Source of the DNA: Methylobacterium organophilum
Lineage (GTDB): Bacteria; Pseudomonadota; Alphaproteobacteria; Rhizobiales; Beijerinckiaceae
Length of the DNA: 64,000 nt
Assembly: GCF_022179465.1 (NCBI RefSeq)
Contig: NZ_BPQV01000002.1
Location: forward strand, 124,001-188,000
Direction: 5' to 3'
Shown: one piece after another, positions 1 through 64,000 of the stretch
Position numbering within the stretch: the first letter of the stretch is position 1
How the letters are laid out: each line of letters begins with the position of its first letter
Program-made: the position numbers and the translations under genes
Notes under the pieces: model-generated
The model's input: only the letters and a program-made list of their open reading frames with translations
Databases searched by the model: none
Told to the model about the DNA's origin: nothing

Positions 1-1
1 A

Positions 2-77
2 TGGTGGAGCTAAGCGGGATCGAACCGCTGACCTCCTGCATGCCATGCAGGCGCTCTCCCAGCTGAGCTATAGCCCC
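2..77 (-). tRNA. tRNA-Ala (anticodon GGC)
   Basis: Read on the minus strand this folds as a complete 76-nt cloverleaf with an encoded CCA end. The acceptor stem GGGGCTA/TAGCTCC contains a G3-U70 pair, the classical alanine identity element. The anticodon stem CCTGC/GCAGG encloses the loop ATGGCAT, giving anticodon GGC for GCC codons, which are very common here. The T arm contains the canonical TTCGATC loop. Confidence 0.97.
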
Positions 78-119
78 ACTCTCAACACCCCGGCGGCTGG
101 TCGGCGCGGGGTGGTCGAT

Positions 120-145
120 ACGCCGGCGGGGCGTCCCGTCGGCGT
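120..145 (-). terminator. Hairpin after the zinc-ribbon acidic protein gene
   Basis: An 11-bp stem (ACGCCGGCGGG with CCCGTCGGCGT, one G-U pair) closes a GCGT loop. It lies downstream of the minus-strand gene ending at 237 and upstream of the tRNA. There is no clear T tract, so termination function is an inference. Confidence 0.4.
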
Positions 146-236
146 GAGCGGCTCTATAAGCGGGCGGCGGATCGGACTCAAGCCCCGAACCACATCCGCC
201 CGTCGTTTTTTAGCCGGCGGACTTGGGCGGCGGGCT

Positions 237-614
237 TCAGCCCTCTTCGTCGCCGTCGCCCTCGTTGTCGATCAGGTCGGAGACGTCGTCGTCGCCGTCC
301 TCTTCCTCGAGGAACGTGTCGTCGTCGCCGCCGGCATCGGTGCCGCCTTCCTCGTCGTCCACGTTGATATCGTCCACGTCGTCCTCGGAGGCTTCGACCT
401 CATCGAGGGAGACCATGTCCGGGCCGGCCTTCTCCTCGTCCTCGTCATCCTCCTGCGTGGCGCGGGCGGCGACGGGGGCGGCGACGCGGCTGCTGGCGGC
501 GACCTGGTAGATGGTTCCGCATTTGGGGCACACGGCGGGATCGCGGTCGAGGTCGTAGAACTTGGCGCCGCAGCTCATGCATTGACGCTTCAAGCCGAGT
601 TCCGGTCTTGCCAC
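237..614 (-). CDS. TIGR02300-type zinc-ribbon, acidic-tail protein
   Basis: The predicted protein has about 125 residues. The N-terminus carries a CxxC pair (MSCGAKFYDLDRDP) and a second pair (CPKCG), forming a probable zinc ribbon, with the FYDL..DP signature of a conserved alphaproteobacterial family of unknown function. The C-terminal half is extremely acidic (runs of D and E), which suggests a flexible tail. I chose the GTG start at 614 because the family normally begins a few residues before PELG and a GAGG ribosome-binding site precedes it; an in-frame TTG at 629 is the alternative. It is divergent from aroA, a common arrangement in Rhizobiales. Its role is not known. Confidence 0.85.
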   Translation of the reverse strand: MARPELGLKRQCMSCGAKFYDLDRDPAVCPKCGTIYQVAASSRVAAPVAARATQEDDEDEEKAGPDMVSLDEVEASEDDVDDINVDDEEGGTDAGGDDDTFLEEEDGDDDVSDLIDNEGDGDEEG

Positions 615-812
615 GGGCGGTAACCTCAAGAAAACGGGGGGAAAGCGGCCGGTTAGTCGGCCCTGGCGGCCATGTCAAATACTGTCGGCCGCGCTCGAAT
701 CCGGGGGATGCCGGACGCCGCACGCTCGGGCTCCGGCGGGGCGTTTCGCGCAGCGCTCCGAAAGGGCCGCTGCGGGGCCGCCGCGGATGACGCGGCGGCG
801 AGGCCGTGGTAA

Positions 813-2258
<1,446 letters not shown>

Positions 2259-2262
2259 GCCG

Positions 2263-2895
2263 ATGCCCCTGGTCATCGCCATCGACGGGCCGGCCGCCTC
2301 CGGCAAGGGCACCCTCGCCAAACGCCTGGCGCTGCATTACGGCCTGCCGCATCTCGATACCGGGCTGCTCTACCGCGCCGTGGCCCTGACCCTGCTCGAT
2401 GCCGGGAGCGCCCTGGGCGACGAGCGCGCCGCCGCGGCGGCGGCCACGGCGCTGATCGCGGACCGCCTGGCCGATCCGCGCCTGCGGGAGCGGGCGATGG
2501 GGGAGGCGGCCTCCCGCGTCTCCTCCGTGCCGGCCGTGCGGGCGGCGCTCCTGTCCTGGCAGCGGCGCTTCGCGGAGGCCGATACCGGGGCCGTGCTCGA
2601 CGGGCGCGACATCGGCACGGTGGTCTGCCCGGAGGCGCGGGTGAAGCTGTTCATCACCGCGGCGCCCGAGGAGCGGGCGCGGCGGCGCTATGTCGAGCTG
2701 ACCGGTCGGGGCGAGGAGACGACGCTCGCCGCCATCCTCGCGGATATCCAGAGCCGCGACGCCCGCGACCGCGACCGGGCCACGGCGCCCCTGCGGGCGG
2801 CCGAGGACGCGGTCACGCTCGACACGACGGAACTCGACGCGGACGAGGCGTTCCAGGCGGCCCGCCGCATCGTCGACCGGGCGCGGGACCAGTAG
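2263..2895 (+). CDS. cmk: Cytidylate kinase
   Basis: It phosphorylates CMP and dCMP to the diphosphates in the cytoplasm. At 210 residues it has the normal length. The P-loop region IDGPAASGKGTLAKRLA is at residues 5-21, followed by the substrate motifs LDTGLLYRAVAL and LDGRDIGTVVCPEA, and the Arg-rich lid ARRRYVELTGRG. It starts 4 bases after aroA. In many alphaproteobacteria rpsA follows cmk; here the alcohol-dehydrogenase island begins instead, on the opposite strand. Confidence 0.96.
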   Translation: MPLVIAIDGPAASGKGTLAKRLALHYGLPHLDTGLLYRAVALTLLDAGSALGDERAAAAAATALIADRLADPRLRERAMGEAASRVSSVPAVRAALLSWQRRFAEADTGAVLDGRDIGTVVCPEARVKLFITAAPEERARRRYVELTGRGEETTLAAILADIQSRDARDRDRATAPLRAAEDAVTLDTTELDADEAFQAARRIVDRARDQ

Positions 2896-2910
2896 GGCCC
2901 GGAGCCGGCC

Positions 2911-3654
2911 TCAGCTTGTCGGGAAGCCGCCCTGGGCCTGGTCGAAGTCGAGATAGGCGGTCTCGATCACGATCTGCGTCCGGCTGATCACCTCGAGCTT
3001 GCGCAGGATCTCGGAGACATGGGCCTTCACGGTCGAGTCGCCGACCTGCAGCTCGTGGGCGATCTGCTTGTTGAGCTTGCCCTGGCGGATCATCATCAGC
3101 ACGCGCAGCTGCTGCGGCGTCAGCCGGGCGATGCGCTCGGCGAGCGGCGACTTGCGCCCGCGGCCCGGGGGCGGGGCGAGGGGCGCGCCGAGATCCGGCG
3201 GCATGAACAGGGCGCCGTTCAGCACCTCGGAGATCGCGCGGGTCAGGGTCGCCTTGTCGACGGCCTTGGGCACGAAGCCGGCCGCGCCGTGATGGATCGC
3301 TTCGTGCATGATGCGCGGATCCTCCAGGCCCGACACGATCAGGATCGGCACGCGGGGGAAGCGCGTCCGGATGGTGACGAGCCCGTCGAACCCGTTCACG
3401 CCCTGCATGGTGAGGTCGAGGAGCGTCAGGTCGATGCCCGGCGTCGCCGCCAGGATCTCGCAGGCGCTGCGGATGCCGTCGGCCTCGTGCAGGCGGGCGC
3501 CGGGGAAGGCGAGGTGGATCGCGCTCGACAGCGCGTCGCGAAACAGAGGGTGATCGTCGACCACGAGAAGCTCGACCGCGCCCTGTGCGGGCGCCGTGCC
3601 GGGGATCGTGCCGCCGGTCGGGGAGGGGTCGTTCGCCATGAGGGTGGCCGTCAT
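2911..3654 (-). CDS. LuxR/NarL-family response regulator, ExaE/AgmR-like
   Basis: This is a DNA-binding response regulator of about 247 residues. A receiver domain begins at ELLVVDDHPLFRDAL with phospho-acceptor Asp in LTLLDLTM and the conserved Lys in FVPKAVDKATL. A C-terminal LuxR-type helix-turn-helix follows (LTPQQLRVLMMI, NKQIAHELQVGDSTVKAHVS). It is transcribed in the same direction as exaF, about 150 bp downstream. Its position beside a PQQ dehydrogenase resembles the AgmR/ExaE regulators of quinoprotein ethanol oxidation, which is the basis for the proposed target. No kinase gene is adjacent; the nearest is at 15802-17172. Start ATG 3654 is preferred; 3639 is possible, and the open frame extends to 3801. 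Confidence 0.85.
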   Translation of the reverse strand: MTATLMANDPSPTGGTIPGTAPAQGAVELLVVDDHPLFRDALSSAIHLAFPGARLHEADGIRSACEILAATPGIDLTLLDLTMQGVNGFDGLVTIRTRFPRVPILIVSGLEDPRIMHEAIHHGAAGFVPKAVDKATLTRAISEVLNGALFMPPDLGAPLAPPPGRGRKSPLAERIARLTPQQLRVLMMIRQGKLNKQIAHELQVGDSTVKAHVSEILRKLEVISRTQIVIETAYLDFDQAQGGFPTS

Positions 3655-3805
3655 CGAAGTCGCGCCATCGTCGATGCGGGTCGCGCCGTCCCCGCGGGAG
3701 CCGGGAAAGCCGGCCCCCGGCGGGACCACGGGGTTCCGCCGGGCGCCATGGTGAAGGGGTTCGCGGGGCGGCGCAATCGCCGCCGCCCCGCCGCCGGTCA
3801 CCGCG

Positions 3806-5602
3806 TCAGCGGGCGGCCACCTTCTTCGGCAGCTTGAAGGCCCAGAAGCTGCCGCCCTGGTTGATGCCGGCGGTGGACTTGGCCACCTCGCCGCCCCAGA
3901 GCGGAACCGCGCCGCCCCAGCCGGCGGTGATGCCGATCCACTGCTCGCCGTCCTGCTCCCAGGTGATCGGGGAGCCGACGATGCCGGTGCCGACCTGGAA
4001 CTTCCAGACTTCCTCGCCGGTCTTGGCGTCGAAGGCCTTCAGGAAGCCCTCCGGCGTGCCGGTGAAGACGAGGCCGCCGGCGGTGGAGAGGACGCCGCCC
4101 CAGAGCGGAGCCTTGTTCTTGTAGTTCCACACCACCTTGCCGGTGGCCGGGTCGATGGCCTTGAGCGAGCCGATATGGTCCTCGAAGAGCGGCTTGATGG
4201 TGAAGCCGGCGCCGAGATAGGCGGCTCCCTTCTTGTAGTTCACCGGCTCGTTCCAGATATCCATGCCCCATTCGTTGGAGGGCACGTAGAACAGCTTGGT
4301 GTCGGGGTTGTAGCCGATCGGCATCCAGTTCTTGCCGCCGAGGAAGCTCGGCACCGCGAACACGGACTTGCCCTTCTTGCCGTCCTCGGACTTGGCCGGG
4401 TCGCCCGGGCGGAACTCGGGGTCGTAGATCGGGCGGCCATCCTCGCCGATGCCCTTGGCCCAGTTGATCTTCTCGACGAACGGCGTCGCCGAGATGAACT
4501 TCCCGTTGGTCCGGTCGAGCACGTAGAAGAAGCCGTTGCGGTCGGCGGTGCCGCCGGCCTTGATGGTCTTGCCGCCCTTGTTCAGCTCGAAGGGCACGAA
4601 CTCGTTCACGCCGTCGAAGTCCCAGCCGTCATGCGGCGTGGTCTGGAAGCCCCACACGATCTCGCCGTTGTCCGGGTTGAGCGCGATGCGGGAGGCCGAC
4701 CACTTGTTGTCGCCGGGGCGCAGGGCCGAGTTCCACGGACCGGGATTGCCGGTGCCGAAATAGAGGAGATCGGTCTCGGGATCGTAGGTGCCGCCGAGCC
4801 AGGTGGCGCCGCCGCCATACTTCCACATGTCGCCCGGCCAGCTCTCGTTGACCTTGCCGGTCATGGTCGAGGGCTTGCCGTTCAGTTCGCCCATATGGCC
4901 TTCGATCACGGGGCGCTTCCACACCACCTCGCCGGTCTCGGCGTCGCGCGCCTCGACCCGGCCGACGATGCCGAACTCGCCGCCCGACACGCCGGTGATG
5001 ATCTTGCCCTTCACGATCAGCGGAGCGGCGGTGTAGCTGTAGCCCGACTTGAAGTCGTCGATCTCCTTGCGCCACACGACCTTGCCGGTCTTGGCGTCGA
5101 GGGCCATCAGCTTGGCGTCGAGCGTGCCGAAATAGACCTTGTCCTTGTAGAGCGCGGCGCCGCGATTCACGACGTCGCAGCAGGGCAGGATGCCCTCGGG
5201 CAGGCGGGCATCGTATTCCCACAGCTTCTCGCCGGTGCGGGAATTGATCGCGTAGATGCGCGAATAGGAGCCGGTGACGTAGAGCACGCCGTCCTTGACC
5301 AGCGGCTGGCTCTCCTGGCCGCGCTGCTTCTCGCCGCCGAAGGAGAAGGAATAGGCCGGCACGAGGCCCTTCACCGTCTCCTTGTTGATGGCCTTGAGGC
5401 CGCTGTAGCGCTGACCCTGGGTGCCGAGGCCGTAGGTGACGACATCCTCAGGGGTCTTGGCGTCGTTGAGGATGTCCTGCTCGGACACGCCGGCCGACGC
5501 TGCGGCCTTCTCGGGCTCCCTGGCCTGGACGCTCAGCGCCGCCGAGGCGACCAGCAGCGAGGCCATCCCCGCGGCCGCCAGAAAACGGTCACGCACTCTC
5601 AT
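3806..5602 (-). CDS. exaF: Lanthanide-type PQQ alcohol (ethanol) dehydrogenase
   Basis: A periplasmic quinoprotein of 598 residues that oxidises primary alcohols and passes electrons to a c-type cytochrome. A Sec signal peptide covers residues 1-27. Beta-propeller repeats with DAKTGKVVW-type blades fill the protein. The vicinal disulfide pair Cys141-Cys142 (ILPCCDVV) contacts PQQ. Metal ligands Glu209 (GGEFG) and Asn286 (GTGNPGPWN) are present. The HDGWDFDGV segment holds catalytic Asp328 and the extra Asp330; that second Asp marks lanthanide-dependent enzymes, whereas calcium ethanol dehydrogenases have Ser there. GGGATW and GNPGPWN match the ExaF/PedH branch better than XoxF (GGGTNW, GNPAPWN). 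Methanol or formaldehyde use cannot be judged from sequence. Confidence 0.93.
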
Positions 5603-5650
5603 GACATTCCCTCCTCGTCACGGGCGGCCTCGGCGGCTGCGCCGCCGATA

Positions 5651-5662
5651 GGGGAATTCCCC
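5651..5662. other. Perfect 12-bp palindrome upstream of exaF
   Basis: GGGGAATTCCCC lies about 49 bases before the exaF start, inside the 320-base gap between exaF and the XoxJ-like gene. Its position between the shared 14-bp core element and the ribosome-binding site would suit an operator or a transcript hairpin. Function is not known. Confidence 0.35.
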
Positions 5663-5706
5663 CTTTTATGACTTGAGCCACGCCCTTGATTCCGAGACTA
5701 CCGGCT

Positions 5707-5727
5707 GGTTCCCCGCCGGGTTATTGG
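5707..5727 (-). promoter_or_regulatory. Candidate activator site upstream of exaF
   Basis: In the direction of exaF this reads CCAA, three variable bases (TAA), then CCCGGCGGGGAACC. The same element, with 18 of 21 bases identical, occurs at 7313-7333 in the other control region of the island. Here 104 bases separate it from the exaF ATG. It lies in the gap 5603-5922, which otherwise holds the exaF leader and no gene. No convincing -35/-10 pair could be picked out. The regulator is inferred to be the response regulator at 2911-3654 or another ErcS/ExaE-type partner. Confidence 0.5.
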
Positions 5728-5922
5728 CCATAAGTCGAAGATAAGAGTTTTTGCGCCCGAGACCTCTGCTGATCGGCGCCCCTGCGCGATCAAGGCCTGT
5801 AAAGGCCGAAGCGAATGCGCGGGATCTATTGTTGATTTGATCGACAAACGCCGCCGGCGCCCGCGTGCGCGGACGCCGCAACCATCTTGGACCGGGGCTC
5901 GTCCCGCCGGAAACCTTCGGGA

Positions 5923-6780
5923 TCAGAAACCCTGCGGGGCGGTGTAGGTCACCCCGTAGCGGTCGCAGATCGTCTTCACCGTGCCGTCCGCGATCAGGGC
6001 GGTCACCGTGTCGCCCACGGCGTAGCCGAGATCGCGGGAATTCGCGCGCACCGCGCCGCCGAGGTCCCATTTCGCGCGCATCATGCCGGGGATGGCGATC
6101 TCGACGACGGGGTTCTCGTCTCGCGGCGCCTTGGCGGCGAACAGGGCCGCCTCGATCGCCGCGCGGGAACCGGCCAGGATCGGTGCCTCGCCCGCGAGAT
6201 AGGCCTGGGCCGCGGCCTCCGTGCTGCGGAAATGCAGGAGATTCTCCCGCAGGTTTCCGCCGCCGGCCATCAGGAGCTGCGCGTCGGAGGCGCTGTTGCC
6301 CTCGAGCGCGACCTTTTTGCCCTCGAAATCCTTCAGGCTCTCGAGCCCCTCCAGCTTGTCCTTCTTCCAGGCGAAGGCGAGGTGCTGGTCGAAATAGGGG
6401 GTCGTCATGAAGACCTGCTCGTTGCGCAGAGCGAGCTGCTTGTCGTTGGGCACGTGCAGCATCAGGTCCGCGAGGGGCGAGCCGGCGAGGTCGCCCTTCC
6501 AGAGGTTCAGGCGGAAATCGCCGTCGACGTTCTCCCCGGCATCGACGATGCGCAGGTTCAGCTTCACCTTGAGGCGGTCCGCGATCGCCTGGGCGAGATC
6601 GACGTCGATGCCGACGGGCTTGCCGTCCTTCATCTCGGAGAAGGGGGCGTTGTCGCCGTAGAGCGCGACGATGATCTCGCCCGCGGCCACCACCTCGTCA
6701 TAGGGGCGGGCGGCGGCGGGGGCGGCGAGCCCGAGGACGAGCGCGCAGGCGAGGGCGAGGCGGCGGGCCTTGCGGGTCAT
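5923..6780 (-). CDS. XoxJ/MxaJ-like periplasmic binding protein (quinoprotein-associated)
   Basis: An exported solute-binding-type protein of 285 residues with a signal peptide ending near AAPAAARPYD. It has the type 2 periplasmic-binding fold, with VALYGDNAPFSEMKDGKPVGIDVDLA near the N-terminus and EGNSASDAQLL in the second lobe. Proteins of this family (TIGR03871-like, related to MxaJ and XoxJ) are encoded beside PQQ alcohol dehydrogenases; proposed roles are helping enzyme maturation or the cytochrome interaction rather than nutrient import. It follows the cytochrome gene after 16 bases and precedes exaF by 320 bases. No ABC permease accompanies it. Confidence 0.88.
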   Translation of the reverse strand: MTRKARRLALACALVLGLAAPAAARPYDEVVAAGEIIVALYGDNAPFSEMKDGKPVGIDVDLAQAIADRLKVKLNLRIVDAGENVDGDFRLNLWKGDLAGSPLADLMLHVPNDKQLALRNEQVFMTTPYFDQHLAFAWKKDKLEGLESLKDFEGKKVALEGNSASDAQLLMAGGGNLRENLLHFRSTEAAAQAYLAGEAPILAGSRAAIEAALFAAKAPRDENPVVEIAIPGMMRAKWDLGGAVRANSRDLGYAVGDTVTALIADGTVKTICDRYGVTYTAPQGF

Positions 6781-6796
6781 GGCGTCGTGCCCCGGC

Positions 6797-7219
6797 CTAT
6801 TCTTCGTGCTTGGCGTCGATGTAGGAGCGGATCGCCCAGAGGGCTTCCTGCGAGAGCACGCCCTCGAAGGCGGGCATCTTGGTGACGCCGTTGATGACCG
6901 CGCCGTGGCGCATGCGCTCGACGAAGTATTCGTCGCCTTCCTTGCCCTGGGGCAGGTAGCGCAGGTCCGGGGCGAGGCCGCCGGAGATCATCTGCAGGCC
7001 GTGGCAGCGGGCACAGTTCTGGTTGAACCCGGACGAGCCGATCGCGATCGCCTTCTCGTTGCCGCGATAGGGGTTCTCGCTCTTCCACTCCGTGCCGAGG
7101 GGCTCGAGGCCGGCCGTGTCCACCGGCTGAGGCTGGACGTCGCCATGGGCCCGGGCCGCCCCCTGCGCCAGGGCGAGGCCGAGCGCGAGGCTCCCGGCGA
7201 GAACGAGCGCCTTCTTCAT
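6797..7219 (-). CDS. pedF: Cytochrome c-550, PedF/XoxG-type electron acceptor
   Basis: A periplasmic mono-haem cytochrome c of 140 residues. The signal peptide ends near GAARAHG. The haem-binding CARCH motif is followed by the distal methionine region GVTKMPAFEG. The N-terminal HGDVQPQPVDT segment is characteristic of PedF, the cytochrome partner of PQQ ethanol dehydrogenases; XoxG plays the same part for lanthanide methanol dehydrogenase. A strong GGAGGAAA ribosome-binding site precedes the ATG. It is first in a minus-strand unit with the XoxJ-like gene, and divergent from the binding-protein operon at 7443. Confidence 0.9.
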   Translation of the reverse strand: MKKALVLAGSLALGLALAQGAARAHGDVQPQPVDTAGLEPLGTEWKSENPYRGNEKAIAIGSSGFNQNCARCHGLQMISGGLAPDLRYLPQGKEGDEYFVERMRHGAVINGVTKMPAFEGVLSQEALWAIRSYIDAKHEE

Positions 7220-7312
7220 CGAAACGTTTCCTCCGGTCCATGCCGCGGCTCGTGACCGGCCGCGTGCCGAGCGACGGGCTGTCGCGCCGGCCGCTGATCT
7301 TGAGGAACGCTA

Positions 7313-7333
7313 CCAACCCCCCGGCGGGGAACC
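7313..7333 (+). promoter_or_regulatory. Candidate activator site in the pedF/binding-protein divergent region
   Basis: The plus strand reads CCAA, three variable bases (CCC), then CCCGGCGGGGAACC, matching the exaF upstream element at 18 of 21 positions. It is 109 bases before the ATG at 7443 in the same relative orientation as the exaF copy, and 94 bases from the pedF ATG in the opposite orientation, so it could serve both divergent units. This is a by-eye match; no genome-wide scan was possible. Confidence 0.5.
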
Positions 7334-7442
7334 CATTGTGCTTTGGTACGACGCCGGGAAAGACGCTCTTCCGAAACCACCTGCGACCTTGGTCCAATAT
7401 CGGCCCGCCCGAGGCCCGGCCTAACCTGCCGCAAACAAGACC

Positions 7443-8711
7443 ATGGGCGGAAACGAGACCTGTCTCGGGATGTGGGCACAGGCTGATCGACGTGACGGCC
7501 GGTCGTCCCGTTTCCGGGGCGTGGCCGTCCTGCTGGGCCTCGCCGTGGCGATGCTGCCGATGGGGCTCGCGCCGCCGGCCGCGGCGGCGGCCGAGAGGAT
7601 CCCCCTCACGATCGGCTATTTCGAGCACCGCATCGAGCGCCCGACGCCCCTCAATAACGAGGATCCGGTTCCCGAGGACGAGGGCCTGCGCGGGGCCGAG
7701 CTCGGCCTGCAGGATTCCAACGCCACCGGCCGCTTCGTCGGCCTCGGCTTCTCCCTGAAGCAGGCGGTGGTCGAGCCGGAGGGCGACGTGAAGGCCGCCT
7801 TCGCGGCCTTCATGCAGGCGGAGAGGCCCCGCTTCGTCATCCTCAACGCCCCGGCCGAGGACGTGCTGGCGCTCTCCGGCATGGAGGAGGCGCGGGAGAC
7901 GGTGCTCCTCAATATCGGGGCGCCGGACACGCACCTGCGCGACGCCGATTGCCGGCCGCGCCTGCTCCATGTCCTGCCCTCCCGGGACATGCTGGCCGAC
8001 GCGCTGATGCAGCTCCTCGTGTTCAAGCGCTGGAACCGGATCCTGCTCGTCTCCGGCCCCAATCCCGGCGACCGGCTCTACGCGGAGGCCCTGCGCCGGA
8101 GCGCCAGGAAGTTCGGTGCCCGCATCGTGGCGGAGGCCGCCTTCGACGCCAGGGGCGCGGACCTGCGCGATTCTGCCCTGAAGGAATTCCCCGTGATCAC
8201 CCGGGGCCCCGAGCACGACGTGGTCGCGGTGGCCGACGAGCTCGGCGAGTTCGGGGCCAACCTCGTCTACAACACCGCCTCGCCCCGCCCCGTGGTCGGC
8301 ACGCAGGGCCTGACCCCCGCCGCCTGGGGCCGCCCCGTCGAGGCCTGGGCCGCGGTGCAGCTGCAGCAGCGCTTCCGCCGGCTCGCGGGCCGGGCGATGT
8401 CGCCGGTCGACTGGGCCGGCTGGATGGCGGCCCATGCCGTCGGCGAGGCGGCGGTGCAGCTTAAATCCGCCGATGCGGGCGCTGTGCGCGACCTGATGCT
8501 CTCGCCCACCTTCGAGGTCGGCGGCTTCAAGGGCCGCTCCCTGAGCTTCCGGCCCTGGAACGGCCAGCTGCGCCAGCCCCTGTTCGTGCTCTGGCCGGGG
8601 GCGGTGGTCGCCGCCGCCCCGGTCGAGGGCTTCCTGCACCGGCGGACCGATCTCGACACCCTCGGGCTCGACCAGCCCGAAAGCGCCTGCAAGGCCTTCG
8701 GAGGACCCTGA
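7443..8711 (+). CDS. PQQ-alcohol-dehydrogenase-associated ABC-type substrate-binding protein
   Basis: A 422-residue exported protein. A hydrophobic signal segment (AVLLGLAVAMLPMGLAPPAAAA) precedes a type 1 periplasmic-binding fold starting at IPLTIGYFEHRIERPTPLNN. This start, with tyrosine-phenylalanine and the RPTPLNN block, resembles the TIGR03863 family found beside PQQ alcohol dehydrogenases. The true start could be a little downstream of ATG 7443, because the first 25 residues are polar for a signal peptide. The beta-propeller gene starts 2 bases after its stop. The partner ATPase and permease genes usually found in such clusters are not in this island. Confidence 0.82.
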   Translation: MGGNETCLGMWAQADRRDGRSSRFRGVAVLLGLAVAMLPMGLAPPAAAAAERIPLTIGYFEHRIERPTPLNNEDPVPEDEGLRGAELGLQDSNATGRFVGLGFSLKQAVVEPEGDVKAAFAAFMQAERPRFVILNAPAEDVLALSGMEEARETVLLNIGAPDTHLRDADCRPRLLHVLPSRDMLADALMQLLVFKRWNRILLVSGPNPGDRLYAEALRRSARKFGARIVAEAAFDARGADLRDSALKEFPVITRGPEHDVVAVADELGEFGANLVYNTASPRPVVGTQGLTPAAWGRPVEAWAAVQLQQRFRRLAGRAMSPVDWAGWMAAHAVGEAAVQLKSADAGAVRDLMLSPTFEVGGFKGRSLSFRPWNGQLRQPLFVLWPGAVVAAAPVEGFLHRRTDLDTLGLDQPESACKAFGGP

Positions 8712-8713
8712 CG

Positions 8714-9721
8714 ATGCGCCGCGCCGCCCTGCTCCTCGTCCTGTCGCTCGCGGCCGCGCCGGCGCGCGCGCACGAGGTCTATGTCACCAACGAGCGGGAC
8801 AACACCGTTTCGGTGATCGATTCCGCCACCTGGGAGGTCACCCGGACCTTCCCCGTGGGCCGCCGGCCGCGGGGGCTCACCTTCTCGAAGGACGGCGCCC
8901 GGCTCTTCGTCTGCGCCAGCGATTCCGACGCGGTGCAGGTGATCGATCCGGAGAGCGGCAAGCTCCTGCACAACCTGCCCTCGGGCGAGGACCCGGAGCA
9001 GTTCGCCCTCTCGCCGGACGGCAAGACGCTGTTCATCGCCAACGAGAACAACGCCACCACCACGGTGGTCGATGCCGACAGCCGCAAGGTGCTGGCCCAG
9101 ATCGATGTCGGCATCGAGCCCGAGGGCATGGCGGTGAGCCCCGATGGCCGAATCGCGGTGACGACCTCCGAGACCACCAACATGGTCCACTGGATCGACA
9201 CCGGCACCCTCCAGGCCGTCGACGCGACGCCGGTCGGCCAGCGCCCGCGCCACGCGGAGTTCTCGAAGGACGGCAGCCGGCTCTGGGTCTCCTCCGAGAT
9301 CGGCGGCACCGTCTCCGTGGTCGATGTGGCCAGCCGCAAGGTCGTCGAGACGATCGGCTTCGCGGTGAAGGGCATCTCGGCCGACCGGATCCAGCCGGTC
9401 GGCATCAGCCTGACCGAGGACGGCCGCCTCGCCTTCGTGGCGCTCGGCCCCTCCGACCGCATCGCCGTGATCGACGCGAAGACCTACAAGGTGCTGAGCT
9501 ACGTGCTGGTCGGCCGCCGGGTCTGGCACACGGCGCTGACGCCGGAGCAGGACCGCCTCGTCACCACCAACGGTGTCTCCGGCGATGTCACCGTCATCGA
9601 CGTCGCGACCCTGAAGCCGATCAAGAGCGTCAAGGTCGGCCGCTTCCCCTGGGGCGCCGCCTTCCGCCCCCGGGGCGGGGAGGCGACGCCGCAGAACCGC
9701 TCGGCCGGGGTGGTGGAGTGA
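8714..9721 (+). CDS. Periplasmic YVTN-type beta-propeller protein, quinoprotein-associated
   Basis: A 335-residue exported protein with signal peptide MRRAALLLVLSLAAAPARA. About seven repeats of the pattern YVTNERDNTVSVID...FPVGRRPRG follow, giving a YVTN beta-propeller. Proteins of this type (TIGR03866-like) are linked to PQQ alcohol oxidation clusters, but their biochemical role is not established. The gene sits 2 bases after the binding-protein gene, and its stop overlaps the GTG start of the NosR-like gene by four bases (GTGA), so the three are translationally coupled. Confidence 0.87.
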   Translation: MRRAALLLVLSLAAAPARAHEVYVTNERDNTVSVIDSATWEVTRTFPVGRRPRGLTFSKDGARLFVCASDSDAVQVIDPESGKLLHNLPSGEDPEQFALSPDGKTLFIANENNATTTVVDADSRKVLAQIDVGIEPEGMAVSPDGRIAVTTSETTNMVHWIDTGTLQAVDATPVGQRPRHAEFSKDGSRLWVSSEIGGTVSVVDVASRKVVETIGFAVKGISADRIQPVGISLTEDGRLAFVALGPSDRIAVIDAKTYKVLSYVLVGRRVWHTALTPEQDRLVTTNGVSGDVTVIDVATLKPIKSVKVGRFPWGAAFRPRGGEATPQNRSAGVVE

Positions 9722-11811
9722 GCGCCGCCCTCCGAGCGCTCCTCCTCCTCCTCCTCTTCCTCGTCCTCCTCGCCCCCGCCGAGGCCGGCACCCTGGACCG
9801 GGCGGGGATGGAGAGGCTGTTCCCGGCGCCCCTCGTCGTCGGGGAGAAGGACGAGGTATTGTCGGTCTGGCCGATCCTGAAGCAGCAGGCGGGATCCTAC
9901 GAGGTCTTCGCCTACGCCTTCGAGTCGATCGACTTCGCGGCGATCCCGGGCTTCGGCGGCACGGCGCCGAACCTGCTCGTGGCGCTCGCGCCGGATGGCA
10001 GCTTCCGCGACGTGAAGGTGCTCTCGCATCACGAGCCGGTCTTCCTCGAAGGGCTCGGCGCCGAGCCGCTCTTCGCCTTCGTCGAGCAATATGTTGGGAT
10101 GTCCGCCCGGCGGCCGATCCGGGTCGGGCGGCCGAACGCCCGGGCGAACGGCGCCTCGCCCCTCGGCGTGGTCGACGGCGTCTCCATGGCCACCGCCTCG
10201 ACGCGGGTGATCAACGAGACCCTGCTCGCCTCGGCGCTGGCCGTGGCCCGGGCGAAGCTCGGCTTCGGCCAGGCGGCCCAGGTCGGGCTGAAGGTCGAGG
10301 CCAAGCCCGACCTCTACGAGCCCCTCGACGGGCCGGCCCTGCTCCGCCGGGGCTGGCTGAAGCGCTTCCGGCTCGGCAACGGGGAGGTGGACCGGGCCTT
10401 CGCCGGCACGGCTGTCGAGGGCGTCTCGGAGGGTGCGCCGGAGGAGACCTTCGCCGATCTCTTCCTCGCCTATCTCAACGCGCCCTCGATCGGGCGCAAC
10501 CTCCTCGGGGAGGCCGCCTTCGCCCGGCTGATGCGGGAGCTCGGCCCTGGCGACCACGCGGTGATGGTGGTGAGCGCCGGCCCCTGGAATCTCCTCGGCG
10601 AGAGCTTCGTGCTCGGCTCGATCCCGGACGGGCTCTCGGTGGTGCAGAACGGCCTCGCGGTGAATGCCCGCGACATGGCGATCGAGCGCCGCGGCCTCGG
10701 GGAGGCGGGGCTGCCGGAGGGGCCCTGGACCATCCTCAAGATCGTGCAGCAGGCCGGCTTCGACCCCTCCGCCCCCTGGACGCTCACCATGAAGGTCACC
10801 CGCGCGCGCGGGCAGATCTTCCCCGAGCGCGTCACGAAGGAATTCTCCACCGATTACGTCCTGCCGCCGAACCTGTTCACCCGCGAGAAGCCGGAGGACG
10901 GGCCGTCCTGGACCGAATCCTGGCGCGCCCGTGCCCCGGAGATCGGGCTGATCCTGGCGAGTTTCGGCCTGCTGGTGCCGGTGCTGGCGCGCCAGCGCGG
11001 ACTGGTGGCCGACCGGCGGCGCTTCCCGGTCTTCCGCCTCGCCTTCCTGGCCTTCACCCTCGGCTTCGTCGGCTGGTACGCGCAGGCCCAACTCTCGATC
11101 GTCACCGTGGTTGGCGCCGTGCGCGCCGCCCTCGTCACCCACGATGTCGCCTTCCTGCTCTACGATCCGCCCTCGCTGGTGATCTGGGCCTTCGCCCTGG
11201 CCGCCCTGTTCGCCTGGGGGCGGGGCACCTTCTGCGGCTGGCTCTGCCCCTTCGGCGCCCTGCAGGAACTCGTCGCCGCCCTGGCGCGGCCCCTGCGCCT
11301 GCGCCCGATCGCGGTGCCCGAGCGGGCCGACCGGCTGCTGCGGCTCCTGAAATATGGCGTGCTCGCCGGCATCGTCCTGGCCGCCGCCGCGGGCTCGCCC
11401 CTGGCCGACAGCCTCAGCGAGGTCGAGCCGTTCAAGACCTCGATCACCCTCTATTTCCTGCGCAGCTGGCCCTTTGTCGTCTACGCGGTCGGGCTCGTCG
11501 TCCTCAACCTCTTCGTCTTCAAGGGGTTCTGCCGCTATCTCTGTCCGCTGGGCGCCACCTTCGCCCTGCTCGGCAAGGTGCGGCTCCTCGACTGGATCCC
11601 CCGCCGGGCCGAATGCGGCAGCCCCTGCCAGCTCTGCAAGGTGCGCTGCCGCTACGGCGCCATCGCGCGCTCCGGCCGCATCGATTACGACGAGTGCTTC
11701 CAGTGCATGGATTGCGTCACCATCGTCCGGGATCCCGGCCTCTGCGTGCCGCAGATCCTGGAGCGCAAGCACGCCCGCCCGAAGCCGCTCCAGCCCCTGG
11801 CCGCCGAATGA
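9718..11811 (+). CDS. NosR-like membrane flavo-polyferredoxin
   Basis: This 697-residue inner-membrane redox protein has a signal/anchor segment at residues 5-22. A periplasmic FMN-binding-type domain carries DGVSMAT, matching the D-x-x-(S/T)-x-A-T flavinylation motif with Thr159 as the probable FMN attachment site. About five transmembrane segments follow between residues 400 and 620, with CGWLCPFGA (near 505) and CRYLCPLGA (near 605) as in NosR and NapH. Two C-terminal 4Fe-4S motifs follow (CGSPCQLCKVRC near 634 and CFQCMDC near 661). NosR moves electrons across the membrane for nitrous oxide reductase, but no nos genes are present. The next gene, apbE, would attach the FMN. The electron partner is inferred, not shown. 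Confidence 0.85.
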   Translation: MSAALRALLLLLLFLVLLAPAEAGTLDRAGMERLFPAPLVVGEKDEVLSVWPILKQQAGSYEVFAYAFESIDFAAIPGFGGTAPNLLVALAPDGSFRDVKVLSHHEPVFLEGLGAEPLFAFVEQYVGMSARRPIRVGRPNARANGASPLGVVDGVSMATASTRVINETLLASALAVARAKLGFGQAAQVGLKVEAKPDLYEPLDGPALLRRGWLKRFRLGNGEVDRAFAGTAVEGVSEGAPEETFADLFLAYLNAPSIGRNLLGEAAFARLMRELGPGDHAVMVVSAGPWNLLGESFVLGSIPDGLSVVQNGLAVNARDMAIERRGLGEAGLPEGPWTILKIVQQAGFDPSAPWTLTMKVTRARGQIFPERVTKEFSTDYVLPPNLFTREKPEDGPSWTESWRARAPEIGLILASFGLLVPVLARQRGLVADRRRFPVFRLAFLAFTLGFVGWYAQAQLSIVTVVGAVRAALVTHDVAFLLYDPPSLVIWAFALAALFAWGRGTFCGWLCPFGALQELVAALARPLRLRPIAVPERADRLLRLLKYGVLAGIVLAAAAGSPLADSLSEVEPFKTSITLYFLRSWPFVVYAVGLVVLNLFVFKGFCRYLCPLGATFALLGKVRLLDWIPRRAECGSPCQLCKVRCRYGAIARSGRIDYDECFQCMDCVTIVRDPGLCVPQILERKHARPKPLQPLAAE

Positions 11812-12797
11812 CCCGCCCGATCCTCCCCTGGCGCCCGGGGCGGCGCCGGCTCCTCCTCGGCGGAGTCGGGGCCCTGGCGGGCCTCGCGGCCGGGCCGAGG
11901 GCCTTCGCGCGGCTCTCCCGCGACCACGGCCTGCAGGCGCGCAGCCGCGCCGGCCTCGCCTTCGGCACCACCGTCGCCCTGACCGTGGCGGGGCCCTATG
12001 CGGAGGCGCTGGAGGCGGGGCTGCACGACGCCTTCCGGGCGATCCGCGCCGTCGAGGCCGCGGTCAGCCTGTTCCGGCCCGACAGCGCCCTGTCGCGGCT
12101 GAACCGCGACGGCCGCCTCGATGCGCCCGATCCGCTCCTGCGCGCACAGCTCCGCGTCGCCCTCGAGCTGGCCCGGGCCAGCGCGGGCGCCTACGACCCC
12201 ACCGTCCAGCCGCTCTGGACGCTCTGGGCGCAGGCCTCCGCCCGCGGCGAGCGGCCGGACGGGGCCGCCCTGGCGCGAATCCTTCCCCTGGTCGACTGGC
12301 GCGGGATCGAGATCGGCGAGGAGCGCATCCGGCTGACCCGGCCCGGCATGGGGATCACCCTGAACAGCCTCGCCCAGGGCTTCGCCGCGGACCGAGTGAT
12401 GGCGGCCCTGGACGCGGCCGGGATCCGGGACGCCTTCGTCGATACCGGGGAGTTCGGCGCCACCGGCCGCCACGCCGACGGCACGCCCTGGCGCCTCGGG
12501 CTCGCCCGGGTGCGGGCGCCGGGGGAGATCGCGGCGGTGATCGATCCGTTCTCCGGCTTCGCCTCGACCTCGGGGGACGAGTCCACGACCTTCTCGGCGG
12601 ACCACAAGGACCATCACATCTTCGATCCGCGGACCGGCTTCTCGCCGACCGCCCTGTCCGCGGTCACGGTGACGGCGCCGAGCGGGCTCCTCGCGGACGG
12701 GCTGTCGACGGCCGCCTTCGTGCTCGGGCCGGAACGCGGCGCGGCGCTGGTGGCGCGCTACGCCGCCTGCACCGCCCGCTTCACCGCCAAGGTCTGA
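11808..12797 (+). CDS. apbE: FAD:protein FMN transferase (ApbE family), Tat-exported
   Basis: It transfers FMN from FAD to a threonine of a target flavoprotein in the periplasm. The 329-residue protein begins with a twin-arginine-type signal (GRRRLLLGGVGALAGLAAG). The family motifs SRLNRDGRL, TLNSLAQGFAADRV, DTGEFGATGRHADG and STSGDESTTF are present, as is HHIFDPRTGFSP. The ATG overlaps the stop of the NosR-like gene (ATGA), so the immediate target is probably Thr159 of that protein. Its last 40 bases overlap the convergent GGDEF-EAL gene. Confidence 0.92.
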   Translation: MTRPILPWRPGRRRLLLGGVGALAGLAAGPRAFARLSRDHGLQARSRAGLAFGTTVALTVAGPYAEALEAGLHDAFRAIRAVEAAVSLFRPDSALSRLNRDGRLDAPDPLLRAQLRVALELARASAGAYDPTVQPLWTLWAQASARGERPDGAALARILPLVDWRGIEIGEERIRLTRPGMGITLNSLAQGFAADRVMAALDAAGIRDAFVDTGEFGATGRHADGTPWRLGLARVRAPGEIAAVIDPFSGFASTSGDESTTFSADHKDHHIFDPRTGFSPTALSAVTVTAPSGLLADGLSTAAFVLGPERGAALVARYAACTARFTAKV

Positions 12798-14428
12798 GCG
12801 TTGATCCGCGCGACGAGCGCCGGGTCGGGCTTCCGCGGTCCCGGCGGCGGCAGCAGGGCGAGGGGCGGCTCCGTGCCGCCCCCGGGCAGGGCCGGTATCC
12901 CCTCGGCGGCGACGTAGCGGTCGGTGTCCGCCTTCGACATCGGCTTGCCGAAGAGGTAGCCCTGGCCGAAGTCGCAGCCCTGGTTCGACAGCCAGGCCAC
13001 GCTGGTGTCGTTCTCGATGCCCTCCGCGGTGGTGGCGAGCCCCAGGCTGTTGCCGAGCTTGATGATCGCGTCCACGAGCTTCGCCCGCTCGTCGCCCATG
13101 TCGATGGAGCTCACATAGGAACGGTCGATCTTCAGCTTGTCGAACTTCAGTTCGCGCAGGTGGTAGAGGCTCGAATAGCCGGTGCCGAAATCGTCGAGGG
13201 CGATGCGCACGCCCAGCGCCTGGAGCGAGGCCAGGGTCGCCCGCGTGGCGTCGAGATCGTTCATCAGCACCGTTTCGGTGATCTCGATCTCCAGGCGCTC
13301 GGCGGGAAAGCCGGATTCCGTCAGGATCGCGAGGATCTTCCGGGCGAGCAGGGGATCCTGGAACTGCACCGGCGAGATGTTGACCGCGAGCTGGAGGTGG
13401 GACGGCCAATGGGCCGCGTCGCGGCAGGCCTTGCGCAGGAGCTGGTAGCTCATCTCGGCGATGAGGCCGGTCTCCTCGGCGACCGGGATGAAGGCGGCGG
13501 GCTGCATCAGGCCCTGCTCGGGATGGCGCCACCGGGCCAGAACCTCGAACCCGATCAGCCCCTGGCCGGGCAGCGCCACCACGGGCTGGTAGAAGGGCTC
13601 GATCTCGCTGCGTTCGAGGGCCCGGCGCAGGTCGCATTCCAGCTTGGCCCGGGCCTTCAGTGCCGCATCCATGGCGTCCTCGATGACCCGGTAGGGGAGG
13701 CCCTCCCGCTTCGCCTGGATCATGGCCAGGTCCGCAGCGTGCATCACCGCCTCGGCGCCCCGCTCCCCGCTGGCGAGGGCGATCCCGACCGTGGCGCCGA
13801 CGGACAGCGCCTGCCCCTCCCAGACGATGGGCTCGGAGATCGCGGCGACGAGGCTCTGGGCCAGCCGGGCGAAGCTCTCCCGCCCCCCGTCCTCCTCCAC
13901 GAGCAGGGCGAACTCGTCCCCGCCGAGACGGGAGGCCATGCCGCCCGGCGGCAGAAGCCGGGACAGCCGGTCCGCCACGGCGCAGAGAACAGCATCGCCG
14001 GCGGCGTGGCCATGGAGGTCGTTGATCGGCTTGAAGCGGTCCAGATCGATCAGCAGCACGGCGGCATCCGCCGCCTCCGCCCGGCTCCGGCAGGCCTCGA
14101 CCGCCTCCACGAAATGGCGCCGGTTGGCGAGGCCGGTGAGCGGATCGTGGCGGGCGGCGGCCGTCGCCTCGCCCTCCGCCGCATCCCGCTCGCGCATGGT
14201 CCGGCGCAGCTGGAGCGACTTGCGCAGGCTCGCGGCGAAGCCGCCGAGCCCGAGGAAGAAGCCGAGCATCAGAAGATCCGACAGGCCGTAGGTCACGACG
14301 AGGCGGTCGAGGGCGCGGAACGCCTCCAACTGGATGCCGACGACCCAGCAGCACACGCCCATCATCATCAGGCAGAGCGCCTCGTAGAACTCGCTCTGGC
14401 CCCAGCCGATCCTGCGCCCCGGATCCAT
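12758..14428 (-). CDS. Membrane-anchored GGDEF-EAL c-di-GMP protein
   Basis: A 556-residue protein with two N-terminal transmembrane segments (EALCLMMMGVCCWVVGIQL and a second near residues 55-75). A GGDEF domain follows with an intact SRLGGDEFALL active site. An EAL domain begins at FEVLARW (EVL for EAL, a common functional variant) with NISPVQF, EITETVL, DDFGTGYSSL, KIDRSYV and EGIE, so both cyclase and phosphodiesterase residues are present. I prefer ATG 14428 because GGAGG lies 8 bases upstream; the longer frame to 14512 has no ribosome-binding site. It converges on apbE with a 40-base overlap. The signal it senses is unknown. Confidence 0.9.
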   Translation of the reverse strand: MDPGRRIGWGQSEFYEALCLMMMGVCCWVVGIQLEAFRALDRLVVTYGLSDLLMLGFFLGLGGFAASLRKSLQLRRTMRERDAAEGEATAAARHDPLTGLANRRHFVEAVEACRSRAEAADAAVLLIDLDRFKPINDLHGHAAGDAVLCAVADRLSRLLPPGGMASRLGGDEFALLVEEDGGRESFARLAQSLVAAISEPIVWEGQALSVGATVGIALASGERGAEAVMHAADLAMIQAKREGLPYRVIEDAMDAALKARAKLECDLRRALERSEIEPFYQPVVALPGQGLIGFEVLARWRHPEQGLMQPAAFIPVAEETGLIAEMSYQLLRKACRDAAHWPSHLQLAVNISPVQFQDPLLARKILAILTESGFPAERLEIEITETVLMNDLDATRATLASLQALGVRIALDDFGTGYSSLYHLRELKFDKLKIDRSYVSSIDMGDERAKLVDAIIKLGNSLGLATTAEGIENDTSVAWLSNQGCDFGQGYLFGKPMSKADTDRYVAAEGIPALPGGGTEPPLALLPPPGPRKPDPALVARINAQTLAVKRAVQAA

Positions 14429-14635
14429 CCTGTCCTCCGACGGTGCGCCACTTGGCCAGCGGTTGATTAACGAGCGGTTTAAGAATCCCGATCTGTGGAT
14501 TGTTGAAATCACGCTTCACACGCTGAGGTCGCGGTCCTTCCCGGGCATTGCACCGCGTCTGCCCACGGGACATAACTTCCGGTCAAAGATCGGGGGCCGC
14601 TTTGCCGGAACACCCCGCGCCATGGGAGGAAGACG

Positions 14636-15805
14636 GTGGTGCACGGCACCCAGATGCGTCGGCATCTGTGCGGCATACAGACGGCCTGGTCCGATGCGGG
14701 CGAGGCCGAGCCTGCCGTCGCGTCAATCGTGGCCGAGATCGATCCGGCCGTGGTGGGGCATCTGCTGGTGTTCTTCTCGCCGGTCTATTCCGCCGAGGAG
14801 GTGGCCGCGGCGCTGGCGCGGCACTTCCCGGGCGTCGGCGTCTCCGGCTGCAGCACCTCCGGGGGCATCAGCCCGGCGGGCGCCATCGATCGCGGGCTCG
14901 TCCTAATCGCCTTCCCGCGCAAGGGCTTCCGCATCGTCTCCGCGATCCTGCCGGCGATCGACCATCTGGACGTGGAGCGCACCGCCTCCTCCGTCCGCGC
15001 CCTGCGCCGCACCCTCGACCAGGGCCGCGCCGACGCGGCCCAGACCGGCCGCTTCGCGATCTCCCTCATCGACGCCCTGGCCAATGCCGAGGAGACCGTG
15101 GTCTCCGCCGTGGCCTGGGCCCTCGACGGGATCCCCCTGGTCGGCGGCTCGGCAGGGGACGATCTCGCCTTCTGCGGGACGGCGCTGCTCCATGACGGCG
15201 TGATCCACCGGAACGCGGCGATCATCGTGCTGGTCGAGACCGATTTCCCGGTCCGCATCTTCAAGAGCGACAATTTCGAGCCGACGGACAAGAAATTCGT
15301 CGTCACCGCCGCCTGCGAGGACCAGCGCCGGGTCCAGGAGCTCAACGCGGAGCCCGCCGCCCGGGAATACGCCATGGCGGTCGGCCTCGATCCCGAGCAC
15401 CTGACGCCGTTGAGCTTCGCCGCCTATCCCCTCGCGGTGAAGATCGGCGGCGAGTATTTCTGCCGTTCGATCAGCCGCTGCGAGCCGGATGGGTCGCTCA
15501 CCTTCTTCTGCGCCATCGGCGAAGGCGTGGTGCTGACCCTGGCCCAGCCGCGCGACATCGTGGAGGCGACCCGGGCGGAGCTCGCCGCCCTGGACCAGGC
15601 GCTCGGCGGCCTCGACCTCGTGATCGGCTTCGATTGCGTGTTGCGCCGGCTCGACGCCGAGAGCCGGCAGGTCCGCCACCGCATCGCCGACCTCTACCGC
15701 CGCTACGGCGTGGTGGGATTCGAGACCTATGGCGAGCAGTACCGCTCGATGCACCTGAACCAGACCTTCACGGGCATCGCCATCGGCCGGGCCGAGGGGC
15801 CATGA
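14636..15805 (+). CDS. FIST-domain sensory protein
   Basis: A cytoplasmic protein of 389 residues with FIST N and FIST C domains. The N-terminal domain contains VGHLLVFFSPVYS and the glycine-rich GVGVSGCSTSGGISPAGA; the C-terminal domain includes SFAAYPLAVKIGGEYFCRS and GVVGFETYGEQY. FIST domains are thought to bind small ligands and usually feed a signalling partner. The GTG start at 14636 has GGAGGA in front. Its stop overlaps the start of the hybrid kinase by four bases (ATGA), so the two proteins very likely work together. In Pseudomonas, FIST proteins are found beside ErcS-type kinases linked to ethanol oxidation. Confidence 0.87.
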   Translation: MVHGTQMRRHLCGIQTAWSDAGEAEPAVASIVAEIDPAVVGHLLVFFSPVYSAEEVAAALARHFPGVGVSGCSTSGGISPAGAIDRGLVLIAFPRKGFRIVSAILPAIDHLDVERTASSVRALRRTLDQGRADAAQTGRFAISLIDALANAEETVVSAVAWALDGIPLVGGSAGDDLAFCGTALLHDGVIHRNAAIIVLVETDFPVRIFKSDNFEPTDKKFVVTAACEDQRRVQELNAEPAAREYAMAVGLDPEHLTPLSFAAYPLAVKIGGEYFCRSISRCEPDGSLTFFCAIGEGVVLTLAQPRDIVEATRAELAALDQALGGLDLVIGFDCVLRRLDAESRQVRHRIADLYRRYGVVGFETYGEQYRSMHLNQTFTGIAIGRAEGP

Positions 15806-17172
15806 ACCGGCCGACCCTGTGGGGAGCCGCGATGGACGCCGAGACGCCGGACACCGTCGAGGGCCTGACGCGCCGGGTGGCCAAGCTGGAGCGCATCAAC
15901 GCCGCGCTCATGGCCCATGTCGAGCGCACCATGGACCAGCAGGGGGGCGCCTATTCCCTGTTCCAGACGGCGATCATGCTGGAGGGCCGCGTGCGGACGC
16001 GGACCGAGGAGCTGACCACCCTGATGCACCGCCTGGAGCGCTCCAACGAGGCGCTGGTGGCGGCCAAGGAGGAGGCGGAGACCGCCAACCGCTCCAAGAC
16101 CCGCTTCCTCGCCGCAGCGAGCCACGACCTGCTGCAGCCCCTCAACGCCGCCCGGCTCTCCCTCTCGGCCCTCACCGACCTCGCCACCGCCCCCGACGCG
16201 CAGACCATCGCCGGCCAGGTCGAGCGCGGTCTGCAGACGATCGAGGACCTGATCAAGACCCTGATCGACATCTCGAAGCTCGATGCCGGCATCGTGCGCC
16301 CGATGATCAAGGCGGTGCGGCTCGCCGACATGTTCGCGACTATCGACGCGAGCTTCCGGCCCTTCGCCGAGCGCAAGGAGCTGCGCCTCGTCAGCCGCTG
16401 CCCGGACCTCGTCGTGCAGACCGACGTGGTCCTGCTCCAGCGCATCCTGCAGAACCTCGTCTCCAACGCGATCCGCTACACGGAGAGCGGCGGCGTGCTG
16501 CTCTGCGGCCGGTTGCGGGGCAAGACCTGCCGCGTCGACGTGATCGATACCGGGCGCGGCATCGCGGAGACCGAGCGCAGCCTCGTCTTCGAGGAATTCT
16601 ACCGGGGCGCCAAGGACACCGACGACGGCGAGGTCGGCCTCGGGCTCGGCCTCTCGATCGTGCAGCGCATGGCCTCGACCCTGGGGCACCCGATCACGCT
16701 CGCCTCCCGCGTCGGGCACGGCACGCGCATGACGCTGGAGCTGCCCATCGCCACGACCCGGCCGGACGCGCAGGTCCGCATCGCCCCCGTCGCCACCACG
16801 CTGACCGGCGCCCGCGTCCTGATCGTCGAGAACGACGCCACCGCCGCCGACGCCCTCCAGCGCCTGCTGCGGGGCTGGGACGCCAAGGTGCAGACCTTCC
16901 GCGACCTCGAAGCCGTCGTCGCCGGCCTCGAAGCCGGGATGATGCGTCCCGACGTGATGTTGATCGATTATCATCTCGACCACGGAGCCTGCGGCCTCGA
17001 CGTCGTCACTCACCTCCGCCAAACCCAAAACTGGGCCACGCCGGTGATCGTCACCACCGCCGATTACGCGCCCGAGATCCAGGCTCGGGTGATCGAGGTC
17101 GGTGCCGAGCTCGTGCACAAGCCGATCAAGCCGGCGCAGTTGCGCTCGCTGCTCGCCTATATGCTGGCCTGA
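15802..17172 (+). CDS. NahK/ErcS-type hybrid sensor histidine kinase
   Basis: A soluble hybrid kinase of 456 residues with no transmembrane segment. An N-terminal coiled coil (about residues 20-110) leads to the H-box AASHDLLQPLNAA, whose His is the autophosphorylation site. The N-box LVSNAIRYT, the G1 box DTGRGI and the G2 box GLGLGLSIV are intact. A C-terminal receiver has phospho-Asp in MLIDYHLD and Lys in HKPIKPAQ. HDLLQPLNAARL is typical of the NahK/ErcS group. The start ATG 15802 overlaps the FIST stop. The response regulator at 2911-3654, at the other end of the island, is the plausible final acceptor, although this pairing is an inference. Confidence 0.9.
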   Translation: MNRPTLWGAAMDAETPDTVEGLTRRVAKLERINAALMAHVERTMDQQGGAYSLFQTAIMLEGRVRTRTEELTTLMHRLERSNEALVAAKEEAETANRSKTRFLAAASHDLLQPLNAARLSLSALTDLATAPDAQTIAGQVERGLQTIEDLIKTLIDISKLDAGIVRPMIKAVRLADMFATIDASFRPFAERKELRLVSRCPDLVVQTDVVLLQRILQNLVSNAIRYTESGGVLLCGRLRGKTCRVDVIDTGRGIAETERSLVFEEFYRGAKDTDDGEVGLGLGLSIVQRMASTLGHPITLASRVGHGTRMTLELPIATTRPDAQVRIAPVATTLTGARVLIVENDATAADALQRLLRGWDAKVQTFRDLEAVVAGLEAGMMRPDVMLIDYHLDHGACGLDVVTHLRQTQNWATPVIVTTADYAPEIQARVIEVGAELVHKPIKPAQLRSLLAYMLA

Positions 17173-17272
17173 CGACCGGTCGGGGCCTTTCACGAAGGTT
17201 GCATGCGGGATCGCGCGGTCGCGTCGGGGGCGGCGCATCCGCGACCTCGGCAACCCGTGAAGGCTATCCTCG

Positions 17273-18211
17273 ATGCCCGCGCACCACGACATCCCCGCGA
17301 CCCCCGACGTCCTGGTCTTCGGTGTGTTCGAGCCTGGCCGTGCCCCGGTCCTGGAGATCGCCTCCGGCGATGAGGTGACGCTGCATTCGTTGCCCGCCGG
17401 AGGCCGGAGCTGCCTGCACCCGGATCCGGCCCGCGTCCCCGCCGAGCTGCGTGCCGCCCTCGACGCCCACGACGCCGCGCCCGGCCCGCATTTCGTCACC
17501 GGCCCGATCCATGTGCGCGGGGCCGAACCCGGCGACGTGCTGCAGATCGACATCCTCGACGTTCGATGCCGGCTGGATTGGGGCTCCGTCTCCATCCTGC
17601 CGCTGCTCGGGACGCTGCCCGACGAGTTCACCGAGTACGAGACGATCCATGCCGAGATCGATGCCGCCCGCGGCGTCGCCGTCCTGCCCTGGGGCCGGGC
17701 GCTGCCGCTCGCGCCCTTCTTCGGGATCCTGGCGACGCAGCCGCCCCGCATCTGGGGGCCGGTGACGACGCCCGTGCCCCGCGCTTTCGGTGGCAACATG
17801 GACAACAAGGAGTTGCGGGCCGGGGCGACGCTCTACCTGCCGGTCTTCGAGCCGGGCGCAGGCTTCTATGCCGGCGACGGCCATGCCCTCCAGGGCGACG
17901 GCGAGGTCTGCATCACCGCCCTCGAAACCGCGCTGACGGGCACCTTCCGGCTCACCGTGCGCAAGGACCTCGGCTATGCGTGGCCCTTCGCCGAGACGCC
18001 GACGGACCTCATGACCATCGGCCTGCACGAGAGTCTCGACGAGGCGATGCGGCAGGCCGTGCGCGAGATGGTCCGGCACGTCTGCGGCCGCACCGGCCTC
18101 ACCCGCAACCAAGCCTACATGCTCGCCTCGCTCGCGGGAAACCTGCGCATCACGCAGACGGTGGACGGCAACAAGGGCGTGCACATGCTGATGCCGAAAA
18201 CGGCGCTCTGA
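17273..18211 (+). CDS. Acetamidase/formamidase family protein
   Basis: A 312-residue cytoplasmic hydrolase of the FmdA/AmdA family, which converts formamide or short amides to the acid and ammonia. Recognisable blocks are HFVTGPIHVRGAEPGD, PPRIWGPV, GGNMDNKEL, YLPVFEPGAGFYAGDGHALQGDGE and a C-terminal SLAGNLRITQTVDGNKGVH. The E/D/H-rich GDGHALQGDGE segment is the family's metal-site region. It lies 100 bases after the kinase and may or may not belong to that unit. Substrate is not predictable; formamide use would fit a C1-using organism. Confidence 0.88.
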   Translation: MPAHHDIPATPDVLVFGVFEPGRAPVLEIASGDEVTLHSLPAGGRSCLHPDPARVPAELRAALDAHDAAPGPHFVTGPIHVRGAEPGDVLQIDILDVRCRLDWGSVSILPLLGTLPDEFTEYETIHAEIDAARGVAVLPWGRALPLAPFFGILATQPPRIWGPVTTPVPRAFGGNMDNKELRAGATLYLPVFEPGAGFYAGDGHALQGDGEVCITALETALTGTFRLTVRKDLGYAWPFAETPTDLMTIGLHESLDEAMRQAVREMVRHVCGRTGLTRNQAYMLASLAGNLRITQTVDGNKGVHMLMPKTAL

Positions 18212-18232
18212 GCACCGTTCTCCCGCAAGCCG

Positions 18233-20803
18233 TCACAGCGTCCGCAGATAAGGCGCCGGTTTTTGGCCGAGGATGCGCCAGGTGCCGGCGAGTCCGACCA
18301 GGACCGCGAAGGCCACGGCGAGGCCGGCCGCGAGCAGGGCGCCCCCCCAATCCGGCACGAAATCGAGCCGCATCACCTTGGCCACCACCACCCAGGCGGC
18401 GAGGGTACCGGCGCCGAGCCCGAACAGGGCGGTCGCGAGCCCGAGGGAGCCATATTCGAGGGTATAGGCCGAGAGCAGCCGGCCGCGGGCCGCGCCGAGG
18501 ACCTTCAGCACCACCGCGTCGTAGAGCCGGGCCTGGTGCCCGGCGGCGAGCGCACCGGCCAGGACGAACAGGCTCGCCAGGATCGCCACCGCGCTCGCCG
18601 CGCGGATGCCGAGCACCAGCTTGCCGACCACGTCGTTGACCGCTTCGAGGGCGTCCTTCACCCGCACGCTGGTGACGGAGGGGAATTGCCGCGCCGCATC
18701 GCGCAGCACCCGCGCCTCCAGTGCCGGATCGGGCCTGTTCGGCAGGGTGAGGGTGGCGAGGTCCGAATGCGGCGCGCCCCGGAAGGTGCCGGGCGAGAAC
18801 ACCATCACGAAGTTGATGCCGAGGTTGCGCCACTCGACCTTGCGCAGGTTCACGATCGTCGCCGTCAGGTTGCGGCCGAGGACGTTCACCGTGACCGTGC
18901 TGCCGAGCTTCAACCCGAGCGCCTTGCCGAGCTCCGCATCGAAGGAGACGAGGGGCTTCTTCGCGTCCTCGGCGTTCCACCAGGAGCCGGCGACCAGGGT
19001 CGAGCCCTCGGGCAGATCCGTGGCGTAGGTGATGCCGCGGTCGCCCTCCAGCACCCAGGCCGCGTCGTCCGGCGGCCGGATCTTCTCGGCCGGCGTACCG
19101 TCCAGCGCCACGATGCGCCCGCGCATCATCGGCACGCGCTCGATCTTCCCCTCCGGCGCCGCCTTGCCGAGGAAGGCGTTGAAGGCATCCGCGTCCCGCG
19201 AGGGGATGTCGAGGAAGAACAGGCTCGGGGCCTTCTGTGGCAGGGAGCGGGTCAGCGTGCGGGTGATATTGGCGTCGATCAGGCTCAGCGCCACGAGGAG
19301 CGTGGTGCCGAGGCCGAGGGAGAGCACGATGGCCGGCGTCAGGGCGCCGGGGCGGTGCAGGTTGGCGAGCGCCATCCGCGGCGCGGCCTGGCGCGGGCGA
19401 GGCAGACGCGCGGCCCCCTTCATCAGCCCGTAGGCGACGAGGCGCAGCAGGGCGAAGGCGATGGCGGCCGCGGCCATGAAGATCAGCGCCACCTTGCGGT
19501 CGAAGGCCGTGGCCAGCGCCAGCCCGACCAGGGCGGCGAGGGCCGCTGCGAGCACCAGCCGGTAACGCAGGCGCGGGCGGCGCGCGGAGGGATCGACGGT
19601 GTCGCGAAACAGCCCGGAGACCGGGATGTCATGCGCCCGCCCCAGCGGCGTGATCGCGAAGGCCAGGGCGGTGAGGAGGCCATAGGCGGCGGCGAGGGCC
19701 AGCTCGCCGGGGTCGAGGGTCGGCTCCAGCGGTAGGGGCAGGGAATCGCGGAAGACCGCATCGATCAGGAAGGGCAGGGCGGCGCCGACGGCGAGGCCGA
19801 GCCCTGTGCTGAGCAGGGCGATCAGCATCACCTGCGTCAGGTACAGGGCGACGACCTGTCCCCCCGGCGCGCCGACGCTCTTGTAGGTAGCGATGGCGCC
19901 GCGCTTGCGGTCCACGAAGGCGCGCACGGCATTGGCCACGCCGACCCCGCCGACGATGAGGGCGGTGAGCCCGACCAGGGTGAGGAACTGGGTGAAGCGC
20001 TCGATGCTGGTGGCGAAGCGCGGGTCGGCGTTGCTCCGCGAGCGCACCTCCCAGCCCGCCTCCGGTTGGGTCTTGGCGATCGCCTTGGTGGCCGCTTCCA
20101 GCGCGGTGTCGCTCGTGTCCGGAAGCTGGAGCCGGTAGCTCCAGCGGTTGAGGCTCCCGGGCTGGATCAAGCCGGTCGCCCGCAGGGCCGCCATGGAGAC
20201 GAGGAGGCGCGGACCGAAGCCGAGTCCGGTGCCGATCCGGTCGGGCTCCGAGACGAGGCTCGCCCGGATCGCGACGGGCGTGCCGGCGATGGTGATGCGG
20301 TCTCCGGGCTTCAGGTCGAGCCGGGTGAGCAGGGCCGGATCGGCCACGGCGCCATAGGCCCCGTCGCGTTCGGCGAGCAGGTCGGCCAACGGCGCCTTCG
20401 GTTCGGTGACGAGCTCGCCGGCGGTCGGGTAGGCCGCGTCCACCGCCTTCAGCTCGACCAGGGCCGCGCCCTCGCCGGCCAATGCCATGGCGCGCAGGGT
20501 CGCCACGGTGGCGAGCCGGCCTTGGGCTTCGAGCGCCGCGATCTCGGCCGGCGTCGCCTCGCGGTTGATCAGGTTGTAGGCGAGGTCGCCGCCGAGGATG
20601 CGCCGCCCCTCGCGGCTGAGCCCGTCCTCCAGGGAACGGGCGATCGAGGCGACGCCGGCGATGGCGGCGACGCCGAGCGCGATGCAGGCGATGAAGACCA
20701 TGAAGCCCGACAGCCCGCCGCGCAGCTCGCGGAATGCGAGACGCAGGGTAAGCGGAAACCGGCTTCGGCGCTCGGGCGCCGGGCGGGGCAGAGTGCCGTG
20801 CAT
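18233..20803 (-). CDS. ABC transporter permease, FtsX/YbbP family
   Basis: This large inner-membrane permease has 856 residues. The N-terminal membrane segment (LSGFMVFIACIALGVAAIAGVASIA) is followed by a big periplasmic domain, an FtsX core near residues 270-390, a second hydrophobic block, a second periplasmic domain and a C-terminal FtsX core ending before KPAPYLRTL. This duplicated layout is that of YbbP-like proteins paired with YbbA. Its start overlaps the ATPase stop by one base (TGATG). Such exporters handle lipoproteins, lipids or toxic compounds; the neighbouring TesA-like esterase gene is the usual E. coli-type context (tesA-ybbA-ybbP). Confidence 0.9.
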   Translation of the reverse strand: MHGTLPRPAPERRSRFPLTLRLAFRELRGGLSGFMVFIACIALGVAAIAGVASIARSLEDGLSREGRRILGGDLAYNLINREATPAEIAALEAQGRLATVATLRAMALAGEGAALVELKAVDAAYPTAGELVTEPKAPLADLLAERDGAYGAVADPALLTRLDLKPGDRITIAGTPVAIRASLVSEPDRIGTGLGFGPRLLVSMAALRATGLIQPGSLNRWSYRLQLPDTSDTALEAATKAIAKTQPEAGWEVRSRSNADPRFATSIERFTQFLTLVGLTALIVGGVGVANAVRAFVDRKRGAIATYKSVGAPGGQVVALYLTQVMLIALLSTGLGLAVGAALPFLIDAVFRDSLPLPLEPTLDPGELALAAAYGLLTALAFAITPLGRAHDIPVSGLFRDTVDPSARRPRLRYRLVLAAALAALVGLALATAFDRKVALIFMAAAAIAFALLRLVAYGLMKGAARLPRPRQAAPRMALANLHRPGALTPAIVLSLGLGTTLLVALSLIDANITRTLTRSLPQKAPSLFFLDIPSRDADAFNAFLGKAAPEGKIERVPMMRGRIVALDGTPAEKIRPPDDAAWVLEGDRGITYATDLPEGSTLVAGSWWNAEDAKKPLVSFDAELGKALGLKLGSTVTVNVLGRNLTATIVNLRKVEWRNLGINFVMVFSPGTFRGAPHSDLATLTLPNRPDPALEARVLRDAARQFPSVTSVRVKDALEAVNDVVGKLVLGIRAASAVAILASLFVLAGALAAGHQARLYDAVVLKVLGAARGRLLSAYTLEYGSLGLATALFGLGAGTLAAWVVVAKVMRLDFVPDWGGALLAAGLAVAFAVLVGLAGTWRILGQKPAPYLRTL

Positions 20804-21498
20804 CAGGCCACGGCCTCCGCCGCCTCGATCAGCCCCGAGCGCAGGCGGATCGTGCGGTCGCAGAGCCGGGCGAGTCCCGGGTCGTGGGTGACGAGGACGA
20901 GGGTCGATCCCCGGTCCCGCTTGAGCGCGAAGAGCAACTCCACGATCTGCTGGCCGGTCGCCTCGTCGAGATTGCCGGTGGGCTCGTCCGCCACCAGGAT
21001 CGCCGGGTTCGGCGCCACCGCGCGGGCGATGGCGACGCGCTGCTGCTCGCCGCCGGAGAGCTGGGCCGGGTAATGGTGAAGCCGGTGACCGAGGCCGACC
21101 GCCTTCAACTCCGCCTCCGCCCGCGCATGGGCGTCGGTGGCATCGGCGAGCTCAAGGGGCAGGGCCACGTTCTCCAGGGCCGTCATGGTCGGCACCAGAT
21201 GGAAGGCCTGGAACACGATGCCGATCCGCCGCCCCCGGAAGCGGGCGAGGGCATCCTCGTCCAGGCCGGAGAGATCGGTGCCATCGACGGCGATGCGGCC
21301 CGCATCCGGCCGCTCCAGCCCCGCCATCACCATGAGCAGGGTCGATTTGCCCGAGCCCGAGGGCCCCACGAGGCCGACCGCCTCGCCGCGGGCGACGTCG
21401 AGGGAGATGCCGCGCAGCACGTGCACCTTGGCGGCCCCGCGTCCCAGGCTGAGGTCGATGCCGGAGAGGGCGATGGCGGGGGCGGGGTTGTCCATCAT
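20803..21498 (-). CDS. ABC transporter ATP-binding protein, YbbA family
   Basis: An ATPase of about 231 residues. It contains Walker A GPSGSGKSTLL, the Q-loop region VFQAFHLVPTMTALENV, signature LSGGEQQRVAIARA, Walker B ILVADEPTGNLD and the switch His in LVTHD. The LolD/MacB/YbbA-type PTGNLDEATG segment places it with mechanotransmission-type exporters. It is cotranscribed with the FtsX-type permease and is divergent from the esterase gene, with 58 bases between the starts. The start is MMDN at 21498 or the second Met. Confidence 0.93.
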   Translation of the reverse strand: MMDNPAPAIALSGIDLSLGRGAAKVHVLRGISLDVARGEAVGLVGPSGSGKSTLLMVMAGLERPDAGRIAVDGTDLSGLDEDALARFRGRRIGIVFQAFHLVPTMTALENVALPLELADATDAHARAEAELKAVGLGHRLHHYPAQLSGGEQQRVAIARAVAPNPAILVADEPTGNLDEATGQQIVELLFALKRDRGSTLVLVTHDPGLARLCDRTIRLRSGLIEAAEAVA

Positions 21499-21556
21499 CG
21501 GCAAACGTCCGATCTGTGCGGGCGGGTCGGAGGCATCGGCAGGAGAGGCGGCCTCG

Positions 21557-22285
21557 ATGGCGGAGGAGAAGCGCGTTGTGTCACGCATCGTCCGGTTTCG
21601 CGAGGGCGAACGCCCACGCTTGCGCCCGCATGTGGGGGCGGCGCTCGTGGCCTGCATGGGTGCGCTGATGATGCTCGTTGCCGCAGCCCTCGGCTCCGGC
21701 GCCTCGGCGGAGACCGGCCGCACCCTCAAGCTCGTGGCTCTGGGCGACAGCCTCACGGCCGGCTACCGGCTGCCGGCGGACCAGGCCTTCCCGGCCGTGC
21801 TGGAGCGCGCCCTCAAGGCGAAGGGCTTTTCCGTCGAGATCGCCAATGCCGGCGTCTCCGGCGATACCACCACCGGCGGCCTCGACCGGCTCGACTGGTC
21901 GGTGCCGGACGGGACCGACGGCGTCATCCTGGAGCTCGGCGCCAACGACATGCTGCGGGGCACCGACCCGGCCGTGCCGCGCAAAGCCCTCGGCGCGATC
22001 CTCGCCCGGCTGAAGGAGCGGAACATCCCCGTGCTGCTCGCCGGCATGAAGGCCTCGCGCAATCTCGGGCCGGACTACGTCGCGAGGTTCGACGCGATCT
22101 ACCCCGACCTCGCCCGGGAATACGGGCTGGTGCTCTATCCCTTCTTCCTCGACGGCATCACCGGCGACCCGGCTCTCCACCTCGACGACAATCTCCACCC
22201 GAACCCGAAAGGCGTCGCGCGGATCGTCGACGGCATCCTGCCCTCGGTCGAGCGTTTCCTCGGCACGCTCGCCGCGAAGGGCTGA
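21557..22285 (+). CDS. SGNH-family arylesterase/lysophospholipase (TesA-like)
   Basis: An exported esterase or thioesterase of 242 residues from the chosen ATG. A hydrophobic signal segment (ALVACMGALMMLVAAALGSGASA) precedes the four SGNH blocks: LVALGDSLTAGY with the catalytic Ser, NAGVSGDTT with Gly, LELGANDMLRG with Asn, and DNLHPNPKG with Asp and His. ATG 21656 would give a shorter leader. Pairing with a divergent YbbA/YbbP exporter is the conserved tesA-ybbAP neighbourhood. thpR follows after 6 bases. Confidence 0.9.
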   Translation: MAEEKRVVSRIVRFREGERPRLRPHVGAALVACMGALMMLVAAALGSGASAETGRTLKLVALGDSLTAGYRLPADQAFPAVLERALKAKGFSVEIANAGVSGDTTTGGLDRLDWSVPDGTDGVILELGANDMLRGTDPAVPRKALGAILARLKERNIPVLLAGMKASRNLGPDYVARFDAIYPDLAREYGLVLYPFFLDGITGDPALHLDDNLHPNPKGVARIVDGILPSVERFLGTLAAKG

Positions 22286-22291
22286 TCGGAC

Positions 22292-22828
22292 ATGCCCCGC
22301 CTCTTCACCGGCCTGGAGATCCCGCCCGAGGTCGGGGCGGCGCTCGCCCTGTTCCGCGGCCGGCTGCCGGGCGCGCGCTGGGTCGAGCCGTCCGACTACC
22401 ACATCACCCTGCGCTTCCTCGGCGACGTCGACGACGAGCTTGCCGAGGCCCTGCATGCCGGCCTGGTCGAGGCGCGTCCGCGGGAGCCGCTTGCGCTCAC
22501 CTTGGAAGGTCTCGCCGTTTTCGGCGGCAGCCGGCCGCGCTCCGTCCATGCCGCCGTCGCCGCCAGCGAAGCGCTCGACGATCTGCAGGCCGAGCACGAG
22601 CGTCTGGCCCGCCGGGCCGGGGCCGAGCCGGAGCCGCGCAAGTTCACGCCCCACGTCACCCTCGCTCGCTTGAACCGCGAGGCCAGCGCGGAGGCCGTGG
22701 CGCAGTACCTGAGCGAGGCCGGCATCTTCGCCCCGCTCCGGTTCATGGCGACCCGGGTGGCTTTGTTCTCGGCGCGCGCCTCGCGCGGCGGCGGCCCCTA
22801 CATTCTTGAGGCCGCCTATCCGCTGTGA
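22292..22828 (+). CDS. thpR: RNA 2',3'-cyclic phosphodiesterase (2H family)
   Basis: A 178-residue 2H phosphoesterase, formerly called 2'-5' RNA ligase. The two HxTx motifs are present as HITL (in SDYHITLRFLG) and HVTL (in FTPHVTLARL), and the chain begins with the usual RLFTGLEIPPEV. The C-terminus RGGGPYILEAAYPL is also typical. The gene is 6 bases after the esterase and probably cotranscribed. Confidence 0.93.
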   Translation: MPRLFTGLEIPPEVGAALALFRGRLPGARWVEPSDYHITLRFLGDVDDELAEALHAGLVEARPREPLALTLEGLAVFGGSRPRSVHAAVAASEALDDLQAEHERLARRAGAEPEPRKFTPHVTLARLNREASAEAVAQYLSEAGIFAPLRFMATRVALFSARASRGGGPYILEAAYPL

Positions 22829-22920
22829 CGGCGGATTCGGTGCATCCGGGCGATTGAACTGCGGCAAATCGCACGCCATATCGCGCCCCGGAAAATTCCT
22901 GGAACCCTGGAGGCGATCCT

Positions 22921-24795
22921 TTGAGCGAGACGGTCAACGCGCAGGTCGAGCGCCACGATTTCGGGGCCGAGGTCGGGCGCCTTCTCGATCTCGTCGTCCA
23001 TGCCCTCTATTCCGACCGCGAGATCTTCCTTCGCGAACTCGTCGCCAACGCGGCCGATGCGACCGACCGGCGTCGCTTCGAGGCCCTGACGAACGAGGCC
23101 CTGGCCCTGCCGTCGGACGCCAAGGTGCGCGTCGTGCCCGACAAGGAGGCGCGTACGCTGACCATCTCGGATGCCGGTATCGGCATGACCAAGGAGGACC
23201 TGGCGCAGAATCTCGGCACCATCGCCCGCTCCGGCACCCGCGCCTTCTCCCAGTCGCTCGGCGAGGTGAAGACCGGCGAGGACGGGCAGGACCTGCGCCC
23301 GAGCCTGATCGGCCAGTTCGGCGTCGGCTTCTACTCCGCCTTCATGGTGGCCGACCGGGTCACCGTCACCTCGCGGCGCGCCGGTACGGACGAAGCCTGG
23401 CGCTGGGAGTCGGACGGCCGCGGCAGCTACACCCTGGCGCCGGCCGAGCGGGCGGAGGCCGGCACCGATATCGTCCTGCATCTCAAGGACGATGCCGAGG
23501 AATATCTGGAGAGCTACCGGCTCGACCACGTCGTGCGCAAATGGGCCGACAACATCGCCGTGCCGATCGCCATCGTGGACGCGGAGGGCAAGGAGGAGGC
23601 GGCCAACAAGGGCACGGCCCTGTGGCGCAAGTCCAAATCCGAGATCACGGACGAGCAGTACAAGGAATTCTACCGCACGGTCGGGCACAACTTCGACGAG
23701 CCCTGGGCCACGATCCACTGGCGGGCCGAGGGCGCCCTCGAATTCACCGGCCTGCTGTTCGTGCCGGGCATGAAGCCCTTCATGCCCATGGAGGACGACC
23801 GCCGGTCCAAGGTGCGGCTGCATGTGCGCCGCATGTTCATCACCGACGAGGCCGAGCTGCTGCCGAACTGGCTGCGCTTCGTGCAGGGCGTGGTCGACAC
23901 CGACGACCTGCCCCTCAACGTCTCCCGCGAGATGCTGCAATCGACACCGGCGCTGCAGAAGATCCGCCGGGCCGTGACGGGCCGGGTGCTCAGCGAGCTG
24001 ACGAGCCGTTCGAAGAACGTCGAGAAGGCGGAGGACTATCTCAAGTTCTTCGAGAATTTCGGGCCGGTGCTGAAGGAGGGCATTTACGAAGATTTCGAGC
24101 GCCGGGCCGAGATCGCTCCGCTGCTGCGCTTCCGCTCCACCACGCAGGAGGGCTGGACCTCGCTGCCCGACTACGTGGCGCGGATGAAGCCGGAGCAGGA
24201 GGCGATCTACTACCTCGTCGCCGACGACCTCGAGACCGGCCGGAAATCGCCCCAGCTCGAGGGCTTCAACGCCCGCGGGATCGAGGTGCTGCTGCTCTCC
24301 GACCATGTCGACGCGTTCTGGCCGGAGCAGCTCGGGAAGTTCGAGGACAAGCCCCTGCGCTCGGTCACCCAGGGCGGCGCCGACCTCTCGAAGTTCAAGC
24401 CCGAGGGCGAGGAGGCCGAGGCGCCTCCGGCCGACAAGCTCGTAGCGGCCCTGAAGCTCGCCCTCGAGAAGGACGTGTCGGAGGTGCGCACCACCGATCG
24501 CCTGGTCGACAGCGCCGTGGTGCTCGCCGCCTCCGGTGCGGGGCCGGACCTGCAGATGCAGCGCCTGCTGCGCCGGGCCGGCCGCGGCTTCGGCGGTGGC
24601 CTGCCGATCCTGGAGATCAACCCGCGCCACGCTCTCATCAAGGCGCTGGAGGCCAAGGCCGAGGCCGGCGCGGATCTGACCGAGGCTGCGGGCACCCTCC
24701 TCGACCTCGCCCGCGTGCAGGACGGCGACACCCCGCGCGATCCGGCGGCTTTCGCCCGGGCCGTCGCGGCGGCCCTGGCCGGCGCCGCTTCCTGA
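22921..24795 (+). CDS. htpG: Molecular chaperone HtpG (Hsp90)
   Basis: This cytoplasmic Hsp90 has 624 residues. The N-terminal ATPase domain shows [33 protein letters not shown] and [11 protein letters not shown]. The middle domain includes [17 protein letters not shown], and the C-terminal dimerisation domain ends in the alanine-rich region. It starts with TTG at 22921, supported by a GGAGG 8 bases before and by alignment of the first residues with known HtpG proteins; no better ATG is available. A GC-rich hairpin follows the stop. Confidence 0.96.
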
Positions 24796-24803
24796 TGGGG
24801 GCC

Positions 24804-24826
24804 GGGCGGCGTTGACAGCGCCGCCC
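24804..24826 (+). terminator. GC-rich hairpin after htpG
   Basis: GGGCGGCG pairs with CGCCGCCC around a short loop, starting 9 bases after the htpG stop. There is no T tract, so rho-independent termination is uncertain. Confidence 0.45.
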
Positions 24827-24847
24827 GCTTCCGGCGAACACCGCAGC

Positions 24848-25129
24848 ATGGCTTTCGACGCGCTCGACGATTCCGCCACCGCCGCCCGCGACCGGCGGCT
24901 CGCCTGGGCCATCGCAGCCCTGGTCGCGGCCACCGTGCTGATCGGCGCCCTGGCACCGGCCCCGCAGAAGCAGGCCGCGCTCGCCCCGGAAAACGACCCG
25001 TCTTGCGCCGAATGGGGCAATGGCTGCGTGGTCTGCCAGCGCCTTGCCGAAGGGCCGGCCTGCTCCCTGCCTGGCATCGCCTGCACGCCCGCCACGACCC
25101 GCTGCCTGCGCGCCGCCGGAGAGCCGTGA
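24848..25129 (+). CDS. Small single-span membrane protein with a cysteine-rich tail
   Basis: A 93-residue protein of unknown function. One transmembrane segment (LAWAIAALVAATVLIGALA, about residues 19-37) is followed by a periplasmic-type tail with six cysteines (C-x6-C-x2-C, then C, C and C), which suggests disulfides or a metal site. Its stop overlaps the GTG start of gluQ by four bases, so it is translationally coupled to that gene. Confidence 0.7.
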   Translation: MAFDALDDSATAARDRRLAWAIAALVAATVLIGALAPAPQKQAALAPENDPSCAEWGNGCVVCQRLAEGPACSLPGIACTPATTRCLRAAGEP

Positions 25130-25998
25130 GCGGACCGCTCCTCCGCTTCGCCCCCAGCCCGAACGGCCGCCTGCATCGTGGCCATGCCTATTCGGCGCTC
25201 CTGAACGCGCAGCTCGCAAAGGCGTTCGGCGGCGGCCTGCTGCTGCGGATCGAGGACATCGATCTCGCCCGCTCACGCCCCGACTTCGTCGCCGGCATCC
25301 ACACGGATCTCGCCTGGCTCGGCCTCGTCTTCCAGGGGCCGGTGCACCGCCAGTCCGAGCATTTTTCCGACTATGCCGCCGCGCGCGACCGGCTCGCGGC
25401 TTCAGGCTTCACCTATCCCTGCTTCTGCTCCCGCGGGCAGATCGCCGCGCGCATCGCGGCTCTGGAGGGGCAGGGCCGGATCATCGCCCGCGACCCGGAC
25501 GGCACGCCGCTCTATCCCGGCACCTGCCGCGGGCTGCCGAAGGAGGCGGTGCAGGCGCGCATCGCGGCGGGCGAGCCGCATACCTGGCGGCTCGACATGG
25601 GCAACGCGCTTCGGGCGCTCGGCGAGCCCCTGACGATCCGCTGCTGCGCCGTCGATGGCACGGAGGCGACGCGTCCGGCCAATCCGGCCCGTTGGGGCGA
25701 CGCGGTCATCGCCCGGCGCGACGTGCCGACGAGCTATCATCTCTCGGTCGTCTGGGACGATGCCGTGCAGGGCATCACCCATGTCGTGCGCGGGCAGGAT
25801 CTCGAGGCGGCGACCGACCTGCATCGTCTGCTGCAGCACCTGCTCGGGCTGCCTGTCCCGGCCTACCACCATCACGCCCTGATCCGCTCCGGCGACGGCG
25901 AGAAGCTCGCCAAGTCGAAGGGCTCGGAATCCCTCGCCGATCTGCGGGCGAGGGGCGTGAGTGCGGAGGAAATCCGGCAAAGCCTCGGCTTCACTTAG
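25126..25998 (+). CDS. gluQ: Glutamyl-Q tRNA(Asp) synthetase
   Basis: It attaches glutamate to the queuosine base of tRNA(Asp). The 290-residue protein is a truncated GluRS lacking the anticodon-binding domain, which is the hallmark of GluQ. Class I motifs are RFAPSPNGRLHRGHAYSAL (HIGH-like HRGH) and KLAKSKGS (KMSKS-like). The zinc-binding cysteines appear in YPCFCSRGQ and YPGTCRG. GTG 25126 is chosen because it overlaps the previous stop (GTGA) and the family begins just there. The stop codon abuts the inverted-repeat end of an IS remnant. Confidence 0.94.
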   Translation: MSGPLLRFAPSPNGRLHRGHAYSALLNAQLAKAFGGGLLLRIEDIDLARSRPDFVAGIHTDLAWLGLVFQGPVHRQSEHFSDYAAARDRLAASGFTYPCFCSRGQIAARIAALEGQGRIIARDPDGTPLYPGTCRGLPKEAVQARIAAGEPHTWRLDMGNALRALGEPLTIRCCAVDGTEATRPANPARWGDAVIARRDVPTSYHLSVVWDDAVQGITHVVRGQDLEAATDLHRLLQHLLGLPVPAYHHHALIRSGDGEKLAKSKGSESLADLRARGVSAEEIRQSLGFT

Positions 25999-26010
25999 GG
26001 CCTGTCGTCA
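25998..26010. repeat. Terminal inverted-repeat end of an IS5-type remnant
   Basis: GGGCCTGTCGTCA directly follows the TA of the gluQ stop codon and precedes the transposase stop codon, as at the ends of IS427-group elements. The matching right end was not found, in keeping with a decayed element. Confidence 0.6.
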
Positions 26011-26290
26011 CCTGATCCAGTCGAGGGCGGTGACGGGGCAGAGGACGCTTGTGAAGCCGCGGGGCGGCCTTCGGCGCAGTGGCTAGCGATGCGAGACACT
26101 GTTTGAGGCGGTTGATCGGTTGCTCGACCCGATTGCGTTCGCGGCAGGCGGCTTCGTCGAAGTGGTGCTGGCGCGGCGGCTCCTTTCAAGGGGCACCCGC
26201 GCGCAGATCCAGAACATACCGTTCAGAACTTTGCAGCCCATCATTCGGATCGGGCCATACGCGGCCTGCTGGAAGGCCGCTACGGGGCGG
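26008..26290 (-). pseudogene. Decayed, internally deleted IS5-family transposase
   Basis: On the minus strand an N-terminal transposase block (KVLNGMFWI, related to the usual ILNGILWILRTGAPW) is joined directly to a C-terminal block (DEAACRERNRVEQPINRLKQC). The last part shifts frame into RIASHCAE, which resembles RIATRYEK, and ends in ALDWIR and a stop near the inverted repeat. The catalytic core between the two blocks is missing, so it cannot be active. The gap from here to 26642 holds no other gene that I can support apart from the sites listed. Confidence 0.8.
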
Positions 26291-26422
26291 TCTGGTTGCA
26301 CTTCGCACCGGCCAGCGAAAAGCGTCGCATTAAGCCCCCGTGGCATCATTCAACCCAGCCTATGAGCCTTTCACAGAGCTGTTATAGGAACATTTGCCTT
26401 GACACATCGGAGATTTTGGTGT

Positions 26423-26437
26423 GTTCTACTTTTGTTC
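26423..26437 (+). promoter_or_regulatory. LexA (SOS) box, alphaproteobacterial type
   Basis: GTTCTACTTTTGTTC is an exact match to GTTC-N7-GTTC, the LexA operator consensus of alphaproteobacteria. A perfect TTGACA hexamer lies at 26399-26404, 18 bases upstream of the box, so the operator would cover the region of a -10 element. The promoter points toward the genes at 26643 and 27135. Confidence 0.6.
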
Positions 26438-26491
26438 TCGTTCGGAGGGCATCCGAGCAGGCTACGAGCCACCACTATCAAGGAGGAGTTG

Positions 26492-26506
26492 ATGAGATTC
26501 AAATAG
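26492..26506 (+). other. Four-codon ORF with strong ribosome-binding site
   Basis: AAGGAGGAG precedes ATG AGA TTC AAA TAG, 54 bases after the LexA box. This is either a leader peptide or, more likely, the intact start of an SOS gene whose body has been lost. It lies in a strongly AT-rich stretch (26500-26640), unlike the rest of the window. Confidence 0.4.
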
Positions 26507-26642
26507 ATTATTCGCGTTAAAGCGCTGCAATATGAATATATAAAATTAGATCTCCATAACTGTTAAGTGCATATTTTTATTATAAAATATATTCTGAATA
26601 TACTGGCTGGAAAAATATTCTTACCATCAAAAGGAGAAGTTC

Positions 26643-27086
26643 ATGAAAAAGCTGAATTCAATTATGGCTGCTCTTGCTCTTGTCGCTACACCAGCCTTCG
26701 CTCAGCAGAAGACATATAATCTTCAGGTGACCGAGTCAGACCTCGTTGCTTTGTCAAAGTACCTCGGCAAGGCGCCCTACGACGAGGTTGCGCCAATTAT
26801 TCAGCGGCTCGGCGCTCAGGTGCAGCGGCAAGCGGCATCGCTTGCATCGCAGTTGGCGTCCGGCGAGCCCCAGTCGAAGCAGAGTCCGCAGATCCCAACC
26901 ATCGGTAGCAAGGCGGCTGCACAGGGCGGCCAACCGGTCGCCACGAAGGAAGGTCCGAAGACCCTGAGCCCAGCCGATATGGAGGCTGAGATGAGGGCGA
27001 AGGACACGAGCCGCCCGTCGATCCCAATGAATAAGGCCGAGCCGGCTGACATCCTGACCGTCCCCTCCGCTCCGACCGTGAAGTAA
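26643..27086 (+). CDS. Secreted protein of unknown function (island gene)
   Basis: A 147-residue protein with a clear Sec signal peptide (MKKLNSIMAALALVATPAFA, cleaved before QQKT). A short conserved-looking helix region follows (LQVTESDLVALSKYLGKAPYDEVAPIIQRLGAQVQRQ), then a Q/P/K-rich low-complexity tail. Similar small helix blocks of the form xxLGxxPYxEVAPLL are seen in phage and island proteins of Rhizobiales, but I cannot assign a function. An AAGGAGAAG ribosome-binding site precedes the ATG. Base composition is lower in GC than its neighbours. It is 48 bases upstream of the next island gene, and the two look like one unit. Confidence 0.75.
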   Translation: MKKLNSIMAALALVATPAFAQQKTYNLQVTESDLVALSKYLGKAPYDEVAPIIQRLGAQVQRQAASLASQLASGEPQSKQSPQIPTIGSKAAAQGGQPVATKEGPKTLSPADMEAEMRAKDTSRPSIPMNKAEPADILTVPSAPTVK

Positions 27087-27134
27087 CGATTCTCGGCGGC
27101 GCAAAGAAAATCACCCAACCAACCAGGAATCGAT

Positions 27135-28523
27135 ATGACCAGAACTTTCCGCTTCGCACTCCTCACCGGAGCCTCACTCTTCGCGACTGCTCCTGCGCTC
27201 GCGCAGTCGCCGGGAACCTTCTCGGACCTGACCTATCAGCGGTCGCGGGCTTCGGGCGTCGCGCCCCTAGATTTGACTTATGCCACCACCATCAACCCGA
27301 ATGCCATTGTCGCGGCACCCGGCAACATGGTGTCATTCTGCCCCGCACTTTCGTGCGTCTACGGCGGCAACTTTCAGGACCACCAGCGCGCGTCACTGTT
27401 TGTCTCGTCTGTCACACAGGATGACAACCACAGTGAGGAGCAGACGGTTGGGATCACCACGAGCATCAACAAGGGTCAGCTTTCTAACTACGCGCCCAAC
27501 AAATCGTTCGGTCTCGGGGAGAACATAGCGGTTGGGAACGCTGTCTATCGCGTTGTACAAGCTGGCACTACGGCCTCCAATACGCAACTCTCGGGCTCCC
27601 GCCCGTCCTTCGAAGGGCAAACTTTCCAGGATGGCTCTGTGGTTTGGCTATGGATCAACGATGCCGCCATCGCCTCGAAGGTTGGATTGTACAACGAAGT
27701 CGTAAATGAAGCCGGCGGAGGTGCATCATGGGCGCAGGCAAACAACTTCGAGCTGCGCTCCGGTCATAAGCCGAGCTTTAATCTCAATACTGAGTTTGAT
27801 TATACAAATAACAGCGGTGTCAACTGTGAATTTGGCATAAATTGCATCAATATTTACGTTGCAATGGGCGGATCATTTACTTCGAGTGCCGGCATTAATA
27901 TCGTTTCGAACAACACGGACAACTGGGCTTCTATCTGGGGCCTTCGCCTTAATGGCAGCATGCTTGCTCGTGAAGCGGCCATTGCGATTGACAGCAATAG
28001 CAAATATGGGATTGCGGCTAACCAGTTTGGGCTCGGCGGCGACCACTTCAGCGAGTCGTTCGTCTACGACAACAGCACATCGCTCCGCGGCGTCGAGGTG
28101 GTAGGGCCGAAGGGCTTTGGTGCATTCGTGGACGGGTCGAATGGCTCCCAATCGTCGTTCCTCGCTGGCGGAAACAAGACCAACGCCGTGTTCCTGGACC
28201 TCGCGGCCTCGCCGAAGTCTATCAGCATCGTCGGCCAGAAGACGGTCGCCTCCATTGAAGACACCGCAACCTCGCCAGCGGCACTATCCATCGGGGGCTC
28301 GAAGTCATTCGCCGGCATCTTTGAGAACTCGACTGCGCCGGTTGCGCTGCGGCTCAGCGGCTCCTATTCGGACGCCCAGATCCTCGGCAAGAACTTCCGC
28401 GTCTGGCCGGATGGCGGGCTAAATGCTCTGAATTATAACGTCAACGGCACGTCCGGTGCTTCGTGCTCAGGCCTGCCCACGAACAACTTCCGCGTCCAGA
28501 GCGGGATCGTCGTCGCCTGCTAA
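27135..28523 (+). CDS. Secreted, phage-like beta-rich protein of unknown function
   Basis: A 462-residue protein with signal peptide MTRTFRFALLTGASLFATAPALA. The body is rich in G, S, N and T with repeated short strands (VGPKGFGAFVDGS, GGNKTNAVFLDLA, VGQKTVASIEDTA, GGSKSFAGIFENS), a pattern of a repeating beta-solenoid or tail-spike-like fold at about residues 310-410. Cysteine pairs occur at FCPALSC and CEFGINC, plus a C-terminal CSGL...VVAC. No function is assigned; a phage-derived surface or tail-fibre origin is an inference. GC is below that of the flanking genes. A strong hairpin terminator follows. Confidence 0.75.
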   Translation: MTRTFRFALLTGASLFATAPALAQSPGTFSDLTYQRSRASGVAPLDLTYATTINPNAIVAAPGNMVSFCPALSCVYGGNFQDHQRASLFVSSVTQDDNHSEEQTVGITTSINKGQLSNYAPNKSFGLGENIAVGNAVYRVVQAGTTASNTQLSGSRPSFEGQTFQDGSVVWLWINDAAIASKVGLYNEVVNEAGGGASWAQANNFELRSGHKPSFNLNTEFDYTNNSGVNCEFGINCINIYVAMGGSFTSSAGINIVSNNTDNWASIWGLRLNGSMLAREAAIAIDSNSKYGIAANQFGLGGDHFSESFVYDNSTSLRGVEVVGPKGFGAFVDGSNGSQSSFLAGGNKTNAVFLDLAASPKSISIVGQKTVASIEDTATSPAALSIGGSKSFAGIFENSTAPVALRLSGSYSDAQILGKNFRVWPDGGLNALNYNVNGTSGASCSGLPTNNFRVQSGIVVAC

Positions 28524-28540
28524 TTCTGCTGCTGCTCTTG

Positions 28541-28583
28541 AGAAGGCGCCACGTCGACGAGGTGAGATGACGTGGCGCCTTCT
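28541..28583 (+). terminator. Strong hairpin after the phage-like secreted gene
   Basis: A perfect 15-bp stem (AGAAGGCGCCACGTC with GACGTGGCGCCTTCT) closes a 13-base loop 18 bases after the stop codon. The 3' arm ends in TTCTT, consistent with rho-independent termination. Confidence 0.75.
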
Positions 28584-28689
28584 TGCACACTGTCGAGGTT
28601 TACAGCGAGGCCGTTATCGGCATTTTCGTGCGTTGTCCCCCTCGACAATCCCTTTCAGCTCTGCGCCCGCGTCATTTTCGTGGATGTGA

Positions 28690-29098
28690 GCTATCTGGAG
28701 ATTTGGGTGCGATGTAGGTCAGGCGGTAATGGCGATCTGGACTTGCGGTGATTTCGGCCTTGAACCCGTTGCGTGCTGATGTGCACGCGCCACCATGGCA
28801 TCCGCGAAGTGCAACTCACAGTCCAGTTCGCTAAGGGCATCCGCTCGCGCCTGCAGCCGCTGCAGTACCTGATCGAACACGCAGGCCTTGCTAACGGTAG
28901 AACTGGCTCGACATGGTCCTGACAGCACCGTAGCACGCTGGTAGCTTCTCCCAGGGTGCGCCTCTGTGCGCAAGATTTAGAGAATACCGTTGAGGATCTG
29001 GCTGTGATCCTCGGCAGGCCGGCTCGTACATGGCTTCTGCGGCGACAGGAGCGGAGCGAGTTGCTCCCACTGCAAATCGGCCCGTTTAAGGCGTCGCA
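28690..29098 (-). pseudogene. Second decayed IS5-family transposase
   Basis: From ATG 29098 on the minus strand the frame reads MRRLKRADLQWEQLAPLL, then SRPAEDHSQILNGIL, then an in-frame TAA at 28977-28979 followed by ILRT. A frame shift carries the homology on as GAPWEKLPACYGAVRTMSSQ, and a second shift returns to KACVFDQVLQRLQARADAL, LDCELHFADAMVARAHQHA. The 3' half with the last catalytic residue is missing. It is clearly dead. Together with the remnant at 26008-26290 it brackets the island. The remainder of the gap 28584-29162 holds nothing else I can support. Confidence 0.85.
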
Positions 29099-29162
29099 TC
29101 GAACTGACATGGGGCAACTCACCCCACTATAAAACCCTTTGCGACAACGCCTCAAAACCCGA

Positions 29163-31226
29163 TCAGCGCATCGCGTCGCGCTGGGCCATGGCCGTGGCGC
29201 TCTTCGATTTCTGCATGGTCTGCTCGATCTGGTCGCGCTGGCGCTTGAACTCGGCGAGCAGGCGGCCGTCGAGCTCGCGCCCGCGGGGTACGCGGATCTT
29301 CATCGGGTCGACGAAATGCCCGTTGATGATGACCTCGTAATGCAGGTGGGCGCCGGTGGAGAGGCCGGTCGAGCCGACATAGCCGATCACCTGCCCCTGC
29401 CGCACCCGGGCCCCGGCGGTGACGCCCCGGGCGAACCGGGACATGTGGTTGTAGGTGGTGACGTAGCCGTTGATGTGCTGGATCTCGACCCGGCGGCCGT
29501 AGCCGGAATCCCATTCCGCCTTGATCACCGTGCCGTTGCCCGCGGCGACGATCGGCGTGCCCACGGGATTGGCCCAATCCACGCCGGTATGCAGCTTGGC
29601 GTAGCCGAGGATCGGGTGGCGGCGGTAGCCGAAGCCCGAGCGCATGATGCCGTCGGCGATGGGCTTGCGGATGAGGAACTTCTTCAGCGAGCGGCCCTGT
29701 TCGTCGAAGTAGTCGACGGAGCCGTCGTCGGGCGATTGGAAGCGGTAGATCTTGCGCCACTCGCCGCCGATATTGAGCGCGGCATAGAGCAGTTCGGGCC
29801 GGTCGGCCGCGCCGGATCCGGAATCCTCGTCATAGGTGTAGAACACGTCGAGGGCGTCGCCGGACGCGATCCGGCGCTGGAAGTCGATGTCGTAGCTGAA
29901 GACGCGGACCATCTCGTCCACGGCGGCCCGGGGCAGGTCGTGGCGGGCGGCGGTCTCGTAGAGGCTCTGATAGAGGCGCGGGCCGGAGCCGGTGTCGTCC
30001 TCGGACTCCTCGCCGTCCTCCGGCTCGGTCTGGGCCTGCGCCGTCGGTGCCTTGGTCTCGTCCACGGGCGGGGCCACGGAGACGAAGCTGCCGCGGTCGT
30101 TCATCGCCGCGATCGCCTGGACCCCGCTCTCGCCATAGAGCACGACGCGGGTCACCTGCCGCCCCTCGGCGGCGTTCGGGCTCGGCGCGATCTGGACGCG
30201 GAACTGCTGGCCCTCCGAGAGGCCGGAGACCTTCGGCTTGCCGCCGAGCGCCGCGACGATCCCCTGGATCGCCGCCTCCTTGGCGAAGCCCGTCCCGGTG
30301 AGCACGCTCTCCAGGCTCTCCCCGCGCTTGAGCGCGAAGTCCTTCTCCTCGACCAGGGGCGGCTCGCCGGGCCGAAGTTCCACCTTGGACAGCTTCGTCA
30401 CGTTCTCGGGCACGACGAGCACGTCGATCGATTTGAACAGGCCGGTGCCCGGGGCCGGTCGGTCGCCGCTCAGGGCCGAGAGCGAGGGTCCCTGTTGCAG
30501 GGTGCGCGAAAGCAGGATCTGCGGGGCGAGCGGCAGTGCCGTGCGGCGCCCGGCCTCCGCCGTGAGCCGCCGCTCCTCCGCGACCAGGGCGATCACATCG
30601 TCGTCGGAGAGCGCCGGGGCGCTGGCCTCGACGGGGATCTCCGCGAGGTCGCGCTTGATCACCGTCACCTCGGCGCCCGGCGCTTCCGCCTGCGCGCCGG
30701 GATCGACCAGGCGTTCGGGCGAATCGTCGGCGACGATCTTCATCGGATCGAAGCGCGGGATGTCGGTGGCGTAGACCCCCGTCGTCATCGACAGGGTCGA
30801 GGAGACGCGCACGAAGGGACGCACCTTGATGATCTCGCGGTCGGCGAGACGCACCGTCACGGGCGAGCGGTAGCTCTGCTTGGCCGAGGCGATCATGAGG
30901 TTGCGCACGAGGCGGTCGCCCTTGCGGGCGATATCCCCGTCCGAGGCGCGTGGTCGGGGTGCGATGCTCGCACGCTCGGGGATCGCGGCGTAGGAGACCT
31001 CGCTCTGCAGCGAGACGTGGATGGCCGCGCCGATCAGGCCGGCACCGGTCAGGCCGGTGAGGATGCTGGCGGTGAGCCAGCGGAGATTCACGTCGCGGCG
31101 ATCCACCTGCTTGGCGTTGCGGCCCAACAGGTTAAGGGGCGGCTCGCCGCCCTTGGCTTCGAAGCCGCCGGCCCGCATGCCCGAAGGCGCCTCGGAGCGC
31201 CCGATCTTGACCCGCTGCCGGCTCAA
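29163..31226 (-). CDS. M23-family metallopeptidase (murein endopeptidase)
   Basis: A cell-wall peptidase of 687 residues. A cytoplasmic N-terminus is followed by one transmembrane segment (LTASILTGLTGAGLIGAAIHV, near residues 50-70), a long periplasmic region with LysM-like and OapA-like segments and a catalytic M23 domain near residues 530-640. Metal and catalytic residues are seen in HPILGYAKLHTGVDW (H and D) and HLHYEV (HxH). The domain also shows GYVTTYNHMSRF. These enzymes cut peptidoglycan cross-links. It directly follows the accessory island, on the minus strand, and is ordinary in base composition. Confidence 0.92.
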   Translation of the reverse strand: MSRQRVKIGRSEAPSGMRAGGFEAKGGEPPLNLLGRNAKQVDRRDVNLRWLTASILTGLTGAGLIGAAIHVSLQSEVSYAAIPERASIAPRPRASDGDIARKGDRLVRNLMIASAKQSYRSPVTVRLADREIIKVRPFVRVSSTLSMTTGVYATDIPRFDPMKIVADDSPERLVDPGAQAEAPGAEVTVIKRDLAEIPVEASAPALSDDDVIALVAEERRLTAEAGRRTALPLAPQILLSRTLQQGPSLSALSGDRPAPGTGLFKSIDVLVVPENVTKLSKVELRPGEPPLVEEKDFALKRGESLESVLTGTGFAKEAAIQGIVAALGGKPKVSGLSEGQQFRVQIAPSPNAAEGRQVTRVVLYGESGVQAIAAMNDRGSFVSVAPPVDETKAPTAQAQTEPEDGEESEDDTGSGPRLYQSLYETAARHDLPRAAVDEMVRVFSYDIDFQRRIASGDALDVFYTYDEDSGSGAADRPELLYAALNIGGEWRKIYRFQSPDDGSVDYFDEQGRSLKKFLIRKPIADGIMRSGFGYRRHPILGYAKLHTGVDWANPVGTPIVAAGNGTVIKAEWDSGYGRRVEIQHINGYVTTYNHMSRFARGVTAGARVRQGQVIGYVGSTGLSTGAHLHYEVIINGHFVDPMKIRVPRGRELDGRLLAEFKRQRDQIEQTMQKSKSATAMAQRDAMR

Positions 31227-31329
31227 CCGACGATCCTCGACTGCTTCGGCATGTTATCCGTCTCGAAGGGCAGCGTGTCGAGATTGAGGCCGCGGCGCCC
31301 CGCCGCTGGCCGGAAACGTGGAGAGGGCG

Positions 31330-31878
31330 TCACGGCCGCTCGAGGGTGAGCTTCTGCAGGCCGCCGCGGGCGAGCACGGGCTTCTTCGCGCTGATGATGC
31401 GGGAATTCACCCCCGTCCAGCCGATCTCCCCCGAGAGCCGCCCGTACTCGATCTTGGGACAGCGGTTCATCACGACGGCGACGCCCCGCGCCTCCGCCCG
31501 CGCGGCGGCCGCGTCGTCGCGCACGCCGAGCTGCATCCAGATCACCTTCGGGAGGACGGGCAGGGCCAGCGCCTCGTCCACGAGGCCGCCGGCCACCGCC
31601 GCGTTGCGGAAGATCTCGACCATGTCGACCGGCCCCGGCAGGTCGGCGAGGCGCGCCACCACCGGCCGGCCGAGCAGAGTCTGCCCGGCGAGTCCCGGAT
31701 TGACCGGCGTCACCGCGTAGCCGCGCTCCGACAGGTACTTGAACACGATGTAGCTCGGCCGGGCCGGGTTGGCCGAGGCCCCGACGAGGGCGATCGTGCG
31801 CGTCTCCTTCAGGATCGCGCGGATCCGCTCGTCGGGATAGCGGTCGTGGCAAGCGGCCGGCGGCATCGTCTCAAGCAT
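31330..31878 (-). CDS. CoA-binding (YccU-like) Rossmann protein
   Basis: A cytoplasmic protein of about 182 residues with a CoA-binding Rossmann domain: TIALVGASANPARPSYIVFKYL, a second strand YAVTPVNPG, and the VDMVEIFRN and PKVIWMQLGVRDD blocks, ending in VVMNRCPKIEY. This is the YccU family, of unknown exact role. Either ATG 31878 or 31866 may be the start. It is divergent from the thioesterase gene at 31924. Confidence 0.88.
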   Translation of the reverse strand: MLETMPPAACHDRYPDERIRAILKETRTIALVGASANPARPSYIVFKYLSERGYAVTPVNPGLAGQTLLGRPVVARLADLPGPVDMVEIFRNAAVAGGLVDEALALPVLPKVIWMQLGVRDDAAAARAEARGVAVVMNRCPKIEYGRLSGEIGWTGVNSRIISAKKPVLARGGLQKLTLERP

Positions 31879-31923
31879 CGCCGATGCTTGTCGGCCATTG
31901 CCGGCCGTGCTGCAAGGCGAACC

Positions 31924-32394
31924 ATGACCGCGCCCCCCTCCGACGCCGCCGCGCCCGGCCCTCTCATGACCCTGGCGGAGACCGCCGCCTTCCTCGAGCG
32001 GGAATTCCCGCAGATGCGGGCGGGGGGCCATTGCTACCATCTCGAGGCGGTCGGCCCGATGCGGGCGCGGATGCGGCTCGATCCCGGGGAGCAGCATCTG
32101 CGCCCCGGCGGTACGGTTTCCGGCCCGGCCATGATGGCGCTCGCCGACTACGTGCTCTACGCCGCGGTGCTCGCCCAGATCGGCCCCGTCGCCCTCGCGG
32201 TGACGACCAATCTCGGCTTCAACTTCCTGCGCCGACCCGAGCCCGGGCCGCTCGCCGCGGAATGCCGGCTGCTCAAGCTCGGGCACCGGCTGGCCGTGGG
32301 CGAGGTGAGCATCACGGCTCTCGGGAGCGCGGACGTCGTTTGCCACGCCACCGGCACCTACGCGATCCCGCCGGGACGGGATGCGGTATCTTGA
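31924..32394 (+). CDS. PaaI-type hotdog-fold thioesterase
   Basis: A cytoplasmic protein of 156 residues with a hotdog fold of the PaaI/YdiI type: LRPGGTVSGPAMMALADYVLYAAV holds the core helix with the Gly-rich entry, followed by AVTTNLGFNFLRRP and a VGEVSITALGSADVVCHATGTYAIP strand pair. It probably hydrolyses an acyl-CoA, but substrate is unknown. The gene is followed by a hairpin and then rplM. Confidence 0.87.
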   Translation: MTAPPSDAAAPGPLMTLAETAAFLEREFPQMRAGGHCYHLEAVGPMRARMRLDPGEQHLRPGGTVSGPAMMALADYVLYAAVLAQIGPVALAVTTNLGFNFLRRPEPGPLAAECRLLKLGHRLAVGEVSITALGSADVVCHATGTYAIPPGRDAVS

Positions 32395-32490
32395 TACCAC
32401 TATCGCCAAGTCGCTGATCCGGCTGTACTTTCGCGAAAATGTGCCGGCTCGGATTGACGGGCGCCCGAATCTCCCGTAACTGGCCGCCAT

Positions 32491-32518
32491 CGCCGCTGCA
32501 TCCCCGGATGCGGCGGCG
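32491..32518 (+). terminator. Hairpin between the thioesterase gene and rplM
   Basis: A near-perfect stem (CGCCGCTGCATCC with GGATGCGGCGGCG, one G-U pair) is followed by TCCTGTTT, 45 bases before rplM. It can be the terminator of the preceding gene or a leader structure of the ribosomal-protein operon; the sequence alone does not decide. Confidence 0.5.
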
Positions 32519-32562
32519 TCCTGTTTCGACCTCACACGACCTCACCGGCACGGGAATCGGCC

Positions 32563-33024
32563 ATGAAGACCACTTCGCTGAAGCCCGCCGATGTCGACAA
32601 GAAGTGGGTGGTGATCGACGCGGAGGGCCTCGTGGTGGGCCGTCTCGCCTCGATCGTGGCGATGCGCCTGCGCGGCAAGCACAAGCCCGCCTACACCCCC
32701 CATGTCGATTGCGGCGACAACGTCATCGTCATCAACGCGGAGAAGGTGAAGTTCACCGGCCGCAAGTACGACCAGAAGAGCTACTTCCACCACACCGGCT
32801 ATCCGGGTGGCATCAAGGAGCGCTCGGCCAAGTTCATCCTCGAGGGCCGGTTCCCCGAGCGTGTGGTCGAGAAGGCCGTGGAGCGCATGCTCCCGCGCGG
32901 TCCGCTCTTCCGCCAGATCCTCGGCAACCTCCGCGTCTATAAGGGCGCCGAGCACCCGCATGAGGCGCAGTCCCCGCAGACGCTCGACGTCGGCGCCCTC
33001 AACCGCAAGAACGTGAGCGCTTGA
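32563..33024 (+). CDS. rplM: 50S ribosomal protein L13
   Basis: A 153-residue protein with the family blocks [63 protein letters not shown] and [10 protein letters not shown], and the C-terminal [18 protein letters not shown]. rpsI follows after 2 bases, the universal rplM-rpsI pair. Confidence 0.97.
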
Positions 33025-33026
33025 TC

Positions 33027-33509
33027 ATGGCGACCCTTCAGTCTCTCGCCGATCTCAATCGGGCGAACACCCAGACCTCCTCGGAGAACGAGGCCCCGGT
33101 CCATGTCCAGAAGCTGGACGCCCAGGGCCGCGCCTACGCCACCGGCAAGCGCAAGGACGCGGTCGCCCGCGTCTGGATCAAGCCGGGCAACGGCACGGTG
33201 GTCATCAACAACCGTCCGATCGAGACCTACTTCGCCCGTCCGGTGCTGCGCATGATCCTGCGCCAGCCGCTGGAGATCGCCGGTCGCGTCGACCAGTACG
33301 ACATCACCGTCACGGTTGCCGGCGGCGGTCTCTCCGGCCAGGCCGGCGCCGTGCGCCACGGCCTCTCCAAGGCCCTGACCTACTACGAGCCGGAGCTGCG
33401 TGGCCCGCTGAAGCGCGAAGGCTTCCTGACCCGCGATTCCCGGACGGTCGAGCGCAAGAAGTACGGCCGCAAGAAGGCCCGTCGCAGCTTCCAGTTCTCG
33501 AAGCGCTGA
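33027..33509 (+). CDS. rpsI: 30S ribosomal protein S9
   Basis: A 160-residue protein. The core motifs [35 protein letters not shown] and [20 protein letters not shown] are followed by the conserved C-terminus SFQFSKR, which reaches the P-site tRNA. An N-terminal extension of about 35 residues is common in this group. The start ATG 33027 is two bases after the rplM stop. Confidence 0.97.
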
Positions 33510-33534
33510 TCGGACCTCGACGGTCTTCCAACGA

Positions 33535-33563
33535 AAGGGCGGTCCCGCGGGGCCGCCCTTTTT
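33535..33563 (+). terminator. Terminator of the rplM-rpsI operon
   Basis: AAGGGCGG pairs with CCGCCCTT around a GC-rich inner stem and is followed by TTT, 26 bases after the rpsI stop. Confidence 0.8.
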
Positions 33564-33580
33564 CGTGTCCGCTCCCGCCT

Positions 33581-33700
33581 TCAGAGCCTCAGGGCGACCC
33601 AGAGCAGGACGACGCTCTCGGTCGCCAGCAGCGCGGCGATGACGATCGCGATCGCATCGTGTCGACGGACATTTCGATCGATGTTTTGGGGGGAGTACAT
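33581..33700 (-). CDS. Putative 39-residue single-span membrane protein
   Basis: A short frame with GAGG about 10 bases before its ATG. After a charged start (MYSPQNIDRNVRRHD) it has one hydrophobic segment (AIAIVIAALLATESVVLLWVAL). The protein is too short to classify. It sits alone between the rpsI terminator and the second PQQ dehydrogenase gene. The region 33701-33868 has a small GCACTAAAGTGC palindrome but no other gene that I can support. Confidence 0.4.
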   Translation of the reverse strand: MYSPQNIDRNVRRHDAIAIVIAALLATESVVLLWVALRL

Positions 33701-33868
33701 CACCCATCCTCAGCTACGATTCGAGGTAGCTGGGGGAGCCAGGTTCTGGCACTAAAGTGCATTAATTACGGCACGCTTTGTGTCGAAATCTCGACATTCC
33801 TGTGTAATTTTTCAGGAGCTCCGGCTCGATTCCGCTTCCGGAGGAGGGAGGCGGGCTGCCTCGCCCCC

Positions 33869-35638
33869 TCACTCCGGCAGGGCGAAGACCACGAGGGCGT
33901 CGCCGGTGCCGAAGCCGCTGGCCTTGGTGAAGGAGGCGCCGCCGGCCGCGACCGCGACATATTGCTTGCCGTCGATGGCGTAGGTCACCGGCGGGCCGCC
34001 GATGCCGGCGCCGCATTGGAAGCGCCAGAGCAGCGTGCCGTTTTCCGCGTCGTGGGCGTCGAGATGCCCGTCCTCCTCCCCGGAGAAGACGAGGCCGCCC
34101 GATGTGGCGAGCGTGCCCCCGGACAGGCGGCTGCCCGCCTTCACCGACCAGGCGACCGCGCCGCCCTTGTTGAGGTCGAGGGCGGTGAGCGTGCTGAAGG
34201 TCGGCACGCCCTTGGCCTCGCTCGTCTCGGTGTAGCGGATCTCCGGCCGGCCGTTCGCGGCGGGCACGGTCTTCACCGTGTAGGTCGCCGCGCCGTGCCG
34301 CACCTGGGCGAAGGCGAGGCCCGTCTGCGCGTCGTAGGAGACCGGATGCCAGGAGATCGCCCCCAGGGGCCCGGGGCTGACGGTGATGCCCGCGGCACTC
34401 GGCGGCTCGAACAGGTTCCGGTGCTCGATCAGGGCCGGCGAGCGCCCGATCAGCGCCCCCGTGGCCCGGTCATGCACGTAGAGGAAGCCGATCTTGCTGG
34501 CCTCGGCCACCGCCTTCACCGGCCCCTGCGGCGTCGGATAATCGAGCAGGAAGGGCGGGCTGGCGACGTCGTAGCCCCATTCCTCGTGCGGCACCTGCTG
34601 GTCGTGCCAGCGCAGCTGCCCCGTCTTCACGTCGAGGGCGACGAGGCTCATCGTGTAGAGGTTGTCGCCCGGCCGGGAGAGGCCGAAATTCTGCGGGGCC
34701 GGATTGCCGGTGCCGAGATAGATCAGGCCGAGCGCCGGGTCGTAGGCGGGCGTCATCCAGAGGGAGCCGCCGCCGACCTTCCAGGCATCGGGAAATCTCG
34801 CGGCCGCCGCCTTCTCGGCGGCGATGTCCCGGTGGAGCGGCAGGCCGTCCCCGGTCTTCTCGACGTAGGCGCCCTCCCAGCCCTTCTCCTTGGTGACGTA
34901 CCAGCGCCAGCGCTCGGCGCCGGTCCTGGCGTCGAAGGCGGCGAGCCAGCCGCGGCGGCCATAGCCGCCCTCGATGCCGACCACCGCGCCGCCATCGAGA
35001 CCGCCTTTGTCGTCCTCCACGTGCAGGCCGTAGCCCGCCCCCGTCACGCCGACGATGACGAGCCCCTCCGCCACCAGGGGCGGCATCTTGAAGCCGAGGC
35101 GGCTCGAGCCCTGGACCGGCTTGTCGCCGAGCCGGGCGGCCAGCCCGGAGGCGGTCTCCGTCTCGCCCTCCTCGGGCCGCACTGCCTCGTGGTCCCAGAC
35201 CAGCTTGCCGGTTTTGGCGTCGAGGGCGATCACCCGCCCGTCCATGGTCGCCTCGTAGACGAGGCCGTCCGCGACGGCGACGCCGCGGTTCGAGGGCGGC
35301 CCGAAGATCTTTTCTGTGCGCGCCTTGTGCGTGTAGGTCCACAGCACCTTACCGGTGGCGGCCTCCAGCGCGGCCACGTGGTTGGCGGTGGTGGAGACGT
35401 ACATCACCCGGTCGACGATCACCGGCTCGGCCTGGAAATAGCCGGTCACCCCGGTCTGGAAGAGCCAGGCCGGCCGCAGCCGGCCGACATTGCTCCGGTC
35501 GATCTGGGTGAGGGGGGAGGCGTGCCGGTTGTCGGCGCCCCCGCCGAAGGCCGGCCAATCCTGCGCCGCGGCGGGCAGGCCGAGGACCAGGGGCGGCGCC
35601 AGAAGCGCGCAGGCCCGCAACACGGACGATCTCGCCAC
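33869..35638 (-). CDS. Divergent PQQ-type quinoprotein dehydrogenase
   Basis: An exported beta-propeller protein of 589 residues, signal peptide to about residue 25. It begins with DWPAFGGGADNRHASPLTQID, as in PQQ alcohol dehydrogenases, and has GTGNPAPQN (Asn312) and W-type propeller blades. Several key positions differ from ExaF: there is no vicinal Cys pair; the GGEFG metal glutamate position appears as GGYGR; and the catalytic segment reads HEEWGYDVAS, with Gly355 where the catalytic Asp normally stands and Asp357 two positions on. Metal and substrate are therefore uncertain. The GTG start at 35638 has a strong GGAGGAG site. No cytochrome gene is adjacent; recJ lies 88 bases upstream on the same strand. 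Confidence 0.85.
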   Translation of the reverse strand: MARSSVLRACALLAPPLVLGLPAAAQDWPAFGGGADNRHASPLTQIDRSNVGRLRPAWLFQTGVTGYFQAEPVIVDRVMYVSTTANHVAALEAATGKVLWTYTHKARTEKIFGPPSNRGVAVADGLVYEATMDGRVIALDAKTGKLVWDHEAVRPEEGETETASGLAARLGDKPVQGSSRLGFKMPPLVAEGLVIVGVTGAGYGLHVEDDKGGLDGGAVVGIEGGYGRRGWLAAFDARTGAERWRWYVTKEKGWEGAYVEKTGDGLPLHRDIAAEKAAAARFPDAWKVGGGSLWMTPAYDPALGLIYLGTGNPAPQNFGLSRPGDNLYTMSLVALDVKTGQLRWHDQQVPHEEWGYDVASPPFLLDYPTPQGPVKAVAEASKIGFLYVHDRATGALIGRSPALIEHRNLFEPPSAAGITVSPGPLGAISWHPVSYDAQTGLAFAQVRHGAATYTVKTVPAANGRPEIRYTETSEAKGVPTFSTLTALDLNKGGAVAWSVKAGSRLSGGTLATSGGLVFSGEEDGHLDAHDAENGTLLWRFQCGAGIGGPPVTYAIDGKQYVAVAAGGASFTKASGFGTGDALVVFALPE

Positions 35639-35726
35639 GCCGGATCTCCTCCCACTTGTCTTCGTTGGAAGCGCTTCTCGCACGGATCCGTTCGCCGGTC
35701 GTGCCCGACTTCGGGCCGGCGCGGGC

Positions 35727-37550
35727 TCAGCCGGCGGGCGCGAGGTCGCAGATGCGGATCTGGACCCGCTCGCTGCCGCGCCAGACCTGGCAGGACAGGG
35801 TGCCGGCGACGTGCAGGCTGGTGCCGATGCCGCCCAGCAGGGCGCGGCCCAGGGGCGTCTCGGCCGAGCGGAAGGCGATGGCGTCGACCGCGCGCCCGTC
35901 CCCGCTGCCGAGGCGGGCGCGGACATGGCCGTTGCCGACCACGCCCGCATGCAGCAGCCGATGCCGCGGCAGGACGAGCACCGGCTCCGGCGCGCCCTGG
36001 CCGAAGGGGCCGGCGCGCTGCAGGGTGCGGAACAGCTCCGCATGGGCGCCGCCCGCCCCGACGGTGCCGTCGATGAGCAGGGCATCGACCGCGCGGGCCC
36101 GATGGACCGCCGCGGCGAGGGCGGCGTCGAGATGGGCGCGGAAGGCGGAGAGATCCGTCGTGGCGAGCGTCGCGCCCGCGGCCATGCCGTGGCCGCCGCC
36201 CTTGGCCGCCGCGCCCTGCTCCACCGCCTGACGCACGGCGAGGCCGAGATCCACCCCCGGCACGGAGCGGCCGGAGCCGACCGCCGTGCCGTCCGGGCGC
36301 AGGGCGAAGGCGAAGGCCGGGCGGCCGTAGCGCTCCTTCACCCGGGCGGCGACGAGGCCGACCACGCCCTGGTGCCACTCCGCCGAGCCGCACACGATGA
36401 CCGGGCGCTCGGGATCCTGCGCCAGGATGAAATCCGCCTCCGCCAGGGCCTCGGCGACGGCCTGGGCCTCGATCGCTTGGCGCTCGCGGTTGAGCCGGTC
36501 GAGCTCGGCCGCGATGCGCTGGGCCTCGCCGGCCTCGGCGGTGGAGAGCAGGCGGGCGCCGAGCGCCGCGTCGCCGATGCGGCCGCCGGCATTGATGCGC
36601 GGGCCGACCAGGAAGCCGAGATGCCAGGATTCCGGCGGCTCGGAGAGGCCGGCGGCATCGAGCAGGGCCGCGAGCCCGGGCCGGCCGCGGCCGCGCATGA
36701 CGGTGAGCCCCTGCACCACGAAGGCGCGGTTGAGGCCGGTGAGGGGCACCACGTCGGCCACGGTGGCGAGGGCGACGAGGTCGAGGGCGTCGGTGAGCCG
36801 CGGCTCGGGGCGCGCGGCGAAGGCGCCGTCCCGGCGCAGGCGCCGGACCAGGGCGACCAGGGTGAGGAAGACCACCCCGGCCGCGCAGAGATGGCCGAGG
36901 CCGGATATGTCGTCCTGCCGGTTGGGGTTCACCAGGGCCGCGACGGGGGGCAGGGTCTCCGCCGCGCCGTGATGGTCGAGCACGATCACGTCGAGGCCCA
37001 GCGCCCGGGCGGCCTCCAGGGGCTCGAAGGCGGCGGTGCCGCAATCGACGCAGACCAGGAGCCGCGCGCCGGCCTCGGCCAGCGCCGTCACCGCGGCGAC
37101 GTTGGGGCCGTAGCCCTCGGTGATGCGGTCGGGGATATGGACCTGCACCGGCACGCCGAAGGCGCGGAGCGCATCGGCGAGCAGGGCGGCGCTGGCGGCG
37201 CCGTCCACGTCGTAATCGCCGAAGATCGCCACCGATTCCGCGGCCGAAACGGCGCGGGCCAGGCGGTCGACGGCGGCCTCCATGTCGAGGAGGACGTCGG
37301 GATCCGGCATCAGGTCGCGCAGGCGCGGGCTGAGGAAGGCCTCCGCCTCCTGCGGGCGCACGCCGCGGGCGGCGAGCAGGCGGGCCAGGGCGTCCGGCAG
37401 GCCGTAGGCCTGGGTCATGGTCGCGGCGGCGGCGAGGGCGGCCGCATCGGTGCAGCGCTCGCGCCAGGGCCGGCCGAGCACGGAGCAGGCGACGTCGAGG
37501 AAGGGCCGGTCGGGGGCGGGGAGGGGGCTGGCGGACACGGGGCGCATCAT
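35727..37550 (-). CDS. recJ: Single-stranded-DNA-specific exonuclease RecJ
   Basis: A 607-residue 5'-3' single-strand exonuclease for recombination and mismatch repair. The DHH phosphoesterase motifs are intact: VAIFGDYDVDGAAS, VCVDCGTAA, VIVLDHHG and ATVADVVPL. The DHHA1 domain follows with GSGRSVPGVDL and KGGGHGMAAG, and an OB-fold ends the protein. It is preceded on the same strand by pntB, but a strong hairpin separates them. Confidence 0.95.
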   Translation of the reverse strand: MMRPVSASPLPAPDRPFLDVACSVLGRPWRERCTDAAALAAAATMTQAYGLPDALARLLAARGVRPQEAEAFLSPRLRDLMPDPDVLLDMEAAVDRLARAVSAAESVAIFGDYDVDGAASAALLADALRAFGVPVQVHIPDRITEGYGPNVAAVTALAEAGARLLVCVDCGTAAFEPLEAARALGLDVIVLDHHGAAETLPPVAALVNPNRQDDISGLGHLCAAGVVFLTLVALVRRLRRDGAFAARPEPRLTDALDLVALATVADVVPLTGLNRAFVVQGLTVMRGRGRPGLAALLDAAGLSEPPESWHLGFLVGPRINAGGRIGDAALGARLLSTAEAGEAQRIAAELDRLNRERQAIEAQAVAEALAEADFILAQDPERPVIVCGSAEWHQGVVGLVAARVKERYGRPAFAFALRPDGTAVGSGRSVPGVDLGLAVRQAVEQGAAAKGGGHGMAAGATLATTDLSAFRAHLDAALAAAVHRARAVDALLIDGTVGAGGAHAELFRTLQRAGPFGQGAPEPVLVLPRHRLLHAGVVGNGHVRARLGSGDGRAVDAIAFRSAETPLGRALLGGIGTSLHVAGTLSCQVWRGSERVQIRICDLAPAG

Positions 37551-37590
37551 AGCGCCCCCGTCGCGAAACCGCTGCGGCCTTCAGACGACA

Positions 37591-37620
37591 GCGGGGCGGG
37601 CGATTGCTCGCCCGCCCCGC
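37591..37620 (-). terminator. Strong hairpin after pntB
   Basis: A perfect 13-bp GC stem (GCGGGGCGGGCGA and its complement) closes a TTGC loop, 24 bases after the pntB stop. No T tract is present, so termination strength is inferred from the stem alone. Confidence 0.65.
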
Positions 37621-37644
37621 CGCGAAGGATCGTCCGAGAAAGGC

Positions 37645-39042
37645 TCAGAAGGCCTTGAGGATCGAGTCGACCACCTTCTTGGCGTCGCCGAACAGCATCA
37701 TGGTGTTGTCGCGGAAGAACACCTCGTTCTCCACGCCGGCATAGCCGGAGCCCATGCCGCGCTTGATGAAGAGGACGGTCTTGGCCTTCTCCACGTCGAG
37801 GATCGGCATGCCGTAGATCGGCGAGGCCTTGTCCGTCTTGGCGGCCGGGTTGGTGACGTCGTTGGCGCCGATCACGAAGGCCACGTCGGCCTGCGGGAAC
37901 TCGCCGTTGATGTCCTCCAGCTCGAACACCTCGTCGTAGGGGACGTTGGCTTCCGCCAGGAGCACGTTCATGTGGCCCGGCATGCGGCCCGCGACCGGGT
38001 GGATCGCGTATTTCACCTCGACGCCCTCCTTCTTGAGGATGTCGGCCATCTCGCGCAGCGAGTGCTGGGCCTGGGCCACCGCCATGCCGTAGCCCGGCAC
38101 GATGATGACGCGCTCGGCGTTCTTCATGATGTAGGCCGCGTCGTCGGCCGAGCCCTGCTTCACCGGCCGAGTCTCGACCTGGCCCGTGCCGGCCACGGCG
38201 GTGTCGCCGCCGAAGCCGCCGAGGATGACCGAGATGAACGAGCGGTTCATCGCGTGGCACATGATGTAGGACAGGATCGCGCCCGAGGAGCCGACCAGCG
38301 AGCCCGTGATGATGAGCGCGAGGTTGCCCAGGGTGAAGCCGATGCCGGCCGCCGCCCAGCCCGAGTAGGAGTTGAGCATCGACACGACCACCGGCATGTC
38401 CGCGCCGCCGATCGGGATGATGATCAGGCCGCCCAGCACGAGGGAGACGATCACGATCAGCCAGAACAGCGCCTTGGACTCGGTGCCGATGAACAGGGTG
38501 ATCAGCAGCACGAGGCCGATGGCCAGGGCCAGGTTGATGGCGTGACGGGCCGGCAGCAGGATCGGCTTGCCGGACATGCGGCCGTCGAGCTTGGCGAAGG
38601 CGATGACCGAACCGGTGAAGGTGATCGCGCCGATCGCCACGCCGAGACCCATCTCGAACAGCGACTGCTTGTGGAAGTGGCCGTTCTCGATGATGCCGAA
38701 GGCCTGCGGGGCGTAGAGCGCGCCCGCCGCCACCGCGACGGCCGCGAGGCCGACGAGGGAGTGGAAGGCGGCCACGAGCTGCGGCATCGCCGTCATCGGC
38801 ACGCGCTTGGCGATGACCGCGCCGGCACCGCCGCCGATGGCGAGGCCGAGCAGCACCAGCACCCAGGCGCCGAGACCCGCCGGCGGATGGCCGACGAGGG
38901 TGGTGAGGATGGCGAGCCCCATGCCCACCATGCCGTACATGTTGCCCTGGCGGGAGGTCGTGGGGTGCGAGAGCCCCCGCAGCGCCATGATGAACAGGAC
39001 GCCGGCGACGATGTAGAGAAGGGAAGAGACGTTTTCCGACAT
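37645..39042 (-). CDS. pntB: NAD(P) transhydrogenase subunit beta
   Basis: A 465-residue inner-membrane subunit that binds NADP(H). About eight or nine transmembrane segments fill residues 5-260. The C-terminal dIII domain has VIIVPGYGMAVAQAQHSL (NADP loop), IHPVAGRMPGHMNVLLAEA, VAFVIGANDVTNPAAK and IKRGMGSGYAGVENEVF. With PntA it couples NADPH formation to proton entry. It begins 4 bases after the membrane alpha subunit. Confidence 0.96.
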   Translation of the reverse strand: MSENVSSLLYIVAGVLFIMALRGLSHPTTSRQGNMYGMVGMGLAILTTLVGHPPAGLGAWVLVLLGLAIGGGAGAVIAKRVPMTAMPQLVAAFHSLVGLAAVAVAAGALYAPQAFGIIENGHFHKQSLFEMGLGVAIGAITFTGSVIAFAKLDGRMSGKPILLPARHAINLALAIGLVLLITLFIGTESKALFWLIVIVSLVLGGLIIIPIGGADMPVVVSMLNSYSGWAAAGIGFTLGNLALIITGSLVGSSGAILSYIMCHAMNRSFISVILGGFGGDTAVAGTGQVETRPVKQGSADDAAYIMKNAERVIIVPGYGMAVAQAQHSLREMADILKKEGVEVKYAIHPVAGRMPGHMNVLLAEANVPYDEVFELEDINGEFPQADVAFVIGANDVTNPAAKTDKASPIYGMPILDVEKAKTVLFIKRGMGSGYAGVENEVFFRDNTMMLFGDAKKVVDSILKAF

Positions 39043-39046
39043 CGCC

Positions 39047-39499
39047 TCAGGCCTTCTTCTTGTACATGCCGAGCATGCGCTGGGTGACGAGGAACCCGCC
39101 GAAGATGTTCACGCTGGCGAGAACGATACCGATGAAGCCGAAGAAGCGGGCGAAACCGGTGCCCTTCTCGACCAGGGGGACACCGACGGCGAGCAGCGCG
39201 CCGACGATGATGACGGAGGAGATCGCGTTGGTGACCGACATCAGCGGCGTGTGCAGGGCCGGGGTCACCGACCAGACCACGTAGTAGCCGACGAAGATCG
39301 CCAGGACGAAGATCGCCAGGCGGAAGACGGTCGGGTCGACGGCGCCGTGGGTGGCAGCGGCGACGCCGTGGCCGAGGGAATCGGCGACGGACTGGGCGTA
39401 ATCGGCGTGCTGCCGGGCGATCTCGGCGGCGGCACGCGCCGCGGCCGCTGCGGACTGGGCCTGGTCGGCCGCCGCATCAGGGGGAGGAAGGGTTGCCAT
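39047..39499 (-). CDS. pntAB: NAD(P) transhydrogenase alpha subunit, membrane part
   Basis: A 150-residue protein with an alanine-rich N-terminus (residues 1-50) and four transmembrane segments, including [34 protein letters not shown], the hallmark of the PntA membrane domain. In alphaproteobacteria the E. coli PntA is split in two; this is the second part, 22 bases after the soluble part and 4 bases before pntB. Confidence 0.94.
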
Positions 39500-39521
39500 G
39501 TGAGAAGATCCTCCGCGCGGG

Positions 39522-40661
39522 TCAGGCTGCGGGCTTGAAGGAATCGTGGACGATCGCGCCGTCGCGCGTGAGGTTCGTGGCCTTCACGAGCTCGTCGTCC
39601 CACTTCACCGCGAGCGCCTTGCTCTCCTTGTCGACGAGGGTCTCGACGAAGGCGTAGAGGTTGCGCGCGTAGAGGCTGGACGCGGTCGCGGCGAGGCGGC
39701 CGGGCACGTTGATGTGGCCGACGATCTTCACGTCGTTGCCGGTGGTCACGATCTCGCCCGCCTTGGCGCCGGCGACGTTGCCGCCGCGCTCCACCGCGAG
39801 GTCGACGAGAACCGAGCCCGGCTTCATCGAGGCGATCATCTCCTCCGACACCAGCTTCGGGGCCGGGCGGCCCGGAATCAGCGCCGTCGTGATGACGATG
39901 TCCTGCTTGGCGATGTGGCCCTTGACCAGCTCCGCCTGCTTCTTCTGGTACTCGGCCGACATCTCCTTGGCGTAGCCGCCGGAGGTCTCGGCCTGCTTGA
40001 ACTCCTCGTCCTCCACGGCGACGAACTTGGCGCCGAGGGATTCGACCTGCTCCTTGGTGGCCGGGCGCACATCGGTCGCCGTCACCACGGCGCCGAGGCG
40101 GCGGGCGGTGGCGATGGCCTGGAGTCCGGCCACGCCGACGCCCATGATGAAGATGCGCGCGGCCGGGACGGTGCCGGCGGCGGTCATCATCATCGGCAGG
40201 GAGCGGCCGTACTCGGCGGCCCCGTCGATCACCGCACGGTAGCCCGCGAGGTTCGCCTGCGAGGAGAGCACGTCCATCACCTGCGCGCGGGTGATGCGGG
40301 GCATCAGCTCCATGGCGAAGGTGCTGATCCCGGCATCGGCCATGGCCTTCAGCTCGGCCTCGCGGCCGTAGGGATCCATGATCGCGATGACCGCGGCGCC
40401 CTTCGGGATCTTGGGGAGCTCGTCCGCGCCGGGGCGGCGGACCTTGAGCACGAGGTCGGCGCCGTTCAGGGCCTCCTCGGCGGTCGCGGCGATCTTGGCG
40501 CCGGCGGCCTCATATTCGGCATCCGGCACGCCGGCCTTCTTGCCGGCACCGGCTTGAACGACCACGTCGCCGCCCAGTGCAATGAATTTCTTGACGGTCT
40601 CGGGCACAGCGGCCACGCGCGGTTCGGCCGCGTCCGATTCCGCCAGTACGGCGATACGCAT
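39522..40661 (-). CDS. pntAA: NAD(P) transhydrogenase alpha subunit, NAD-binding part
   Basis: A 379-residue soluble dI domain that binds NAD(H). It starts [27 protein letters not shown], shows [20 protein letters not shown], and the Rossmann block [31 protein letters not shown]. It also has [17 protein letters not shown]. It heads the pntAA-pntAB-pntB operon, with the aa3 subunit IV-like gene 138 bases upstream on the same strand. Confidence 0.96.
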
Positions 40662-40799
40662 TAAGGAGCTCCCGTTCTTACAGCCGTCCGTTCAGGACGC
40701 GCCGGTATCCGAGCCTAATCGTTTTCGTAGCGATGACTCGCGGCGCCGGCGTCGCGGACCCTCAAACGGGTTCACGAACGCCGCGAGCCAAGAGCAGGA

Positions 40800-41093
40800 T
40801 CAGGCGAAAGCCAAAGCCGCCGCGAGGAGGACGACCACAACCGCGGGCGCCTTCCAGCCGATGGCGGGGACGAAGGCGCCGACCGCGCCGGCCGCCCATG
40901 AGAGAAGCACACCGCCGATCGCGGTGAGCCAAGCCTCGCGGATGCCGCCGACCGCGAGGGCGAGAACCCAGCAGAGAACAACCGCCGTGCCGATTTCCAC
41001 GAAGCGGACGAAACCACGATAGGTCTGCTCGTGGGTGTTGCCGTCCATGGCCGGGCTGTACGTCACACCCGACAGGGTCTTGGTCTCGGCCAT
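40800..41093 (-). CDS. aa3-type cytochrome c oxidase subunit IV-like protein
   Basis: A 97-residue inner-membrane protein. It contains MDGNTHEQTYRGFVRFVEIGTAVV, the signature of the alphaproteobacterial aa3 oxidase subunit IV family, with hydrophobic segments at residues 36-52, 60-75 and 82-97. It is encoded just upstream of the transhydrogenase genes, as in many Rhizobiales, although the link to either complex is not proven. It is somewhat longer than the single-span family members. Confidence 0.8.
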   Translation of the reverse strand: MAETKTLSGVTYSPAMDGNTHEQTYRGFVRFVEIGTAVVLCWVLALAVGGIREAWLTAIGGVLLSWAAGAVGAFVPAIGWKAPAVVVVLLAAALAFA

Positions 41094-41204
41094 TGTGCGT
41101 TCTGTCCCTGCGACTCTTTTGTTGGTTCGCAGCGGATTTAGCGCAAGCGTTTCACAGTCGCAATCAGCTTGTCCATGAGCGAAATAGCCGGCTGTCGACT
41201 TTCC

Positions 41205-42575
41205 TCAGGCCGGTCGCAGCAATCCCGCCGCATCGAGCGCGGCCCCTTGACGCTCCGAAAGGGCTTCCAGAGAGAAGCGTTCGATCTCCGCTTCGAACAG
41301 CCTGTGGTAGTTCAGCTCCGAGCGCAGATGCAGGAACACGGCGCCCAGGCCGACCGCGGCGCGGTCCATGAACACGAATTCCTGGGGAACGGTGACCGGG
41401 CCCCGCTCCTTCAGCGCCTGATGCACCTGGAAAGCCTGGCGGCGGCCGTATTCGCCGGGCTTCACCCCGTCCGCGACCGTCCGCACCCGATCCTCCAGGA
41501 GCGGCCCGTAGATGAAGCGCGCCCAGATGTTGAGGATGTCGATCGTCTCGTTGGTGAGCTTCTTGAAGCCCCAGACCTCGTAGGCGTGAACGACCCGCTC
41601 GCGGTCGTCCTCCAGCAGGCCGCGATAGAGATCGACCACGCCGCCCACGAAGCGCGGGTGGAAGATGCGCACGCAGCCATAGTCGAGCAGGTTGATGCCC
41701 TGCGCCTCGCCGCCTTCCGAGAAGACGGTGTAGTTGCCGAGATGCGGATCGCCGTGGATGACCGCGGCGCGGCTGAAGGGGTGCCACCACGCCTTGAACA
41801 TGGCCTGGGCGATCCGGTTGCGGATCTCGATCGGCGCCTCCGCGAAGCCGAGGATGCGCGCGCCCTCGAGCCAGCCGAGGGTGAGGAGCCGCTTCGTGGA
41901 GAGGTCGCCATGCACCGCCGGCACGCGCACGGCCTCGATGTCCTTCAGCACGGCGCCGTAGAGGGCGGCGTGCTTGGCCTCGCGGGTATAGTCGAGTTCC
42001 TCGCGGACCCGCGCGCCGATCTCCTTCTTGATCTCGCTGGTGTCGAGCCAGGCGTTCATGCGCCGGTGCAGGGCGAAGGCGAGTTCGAGCTGCTTGAGGT
42101 CTGCCTCAACCGCTGATTGCATATCAGGGTATTGCAGTTTGCAGGCCAGGGAGGCCCCGTCGCGGGAGGTCGCCCGGTGGACCTGGCCGAGGGAGGCGGC
42201 GGCGGCGGGCTTGAGATCGAAGCTGCCGAACCGGCTCTGCCAGTCGGCGCCGAGCTCGGCCATCATCCGCCGCTTCACGAAGGCCGCCCCCATGGGCGGG
42301 GCGTCGGCCTGGAGCTTCTGCAGCTCGGCGGCGTATTCCGGCGGCAGCAGGTCCGGCACGGTGGCGAGGAGCTGCGCCACCTTCATGATCGGCCCCTTCA
42401 GGCCGCCGAGCGCCTGGGCGAGGGCCGCCGCGTTGCTCGGGGCCTCGCCGCCCTTGCCGCCGAACAGCTTGGCGCCGGCCATGCGGGCCGCGACCCCGCC
42501 GACATTGGCGCCGACGCGGGCGTAGCGGCTGGCGCGGGCGGAGAAGCGGTTCGCTTCCGGGTCGGTCTCGGCCAT
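41205..42575 (-). CDS. ABC1/AarF (UbiB-like) family atypical kinase
   Basis: A 456-residue protein of the UbiB/ADCK family, linked to ubiquinone metabolism. Family motifs: the K-x-(G/A)-Q position appears as GPIMKVAQLLA; ASLGQVHRA is the modified loop; the ATP-binding Lys is in LACKLQYPD; the catalytic loop reads VIHGDPHLGNYTV; and the metal motif is LLDYGCVRI (DYG for DFG). No clear C-terminal membrane anchor is present. The Lys-Val-Ala-Gln form in place of KxGQ is a variant worth noting. It is upstream of the aa3 gene on the same strand, 111 bases away. Confidence 0.9.
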   Translation of the reverse strand: MAETDPEANRFSARASRYARVGANVGGVAARMAGAKLFGGKGGEAPSNAAALAQALGGLKGPIMKVAQLLATVPDLLPPEYAAELQKLQADAPPMGAAFVKRRMMAELGADWQSRFGSFDLKPAAAASLGQVHRATSRDGASLACKLQYPDMQSAVEADLKQLELAFALHRRMNAWLDTSEIKKEIGARVREELDYTREAKHAALYGAVLKDIEAVRVPAVHGDLSTKRLLTLGWLEGARILGFAEAPIEIRNRIAQAMFKAWWHPFSRAAVIHGDPHLGNYTVFSEGGEAQGINLLDYGCVRIFHPRFVGGVVDLYRGLLEDDRERVVHAYEVWGFKKLTNETIDILNIWARFIYGPLLEDRVRTVADGVKPGEYGRRQAFQVHQALKERGPVTVPQEFVFMDRAAVGLGAVFLHLRSELNYHRLFEAEIERFSLEALSERQGAALDAAGLLRPA

Positions 42576-42683
42576 GAAATCCGGTCTGAGGTTCTGTCGG
42601 CTGCGGACCGGAGATAAGCGCCACCCCCGAGCTTGCCCAGGCCCGGGCGGGCAAAGGCCGATGAGGCCTCGCGTCGCGGCGCG

Positions 42684-44165
42684 TCAGCGGCCCGTGCGGA
42701 TCCCGGCGGTGGCCGAGCCGGTGAAATGCGAGGCGGCGAGCTCCTCCCCCGGGCTGCGGGCGGAGAATCGGCTCAGCACGGCCTCGGCGACCTGGGCGAA
42801 CACGCCCTCCGGCACCGCCTCGTTATGCGGGCGGGCCTCGGCGACCTCCACCGGCGCGGAGGGGCCGACCGGTTCGGACGCGCCCTGCGACACGGCCAGG
42901 AAGAGGCCGCGCAACTGCGTCTGCGTATCGGCATCCGGCGCGACGAGATGGGTCCGCGGCGCCGGCTCGTCGGCGAGCTTGGCCATGCCGGACAGGCCGG
43001 CATCGCCGAGGCCAGCCACCTGGATCGGACGCGGGGGCGGGATCGGCATGGCGATCGCCGCGGCCAATGCGGCGAGCTCCGCCGGCCGGCGCGGGGGCAG
43101 GGGCGCCACCACCGCCTGCTGGCTCTCGCCGCCCATGGCGCCGGTGAGCAGGGCCTGGGCGCTGGGCGCCTCGCGCCGCAGCAGGGTGTCGCGCAGGGCC
43201 CCGGAGGTGTTCGGTGCGGCATAGGCCAGGGCGGCGCGGGCGTCGGCGGGGTCTTCCGGATCGGCGCTCGCCACGGCGACCGGGGCGGCTTTGCCCTTGC
43301 GGGGAGCCTGAGCCTGAGCTTGGGCGGGCGTCGCCGGGGCGGCGGGCTGTCCGGCGCCTCCGCCGAACAGGCTCGCGAAGAAGCCCTTCAGGCCCGGGCC
43401 GTCATCCATCTCCTCGGCGCTCGCCACCGTGGTCTGGCCGAGCACGGTGCCGCCGCGGGCCAGGATCTCGGCGCGGGCCTCCTCGTAGCGGGCCAGCGGC
43501 CGGTTGTCGGCGGGCAGGTGCACGGTCTTGCCGTCGGGGAAGAGCCGGGCGAGCTGGTCGTGGGTCATGCGCGGCCAGGAGCGGACCGAGCCGACATCGA
43601 GATGCACGAAGGGCGAGCCCGAGCGCGGATACCAGCCGACGCCGCCCCGCTGGAGCCGCATGCCGGCGGCGCGGATGTCGTCGATCGAGGCATCGGTGAG
43701 GAAGAAATCCATCGCCTTGCCCTGCATGTGCTGGCTGAACTCGGCGACGCCCGCCGAGCGCCGGCGCAGCATGCCGTTGGTCTTGGGGCTGCGATAGCCG
43801 CAGACCACGCGGATCGGCGCCGAGGAGCCGACCGAGCGCTGCGCCTCCCAGACCACGTCGAACAGGCGCGGATCCATCTTGGTGGCTTCCGATTCGCGCC
43901 AGTCGCGCAGGAGCCAGTTGAGCTGGTCGAGGGCGGCGCGGTCGTAGCGGCCATCGCGCTTGAAGGTGATGGTCGCGCTCTCCTGGGTGTGCTCGTGGAT
44001 CAGCGAGAGCGTGCGGGTATCGCCGTTGGCGACCGCGTTCTCGGTCTCGGCCGTGCCGGCCACCACCGCGAGGCCGATCGCGCCCAGAAGCGAGAGGACG
44101 CGCAGGGCGCCGCGGGGATGCTGCGCGCGGGCAGCCCGGGAAGTTCGCCGCTTCGCAACCGCCAT
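42684..44165 (-). CDS. DUF882 / M15-like peptidoglycan peptidase
   Basis: An exported protein of about 493 residues. A membrane/signal segment (VLSLLGAIGLAVVAGTAE) follows an arginine-rich start. The YcbK-type domain at residues 55-210 shows VCGYRSPKTNGMLRR, the zinc-type SQHMQGKAMDFFL, and FVHLDVGSVRSW. The long C-terminal half is rich in A, P and Q and is probably disordered. Such proteins are believed to be murein carboxypeptidases or endopeptidases. The start ATG 44165 is chosen because the longer frame to 44294 is unlike the family. An L,D-transpeptidase gene lies upstream on the same strand. Confidence 0.85.
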   Translation of the reverse strand: MAVAKRRTSRAARAQHPRGALRVLSLLGAIGLAVVAGTAETENAVANGDTRTLSLIHEHTQESATITFKRDGRYDRAALDQLNWLLRDWRESEATKMDPRLFDVVWEAQRSVGSSAPIRVVCGYRSPKTNGMLRRRSAGVAEFSQHMQGKAMDFFLTDASIDDIRAAGMRLQRGGVGWYPRSGSPFVHLDVGSVRSWPRMTHDQLARLFPDGKTVHLPADNRPLARYEEARAEILARGGTVLGQTTVASAEEMDDGPGLKGFFASLFGGGAGQPAAPATPAQAQAQAPRKGKAAPVAVASADPEDPADARAALAYAAPNTSGALRDTLLRREAPSAQALLTGAMGGESQQAVVAPLPPRRPAELAALAAAIAMPIPPPRPIQVAGLGDAGLSGMAKLADEPAPRTHLVAPDADTQTQLRGLFLAVSQGASEPVGPSAPVEVAEARPHNEAVPEGVFAQVAEAVLSRFSARSPGEELAASHFTGSATAGIRTGR

Positions 44166-44302
44166 GGGTCTCACCCTCGCTCGTCGCCACCACGTCGCGG
44201 ACGTCATGGGGGATGCAAGGTTGCCGGAGACCGTGAAACGCAGGCCCGGGTCCGTGCTGCCGCCGTCCTTCTGGCGGAAGCGGCTAAGGCTCAACCGTGG
44301 CG

Positions 44303-44329
44303 AAAAAGGGCCTCACAAGAGCCCTTTCG
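44303..44329 (-). terminator. Rho-independent terminator after the L,D-transpeptidase gene
   Basis: On the minus strand GAAAGGGC pairs with GCCCTTTTTC around a nine-base loop, ending in a run of five T. It lies about 80 bases after the transpeptidase stop at 44408. Confidence 0.8.
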
Positions 44330-44407
44330 CACGTGACCTGACCATTTCTTGCGGAAAAGTGCCGCTTCCGCAGATCTTCTGCGGAATACTTCGCGAGTGT
44401 TGCGCGA

Positions 44408-46531
44408 TTACCACCAGCTCCGCGGCTCAGGCCGGGCGAGCTCCGGCGTCCACAGGCCGGGCTCGCCATACACCTCGCTTTCCCGGTGGGGCGCGCGGGG
44501 GACGGGCGCGGCCCGCGGGGCGGCGGCACCGGTCGCCTCGCGGCGGATCGTGCGCAATGCCTGCGGCGCCGTCGGGGTGGCGGCGATGTTGCGCTTCGCC
44601 TCGGCGGGCGGCTTGGCCTTGGCCATGGCCGGCGTCGCGGGGGCGAGCCCCAGGGCCGCGCGCATCGGCGCGTCGTAGCCGTAGAGGTCCGGCAGCGTCC
44701 GGTAGACGCCGTCATCGTCGACATAGGCCGTGAAGTAGGCGAGGTGCACCGGCAGCTTCTCCGGCAGGCGGATCGTGCGCTCGCCCTTGCCGATCAGCGC
44801 CTTCAGGCGGGCGTTCGACCAGTTGGGCAGCACCGCATCGGCGAAGCGGAAGGGGTCGTCCACGCGCACGCAGCCATGGCTCATCGCCCGGTAGGAGGCG
44901 CTGAACAGCGACCGGTTCGGCGTGTCGTGCAGGTAGACCGCGTGCTGGTTCGGGAACAGGAACTTGATGAAGCCGAGCGCATTGCGCTCCCCCGGCGGCT
45001 GGCGCACCGAGATCGAGTTGCCGCGGCGCACGACCTGGTAGCCGCGCCGGGCGGCGTAGTTCGGGTCGCGGGCGAGGCCGGGCAGGAACTCCTTCTTCAG
45101 GATCGAGGGCGGCACGAACCAGGACGGGTTCACCACCGCGTATTCCATCAGCCCGGAGAAGGTCGGGGTGGGTGATTCCGGCTTGCCGACGATGACCCGC
45201 GTGGTGTCGCGCTCGATCCCGCCGCGGAAGACGCGCAGGCGGAACTCGGGCACGTTGACGAAGACGTAATCCGGCCCGAGCTCGCCCGGCAGCCAGCGCC
45301 AGCGCTCCATATTGACGAGGAGATCGGCTTCGCTGCCCCCGCGGGAGGCGGCGGGCGCGTCGTCCAGGGCGAGGGCGACCACGGTGCCCCGCGTCAGCAC
45401 GCCGTTGGCCGGCAGGCCGCGGCTGCGCTGGAAGTCGGCGACCGCATCGGCCACCGCCTTGTCGTAGGTCTCGGGCTCGCCGGGGCCGGCATCGAGGGTG
45501 CCGGCGGCGCGCTCCTCCAGGCCGAAATGCGCGCGCAGGGCGGGCACCCGGCGGTCGTTCATGCCGATCTTCAGCACCGGGCCGGCGGGCAGGCGCAGGC
45601 TCTTGGAGGCGGCCACCTGCGGCGCCGGCCCACGCAGGGCGGCGAGGCGGCTCTTCAGGGCGCGATAGCCGGCGGTCTGCGGGTTGTATTCCTGCAGGAT
45701 CTGGCCGGCCTTGTCCCCGGAGATGGAGACGCGGGCGAGGGTCAGGTCCGCGCCCGGCAGGTCGAGCTGCGGGGTGATCAGCTTCGAGATCGCGGTCAGG
45801 TTGACCCGGCCGCCGCGGGCGTCCCGGGCATAGAGCGCCACCGCGGCCGAGAGCTTCAGCTCCGCCTCCGCCAGAGCGGCCTCGGCGCCGGGCTTGTCGA
45901 GGTCCTTCAGGGCGGGAACCGGATAGGCGGCGGGATCGAGGCCGTCCTCGCCTGCGGCCTGCAGGCGGGCGATCACCGACTTGGCGGCGGCGTTCCAGGC
46001 GCCCTTCTCGATCCAGACCGGCCGGAAATCGACCAGGGCGTAGAAGGCCTTGAGCGCCTCGCGCTCCTTGCCCGGCAGGCGCGCCAGCAGCGGCGCGGCG
46101 TCGGAGAGCCGGGCGAACAGGGCGGCGCCCTGCGGATCGGCGGGGGCCTGGGGCGCGGCCGGCTCCGCGACGACGGGCTCCTCCTTGGGCGCGTCCGTGG
46201 CGGAGGGATCGAGCGCCGGGCCGGCCGTGGTCGGCACGGCGCCGGGATCCTCGCCGGCGGGCTTCGGGGCCGTGGAGCCCGTCTCGGCCGGCTTGGCGTC
46301 GGCGGGTGCGGGTTCGGCCGGCTTCGGCGCGCCGGTTTCCGCTCCAGGCCGGGCCTGGACGGGCGTCGTCTCGGCGGGCGCGTTCGGCTCGACCGCGGCC
46401 TTGCGGATCACCTCCGGCGCCGGGGCCGGAGGGGCGGCGGTCTCGGCCCGGGCAAGGGGCGCCATGGCCACGGACGCGGTGAGCATCGCGGCGAGGGCGA
46501 GGGTGGACCGGGCGCTCGTGAGGGCGCGCAT
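44408..46531 (-). CDS. L,D-transpeptidase (YcbB/LdtD-like)
   Basis: A periplasmic peptidoglycan cross-linking enzyme of 707 residues. It has a signal peptide (STLALAAMLTASVAMAPLARAE), then a proline/alanine-rich linker to about residue 135. A scaffold domain, a peptidoglycan-binding domain (AVADFQRSRGLPANGVL near residue 370) and a YkuD catalytic domain follow, with MSHGCVRVDDP carrying the nucleophilic Cys near residue 553. This domain order is that of LdtD (YcbB), which makes 3-3 cross-links. A clear terminator follows. Confidence 0.93.
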   Translation of the reverse strand: MRALTSARSTLALAAMLTASVAMAPLARAETAAPPAPAPEVIRKAAVEPNAPAETTPVQARPGAETGAPKPAEPAPADAKPAETGSTAPKPAGEDPGAVPTTAGPALDPSATDAPKEEPVVAEPAAPQAPADPQGAALFARLSDAAPLLARLPGKEREALKAFYALVDFRPVWIEKGAWNAAAKSVIARLQAAGEDGLDPAAYPVPALKDLDKPGAEAALAEAELKLSAAVALYARDARGGRVNLTAISKLITPQLDLPGADLTLARVSISGDKAGQILQEYNPQTAGYRALKSRLAALRGPAPQVAASKSLRLPAGPVLKIGMNDRRVPALRAHFGLEERAAGTLDAGPGEPETYDKAVADAVADFQRSRGLPANGVLTRGTVVALALDDAPAASRGGSEADLLVNMERWRWLPGELGPDYVFVNVPEFRLRVFRGGIERDTTRVIVGKPESPTPTFSGLMEYAVVNPSWFVPPSILKKEFLPGLARDPNYAARRGYQVVRRGNSISVRQPPGERNALGFIKFLFPNQHAVYLHDTPNRSLFSASYRAMSHGCVRVDDPFRFADAVLPNWSNARLKALIGKGERTIRLPEKLPVHLAYFTAYVDDDGVYRTLPDLYGYDAPMRAALGLAPATPAMAKAKPPAEAKRNIAATPTAPQALRTIRREATGAAAPRAAPVPRAPHRESEVYGEPGLWTPELARPEPRSWW

Positions 46532-46699
46532 GACACTGTCTCCCCGGGATTCGGCGGCGCGGACCGAAGCCCTGCTATGACTATCGTCTCAAGCGCGACC
46601 GTACGCAATGACACACGCGTCGAGACCGGCCTTGCTCCCGGCCCCGGCGCGAAAGGCCTTCTCGCCGCCAACCGCGTCGGTTTCGCGACGGGAAAGCGG

Positions 46700-48193
46700 T
46701 CAGGCGGCGGCCTCGTCGCCCTTGTCATCGCCTTCGAGGCCGAGATCCTTCAGCTTGCGGTAGAGGGTCGAGCGGCCGATCCCGAGGCGCCGCGACACTT
46801 CCGACATCCGGCCCCGGTAGAATTGCAGCGCATAGCGGATCACCTCCGCCTCCACCGCCTCCATGGTCTTCATCTCCCCGGTCTCCTCGAGCACGAGGGA
46901 CATGGAATGGGGATCGCGCACCTCGACGCGGACGATCTCCCGCACCGGCTCCAGGCCGCCCCCCGGCAGCAGCGGCTGGCTCGGCAGCGGCGGGATGCGC
47001 ACGTCGAAGCCCTGAACCTGCGCCGCGATCTGCGGGAATTCCGACACGGTCAGCTCGTCGCCGTCGGCGAGCACCACGGCGCGGAACAGGGCGTTCTCGA
47101 GCTGGCGCACGTTGCCGGGCCAGGGATAGCGGGTCAGCAGGGCCATGGCCTCGGGGGCGATGCCGCGCAGGCGCTTGCCCTCCTCCGCCGCGAAGCGGGC
47201 GCAGAAGGAGCGCACGAGATCCGGGATATCCTCGCTGCGGGCGCGCAGGGGCGGCAGCGTCATCGGGAAGACGTTGAGGCGGTAGTAGAGATCCTCGCGG
47301 AACTTGCCCTGCTTCACGAGATCGAGGAGCGAGCGGTTGGTCGCGGAGATCAGGCGGATGTCGACGCGCACGCTGCGCTTGCCGCCCACCGGATCGACCT
47401 CGCCTTCCTGGAGGGCGCGCAGGAGCTTCACCTGGGCCTCGAGGGGCAGTTCGCCGATCTCGTCGAGGAAGAGCGTGCCGCCCGAGGCCTCGACGAACTT
47501 GCCGACATGGCGCTCGGTGGCGCCGGTGAAGGCGCCCTTCTCATGGCCGAACAGGGTCGATTCGACGAGGTTGTCCGGGATCGCCCCGCAATTGACGGTG
47601 ACGAAGGGCTTGCCCCGGCGGTCGCCGGAGCCCTGGATCGCCCGGGCCAGCACCTCCTTGCCGACGCCGGATTCCCCCTCGATCAGCACGGGGATGTTCG
47701 ACTTGGCGGCGCGCTCGGCGAGCCGGATCACCCGGTCCATGTCCGGGCTCTTCGAGGCGAGGTCCTTGAAGCCGAGGGAGCCGGAGGCGCGGCGGCGCAT
47801 GCGGCGCACCTCCTCTTCCAACTGGTCGACCCGCAGGGCGTTCTTGATCGAGACCTGGAGCCGCTCGGCCCCCGCGGGCTTGACCACGAAATCGACGGCG
47901 CCGGCGCGCATCGCGTTGATGACGGCGTCGATCGAGCCGTTCGAGGTTTGCACGATGACCGGGGTGTCGATGCTGCTCTTGCGCATCTCCGCCATCACGG
48001 CGAGCCCGTCCATGCCGCCGGGCATGACGAGGTCGAGGAGCACCACGTCGATGCCGTCGCCGGCCCGCAGCATCGCGAGCCCGTCCGTCCCGGATTCCGC
48101 CACCCGCGCCTCGAAGCCGAGGCGGCGCACCATGCTCTCGGCGAGCCGGCGCTGCACGGGATCGTCATCCACGATCAGGACGGTCGTCGTCAT
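46700..48193 (-). CDS. Sigma-54-dependent response regulator (NtrC family)
   Basis: A 497-residue transcription activator. The receiver domain is at residues 4-115 with phospho-Asp in VVLLDLVMPG. The AAA+ domain has Walker A GESGVGKE, the GAFTGA loop that contacts sigma-54, Walker B TLFLDEIGELP, and the R-finger segment ATNRSLLDLVKQGKFREDLYYRLNV. A Fis-type helix-turn-helix (MSEVSRRLGIGRSTLYRKL) ends the protein. No histidine kinase is adjacent. It is divergent from pepF, across a 297-base gap. Its targets are unknown. Confidence 0.93.
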   Translation of the reverse strand: MTTTVLIVDDDPVQRRLAESMVRRLGFEARVAESGTDGLAMLRAGDGIDVVLLDLVMPGGMDGLAVMAEMRKSSIDTPVIVQTSNGSIDAVINAMRAGAVDFVVKPAGAERLQVSIKNALRVDQLEEEVRRMRRRASGSLGFKDLASKSPDMDRVIRLAERAAKSNIPVLIEGESGVGKEVLARAIQGSGDRRGKPFVTVNCGAIPDNLVESTLFGHEKGAFTGATERHVGKFVEASGGTLFLDEIGELPLEAQVKLLRALQEGEVDPVGGKRSVRVDIRLISATNRSLLDLVKQGKFREDLYYRLNVFPMTLPPLRARSEDIPDLVRSFCARFAAEEGKRLRGIAPEAMALLTRYPWPGNVRQLENALFRAVVLADGDELTVSEFPQIAAQVQGFDVRIPPLPSQPLLPGGGLEPVREIVRVEVRDPHSMSLVLEETGEMKTMEAVEAEVIRYALQFYRGRMSEVSRRLGIGRSTLYRKLKDLGLEGDDKGDEAAA

Positions 48194-48490
48194 CAAGGAT
48201 CCTCGGGCTTCCCGCTCCCGGCGGCCGCCGGTCCGCCCGGAGGAGGGCGGGATCGGGCGGTTCGTTCGGCGAAGCTGTTTCGTTTCGAAGCGCAGGGTCG
48301 CCCAAGAGCGTAAAGCACCGCTTAACGACGTTGCAGGATTGCGCGCGGCCACCCCCGGTTTCCTCAAAGGCGGCACGGAAGCGCCGAGCGGCGTGGCATG
48401 CGTGTTGAACCGTGGCGGTCCTCGCTCGATATCAGAGAGACAGGTGAGAACGCGGGCCACCCGGACGCCGCGCAGAAGCCGAGGAAGAGA

Positions 48491-50344
48491 ATGCCGATCC
48501 GTGCCCGCGAGACCGTTGTGCCCTTCGCAGCCGTGAGCGGCGCCGAGGCCGCGAGGGCGGTCGATCTCGGCGTGCTCCCGGAATGGAACCTGAAGGATCT
48601 CTATTCCGGGATCGACGGGGCCGATTTCCGCGACGACCTCGCCAAGGCGGAGGCCGAGTGCCGCGCCTTCGCCAAGGCCTATGCCGGCCGGATCGCCGAG
48701 ATGGCGGCCGCCCCCGACGCCTCGGACAAGCTCGGCGAAGCGGTGCGGGCCTACGAGGCGATCGAGGACCTGCTCGGCCGCCTGATGTCCTTCGCCGGCC
48801 TCGTCTATTCCGGCGACACCACCGACGAGACGCGGGCCAAGTTCTATGGCGACACCCGCGAGCGCCTGACCGCGGCCTCTGCCGACCTGCTGTTCTTCGG
48901 CCTGGAGCTCAACCGCGTCGAGGACGCGGCGATGGACCGGGCCACGGCGAGCGGGCCGCTCGCCCATTATCGGCCCTGGATCGAGGATTTGCGCCGGGAG
49001 AAGCCGCACCAGCTCGACGACCGCACGGAAAAGCTCTTCCTCGAGAAGTCGGTCACCTCGAACGCCGCCTGGGACCGGCTGTTCAACGAGACGATCGCGG
49101 CGCTCCGCTTCCCCGTCCAGGGCGAGAAGCTGACCCTGGAGCCGACCCTCAACAAGCTGCAGGACCCGGACCCGGCTCTGCGCCAGGAGGCGGCCCTCGC
49201 GATCAGCGAGACCCTGCGGGCGAATCTGCGCGTCTTCACGCTCATCACCAACACGCTGGCCAAGGACAAGGAGATCTCCGACCGCTGGCGCGGCTTCAAG
49301 GATGTGGCGGATGCCCGCCACCTCGCCAACCGGGTCGAGCCCGAGGTGGTCGCCGCCCTGGTCGATGCCGTGCGCGCGGCCTATCCGCGGCTCTCGCACC
49401 GCTATTACCGCCTGAAGGCCAAGTGGTTCGGCGCCGAGGCGCTGCCCTACTGGGACCGCAACGCTCCGCTCCCGAAGGTCGAGCAGCGCACGATTCCGTG
49501 GACGGAGGCGCGGGATACGGTGCTTGACGCCTACGGCGCCTTCTCGCCGGACATGGCCAACATCGCCAAGCGCTTCTTCGACGGCGGCTGGATCGACGCT
49601 CCGACGCGGCCGGGCAAGGCGCCCGGCGCCTTCGCGCATCCGACCGTGCCCTCCGCGCACCCCTATGTGCTGGTGAACTACCAGGGCAAGCCGCGGGACG
49701 TGATGACGCTCGCCCACGAGCTCGGCCACGGCGTCCATCAGGTGCTGGCCGCCCCCAACGGGGCGCTGATGGCGCCGACCCCGCTGACGCTCGCCGAGAC
49801 CGCGAGCGTGTTTGGCGAGATGCTGACCTTCCGCAAGCTGCTCGCCCGCACCACCGACCCCGTCCAGCGCCGGGCCATGCTCGCGGCGAAGGTCGAGGAC
49901 ATGATCAACACGGTGGTGCGCCAGATCGCCTTCTACAGCTTCGAGCGGAAGGTCCATCTCGCCCGCGCCAAGGGCGAGCTCACCGCTGACGAGATCAACG
50001 CGCTCTGGATGTCGGTGCAGGCCGAGAGCCTCGGCCCGGCGATCCAGCTGGATTCGGGCTACGAGCCCTTCTGGGCCTACATCCCGCACTTCATCCACTC
50101 GCCGTTCTACGTCTACGCCTATGCCTTCGGCGATTGCCTCGTGAACTCCCTCTACGGGGTCTATGCCCGGGCGGAGAGCGGCTTCGTGGAGCGCTACTTC
50201 GCCTTGCTCTCGGCGGGCGGCTCGAAGCCCTATGGCGAGCTCCTCAAGCCCTTCGGTCTCGATGCCAGCGATCCGGCCTTCTGGCAGATCGGCTTGGGCA
50301 TGATCGAGGGCATGATCGCCGAGCTGGAGGCGATGGAGGGCTGA
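48491..50344 (+). CDS. pepF: Oligoendopeptidase F (M3 family)
   Basis: A cytoplasmic zinc peptidase of 617 residues. The M3 motif is HELGHGVHQ in TLAHELGHGVHQVLA (HExxH) with the downstream ligand in TLAETASVFGEML. N-terminal VLPEWNLKDLYSG and TTDETRAKFYGD are typical of PepF. The start ATG 48491 follows a GAGGAAGAG site. It cleaves short peptides. Confidence 0.93.
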   Translation: MPIRARETVVPFAAVSGAEAARAVDLGVLPEWNLKDLYSGIDGADFRDDLAKAEAECRAFAKAYAGRIAEMAAAPDASDKLGEAVRAYEAIEDLLGRLMSFAGLVYSGDTTDETRAKFYGDTRERLTAASADLLFFGLELNRVEDAAMDRATASGPLAHYRPWIEDLRREKPHQLDDRTEKLFLEKSVTSNAAWDRLFNETIAALRFPVQGEKLTLEPTLNKLQDPDPALRQEAALAISETLRANLRVFTLITNTLAKDKEISDRWRGFKDVADARHLANRVEPEVVAALVDAVRAAYPRLSHRYYRLKAKWFGAEALPYWDRNAPLPKVEQRTIPWTEARDTVLDAYGAFSPDMANIAKRFFDGGWIDAPTRPGKAPGAFAHPTVPSAHPYVLVNYQGKPRDVMTLAHELGHGVHQVLAAPNGALMAPTPLTLAETASVFGEMLTFRKLLARTTDPVQRRAMLAAKVEDMINTVVRQIAFYSFERKVHLARAKGELTADEINALWMSVQAESLGPAIQLDSGYEPFWAYIPHFIHSPFYVYAYAFGDCLVNSLYGVYARAESGFVERYFALLSAGGSKPYGELLKPFGLDASDPAFWQIGLGMIEGMIAELEAMEG

Positions 50345-50357
50345 GGCCCCTTCGCCG

Positions 50358-51341
50358 TCACACCACGTGGTCGGGGGCGAGCGCGCAGGCCGGGCCCCCG
50401 GCCTCCTCGATCTGAAGGGTGGCGTGGGCGATGCCGAAGCGCTGCTCGATCAGCGCCGCGCTCTCCGCCAGGAAGGCGTTGCCGGGAAACCCGCCCGCCA
50501 TCACGAGATGGGCGGTCAGCGCCGTCTCGGTGGTGCTCATCGGCCAGATATGCAGGTCGTGCACCTCGCTCACCCCGGGCCGCTCGGCGAGGAAGCGGCG
50601 CACGGCGCGCGCATCGATGCCCGGCGGCACGGCGGCCAGCGACATCGCCACGCTGTCGCGCAGCAGGCCCCAGGTGCCCCAGACGATGAGCGCGACGATG
50701 ACGAGGCTCACCACCGGGTCGAGCCAGGTCCAGCCGGTCAGCAGGATGACGAGGCCGGCCACCACCACCCCCGCCGAGACCGCCGCGTCGGCCGCCATGT
50801 GGAGATAGGCGCCGCGGATGTTGATGTCGCCCTTGCGGCCCGAGGCGAACAGCCAGGCGGTGGCGCCGTTGATGGCGATGCCGATGGCGGCGACCACCAT
50901 CACGGTCGCCTCCGCCACGGGGGCGGGATCGTGGAAGCGCTGCACCGCCTCCAGGGCGATGGCGCCGCAGGCCACCAGCAGGAAGACCGCGTTGAACAGG
51001 GCGGCCAGGATCGAGGAGCCGCGCAGACCGTAGGTGAAGCGGTCGCTCGGCCGGCGCCGGCCCAGCACCGTCGCGGCCCAGGCCACGACGAGGCCGAGCA
51101 CGTCCGACAGGTTGTGGCCCGCATCCGCCAGCAGCGCCATGGAATTGGCCGCGACCCCATAGCCGGCCTCGATCAGCACGAAGGCGGTGTTGAGCCCGAT
51201 GCCGAGGGCGAAGGCCCGGCCGAAGCGCGCCGGCGCGTGGGAATGCCCGTGCCCGTGCGCATGACCATGGCCATGGTCATGCGCGTGGTGGTCGTGCCCG
51301 CCGTGACCCGCCTGCGCGTGATGGCCGTGTCCCTGTTCCAT
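50358..51341 (-). CDS. Cation diffusion facilitator (CzcD/ZitB-like Zn2+ exporter)
   Basis: A 327-residue inner-membrane metal/proton antiporter with six transmembrane segments. The N-terminal tail is striking: 15 histidines in the first 35 residues (HDHHAHDHGHGHAHGHGH). The tetrahedral site residues are present in the second segment (LLADAGHNLSDV) and the fifth (LHMAADAAVSAG), giving the HxxxD pairs of zinc-type CDF proteins. A cytoplasmic ferredoxin-like domain with VSEVHDLHIWPMSTTETALTAHLV follows. It is convergent with pepF, 14 bases apart. Confidence 0.94.
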   Translation of the reverse strand: MEQGHGHHAQAGHGGHDHHAHDHGHGHAHGHGHSHAPARFGRAFALGIGLNTAFVLIEAGYGVAANSMALLADAGHNLSDVLGLVVAWAATVLGRRRPSDRFTYGLRGSSILAALFNAVFLLVACGAIALEAVQRFHDPAPVAEATVMVVAAIGIAINGATAWLFASGRKGDINIRGAYLHMAADAAVSAGVVVAGLVILLTGWTWLDPVVSLVIVALIVWGTWGLLRDSVAMSLAAVPPGIDARAVRRFLAERPGVSEVHDLHIWPMSTTETALTAHLVMAGGFPGNAFLAESAALIEQRFGIAHATLQIEEAGGPACALAPDHVV

Positions 51342-51382
51342 GCCTTCGCCGACTCCGCGATGCCCCCGGCCGGCCCTCAGGA

Positions 51383-51589
51383 TCAGGGCGCCTCCGGCTT
51401 CATACGACTCCGCGCGGCCCGCGCCATCTCGATCAGCTCCCGGGCCGACAGCCCGCGCTCCGGCAGGGGCTGCGGCGCCGTGAGATCGAGGCTCTCGGCG
51501 TGACGGGAGCCCGTGATCCGATCCGGCAGCGGGGCGCTGCGACCCGGCTGCCCCGCGACGCTCCTGCTGAGCCTGACTGCCCGTCTCAT
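51383..51589 (-). CDS. Small basic protein, unknown
   Basis: A 68-residue frame with an arginine-rich N-terminus and LPERGLSARELIEMARAARS near the C-terminus. It lacks a signal peptide or membrane segment. It is upstream of the CDF gene on the same strand, with a 41-base gap. Whether it is expressed is not certain. Confidence 0.45.
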   Translation of the reverse strand: MRRAVRLSRSVAGQPGRSAPLPDRITGSRHAESLDLTAPQPLPERGLSARELIEMARAARSRMKPEAP

Positions 51590-52274
51590 GGCCGACCTCT
51601 CTGCCCGAATCCGATGGCGTTAAGGATAAGCAAGCTGGGCCGTTCCGAACATTCTTGAACTCGGGAATCGCCGCGCTAGCGCCGGCTGCGGCGGGGCCCG
51701 GGCACGCGCCGCCAGAAACATGCGCTTCCGTTCCGGAAGCGTCGCCACCATCTCGGTGGGGGATGGGGCGGGCCGGGACTGCAACCGAGCGTTCAGACTC
51801 GTCCCTTGACGCGCCCCCGAAACCGCCCCAGAGTTTGCGCGGAAATCCAAAAATTGATCTATGTGTAGGGACGTGTTCCAGGTCGCGGACGCTCGCAACA
51901 TGGAATGGTTCTAAGATTTTATTCTTTGTTTACATGGAAAAGTTGGTCGATTTGCTACACTTGAATTCGCGAAATGGATCGGTTTCATTGCTCAACTGAG
52001 AGTTGGAAATTCTCGCCTCATATGCGGAACGACATCGATGGACGGGCCTGGAGGCGATTTTTCGAAGATGTTTCGATAGTTTTAATGCAGACACAAACAA
52101 TGCCGAAACATGCACCAAGTATCGATGCTGTAGGGGGCGATTAGAGGCTAGGCTTGATGCGATCCTGCGGACGAAGAGAACCGATCTTGTGCCTCTGCGG
52201 CTGGCGAGGGTTGGCATGAGGCAGGATCAAGTGCGGGCCTTCGACCTTTCGTTTCGCGGCGGGATGGCTTCCCG
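51590..52274. other. Lower-GC gap without a convincing gene
   Basis: This 685-base stretch becomes clearly richer in A and T between about 51850 and 52200. The short frames in it (such as 51620-51901 and 52003-52281) lack ribosome-binding sites and sensible protein composition, so I call no gene. It must hold the promoter of the glycosyltransferase gene at 52275. No tRNA or IS end was seen. Confidence 0.6.
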
Positions 52275-55200
52275 ATGGTAAAGTACTTCTTCAGGTTTGG
52301 CCCGAGGACTTGGTTTCAGCGTCCGATCGACCTGGACGACAACGAGGTCGACGAGAGCTTCTACGTCTCGCAATACCCGGATGTCGCCGCTTCGTCCGGG
52401 CAGCCGCGCGAGCACTTCTATCGCTACGGCTGGAAGGAGGGGCGCAACCCGTCCGCCTCCTTCAACACGCTCTACTATGCCCGGCGTCATCTGCCCGACG
52501 GCGCCCTGACGGAAAACCCGTTGCTGCATTATCGCCGGCTCGGCGGCCGGAATTCGGGCCTGGACACGCGGCCGCTCGACGAGATCGCCTGGCTCGCCTT
52601 GCAGCGCGCGGTGATCGCCCCGCATTTCGACGCGGTCTATTACGGCCTGCGCTATGCCGACATGATCGGGTCGATGGACGCCCTCGACCACTTCCTGTCG
52701 GTCGGCGGCCGGAAGCGGCTCAATCCGCGGCCGGATTTCGACACGGCCTCCTACATCGCCCACCACGAGCATGTGGAGCGCTCGGGGGCGAACCCGTTCT
52801 ACCACGCGATCGCGGCGGGCACTCTCGACGCGTTCGGCGCCCAGATGGCCCGCGCCTCGGGGCTGCCCACGGGGCGGAGCCCCGCGTCGCTCGACGTCAA
52901 GGCGGGCGGTGTCGGCCTCGGCTTGGACAGGCCGCTGCGCCGTGAGGAGATCCTGCGGCAGATCGCGGAGGCCTTCGACCGGGATTTCTATCTGAGGAAA
53001 TACGCCGACGTCAGGGACGCCCAGTCCGACCCCCTGATCCACTTCCACGATTTCGGCTGGAAGGAGCGCCGGGATCCCTCGGCCTTCTTCAACACCCGCT
53101 ACTACCTGGACCGGTACGGCGACGAGATTCCCGCCGGCACCAACCCGCTCCACCACTACGTCGCCGTCGGCAAGGCCCTGGGCTATCATCCGAACCCGAT
53201 CGGCAGCGTGCCGTGGGATCGCCCGGTCGCGCCCGCGCCGGCAGCCTGGCGGGACGCCATCCCGGCCCGCGGCGAGGATGCGGACGTGGTCGTGATCGTG
53301 CCCGTCTATCGCGGCCTCGACGATACCCTGGCGACGATCCACGCGGTCCTCACCCACCGGCAGCGGGCGAAGTTCTCCCTTCTCGTCATCAACGATTGCA
53401 GCCCCGAGCCGGAACTGACCGATCGGCTCCGCGCGCTCGCCCGCGACCTGCTCTTCATCTATGTCGAGAACGAGCGGAATCTCGGCTTCGTCGGCTCGGT
53501 CAACCGCGCCATCGCGATGGTGCCGAAGGCGGACGTGATCCTCCTCAATGCCGACACTCTGGTCTTCGGCGACTGGATCGACCGCATGCTGGCCCATGCC
53601 GCCGCCGATCCCCGCATCGCGACGATCACGCCCTACTCGAACAACGCCTCGATCTGCAGCTATCCGAACGCCAACGAGAAGAACGCCCTGAAGCTCGAAT
53701 GCGCCCTGGCGCAGATCGACGCCTACGCCGCCGCCTGCAATCCCCTGCGCCGCACCGAGCTGCCGACCGGCGTCGGGTTCTGCTTCTACATGCGCCGCTC
53801 CGTCATCGACGCGATCGGTCCGCTCGATCCGGCCTTCGGCCGCGGCTACGGCGAGGAGAACGACTTCTGCCTGCGGGCGATCAAGGCGGGATACCGGAAC
53901 GTCCTGGCCGAGGACATCTTCGTGTTTCACAGCGGCGAGGTCTCGTTCGCCGAGTTCCGGGAGGCGGAGTACATCCCCGGCCAGGAGGTGCTCATCGGCA
54001 AGCACCCCGATTACGCCCGCCGCGTGCAGGCCTTTATCGCCGCCGATCCCGGATGGGAGGGTCGGGCACGGCTCGACCTCTACCGGCTGGCGCGGCGCCT
54101 GGGGCCCGGGGCGGCGGTGCTGTTCACCTTCAGCGGCAGCGGCGGGATCGCCACCCACGTGAATCACCTGGCCGGCCGCCTGCGCGAGGCCGGCGCCTCC
54201 GTCCTGATCGTCACCGTGGACGGCAACGCGGTTTCGCTGAACGTCTTCGATCCCGACCAGGATCTCTACGTTCCCGCCATCGAGAGCCTGCGCATCGAGG
54301 CCGGGACGGCCCTGCTGGAGACGTTCCTCCGCTGGCTGGACCCCGCCATCCTCCACGTCCACTCGTTCACGCATGCGAGCTGGCGGGCGACGGAGAACCT
54401 GATGCGCCTGCTCACGCGCTTCGGCGACAGGCTCTACGTGACGCTGCACGACTTCAACGCCGTCTGTCACCGCAGCAACATGGTCACGCGGGAAGGCCGC
54501 AGCCGCCACGGCATCGATCTCGAAGCCTGTGCGCTCTGCGTGGCGACGGATCGGGACGTGGCCGATCAGGTGCCGCCCCAGATCCGGATGAGAGCCTGGG
54601 AGGACTTCCTGTCCCGCACCCGCGCCAACTTCGCCCCCTCCGAGGACACGCGGGCGCGCTTCCGCAGGTTCTTCCCGAACGTCGCCGTCGCGGTGCGCCC
54701 GCACGAGGAGGTTTTCCCGGCGGTCGCCCCGTTCGAGGGCCCGCCCGCCAAGGACGGTCCCCTGCGGATCGTGACGATCGGGGCGATCGGCCCGCACAAG
54801 GGCAGCGACCTCATCTACAGCCTAGCCCTGGACGCCAAGGCGCGGGACCTGCCGATCGCCTATTCCATCGTCGGATACTCGGCGATCACGCGCGACATGA
54901 CCGCCCTCGGCGTCATGGAGACGGGGGAATATCGCTCCGAGAAGGAGTGTCTCGAGATGGTCAAGATGATCAACCCGCATTTCGGGTTTTTCCCCTCGAT
55001 CTGGCCCGAGACCTACTGCTACTCCCTCTCGAGCAGCTTCTTCCTCGGGCTGCCGCCCGTCGCCTTCGACCTCGGCGCCCAGTCGGAGCGTATCCGGGAG
55101 AGCCAGTTCGGGGTCGTCCTGCCGACGACGCTGATGGACGAGCCCCAGGCGATCAACGACGCGCTCCTGGCGCTCTCCGTGGAGGACGAGTGGGCCCGGA

Positions 55201-55349
55201 ACCGGGGCGGGTTCTTCACGCGCTACGCGAACTTCCCCGAGGACTATTACGGTCCCCTGGAAGAGGAGCCGGCGCCGCGCGCTCAGGGCTTCCTAAGGCG
55301 CCCTCCGCCGAAGGGGAGGCCGGTTCGGTTCCAGGGCTGCCGCGATTGA
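52275..55349 (+). CDS. Two-domain glycosyltransferase (GT2 + GT4-like) with N-terminal repeats
   Basis: A 1024-residue cytoplasmic protein. Residues 25-340 contain repeats of the form DxxFYxxxYxDV...HFYxYGWKEGRxPSxxFNTxYY, seen at DESFYVSQYPDVAAS and DRDFYLRKYADVRDA. A GT2 domain begins at VVVIVPVYRGLDDTLATI (residue 336), with NERNLGFVGSVNRAI, LLNADTLVFGDW and RGYGEENDFCLRA. A second GT4-like domain starts near residue 610 (VLFTFSGSGGIATHVNHLAG), with VTIGAIGPHKGSD and a C-terminal donor region PSIWPETYCYSLSSSF. The protein probably adds two sugars in surface polysaccharide synthesis. It is a single gene, with a lower-GC gap upstream. Confidence 0.88.
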   Translation: MVKYFFRFGPRTWFQRPIDLDDNEVDESFYVSQYPDVAASSGQPREHFYRYGWKEGRNPSASFNTLYYARRHLPDGALTENPLLHYRRLGGRNSGLDTRPLDEIAWLALQRAVIAPHFDAVYYGLRYADMIGSMDALDHFLSVGGRKRLNPRPDFDTASYIAHHEHVERSGANPFYHAIAAGTLDAFGAQMARASGLPTGRSPASLDVKAGGVGLGLDRPLRREEILRQIAEAFDRDFYLRKYADVRDAQSDPLIHFHDFGWKERRDPSAFFNTRYYLDRYGDEIPAGTNPLHHYVAVGKALGYHPNPIGSVPWDRPVAPAPAAWRDAIPARGEDADVVVIVPVYRGLDDTLATIHAVLTHRQRAKFSLLVINDCSPEPELTDRLRALARDLLFIYVENERNLGFVGSVNRAIAMVPKADVILLNADTLVFGDWIDRMLAHAAADPRIATITPYSNNASICSYPNANEKNALKLECALAQIDAYAAACNPLRRTELPTGVGFCFYMRRSVIDAIGPLDPAFGRGYGEENDFCLRAIKAGYRNVLAEDIFVFHSGEVSFAEFREAEYIPGQEVLIGKHPDYARRVQAFIAADPGWEGRARLDLYRLARRLGPGAAVLFTFSGSGGIATHVNHLAGRLREAGASVLIVTVDGNAVSLNVFDPDQDLYVPAIESLRIEAGTALLETFLRWLDPAILHVHSFTHASWRATENLMRLLTRFGDRLYVTLHDFNAVCHRSNMVTREGRSRHGIDLEACALCVATDRDVADQVPPQIRMRAWEDFLSRTRANFAPSEDTRARFRRFFPNVAVAVRPHEEVFPAVAPFEGPPAKDGPLRIVTIGAIGPHKGSDLIYSLALDAKARDLPIAYSIVGYSAITRDMTALGVMETGEYRSEKECLEMVKMINPHFGFFPSIWPETYCYSLSSSFFLGLPPVAFDLGAQSERIRESQFGVVLPTTLMDEPQAINDALLALSVEDEWARNRGGFFTRYANFPEDYYGPLEEEPAPRAQGFLRRPPPKGRPVRFQGCRD

Positions 55350-55524
55350 CAGGCGGGGCCTTGCAGACTATCGGACCGCCACAGCGCGCGGCTTCCTCGA
55401 CGAAGTCCGCGCGTTTCGCGTTCGCGATTCGAGGCCCCGGGCCCCGCACGCGGATGACCTGAACAAGAAGACGGCCCAGGCCCCTCGCGGCGCCGGAGGC
55501 CGGCAGAGAACACGAGAGACAACG

Positions 55525-55905
55525 ATGTTCGCAGTCATCAAGACCGGCGGCAAGCAGTATCGCGTTGCCGCCAACGACGTCATCACCGTGGCCACCCTCG
55601 AGGGCGAGGCCGGCGCCGCCGTCACCTTCGGCGACGTGCTGCTGTTCGGCGACGGCGAGACCACCCAGGTCGGCACCCCGCTCCTTTCGGGCATCGGCGT
55701 CACCGGCGAGATCGTGCAGCACGGCCGCACGCGGAAGGTCATCGCCTTCAAGAAGCGCCGCCGCCAGAACTCGCGCCGCCGCCGCGGCCACCGCCAGGAC
55801 TTCACGCTCGTGCGCATCACCGAGATCAGCGCCGGCGGCAAGTCCTCCAAGGCCGAGCCGCGCAAGGCCAAGGCGCAGGCCGCCCCGGCCGCCGCTGCCG
55901 AGTAA
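55525..55905 (+). CDS. rplU: 50S ribosomal protein L21
   Basis: A 126-residue protein starting [18 protein letters not shown], with [28 protein letters not shown] near residue 75. The C-terminus is extended and rich in A and K. rpmA follows after 42 bases, the usual rplU-rpmA pair. Confidence 0.97.
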
Positions 55906-55947
55906 TCGCGCCGGCCCCACGACAATCGAGCATTCGGGAGCAATCCA

Positions 55948-56214
55948 ATGGCACATAAAAAAGCAGGCGGCTCGTCGCGCAACGGCCGCGACTCGGAAGG
56001 CCGGCGCCTCGGCGTGAAGAAGTTCGGCTCCGAGGCCGTGATTCCGGGCAACATCATCGTGCGCCAGCGCGGCACGAAGTGGCATCCCGGCACCAATGTC
56101 GGCATGGGCAAGGACCACACCCTGTTCGCCCTGGTCGAGGGCCGGGTGCGTTTCGAGACCAAGCGCGGCCGCGAGTTCGTAGCGGTGGTACCGCTGCAGC
56201 AGGCGGCAGAGTAA
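55948..56214 (+). CDS. rpmA: 50S ribosomal protein L27
   Basis: An 88-residue protein with [27 protein letters not shown] at the start, then [25 protein letters not shown]. It is complete and of ordinary length. The N-terminus reaches the peptidyl-transferase centre. Confidence 0.97.
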
Positions 56215-56389
56215 CGGCGGGCGCCTTCAGACGGCGAAGCGAAGCGTCCCGCCGGTGTCCCACACCGAACCGGCGGATCGACGTGCGCGGCTTGAGCCGT
56301 CCAGAGCGATCGGAACTCGGGGGAGGATGGGGCACCATCCTCCCCTTCGTCGTCTCCGGCGGCGGTCACGCCGCTTCGAGGAGCACGCG

Positions 56390-56980
56390 ATGTTTCCCGA
56401 TCTGACCCGCGACGACGTCTTCCGCATCGAGACCGCGCGCCTCTGGCTGCGCTGGCCGGTGGCCCGGGACGCGCAGACCGTAGCCCGCCTCGCGGGCGAG
56501 CCGGCGATCGCCCGGATGACGGCGCGGATCCCGTCGCCCCTGTCCCTGCACGAGGCCGAGGCCTTCGTGATCCGGGCGCGAGCCTGCAACGCGGCCGGGG
56601 AGGGGCTCGTCATGGCAATCAGCCGCCGCGCCGCGCCCGCGGGTCTGATCGGCATCGTCTCCATCGAGCCGCGGCCGGAGGATCCCGCCCCGCATCTCGG
56701 CTACTGGCTCGGGCAGCCCTATTGGGGCGAGGGGCTGATGACGGAGGCCGCGACCGCCCTGGCCGAGGCCTATTTCGCCTATGCCGGGGGCGGGACGCTC
56801 GCCTCCGCCGCCATGGCCGACAACCCGGCCTCCCGACGCGTGCTCGAGAAATGCGGCTTCGCGCCCACGGGGCAGGACGTGCATTTCAGCCTGTCCCGCG
56901 GCAGGGCCGTGGCGAGCGACACCTTCCGGCTCGACCGGGCGGGGTGGCTGGCGGGCCGCGAAACGGGAGACCGCCTGTGA
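56390..56980 (+). CDS. GNAT-family N-acetyltransferase (RimJ-like)
   Basis: A 196-residue acetyltransferase. It has [17 protein letters not shown] at the N-terminus and the acetyl-CoA block [19 protein letters not shown], with [15 protein letters not shown] as the C-terminal motif. This is the RimJ/RimL-like branch, whose targets are often ribosomal proteins; its substrate is not known here. It sits between rpmA and obgE, as in many Rhizobiales. The stop overlaps the next gene by four bases. Confidence 0.9.
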
Positions 56981-57444
56981 GGACCCGATGGCTGGCCGGC
57001 CTCGGCGCGGCCGCCACCGCCCTCGGGCTGGCGGCCTTCATCGCCGGTCTCCGGCCGGAGGCGCCCGTGCCGCCGCCCGAGGCGGAGGCCCTGCCGCCGC
57101 CGAAGCCGTCGGGGGAACGCCGGCTCTACTGCGAGTTCTATAACTTCGTGGGCCGCAGCCCGAAGGTCGGGTTCTACTTCGCCGCCCCGGATCCCGAGGC
57201 GACGGACTATGCCCAGATCTTCCAGCGGGAGGCCGACGGGGCGCAGACGATTTTCGACACGCGGCCGATCTGGACCTACCAACGCTCCGAGGAGACGCCG
57301 ACCCTGCGCTCCCCGGACGGGGCGATCCAGATCAACCTCTACGGGGATGCCCGCACCCGGGCCGGCGGCGACTGGTTCGAGGCCGGCCTGCGCAGCGTCC
57401 AGTACCTGAACCTCGACGGCCAGTGCCGTCGCACCCATGTCTGA
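56977..57444 (+). CDS. Membrane-anchored periplasmic protein of unknown function
   Basis: A 155-residue protein with one N-terminal hydrophobic segment (AGLGAAATALGLAAFIAGL), a proline-rich linker and a small domain with YCEFYNFVGRSPKVGFYFA and AQTIFDTRPIWTYQRSEE. It has two cysteines, YCEF and QCRR, that may form a disulfide. The GTG start overlaps the GNAT stop (GTGA). No function is assigned. Confidence 0.7.
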   Translation: MRTRWLAGLGAAATALGLAAFIAGLRPEAPVPPPEAEALPPPKPSGERRLYCEFYNFVGRSPKVGFYFAAPDPEATDYAQIFQREADGAQTIFDTRPIWTYQRSEETPTLRSPDGAIQINLYGDARTRAGGDWFEAGLRSVQYLNLDGQCRRTHV

Positions 57445-58521
<1,077 letters not shown>

Positions 58522-58576
58522 GTGACGCAAGCCCGGCGGCGCGCTAGATTTCGCGGCGCCGATGGAGGGCCGCAGG

Positions 58577-58888
58577 ATGGAGACGCTGATCGTCGAGGAC
58601 GACGAGGCCTACGCCCTGGCCCGCGCGCTCGCGGAGCGCCGCGGCACCAGCATCGACGAGGCCGTCGTGGCCTCCCTCCGGCAGGCCCTCGACGCGGCCC
58701 CGCGCCCGGAGCCGATGCCCGCGAAGACGGCAGCGCTGAGCGTCCCGCCCCTCGAGGCGCTGACGCCGGAGCAGCGGGCGAGCTACGAGCGGTTCATGGC
58801 GCTCGCGCGGGAAGGCGCGGCGCAGAAGCTGCCCGGCGCCACTTCGAGTCACGACGAGCTTTACGACGAATTTGGCCTGCCCCGCTGA
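58577..58888 (+). CDS. vapB: Probable VapB-type antitoxin
   Basis: A 103-residue protein. The N-terminus (METLIVEDDEAYALARALAERRGTSIDEAVVASLRQAL, described in parts) resembles Rv0623-type VapB, with a small ribbon-helix-helix-like DNA-binding part. The C-terminal part (from about residue 60) would bind the toxin. The start ATG 58577 has GGAGG 10 bases upstream; ATG 58562 is possible. The VapC gene begins 8 bases after the stop. It is somewhat longer than typical VapB. Confidence 0.75.
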   Translation: METLIVEDDEAYALARALAERRGTSIDEAVVASLRQALDAAPRPEPMPAKTAALSVPPLEALTPEQRASYERFMALAREGAAQKLPGATSSHDELYDEFGLPR

Positions 58889-58896
58889 CGGACGCG

Positions 58897-59307
58897 ATGG
58901 TCGCGCTCGACACCTCCGCGATCGTCGCGGTGCTTCTCGGCGAAGCGGAAGCTCCGGCCTTCGCCCGAGCCATTGCCGCAAGCGGCGCCGTCGTCGGAGC
59001 GCCGACGCTGGTCGAGACGCGTCTCGTCCTGGAAGGACGGCTTCCGGGAACGGCGCAGATGCGCCTGGGAGCCTTTCTCGCGGATCCCGCTATCACTATC
59101 GCCGCCTTCGATGCCGGGATGTTCGCGATCGCCTCCGAGGCCTTCGCCCGCTTCGGGAAGGGGCGGGGGCATCCCGCCCAGCTGAATTTCGGCGATTGCC
59201 TCGCCTATGCGGTGGCCCGCGCCCATGCGTTGCCGCTGCTGTTCAAGGGCGGCGACTTCGTTCAAACGGACGTGGAAGCCGCCCTGTTGCCGGACCGCCC
59301 CGCCTGA
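58897..59307 (+). CDS. vapC: PIN-domain ribonuclease toxin, VapC family
   Basis: A 136-residue PIN domain protein. Acidic residues of the active site are visible: [11 protein letters not shown] (Asp5), TLVETRLVL (Glu), [12 protein letters not shown] (Asp) and [10 protein letters not shown] (Asp). VapC toxins cut tRNA or rRNA. It follows the probable antitoxin by 8 bases and precedes proB by 4, so the module is inside the obgE-proB region. Confidence 0.88.
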
Positions 59308-59311
59308 CGCC

Positions 59312-60433
59312 ATGACGCCCGTCCTCGAAGATTTCCGCCGCGTCGTCATCAAGGTCGGCTCGGCCCTGCTGGTGGACCGCAACCGCGGCCGGCTGCGCCA
59401 TGCCTGGCTCGCCGCCCTCGCCGAAGACATCGCCGAGCTGCATGCCCGCGGCGTCGACGTGGTGGTGGTCTCCTCCGGCTCCGTCGCCCTCGGGCGCACG
59501 GTGCTCGGCCTGCCCCCGGGCGCCATGCGGCTGGAAGAGAGCCAGGCCTCCGCCGCCGTGGGGCAGATCGCGCTGGCCCGGTTCTGGAGCGAGGCGCTGG
59601 GCCATCACGGCATCGTCGCCGGGCAGATCCTGGTGACGCCGCGGGACACCGAGGAGCGGCGCCGCTACCTCAACGCCCGGGCGACCGTCCAGAAGCTCCT
59701 CGACATGCGGGCCGTGCCCGTCGTCAACGAGAACGACACGGTCGCCACCGTCGAGATCCGCTACGGCGACAACGACCGCCTCGCCGCGCGCGTCGCCACC
59801 ATGATCGGCGCCGACGTGCTGGTGCTGTTCTCCGACATCGACGGCCTCTATACGGCGCCGCCCCACAGCGACCCGGAGGCCCGCCACCTGCCGGTGATCG
59901 AGCGGGTGACGGAGGAGATCGAGGCCATGGCCGGCGGCCCGGCCTCTGAGCTGTCCCGGGGCGGCATGCGCACCAAGGTGGAGGCGGGCAAGATCGCGGT
60001 CTCGGGCGGCACGCACATGATCATCGCCGACGGGCGCGGCAAGAATCCCCTGCGGGCCATCCGCGAGGGGGCGCGCTGCACCTGGTTCCTGTCGGGCTCG
60101 AACCCCACCGCCGCCCGCAAGACCTGGATCGCCGGGTCCCTCGAATCCCACGGCGTGCTCGTCATCGACGAGGGCGCGGTGCGGGCGCTCCAGGGCGGGG
60201 CGAGCCTGCTGCCGGTGGGCGTGAAGGCGCTGGAGGGCAGCTTCGGCAAGGGTGACGCCGTGCTGATCCGGGACGAGCGCGGCCGCATCCTCGGCAAGGG
60301 CCTCGTCGCCTATGACAGCGCCGAGGCCGCCCGTATCCTCGGGAAGCCGAGCCGCGAGATCGCCGATCTGCTCGGCTATCCCGGCCGCACGGAGATGATC
60401 CATCGCGACGATCTGGCGATCGCGGGCGAGTAA
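59312..60433 (+). CDS. proB: Glutamate 5-kinase
   Basis: It carries out the first step of proline synthesis, glutamate to glutamyl-5-phosphate. The 373-residue protein has [32 protein letters not shown] and [12 protein letters not shown] in the kinase domain, [13 protein letters not shown] near the end of that domain, and a C-terminal PUA domain starting [13 protein letters not shown]. proA follows after 116 bases. Confidence 0.96.
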
Positions 60434-60549
60434 ACCGACCTGAGCCTGACAGCTTTTCCACGGCCTCGCTTGTCGCTGCCTTGCCGGTCATGCGATGAGG
60501 GCCGTGAATACCGGTCGTTAGCCGGTTTCCTGATGACGGGGTCGATACC

Positions 60550-61851
60550 GTGCCTGTTCTCAACCTGAGGTCCGATCTCGCCGATCCCGACGACCTGCAG
60601 TCGCTGATGCTCGGCATCGGTCGCCGCGCCCGCGCCGCCGCGCGGCAGATGGCGCTGGCCTCGGCCCAGACCAAGGACATTGCCCTGCGCACCATTGCCG
60701 AGCGCATCCGGCACAATGCGGCGGCGATCCTGCGCGAGAATGCCCGCGACGTCTCCGCCGCGCAGGCCGCCGGCCAGACCAAGGCGCTGATCGACCGCCT
60801 GACCCTGAGCGAGGCCCGGCTCGACGGCATCGCCGCCGCCGTGGAGAAGGTCGGCGCGCTGCCCGATCCCGTCGGGCGCCAGCTCGCGGCTTTCGAGCGG
60901 CCGAACGGTCTCCTGATCGAGCGCATCGCCGTGCCGCTGGGCGTCGTCGGCGTCATCTTCGAGAGCCGGCCCAACGTCACCGCGGATGCGGGCGCCCTCT
61001 GCCTCAAGGCGGGCAATGCCGCGATCCTGCGGGCGGGCTCGGATTCGCACCGCACCGCCACCGCCATCGCCGCCGCCATGAGCGAGGGGCTCGCCGCCTC
61101 GGGCCTGCCGGCGGACGCGATCCAGCTCGTCCCCACCCGCGACCGGGCGGCGGTGGGCGCCATGCTCGCCGGGCTCGATGGCGGCATCGACGTGATCGTG
61201 CCCCGCGGCGGCCGCAGCCTGGTCGAGCGGGTGCAGGCCGAGGCCCGCGTGCCGGTCTTCGCCCATCTCGACGGCATCTGCCACGTCTATGTCGCGGCCG
61301 GGGCCGATCTCGACATGGCCCGCACCGTTCTCCTCAACAGCAAGATGCGCCGCACCGGCATCTGCGGCGCGGCCGAGACGCTGCTCGTCGACAGGGCCGT
61401 CGCCGACACGCATCTGACGCCGCTCGTGACCCTACTGCTCGATGCCGGCTGCGCCGTGCGCGGCGATGCCGCCGTGCAGGCGGTCGATCCCCGGGTGACC
61501 CCCGCGGATGAGGCCGATTGGCGCACGGAATATCTCGACGCGATCATCTCGGCGAAGGTGGTGGACGGCCTGGACGCGGCCATCGACCATATCGAGACCT
61601 ACGGCTCGCACCACACCGACGCGATCCTCACGGAGGATGCCGAGCTCGCCACGCGCTTCCTCAACGAGGTCGACTCGGCAATCGTCGTGCACAACGCCTC
61701 GACGCAGTTCGCCGATGGCGGCGAGTTCGGCTTCGGTGCCGAGATCGGCATCGCCACCGGCCGCATGCATGCCCGCGGCCCGGTGGGCGTGGAGCAGCTC
61801 ACCACCTTCAAGTACCGCGTCCACGGCACCGGGCAGACCCGGCCGGTCTGA
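60550..61851 (+). CDS. proA: Glutamate-5-semialdehyde dehydrogenase (gamma-glutamyl phosphate reductase)
   Basis: A 433-residue NADPH-dependent enzyme of proline synthesis. It shows [41 protein letters not shown], and the catalytic cysteine in [15 protein letters not shown], with [23 protein letters not shown] near the C-terminus. The start is GTG 60550, without a strong ribosome-binding site. Confidence 0.96.
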
Positions 61852-61866
61852 GTTCCGCCTCGCGCG

Positions 61867-62463
61867 ATGGGGCCGATCGGCCTGCCGCCCTCCGCGCCGG
61901 GCCAGCGGATCGGGCTCTATGGCGGCTCCTTCAACCCGGCCCATGCCGGGCACCTGCATGTGAGTCGCATGGCCCTGCGGCGGCTCGGGCTCGACCGGGT
62001 CTGGTGGCTCGTCAGCCCGGGCAACCCGTTGAAGGACCGCAGGGCGCTCGCCGGGCTCGACGAGCGGATCGCGCAGGCCGAGGGGATCGCCCGCGATCCC
62101 GCGATCGCGGTGACGGGCTTCGAGGCGGGAATCGGCTCGCATTTTACCGTCGAGACGCTGGAATGGCTGAAAGCCCGGCGGCCGGGGGTGAAGTTCGTCT
62201 GGATCATGGGCGCGGATTCGCTCGTCAGCTTCCATCGCTGGCGGCGCTTCCGGGCCATCGCCCGGCTGATGCCCATCGCCGTGATCGACCGCCCCGGCTC
62301 GACCCTGCGGGCGGTGGCCGCCAGGGGCGCGCTCAGCCTCGCGCCCTATCGCCGCCCCGAGAGCGACGCCGCAATCCTGGCCGACCTGCCGCCCCCGGCC
62401 TGGGTCTTCCTGCACGGACCGCGCTCGTCCCTCTCCTCCACGGCGCTCCGCGCCGAGGCATGA
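61867..62463 (+). CDS. nadD: Nicotinate-nucleotide adenylyltransferase
   Basis: A 198-residue enzyme that makes nicotinate adenine dinucleotide. The nucleotidyltransferase motif GLYGGSFNPAHAGHLHVS is at residues 16-33 and the C-terminal SSTALRAE (ISSTxIR-like) at the end. FVWIMGADSLVSFHRWRRF is the other family block. It is in the common proB-proA-nadD-rsfS group. Confidence 0.95.
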   Translation: MGPIGLPPSAPGQRIGLYGGSFNPAHAGHLHVSRMALRRLGLDRVWWLVSPGNPLKDRRALAGLDERIAQAEGIARDPAIAVTGFEAGIGSHFTVETLEWLKARRPGVKFVWIMGADSLVSFHRWRRFRAIARLMPIAVIDRPGSTLRAVAARGALSLAPYRRPESDAAILADLPPPAWVFLHGPRSSLSSTALRAEA

Positions 62464-62495
62464 GACTGGGGTAATCCTTCCGTGTTGCGGGCACG

Positions 62496-62981
62496 ATGTT
62501 GAAATCGCGCGCAAAAGGATACAAGTTTGATTCCCGGCCGGAGAAGTCTTCGGCTGTTCGACCCACTTTTTTGGGAATTGGACCCCTGAGCGAGCAAGCT
62601 GTGCAAGGAGCCGTCGCCTCCGAGAGCCCCGATGCGACCTCCGCCGCCTTGAAGGCACTGGCGCTCGGTTGCCTCGACGAGATGAAGGCCGAGGAAACCA
62701 TCGAGATCGATCTCACGGGCAAGACCTCGCTCGCCGACACGATGATCATCGCCTCCGGTCGCTCGCAGCGCCATGTCGGCGCCATCGCGGACAAGATCGT
62801 CCAGGACATGAAGGCCAACGGCTTCGGCACCGCCCGGGTCGAGGGGCTGCCGGCCTGCGACTGGGTGCTGATCGATGCCGGCGACGTGCTGGTCCACATC
62901 TTCCGGCCCGAGGTGCGCGGCTTCTACAACCTCGAGAAGATCTGGGGCGCTGACCGTCCCGAGGCGCGCCTGGTCGGCTGA
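62496..62981 (+). CDS. rsfS: Ribosome silencing factor RsfS
   Basis: A 161-residue frame whose domain begins near ALALGCLDEMKAEETIEIDL and contains SLADTMIIASGRSQRHVGAIADKI, VEGLPACDWVLIDAGDVLVHIFRPEVRGFYNLE. It binds L14 and prevents subunit joining. The first 45 residues are unlike the family, so the true start may be inside (for example a non-ATG codon near 62590). It is convergent with the epimerase gene. Confidence 0.9.
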   Translation: MLKSRAKGYKFDSRPEKSSAVRPTFLGIGPLSEQAVQGAVASESPDATSAALKALALGCLDEMKAEETIEIDLTGKTSLADTMIIASGRSQRHVGAIADKIVQDMKANGFGTARVEGLPACDWVLIDAGDVLVHIFRPEVRGFYNLEKIWGADRPEARLVG

Positions 62982-62991
62982 TCCCCGCGCG

Positions 62992-64000
62992 TCACGCGGC
63001 CGAGAAGCTGTAGCGCGTCGACGACGCGTAGTGCTCGTCCGGCCGCAGCACGGCGGAGGGGAAGGACGGCTGATTCGGCGCGTCCGGAAATCCCTGCGTC
63101 TCGAAGCAGACCCCGTCGCCGGAGCGGTAGATGCGTCCGCTCGGGCCGATGAGCGTGCCGTCGAGATTGTTGCCCGTATAGAGCTGCAGGGCCGGAAGGG
63201 TCGTGGCGATGTCGAGCCGGCGCCCGCTGCCGGGCTCGAACACGCTCGCCGCCGGGCGCAGGCCGCCCCCGTCGCCGCGCAGCACGAAGCAATGGTCGTA
63301 GCCCTTGGCGATCACCAGCTGCGGGTCGCCGTCGCGCAGGCGTGCGCCGAGCGGCGTCGCCGTGCGGAAATCGAAGGGCGTGCCCGCCACGGGCTGGATC
63401 GCCCCGGTCGGAATCTGGGTGGCGTCGGTCGGCAGGAAACCGTCCGCCTCGATCCGCACGACATGGCCGAACACGTCGGCGCTGCCTTCGCCCGCGAGGT
63501 TGAAGTAGCTGTGGTTGGTCAGGTTCAGCACCGTCGGCCGGTCGGTCCAGGCGGTGTAGTCGATCCGCAGCGTCCCGTCCTCGGGCAGGCTGTAGGTGAC
63601 GGTGACGTCCAGATTGCCCGGGAATCCCTCCTCGCCGTCGCGGCTGCGCCGGTGCAGGACGAGGCGGGTCGCCTCCGCCTTCTGGACGCTCCAGAGCCGC
63701 TTGTCGAAGCCGTTCGGGCCGCCATGCAGGGTGTTGGGCGGCGTGTTGACCGGCAGGGCGTAGGTCGCGCCGTCGAGGCTGAAGCGGCCCCCGGCGATCC
63801 GGTTGGCGAAGCGGCCGGTCAGCGCGCCGAAATGCGGGCTCTTGCCGAGATAGTCCTCGACCGAGTCGAGCCCCAGCACGACATTGGCGAGATGGCCCGC
63901 CCGGTCGGGCGTCTCGATCCGGGTGACGATGCCGCCGAGATCGAGCACCTGCACCCGAAGGGGACCGCGCTCCAGCGTATAGGCCGTGACGGTGTCGCCG
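62992..64000 (-). CDS. galM: Aldose 1-epimerase (mutarotase), 5' end outside the window
   Basis: A sugar mutarotase of at least 336 residues. It has GALTGRFANRIAGGRFSLDG, YALPVNTPPNTLHGGPNGFDKRLW with the catalytic His, TNHSYFNLAG with the second His, and YDHCFVLRGDGG. The frame stays open to the right edge (GDTVTAYTLERGPLRVQVLDL), which matches the usual N-terminal strand, so the gene continues outside. GTG 63954 would be a false start. Galactose or glucose anomers are the usual substrates. Confidence 0.93.
   Translation of the reverse strand, partial: GDTVTAYTLERGPLRVQVLDLGGIVTRIETPDRAGHLANVVLGLDSVEDYLGKSPHFGALTGRFANRIAGGRFSLDGATYALPVNTPPNTLHGGPNGFDKRLWSVQKAEATRLVLHRRSRDGEEGFPGNLDVTVTYSLPEDGTLRIDYTAWTDRPTVLNLTNHSYFNLAGEGSADVFGHVVRIEADGFLPTDATQIPTGAIQPVAGTPFDFRTATPLGARLRDGDPQLVIAKGYDHCFVLRGDGGGLRPAASVFEPGSGRRLDIATTLPALQLYTGNNLDGTLIGPSGRIYRSGDGVCFETQGFPDAPNQPSFPSAVLRPDEHYASSTRYSFSAA

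Follow-up and report, generated by a model that had tools for sequence, protein, structure and literature searches.

MauN and NapH, encoded in methylamine dehydrogenase and nitrate reductase clusters, are ferredoxin-type membrane proteins found beside a periplasmic quinoprotein or reductase; to our knowledge they have no FMN domain, unlike the NosR-like protein described here (NosR'). Flavinylated NapH-like/ExaA clusters are already known from 172 genomes, and it was proposed that in them the oxidase feeds electrons into the respiratory chain (Méheust 2021; PMC8238504). In these clusters a membrane FMN/iron-sulfur protein (PF12801, KEGG K19339) and ApbE or FMN-binding genes lie beside an ethanol oxidase (ExaA), and the flavoprotein is presented as taking the part of cytochrome c. 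The passages on them mention neither a lanthanide type of the enzyme nor PedA1A2, an altered motif or nesting with ExaF (PMC8238504).

The Pseudomonas putida ped cluster holds a PedH-type dehydrogenase, PedF, PedG, PedA1 and PedA2, with PedB and PedC adjoining PedA1A2, and also a NosP-like gene, the PedS1 kinase and ErdR/AgmR-type regulators; in Pseudomonas the NosP-kinase pair is known to accompany ped/exa genes (PMC12997753). The terms NosR and ApbE do not occur in the excerpted text of this review. In Methylorubrum extorquens AM1, exaF is flanked by PedG- and PedF-like genes, the only neighbours that the passage on it names (PMC12997753). NosR of N2O respiration, which is partnered by the ApbE protein NosX, is thought to pass electrons from the membrane to the reductase (PMC12052999, PMC7660919).

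Gene content and upstream elements of the island

We analysed a 64-kb stretch of Methylobacterium organophilum DNA (the window), in which a first-pass annotation had read positions 2911..17172 as one lanthanide-type alcohol oxidation system. All the genes that it named are present as long open frames, and third-codon GC was 0.89-0.96 across nine island frames (computed for all but apbE and GGDEF-EAL). The gene order and divergent layout were found again in other genomes by neighbourhood comparison, and the island is therefore no chance reading.

The exaF gene (3806..5602, minus strand) encodes a PQQ alcohol dehydrogenase with a vicinal CC pair that belongs to the PQQ methanol/ethanol dehydrogenase family (TIGR03075, 798.9 bits, cut-off 480.05) and whose best solved chain is 6zcv, a quinoprotein ethanol dehydrogenase (876.8 bits). 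The second Asp (D330) lies two residues past the catalytic Asp (D328), both exactly where they had been placed before, and by this D-x-D signature ExaF is of the lanthanide (PedH/ExaF) type. The LuxR/NarL-type response regulator (2911..3729, minus strand; PF00072 plus PF00196), previously called an orphan, adjoins exaF; its closest named model is ErdR (172.5 bits, under the cut-off of 390). The gene caller starts it at 3729, and the longest open frame reaches 3801.

On the other side of exaF, the XoxJ-like periplasmic binding protein (5923..6780, minus strand; PF00497) occupies the PedG position, a placement shared with relatives. It is followed by pedF (6797..7219, minus strand), which encodes a cytochrome c550 of the PedF type, as had been proposed (TIGR04494, 199.5 bits, cut-off 122). 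The binding protein/beta-propeller pair can now be named as homologues of PedA1 (7443..8711, plus strand; TIGR03863, 464.6 bits, cut-off 413.6), the substrate-binding protein of a PQQ-ADH-associated ABC system, and PedA2 (8714..9721, plus strand; TIGR03866, 515.5 bits, cut-off 287.3). The gene caller places the pedA1 start at 7521. A link of PedA2 to lactonase-type NosZ was rejected, the match (99.6 bits, cut-off 700) being taken as ordinary propeller resemblance. In contrast to P. putida, PedB and PedC are absent from the island cluster; they were found elsewhere in the genome, on contig C5, beside a second PedA1A2.

The genes for NosR' (9718..11811, plus strand) and ApbE (11808..12797, plus strand; PF02424, 204.9 bits, cut-off 25.6) come next, with start and stop codons overlapping by 4 bases at both the pedA2/nosR' and the nosR'/apbE junctions. 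NosR' matches PF12801 (55.2 bits, cut-off 22), so that in the island, as in the NapH-like/ExaA clusters, an ethanol dehydrogenase has a PF12801 protein and ApbE for neighbours; here, however, PedF is present too. Relative to the AM1 locus, the island adds PedA1A2-NosR'-ApbE. Convergent with apbE is a GGDEF-EAL gene (12758..14428, minus strand; GGDEF 128.0 bits, cut-off 23.8; EAL 247.7 bits, cut-off 31.3). It is followed by adjacent, overlapping genes for a NosP-type FIST protein (14636..15805, plus strand; PF08495, 134.9 bits, cut-off 23.2; best named model NosP, 401.8 bits, under the cut-off of 450) and a NahK/ErcS-type hybrid kinase (15802..17172, plus strand; HisKA-HATPase-REC; NF041832, 387.4 bits, under the cut-off of 400).

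A 14-base pattern, ATTGKNCNWWRGTM, has three matches within the 64-kb window: one upstream of exaF (5723..5736, plus strand) and two in the pedF/pedA1 divergent promoter region (element 1, 7335..7348, plus strand; element 2, 7385..7398, minus strand). The pattern was derived from the sites that it matches, and its chance expectation of 0.01 per 64 kb is descriptive only. The copy upstream of exaF has a counterpart in the corresponding position of 8 of the 10 Methylobacterium-type loci scanned. Element 1 is part of a 17-mer that the window shares without a mismatch with 10 loci, and it was found in all 10 Methylobacterium-type loci and in 4/4 loci of genus g41 (L040, L041, L048 and L053); the exact pattern of element 2 recurred, among Methylobacterium-type loci, in L310 only. 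The window scan found no match upstream of the signalling genes. The shared element and the overlapping codons suggest that exaF, pedF-pedG and pedA1-pedA2-nosR'-apbE are co-regulated.

The NosR' protein, its clade and its distribution

NosR' resembles NosR in domain order, FMN-type domain, CxxxCP motifs, Cys-rich C-terminus and ApbE partner. The FMN-type domain (residues 25-183, predicted to be periplasmic) carries the motif DGVSMAT with Thr159, and is followed by a beta-sandwich domain (about 198-390), together with transmembrane helices and two CxxxCP motifs. Cysteines 506, 510, 605, 609, 633, 637, 640, 644, 660, 663, 666 and 676 are invariant over 47 aligned rows. NosR' also matches a NapH/MauN-type model under its cut-off.

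The motif departs from the ApbE flavinylation consensus D-x-x-[S/T]-G-A-[S/T]. Across 98 clade rows the fifth position, canonically Gly, is K in 77, M in 15, R in 5 and S in 1, and the target Thr is kept in 97. A Gly-to-Ala change in the motif of another protein cut flavinylation to about half (PMC12052999). Because of this precedent and the departure from consensus, covalent FMN on NosR' is uncertain; ApbE may flavinylate it despite the altered motif.

Clade loci were chosen by similarity to the NosR' protein of the window, and trees were built with the motif columns retained and without L053 (frame-shifted), L048 (truncated) and five short loci repeating longer ones. NosR' falls in one clade (branch support 100) with its own signature residues and the motif [STA][KMR]AT instead of SGAT, apart from canonical NosR, to which it is about 31-38% identical over long matches. 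In neighbour counts that used identity thresholds set by us, included L048 and L053 in the clade by default (the motif of L053 was read) and counted two genomes twice (L041/L150 and L043/L181), 69/98 clade loci lay near PQQ or quinoprotein genes and 0/98 near nosZ, compared with 0/22 and 16/22, respectively, for canonical NosR loci. The neighbouring dehydrogenases were of the lanthanide type (D-x-D) in 48/49 cases, and PedF was found in the flanks of 27 of the 47 named loci that hold an ADH.

NosR' and apbE adjoin exaF-type genes across many genera of Alpha-, Beta- and Gammaproteobacteria. The recurrence expected in the first-pass annotation thus holds for this pair, and the reservation that it might be confined to close relatives falls away; NosP was found in 11 of the 98 NosR' loci. 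One genome set took in every genome matching pqqC, 141 in all and 139 of them over the cut-off. An ExaF orthologue was present in 17 of the 18 NosR'-bearing genomes of the order, the exception having a truncated copy. NosR' was missing from 11 of 22 ExaF-bearing genomes. The distribution of NosR' is thus nested within that of ExaF. Two congeners (L310 and L311) have otherwise the same island without NosR'-ApbE; the two genes are therefore an accessory cassette, present or absent as a pair in this genus. Cultivable carriers include M. dankookense and M. goesingense.

Competing explanations for NosR'

NosR' is very probably dedicated to the ExaF-type system and, given that dedication, we lean slightly towards an outward electron relay. 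The best explanation of the data as a whole is that NosR' serves the PQQ enzyme system as its dedicated electron relay in the membrane, and in our estimate this has an even chance of being right. The core of the island would be an ExaF/PedH lanthanide-type alcohol oxidation locus of three co-controlled units (exaF; pedF-pedG; pedA1-pedA2-nosR'-apbE). ApbE would put FMN on Thr159, and electrons would move between this FMN and the quinone pool, its presumed partner, via the membrane and iron-sulfur parts, most likely from ExaF-PQQH2, directly or via a partner, to NosR' and on to quinone. NosR' would be a second exit alongside PedF, by which some electrons may join the chain ahead of the bc1 step, and NosR'-ApbE is an optional cassette occurring almost only where ExaF does. 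The presence of the usual acceptor PedF would make an extra exit unnecessary for turnover, and the ExaF-bearing genomes that lack NosR' speak against a need for the relay. An ApbE gene was found in the flanks of only 50/80 named loci and no quinoprotein gene was seen near 29/98 clade loci (some on short contigs), which also speaks against this explanation.

NosR' may instead deliver electrons to the periplasm, assembling or protecting lanthanide PQQ enzymes through, for example, the vicinal disulfide, the PQQ redox state or metal loading with PedG and PedA1A2. This direction, opposite to the outward one, matches that proposed for NosR and PceC (PMC12052999, PMC8238504), and the frequent presence of PedF fits it as well. 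So do loci in which NosR'-ApbE directly follows pqqBCDE (L050) or NosR' lies beside pqqBCDE with the nearest ApbE gene about 2.4 kb off (L051), neither stretch having an ExaF-like match, and four in which NosR' follows PedC (L155, L161, L168 and L186). However, pqq genes accompany alcohol dehydrogenases for other reasons as well, and since half of the ExaF genomes and the islands of two congeners lack NosR', it is not generally needed for a working enzyme; we consider an inward relay possible, if on balance unlikely. The overlap of nosR' with pedA2 and the location of PedB/PedC elsewhere in the genome would suit a reductase that acquires lanthanide or a chelate together with PedA1A2, in place of the missing PedB/PedC. 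This is improbable: PedBC and NosR' coexist in L052, L128, L155, L165, L189 and L219, NosR' and PedA1 lie on separate contigs in several genomes, and PedA1A2 without PedBC is common, so the missing PedBC does not call for NosR'. Among 74 PedA1 loci (every second of at least 150 listed places in the order, 75 minus one overlapping), PedC was found in 53, NosR' in 2 (L052 had both) and neither in 20, of which at least 4 are truncated where a contig stops (L271, L286, L298 and L307). A replacement of PedB/PedC by NosR' was rejected on these counts.

A leftover from, or a part of, N2O respiration that lies here by chance would explain why the NosR model (NF046105) is the best named match. Its 523.8 bits fall under the cut-off of 1000, the clade is separate with its own residues and lacks nosZ nearby, and the source genome (G000) has no nosZ match over the cut-off (best 25.4 bits), which speaks strongly against this origin; we give it hardly any weight, and by these profiles the NosR-like/ApbE pair is not a denitrification remnant. 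In one branch-bearing genome (G337) a NosZ-type match under the cut-off (384.7 bits) lies on a different contig, so that the lack of an over-cut-off match in a branch-bearing genome does not always mean a strict absence of nosZ. That the same enzyme system takes in the GGDEF-EAL, FIST and kinase genes as integral parts, as the one-system reading held, is also unlikely. L310 and L311 do keep the regulator, exaF, pedG, pedF, pedA1, pedA2, GGDEF-EAL (64-68% identity), NosP and kinase together while lacking NosR'-ApbE, and NosP-kinase lies near exaF in L053, L150, L154 and L216. Most NosR' loci, however, are without signalling genes (a GGDEF-EAL gene of at least 50% identity in 0/98), and the shared element is confined to exaF and pedF/pedA1; the one-system claim is supported in part, but not for every gene. 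NosP-kinase and the regulator may form a linked alcohol/NO-type signalling module with a putative NO role, as known from ped/exa loci.

Significance for lanthanide-type alcohol oxidation

Beyond the clusters described in 2021, what is new here is (i) the link to the lanthanide type; (ii) the altered flavinylation motif; (iii) the nested distribution; and (iv) the coexistence with PedF. Genes of this branch match NosR best, yet they occur mostly in nosZ-less bacteria with alcohol oxidation, and annotation error is likely. It is conceivable, if doubtful, that lanthanide-type ADHs have an optional trans-membrane flavin relay from a distinct NosR branch, with an altered flavinylation motif and an FMN transferase of its own, and that this relay runs inward. 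Quinol electrons would then be used on the periplasmic side for the assembly, reactivation or protection of the holoenzyme with its PQQ and lanthanide, an outcome that we likewise rate as a long way from probable. If true, the biogenesis of lanthanide enzymes would, in these bacteria, have a hitherto unrecognised need for electrons. Research on lanthanide enzymes centres on metal uptake and the transfer of electrons to cytochrome c; if a conserved flavin/iron-sulfur relay belongs to the ExaF/PedH branch, it would add either another route for electrons or a step in maturation that the models considered here lack.

Gene order and a shared upstream element

All genes that the first-pass annotation had assigned to the island (2911–17172 of the window) were recovered by gene calls, open frames and family models in this genome (G000; 5.06 Mb, 113 contigs). 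The minus strand encodes a LuxR-type response regulator (closest to ErdR), exaF, the PedG/XoxJ-like binding protein and the cytochrome pedF. Divergent from pedF, the plus strand carries pedA1, pedA2, the NosR-like gene (9718–11811) and apbE in that order, with two bases between pedA1 and pedA2 and overlaps at pedA2/NosR-like (9718–9721) and NosR-like/apbE (11808–11811). After apbE come a convergent GGDEF-EAL gene, a NosP-type FIST gene and a NahK/ErcS-type hybrid kinase. An acetamidase/formamidase-family gene (17273–18211) lies directly past the kinase gene. The lanthanide signature proposed for ExaF, Asp at 328 and 330, was confirmed; its closest solved structures, 6zcv and 6zcw, are both quinoprotein ethanol dehydrogenase entries, presumably PedH of P. 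putida. In the tree, the NosR-like protein is nearest to those of Methylobacterium dankookense and M. symbioticum.

The 64-kb window contains exactly three matches to the pattern ATTGKNCNWWRGTM, all of them intergenic: one lies upstream of exaF, the other two in the pedF–pedA1 interval. Among ten Methylobacterium-type loci, the first pedF/pedA1 site was present in all ten, including two without NosR-ApbE, and the exaF site in eight; L310, a congener locus without NosR-ApbE, was alone in having the second pedF/pedA1 site. Each of four loci of a further genus has one site, and none was found in L154, L052 and L128. The window and ten loci share an identical 17-base stretch between pedF and pedA1. 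Since the pattern was built from these very sites, its matches are support rather than a test. These sequence patterns suggest that (i) exaF, pedF-pedG and pedA1-pedA2-NosR-apbE form one regulon; and (ii) the signalling genes lie outside it.

Neighbours of the NosR-like branch

A PQQ alcohol dehydrogenase (PQQ-ADH), PedA1, PedC, PedF or PqqC/PqqE gene was found in the fetched flanks of 69/98 branch loci and nosZ in 0/98, and canonical NosR loci with flanks (n = 22) had quinoprotein-type neighbours in 0/22 and nosZ in 16/22, with thresholds of our choosing and two genomes counted twice. A PQQ-ADH of at least 50% identity was present in 53 of the 98 branch loci, and PedF in 39. Loci with partner genes come from Methylobacterium, Methylopila, Paracraurococcus, Massilia, Janthinobacterium, Herbaspirillum, Zoogloea, Marinobacter and others. 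NosR-ApbE directly follows pqqBCDE in L050 and is placed between PedC and ExaF in L155 and L161, and in L157 ExaC, a DUF779 gene, ExaF and one more gene precede it.

In L157, a Janthinobacterium locus, the DUF779 gene (6342–6710) has exaC on one side and exaF on the other. In L165, the interval from pedF to the NosR-like gene contains a PccH-type cytochrome (9415–9861; PF22297, 212.7 bits). At other loci, among them L042, L046, L180, L194 and L210, the fetched flanks of the branch gene hold no quinoprotein gene; most of the genomes concerned are pqqC-positive. pqqC was present in 19 of the 22 named genomes whose NosR-like locus lacks a quinoprotein neighbour; no match was found in the genome of Neptuniibacter pectenicola (L180).

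The dehydrogenases adjoining branch genes (ORFs of at least 300 residues, at least 50% identity) carried the lanthanide-type D-x-D in 48/49 cases and the calcium-type D-x-S in one, in a sample biased by picking branch loci for closeness to the window's protein. This filter would admit a calcium-type enzyme, as with that of L235 (53% identity, D-x-S). The sole D-x-S enzyme lies beside a branch NosR-like gene in an Exilibacterium MAG (L205, 6770 onward).

Distribution within the order and an accessory cassette

The branch, called by identity, is present in 18/397 genomes of the order; its motif was read in 17, the G215 protein lacking the motif-bearing half. An ExaF orthologue (at least 65% identity) accompanies it in 17/18; in ten of these the two genes are on separate contigs, some of them short, or more than 1 Mb apart. 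Among 297 genomes tested, 22 have an ExaF orthologue, and the NosR-like gene is present in 11/22 of these vs. 1/275 without such an orthologue (Fisher p 2.5e-13, genomes treated as independent of kinship). The exception is G215, in which transposase genes stand beside pedG where related islands have exaF, and the NosR-like gene is N-truncated; both genes look as if they had decayed. At this locus (L048), HTH_Tnp_1 and integrase core genes occupy 3011–4200, and the N-terminal half of the NosR-like gene is missing.

pqqC was found in 15/18 branch-bearing genomes vs. 126/379 others. No nosZ match above the cut-off was obtained in 15/18; the three positives (G289, G044 and G361) have nosZ away from the NosR-like gene, and G337 has a sub-cut-off match (384.7 bits) on a contig other than that of its NosR-like gene.

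Seven congeners without the NosR-like gene were drawn, and two, G174 and G272, have ExaF orthologues (88–89% identity). Their islands match the window's (regulator, exaF, pedG, pedF, pedA1, pedA2, GGDEF-EAL, NosP and kinase), lack NosR-ApbE and gave no remnant by tblastn. Because the island is kept without it, PedA1A2 is independent of NosR-ApbE, which is an accessory cassette. G174 has two additional genes between pedF and pedA1; in L310 the insertion there (7185–8788) encodes a small cytochrome c together with a glucose/sorbosone-dehydrogenase-like protein. The NosR-like protein as a simple stand-in for PedB/PedC was rejected, as 20 of 74 sampled PedA1 loci have neither PedC nor a NosR-like gene (PedC in 53, NosR-like in 2). 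G000 also carries PedB/PedC, with a second PedA1A2, on contig C5.

Prior art and proposed role

Searches on NosR with PQQ, lanthanide, ExaA/ApbE and related subjects found exaA with ApbE in PMC8238504 only. None of the papers found links a NosR-like protein to lanthanide-type dehydrogenases, those naming "lanthanide-dependent" and "NosR" together being judged by their search entries; the word NosR is absent from the main texts of PMC6839425, PMC11996626, PMC10875860, PMC8561711 and PMC12997753. The NosP-kinase pair beside ped genes was already known (PMC12997753).

Méheust et al. (PMC8238504) reported, from 172 genomes, flavinylated clusters of NapH-like type that include an ethanol oxidase, and proposed that the oxidase passes its electrons on to the chain, a job done elsewhere by cytochrome c. 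The window's island has PedF as well, which is also in the flanks of 27/47 named loci with an ADH. The anatomy of the NosR-like protein is that of a relay between periplasm and membrane. Because PedF is also present, we favour a second exit for ExaF electrons, parallel to PedF, as the most likely role, at about an even chance. The main rival reverses the direction, and the NosR-like protein would then supply electrons to assemble or protect the holoenzyme. The target of the relay must be something accompanying ExaF, and quinone is its probable partner.
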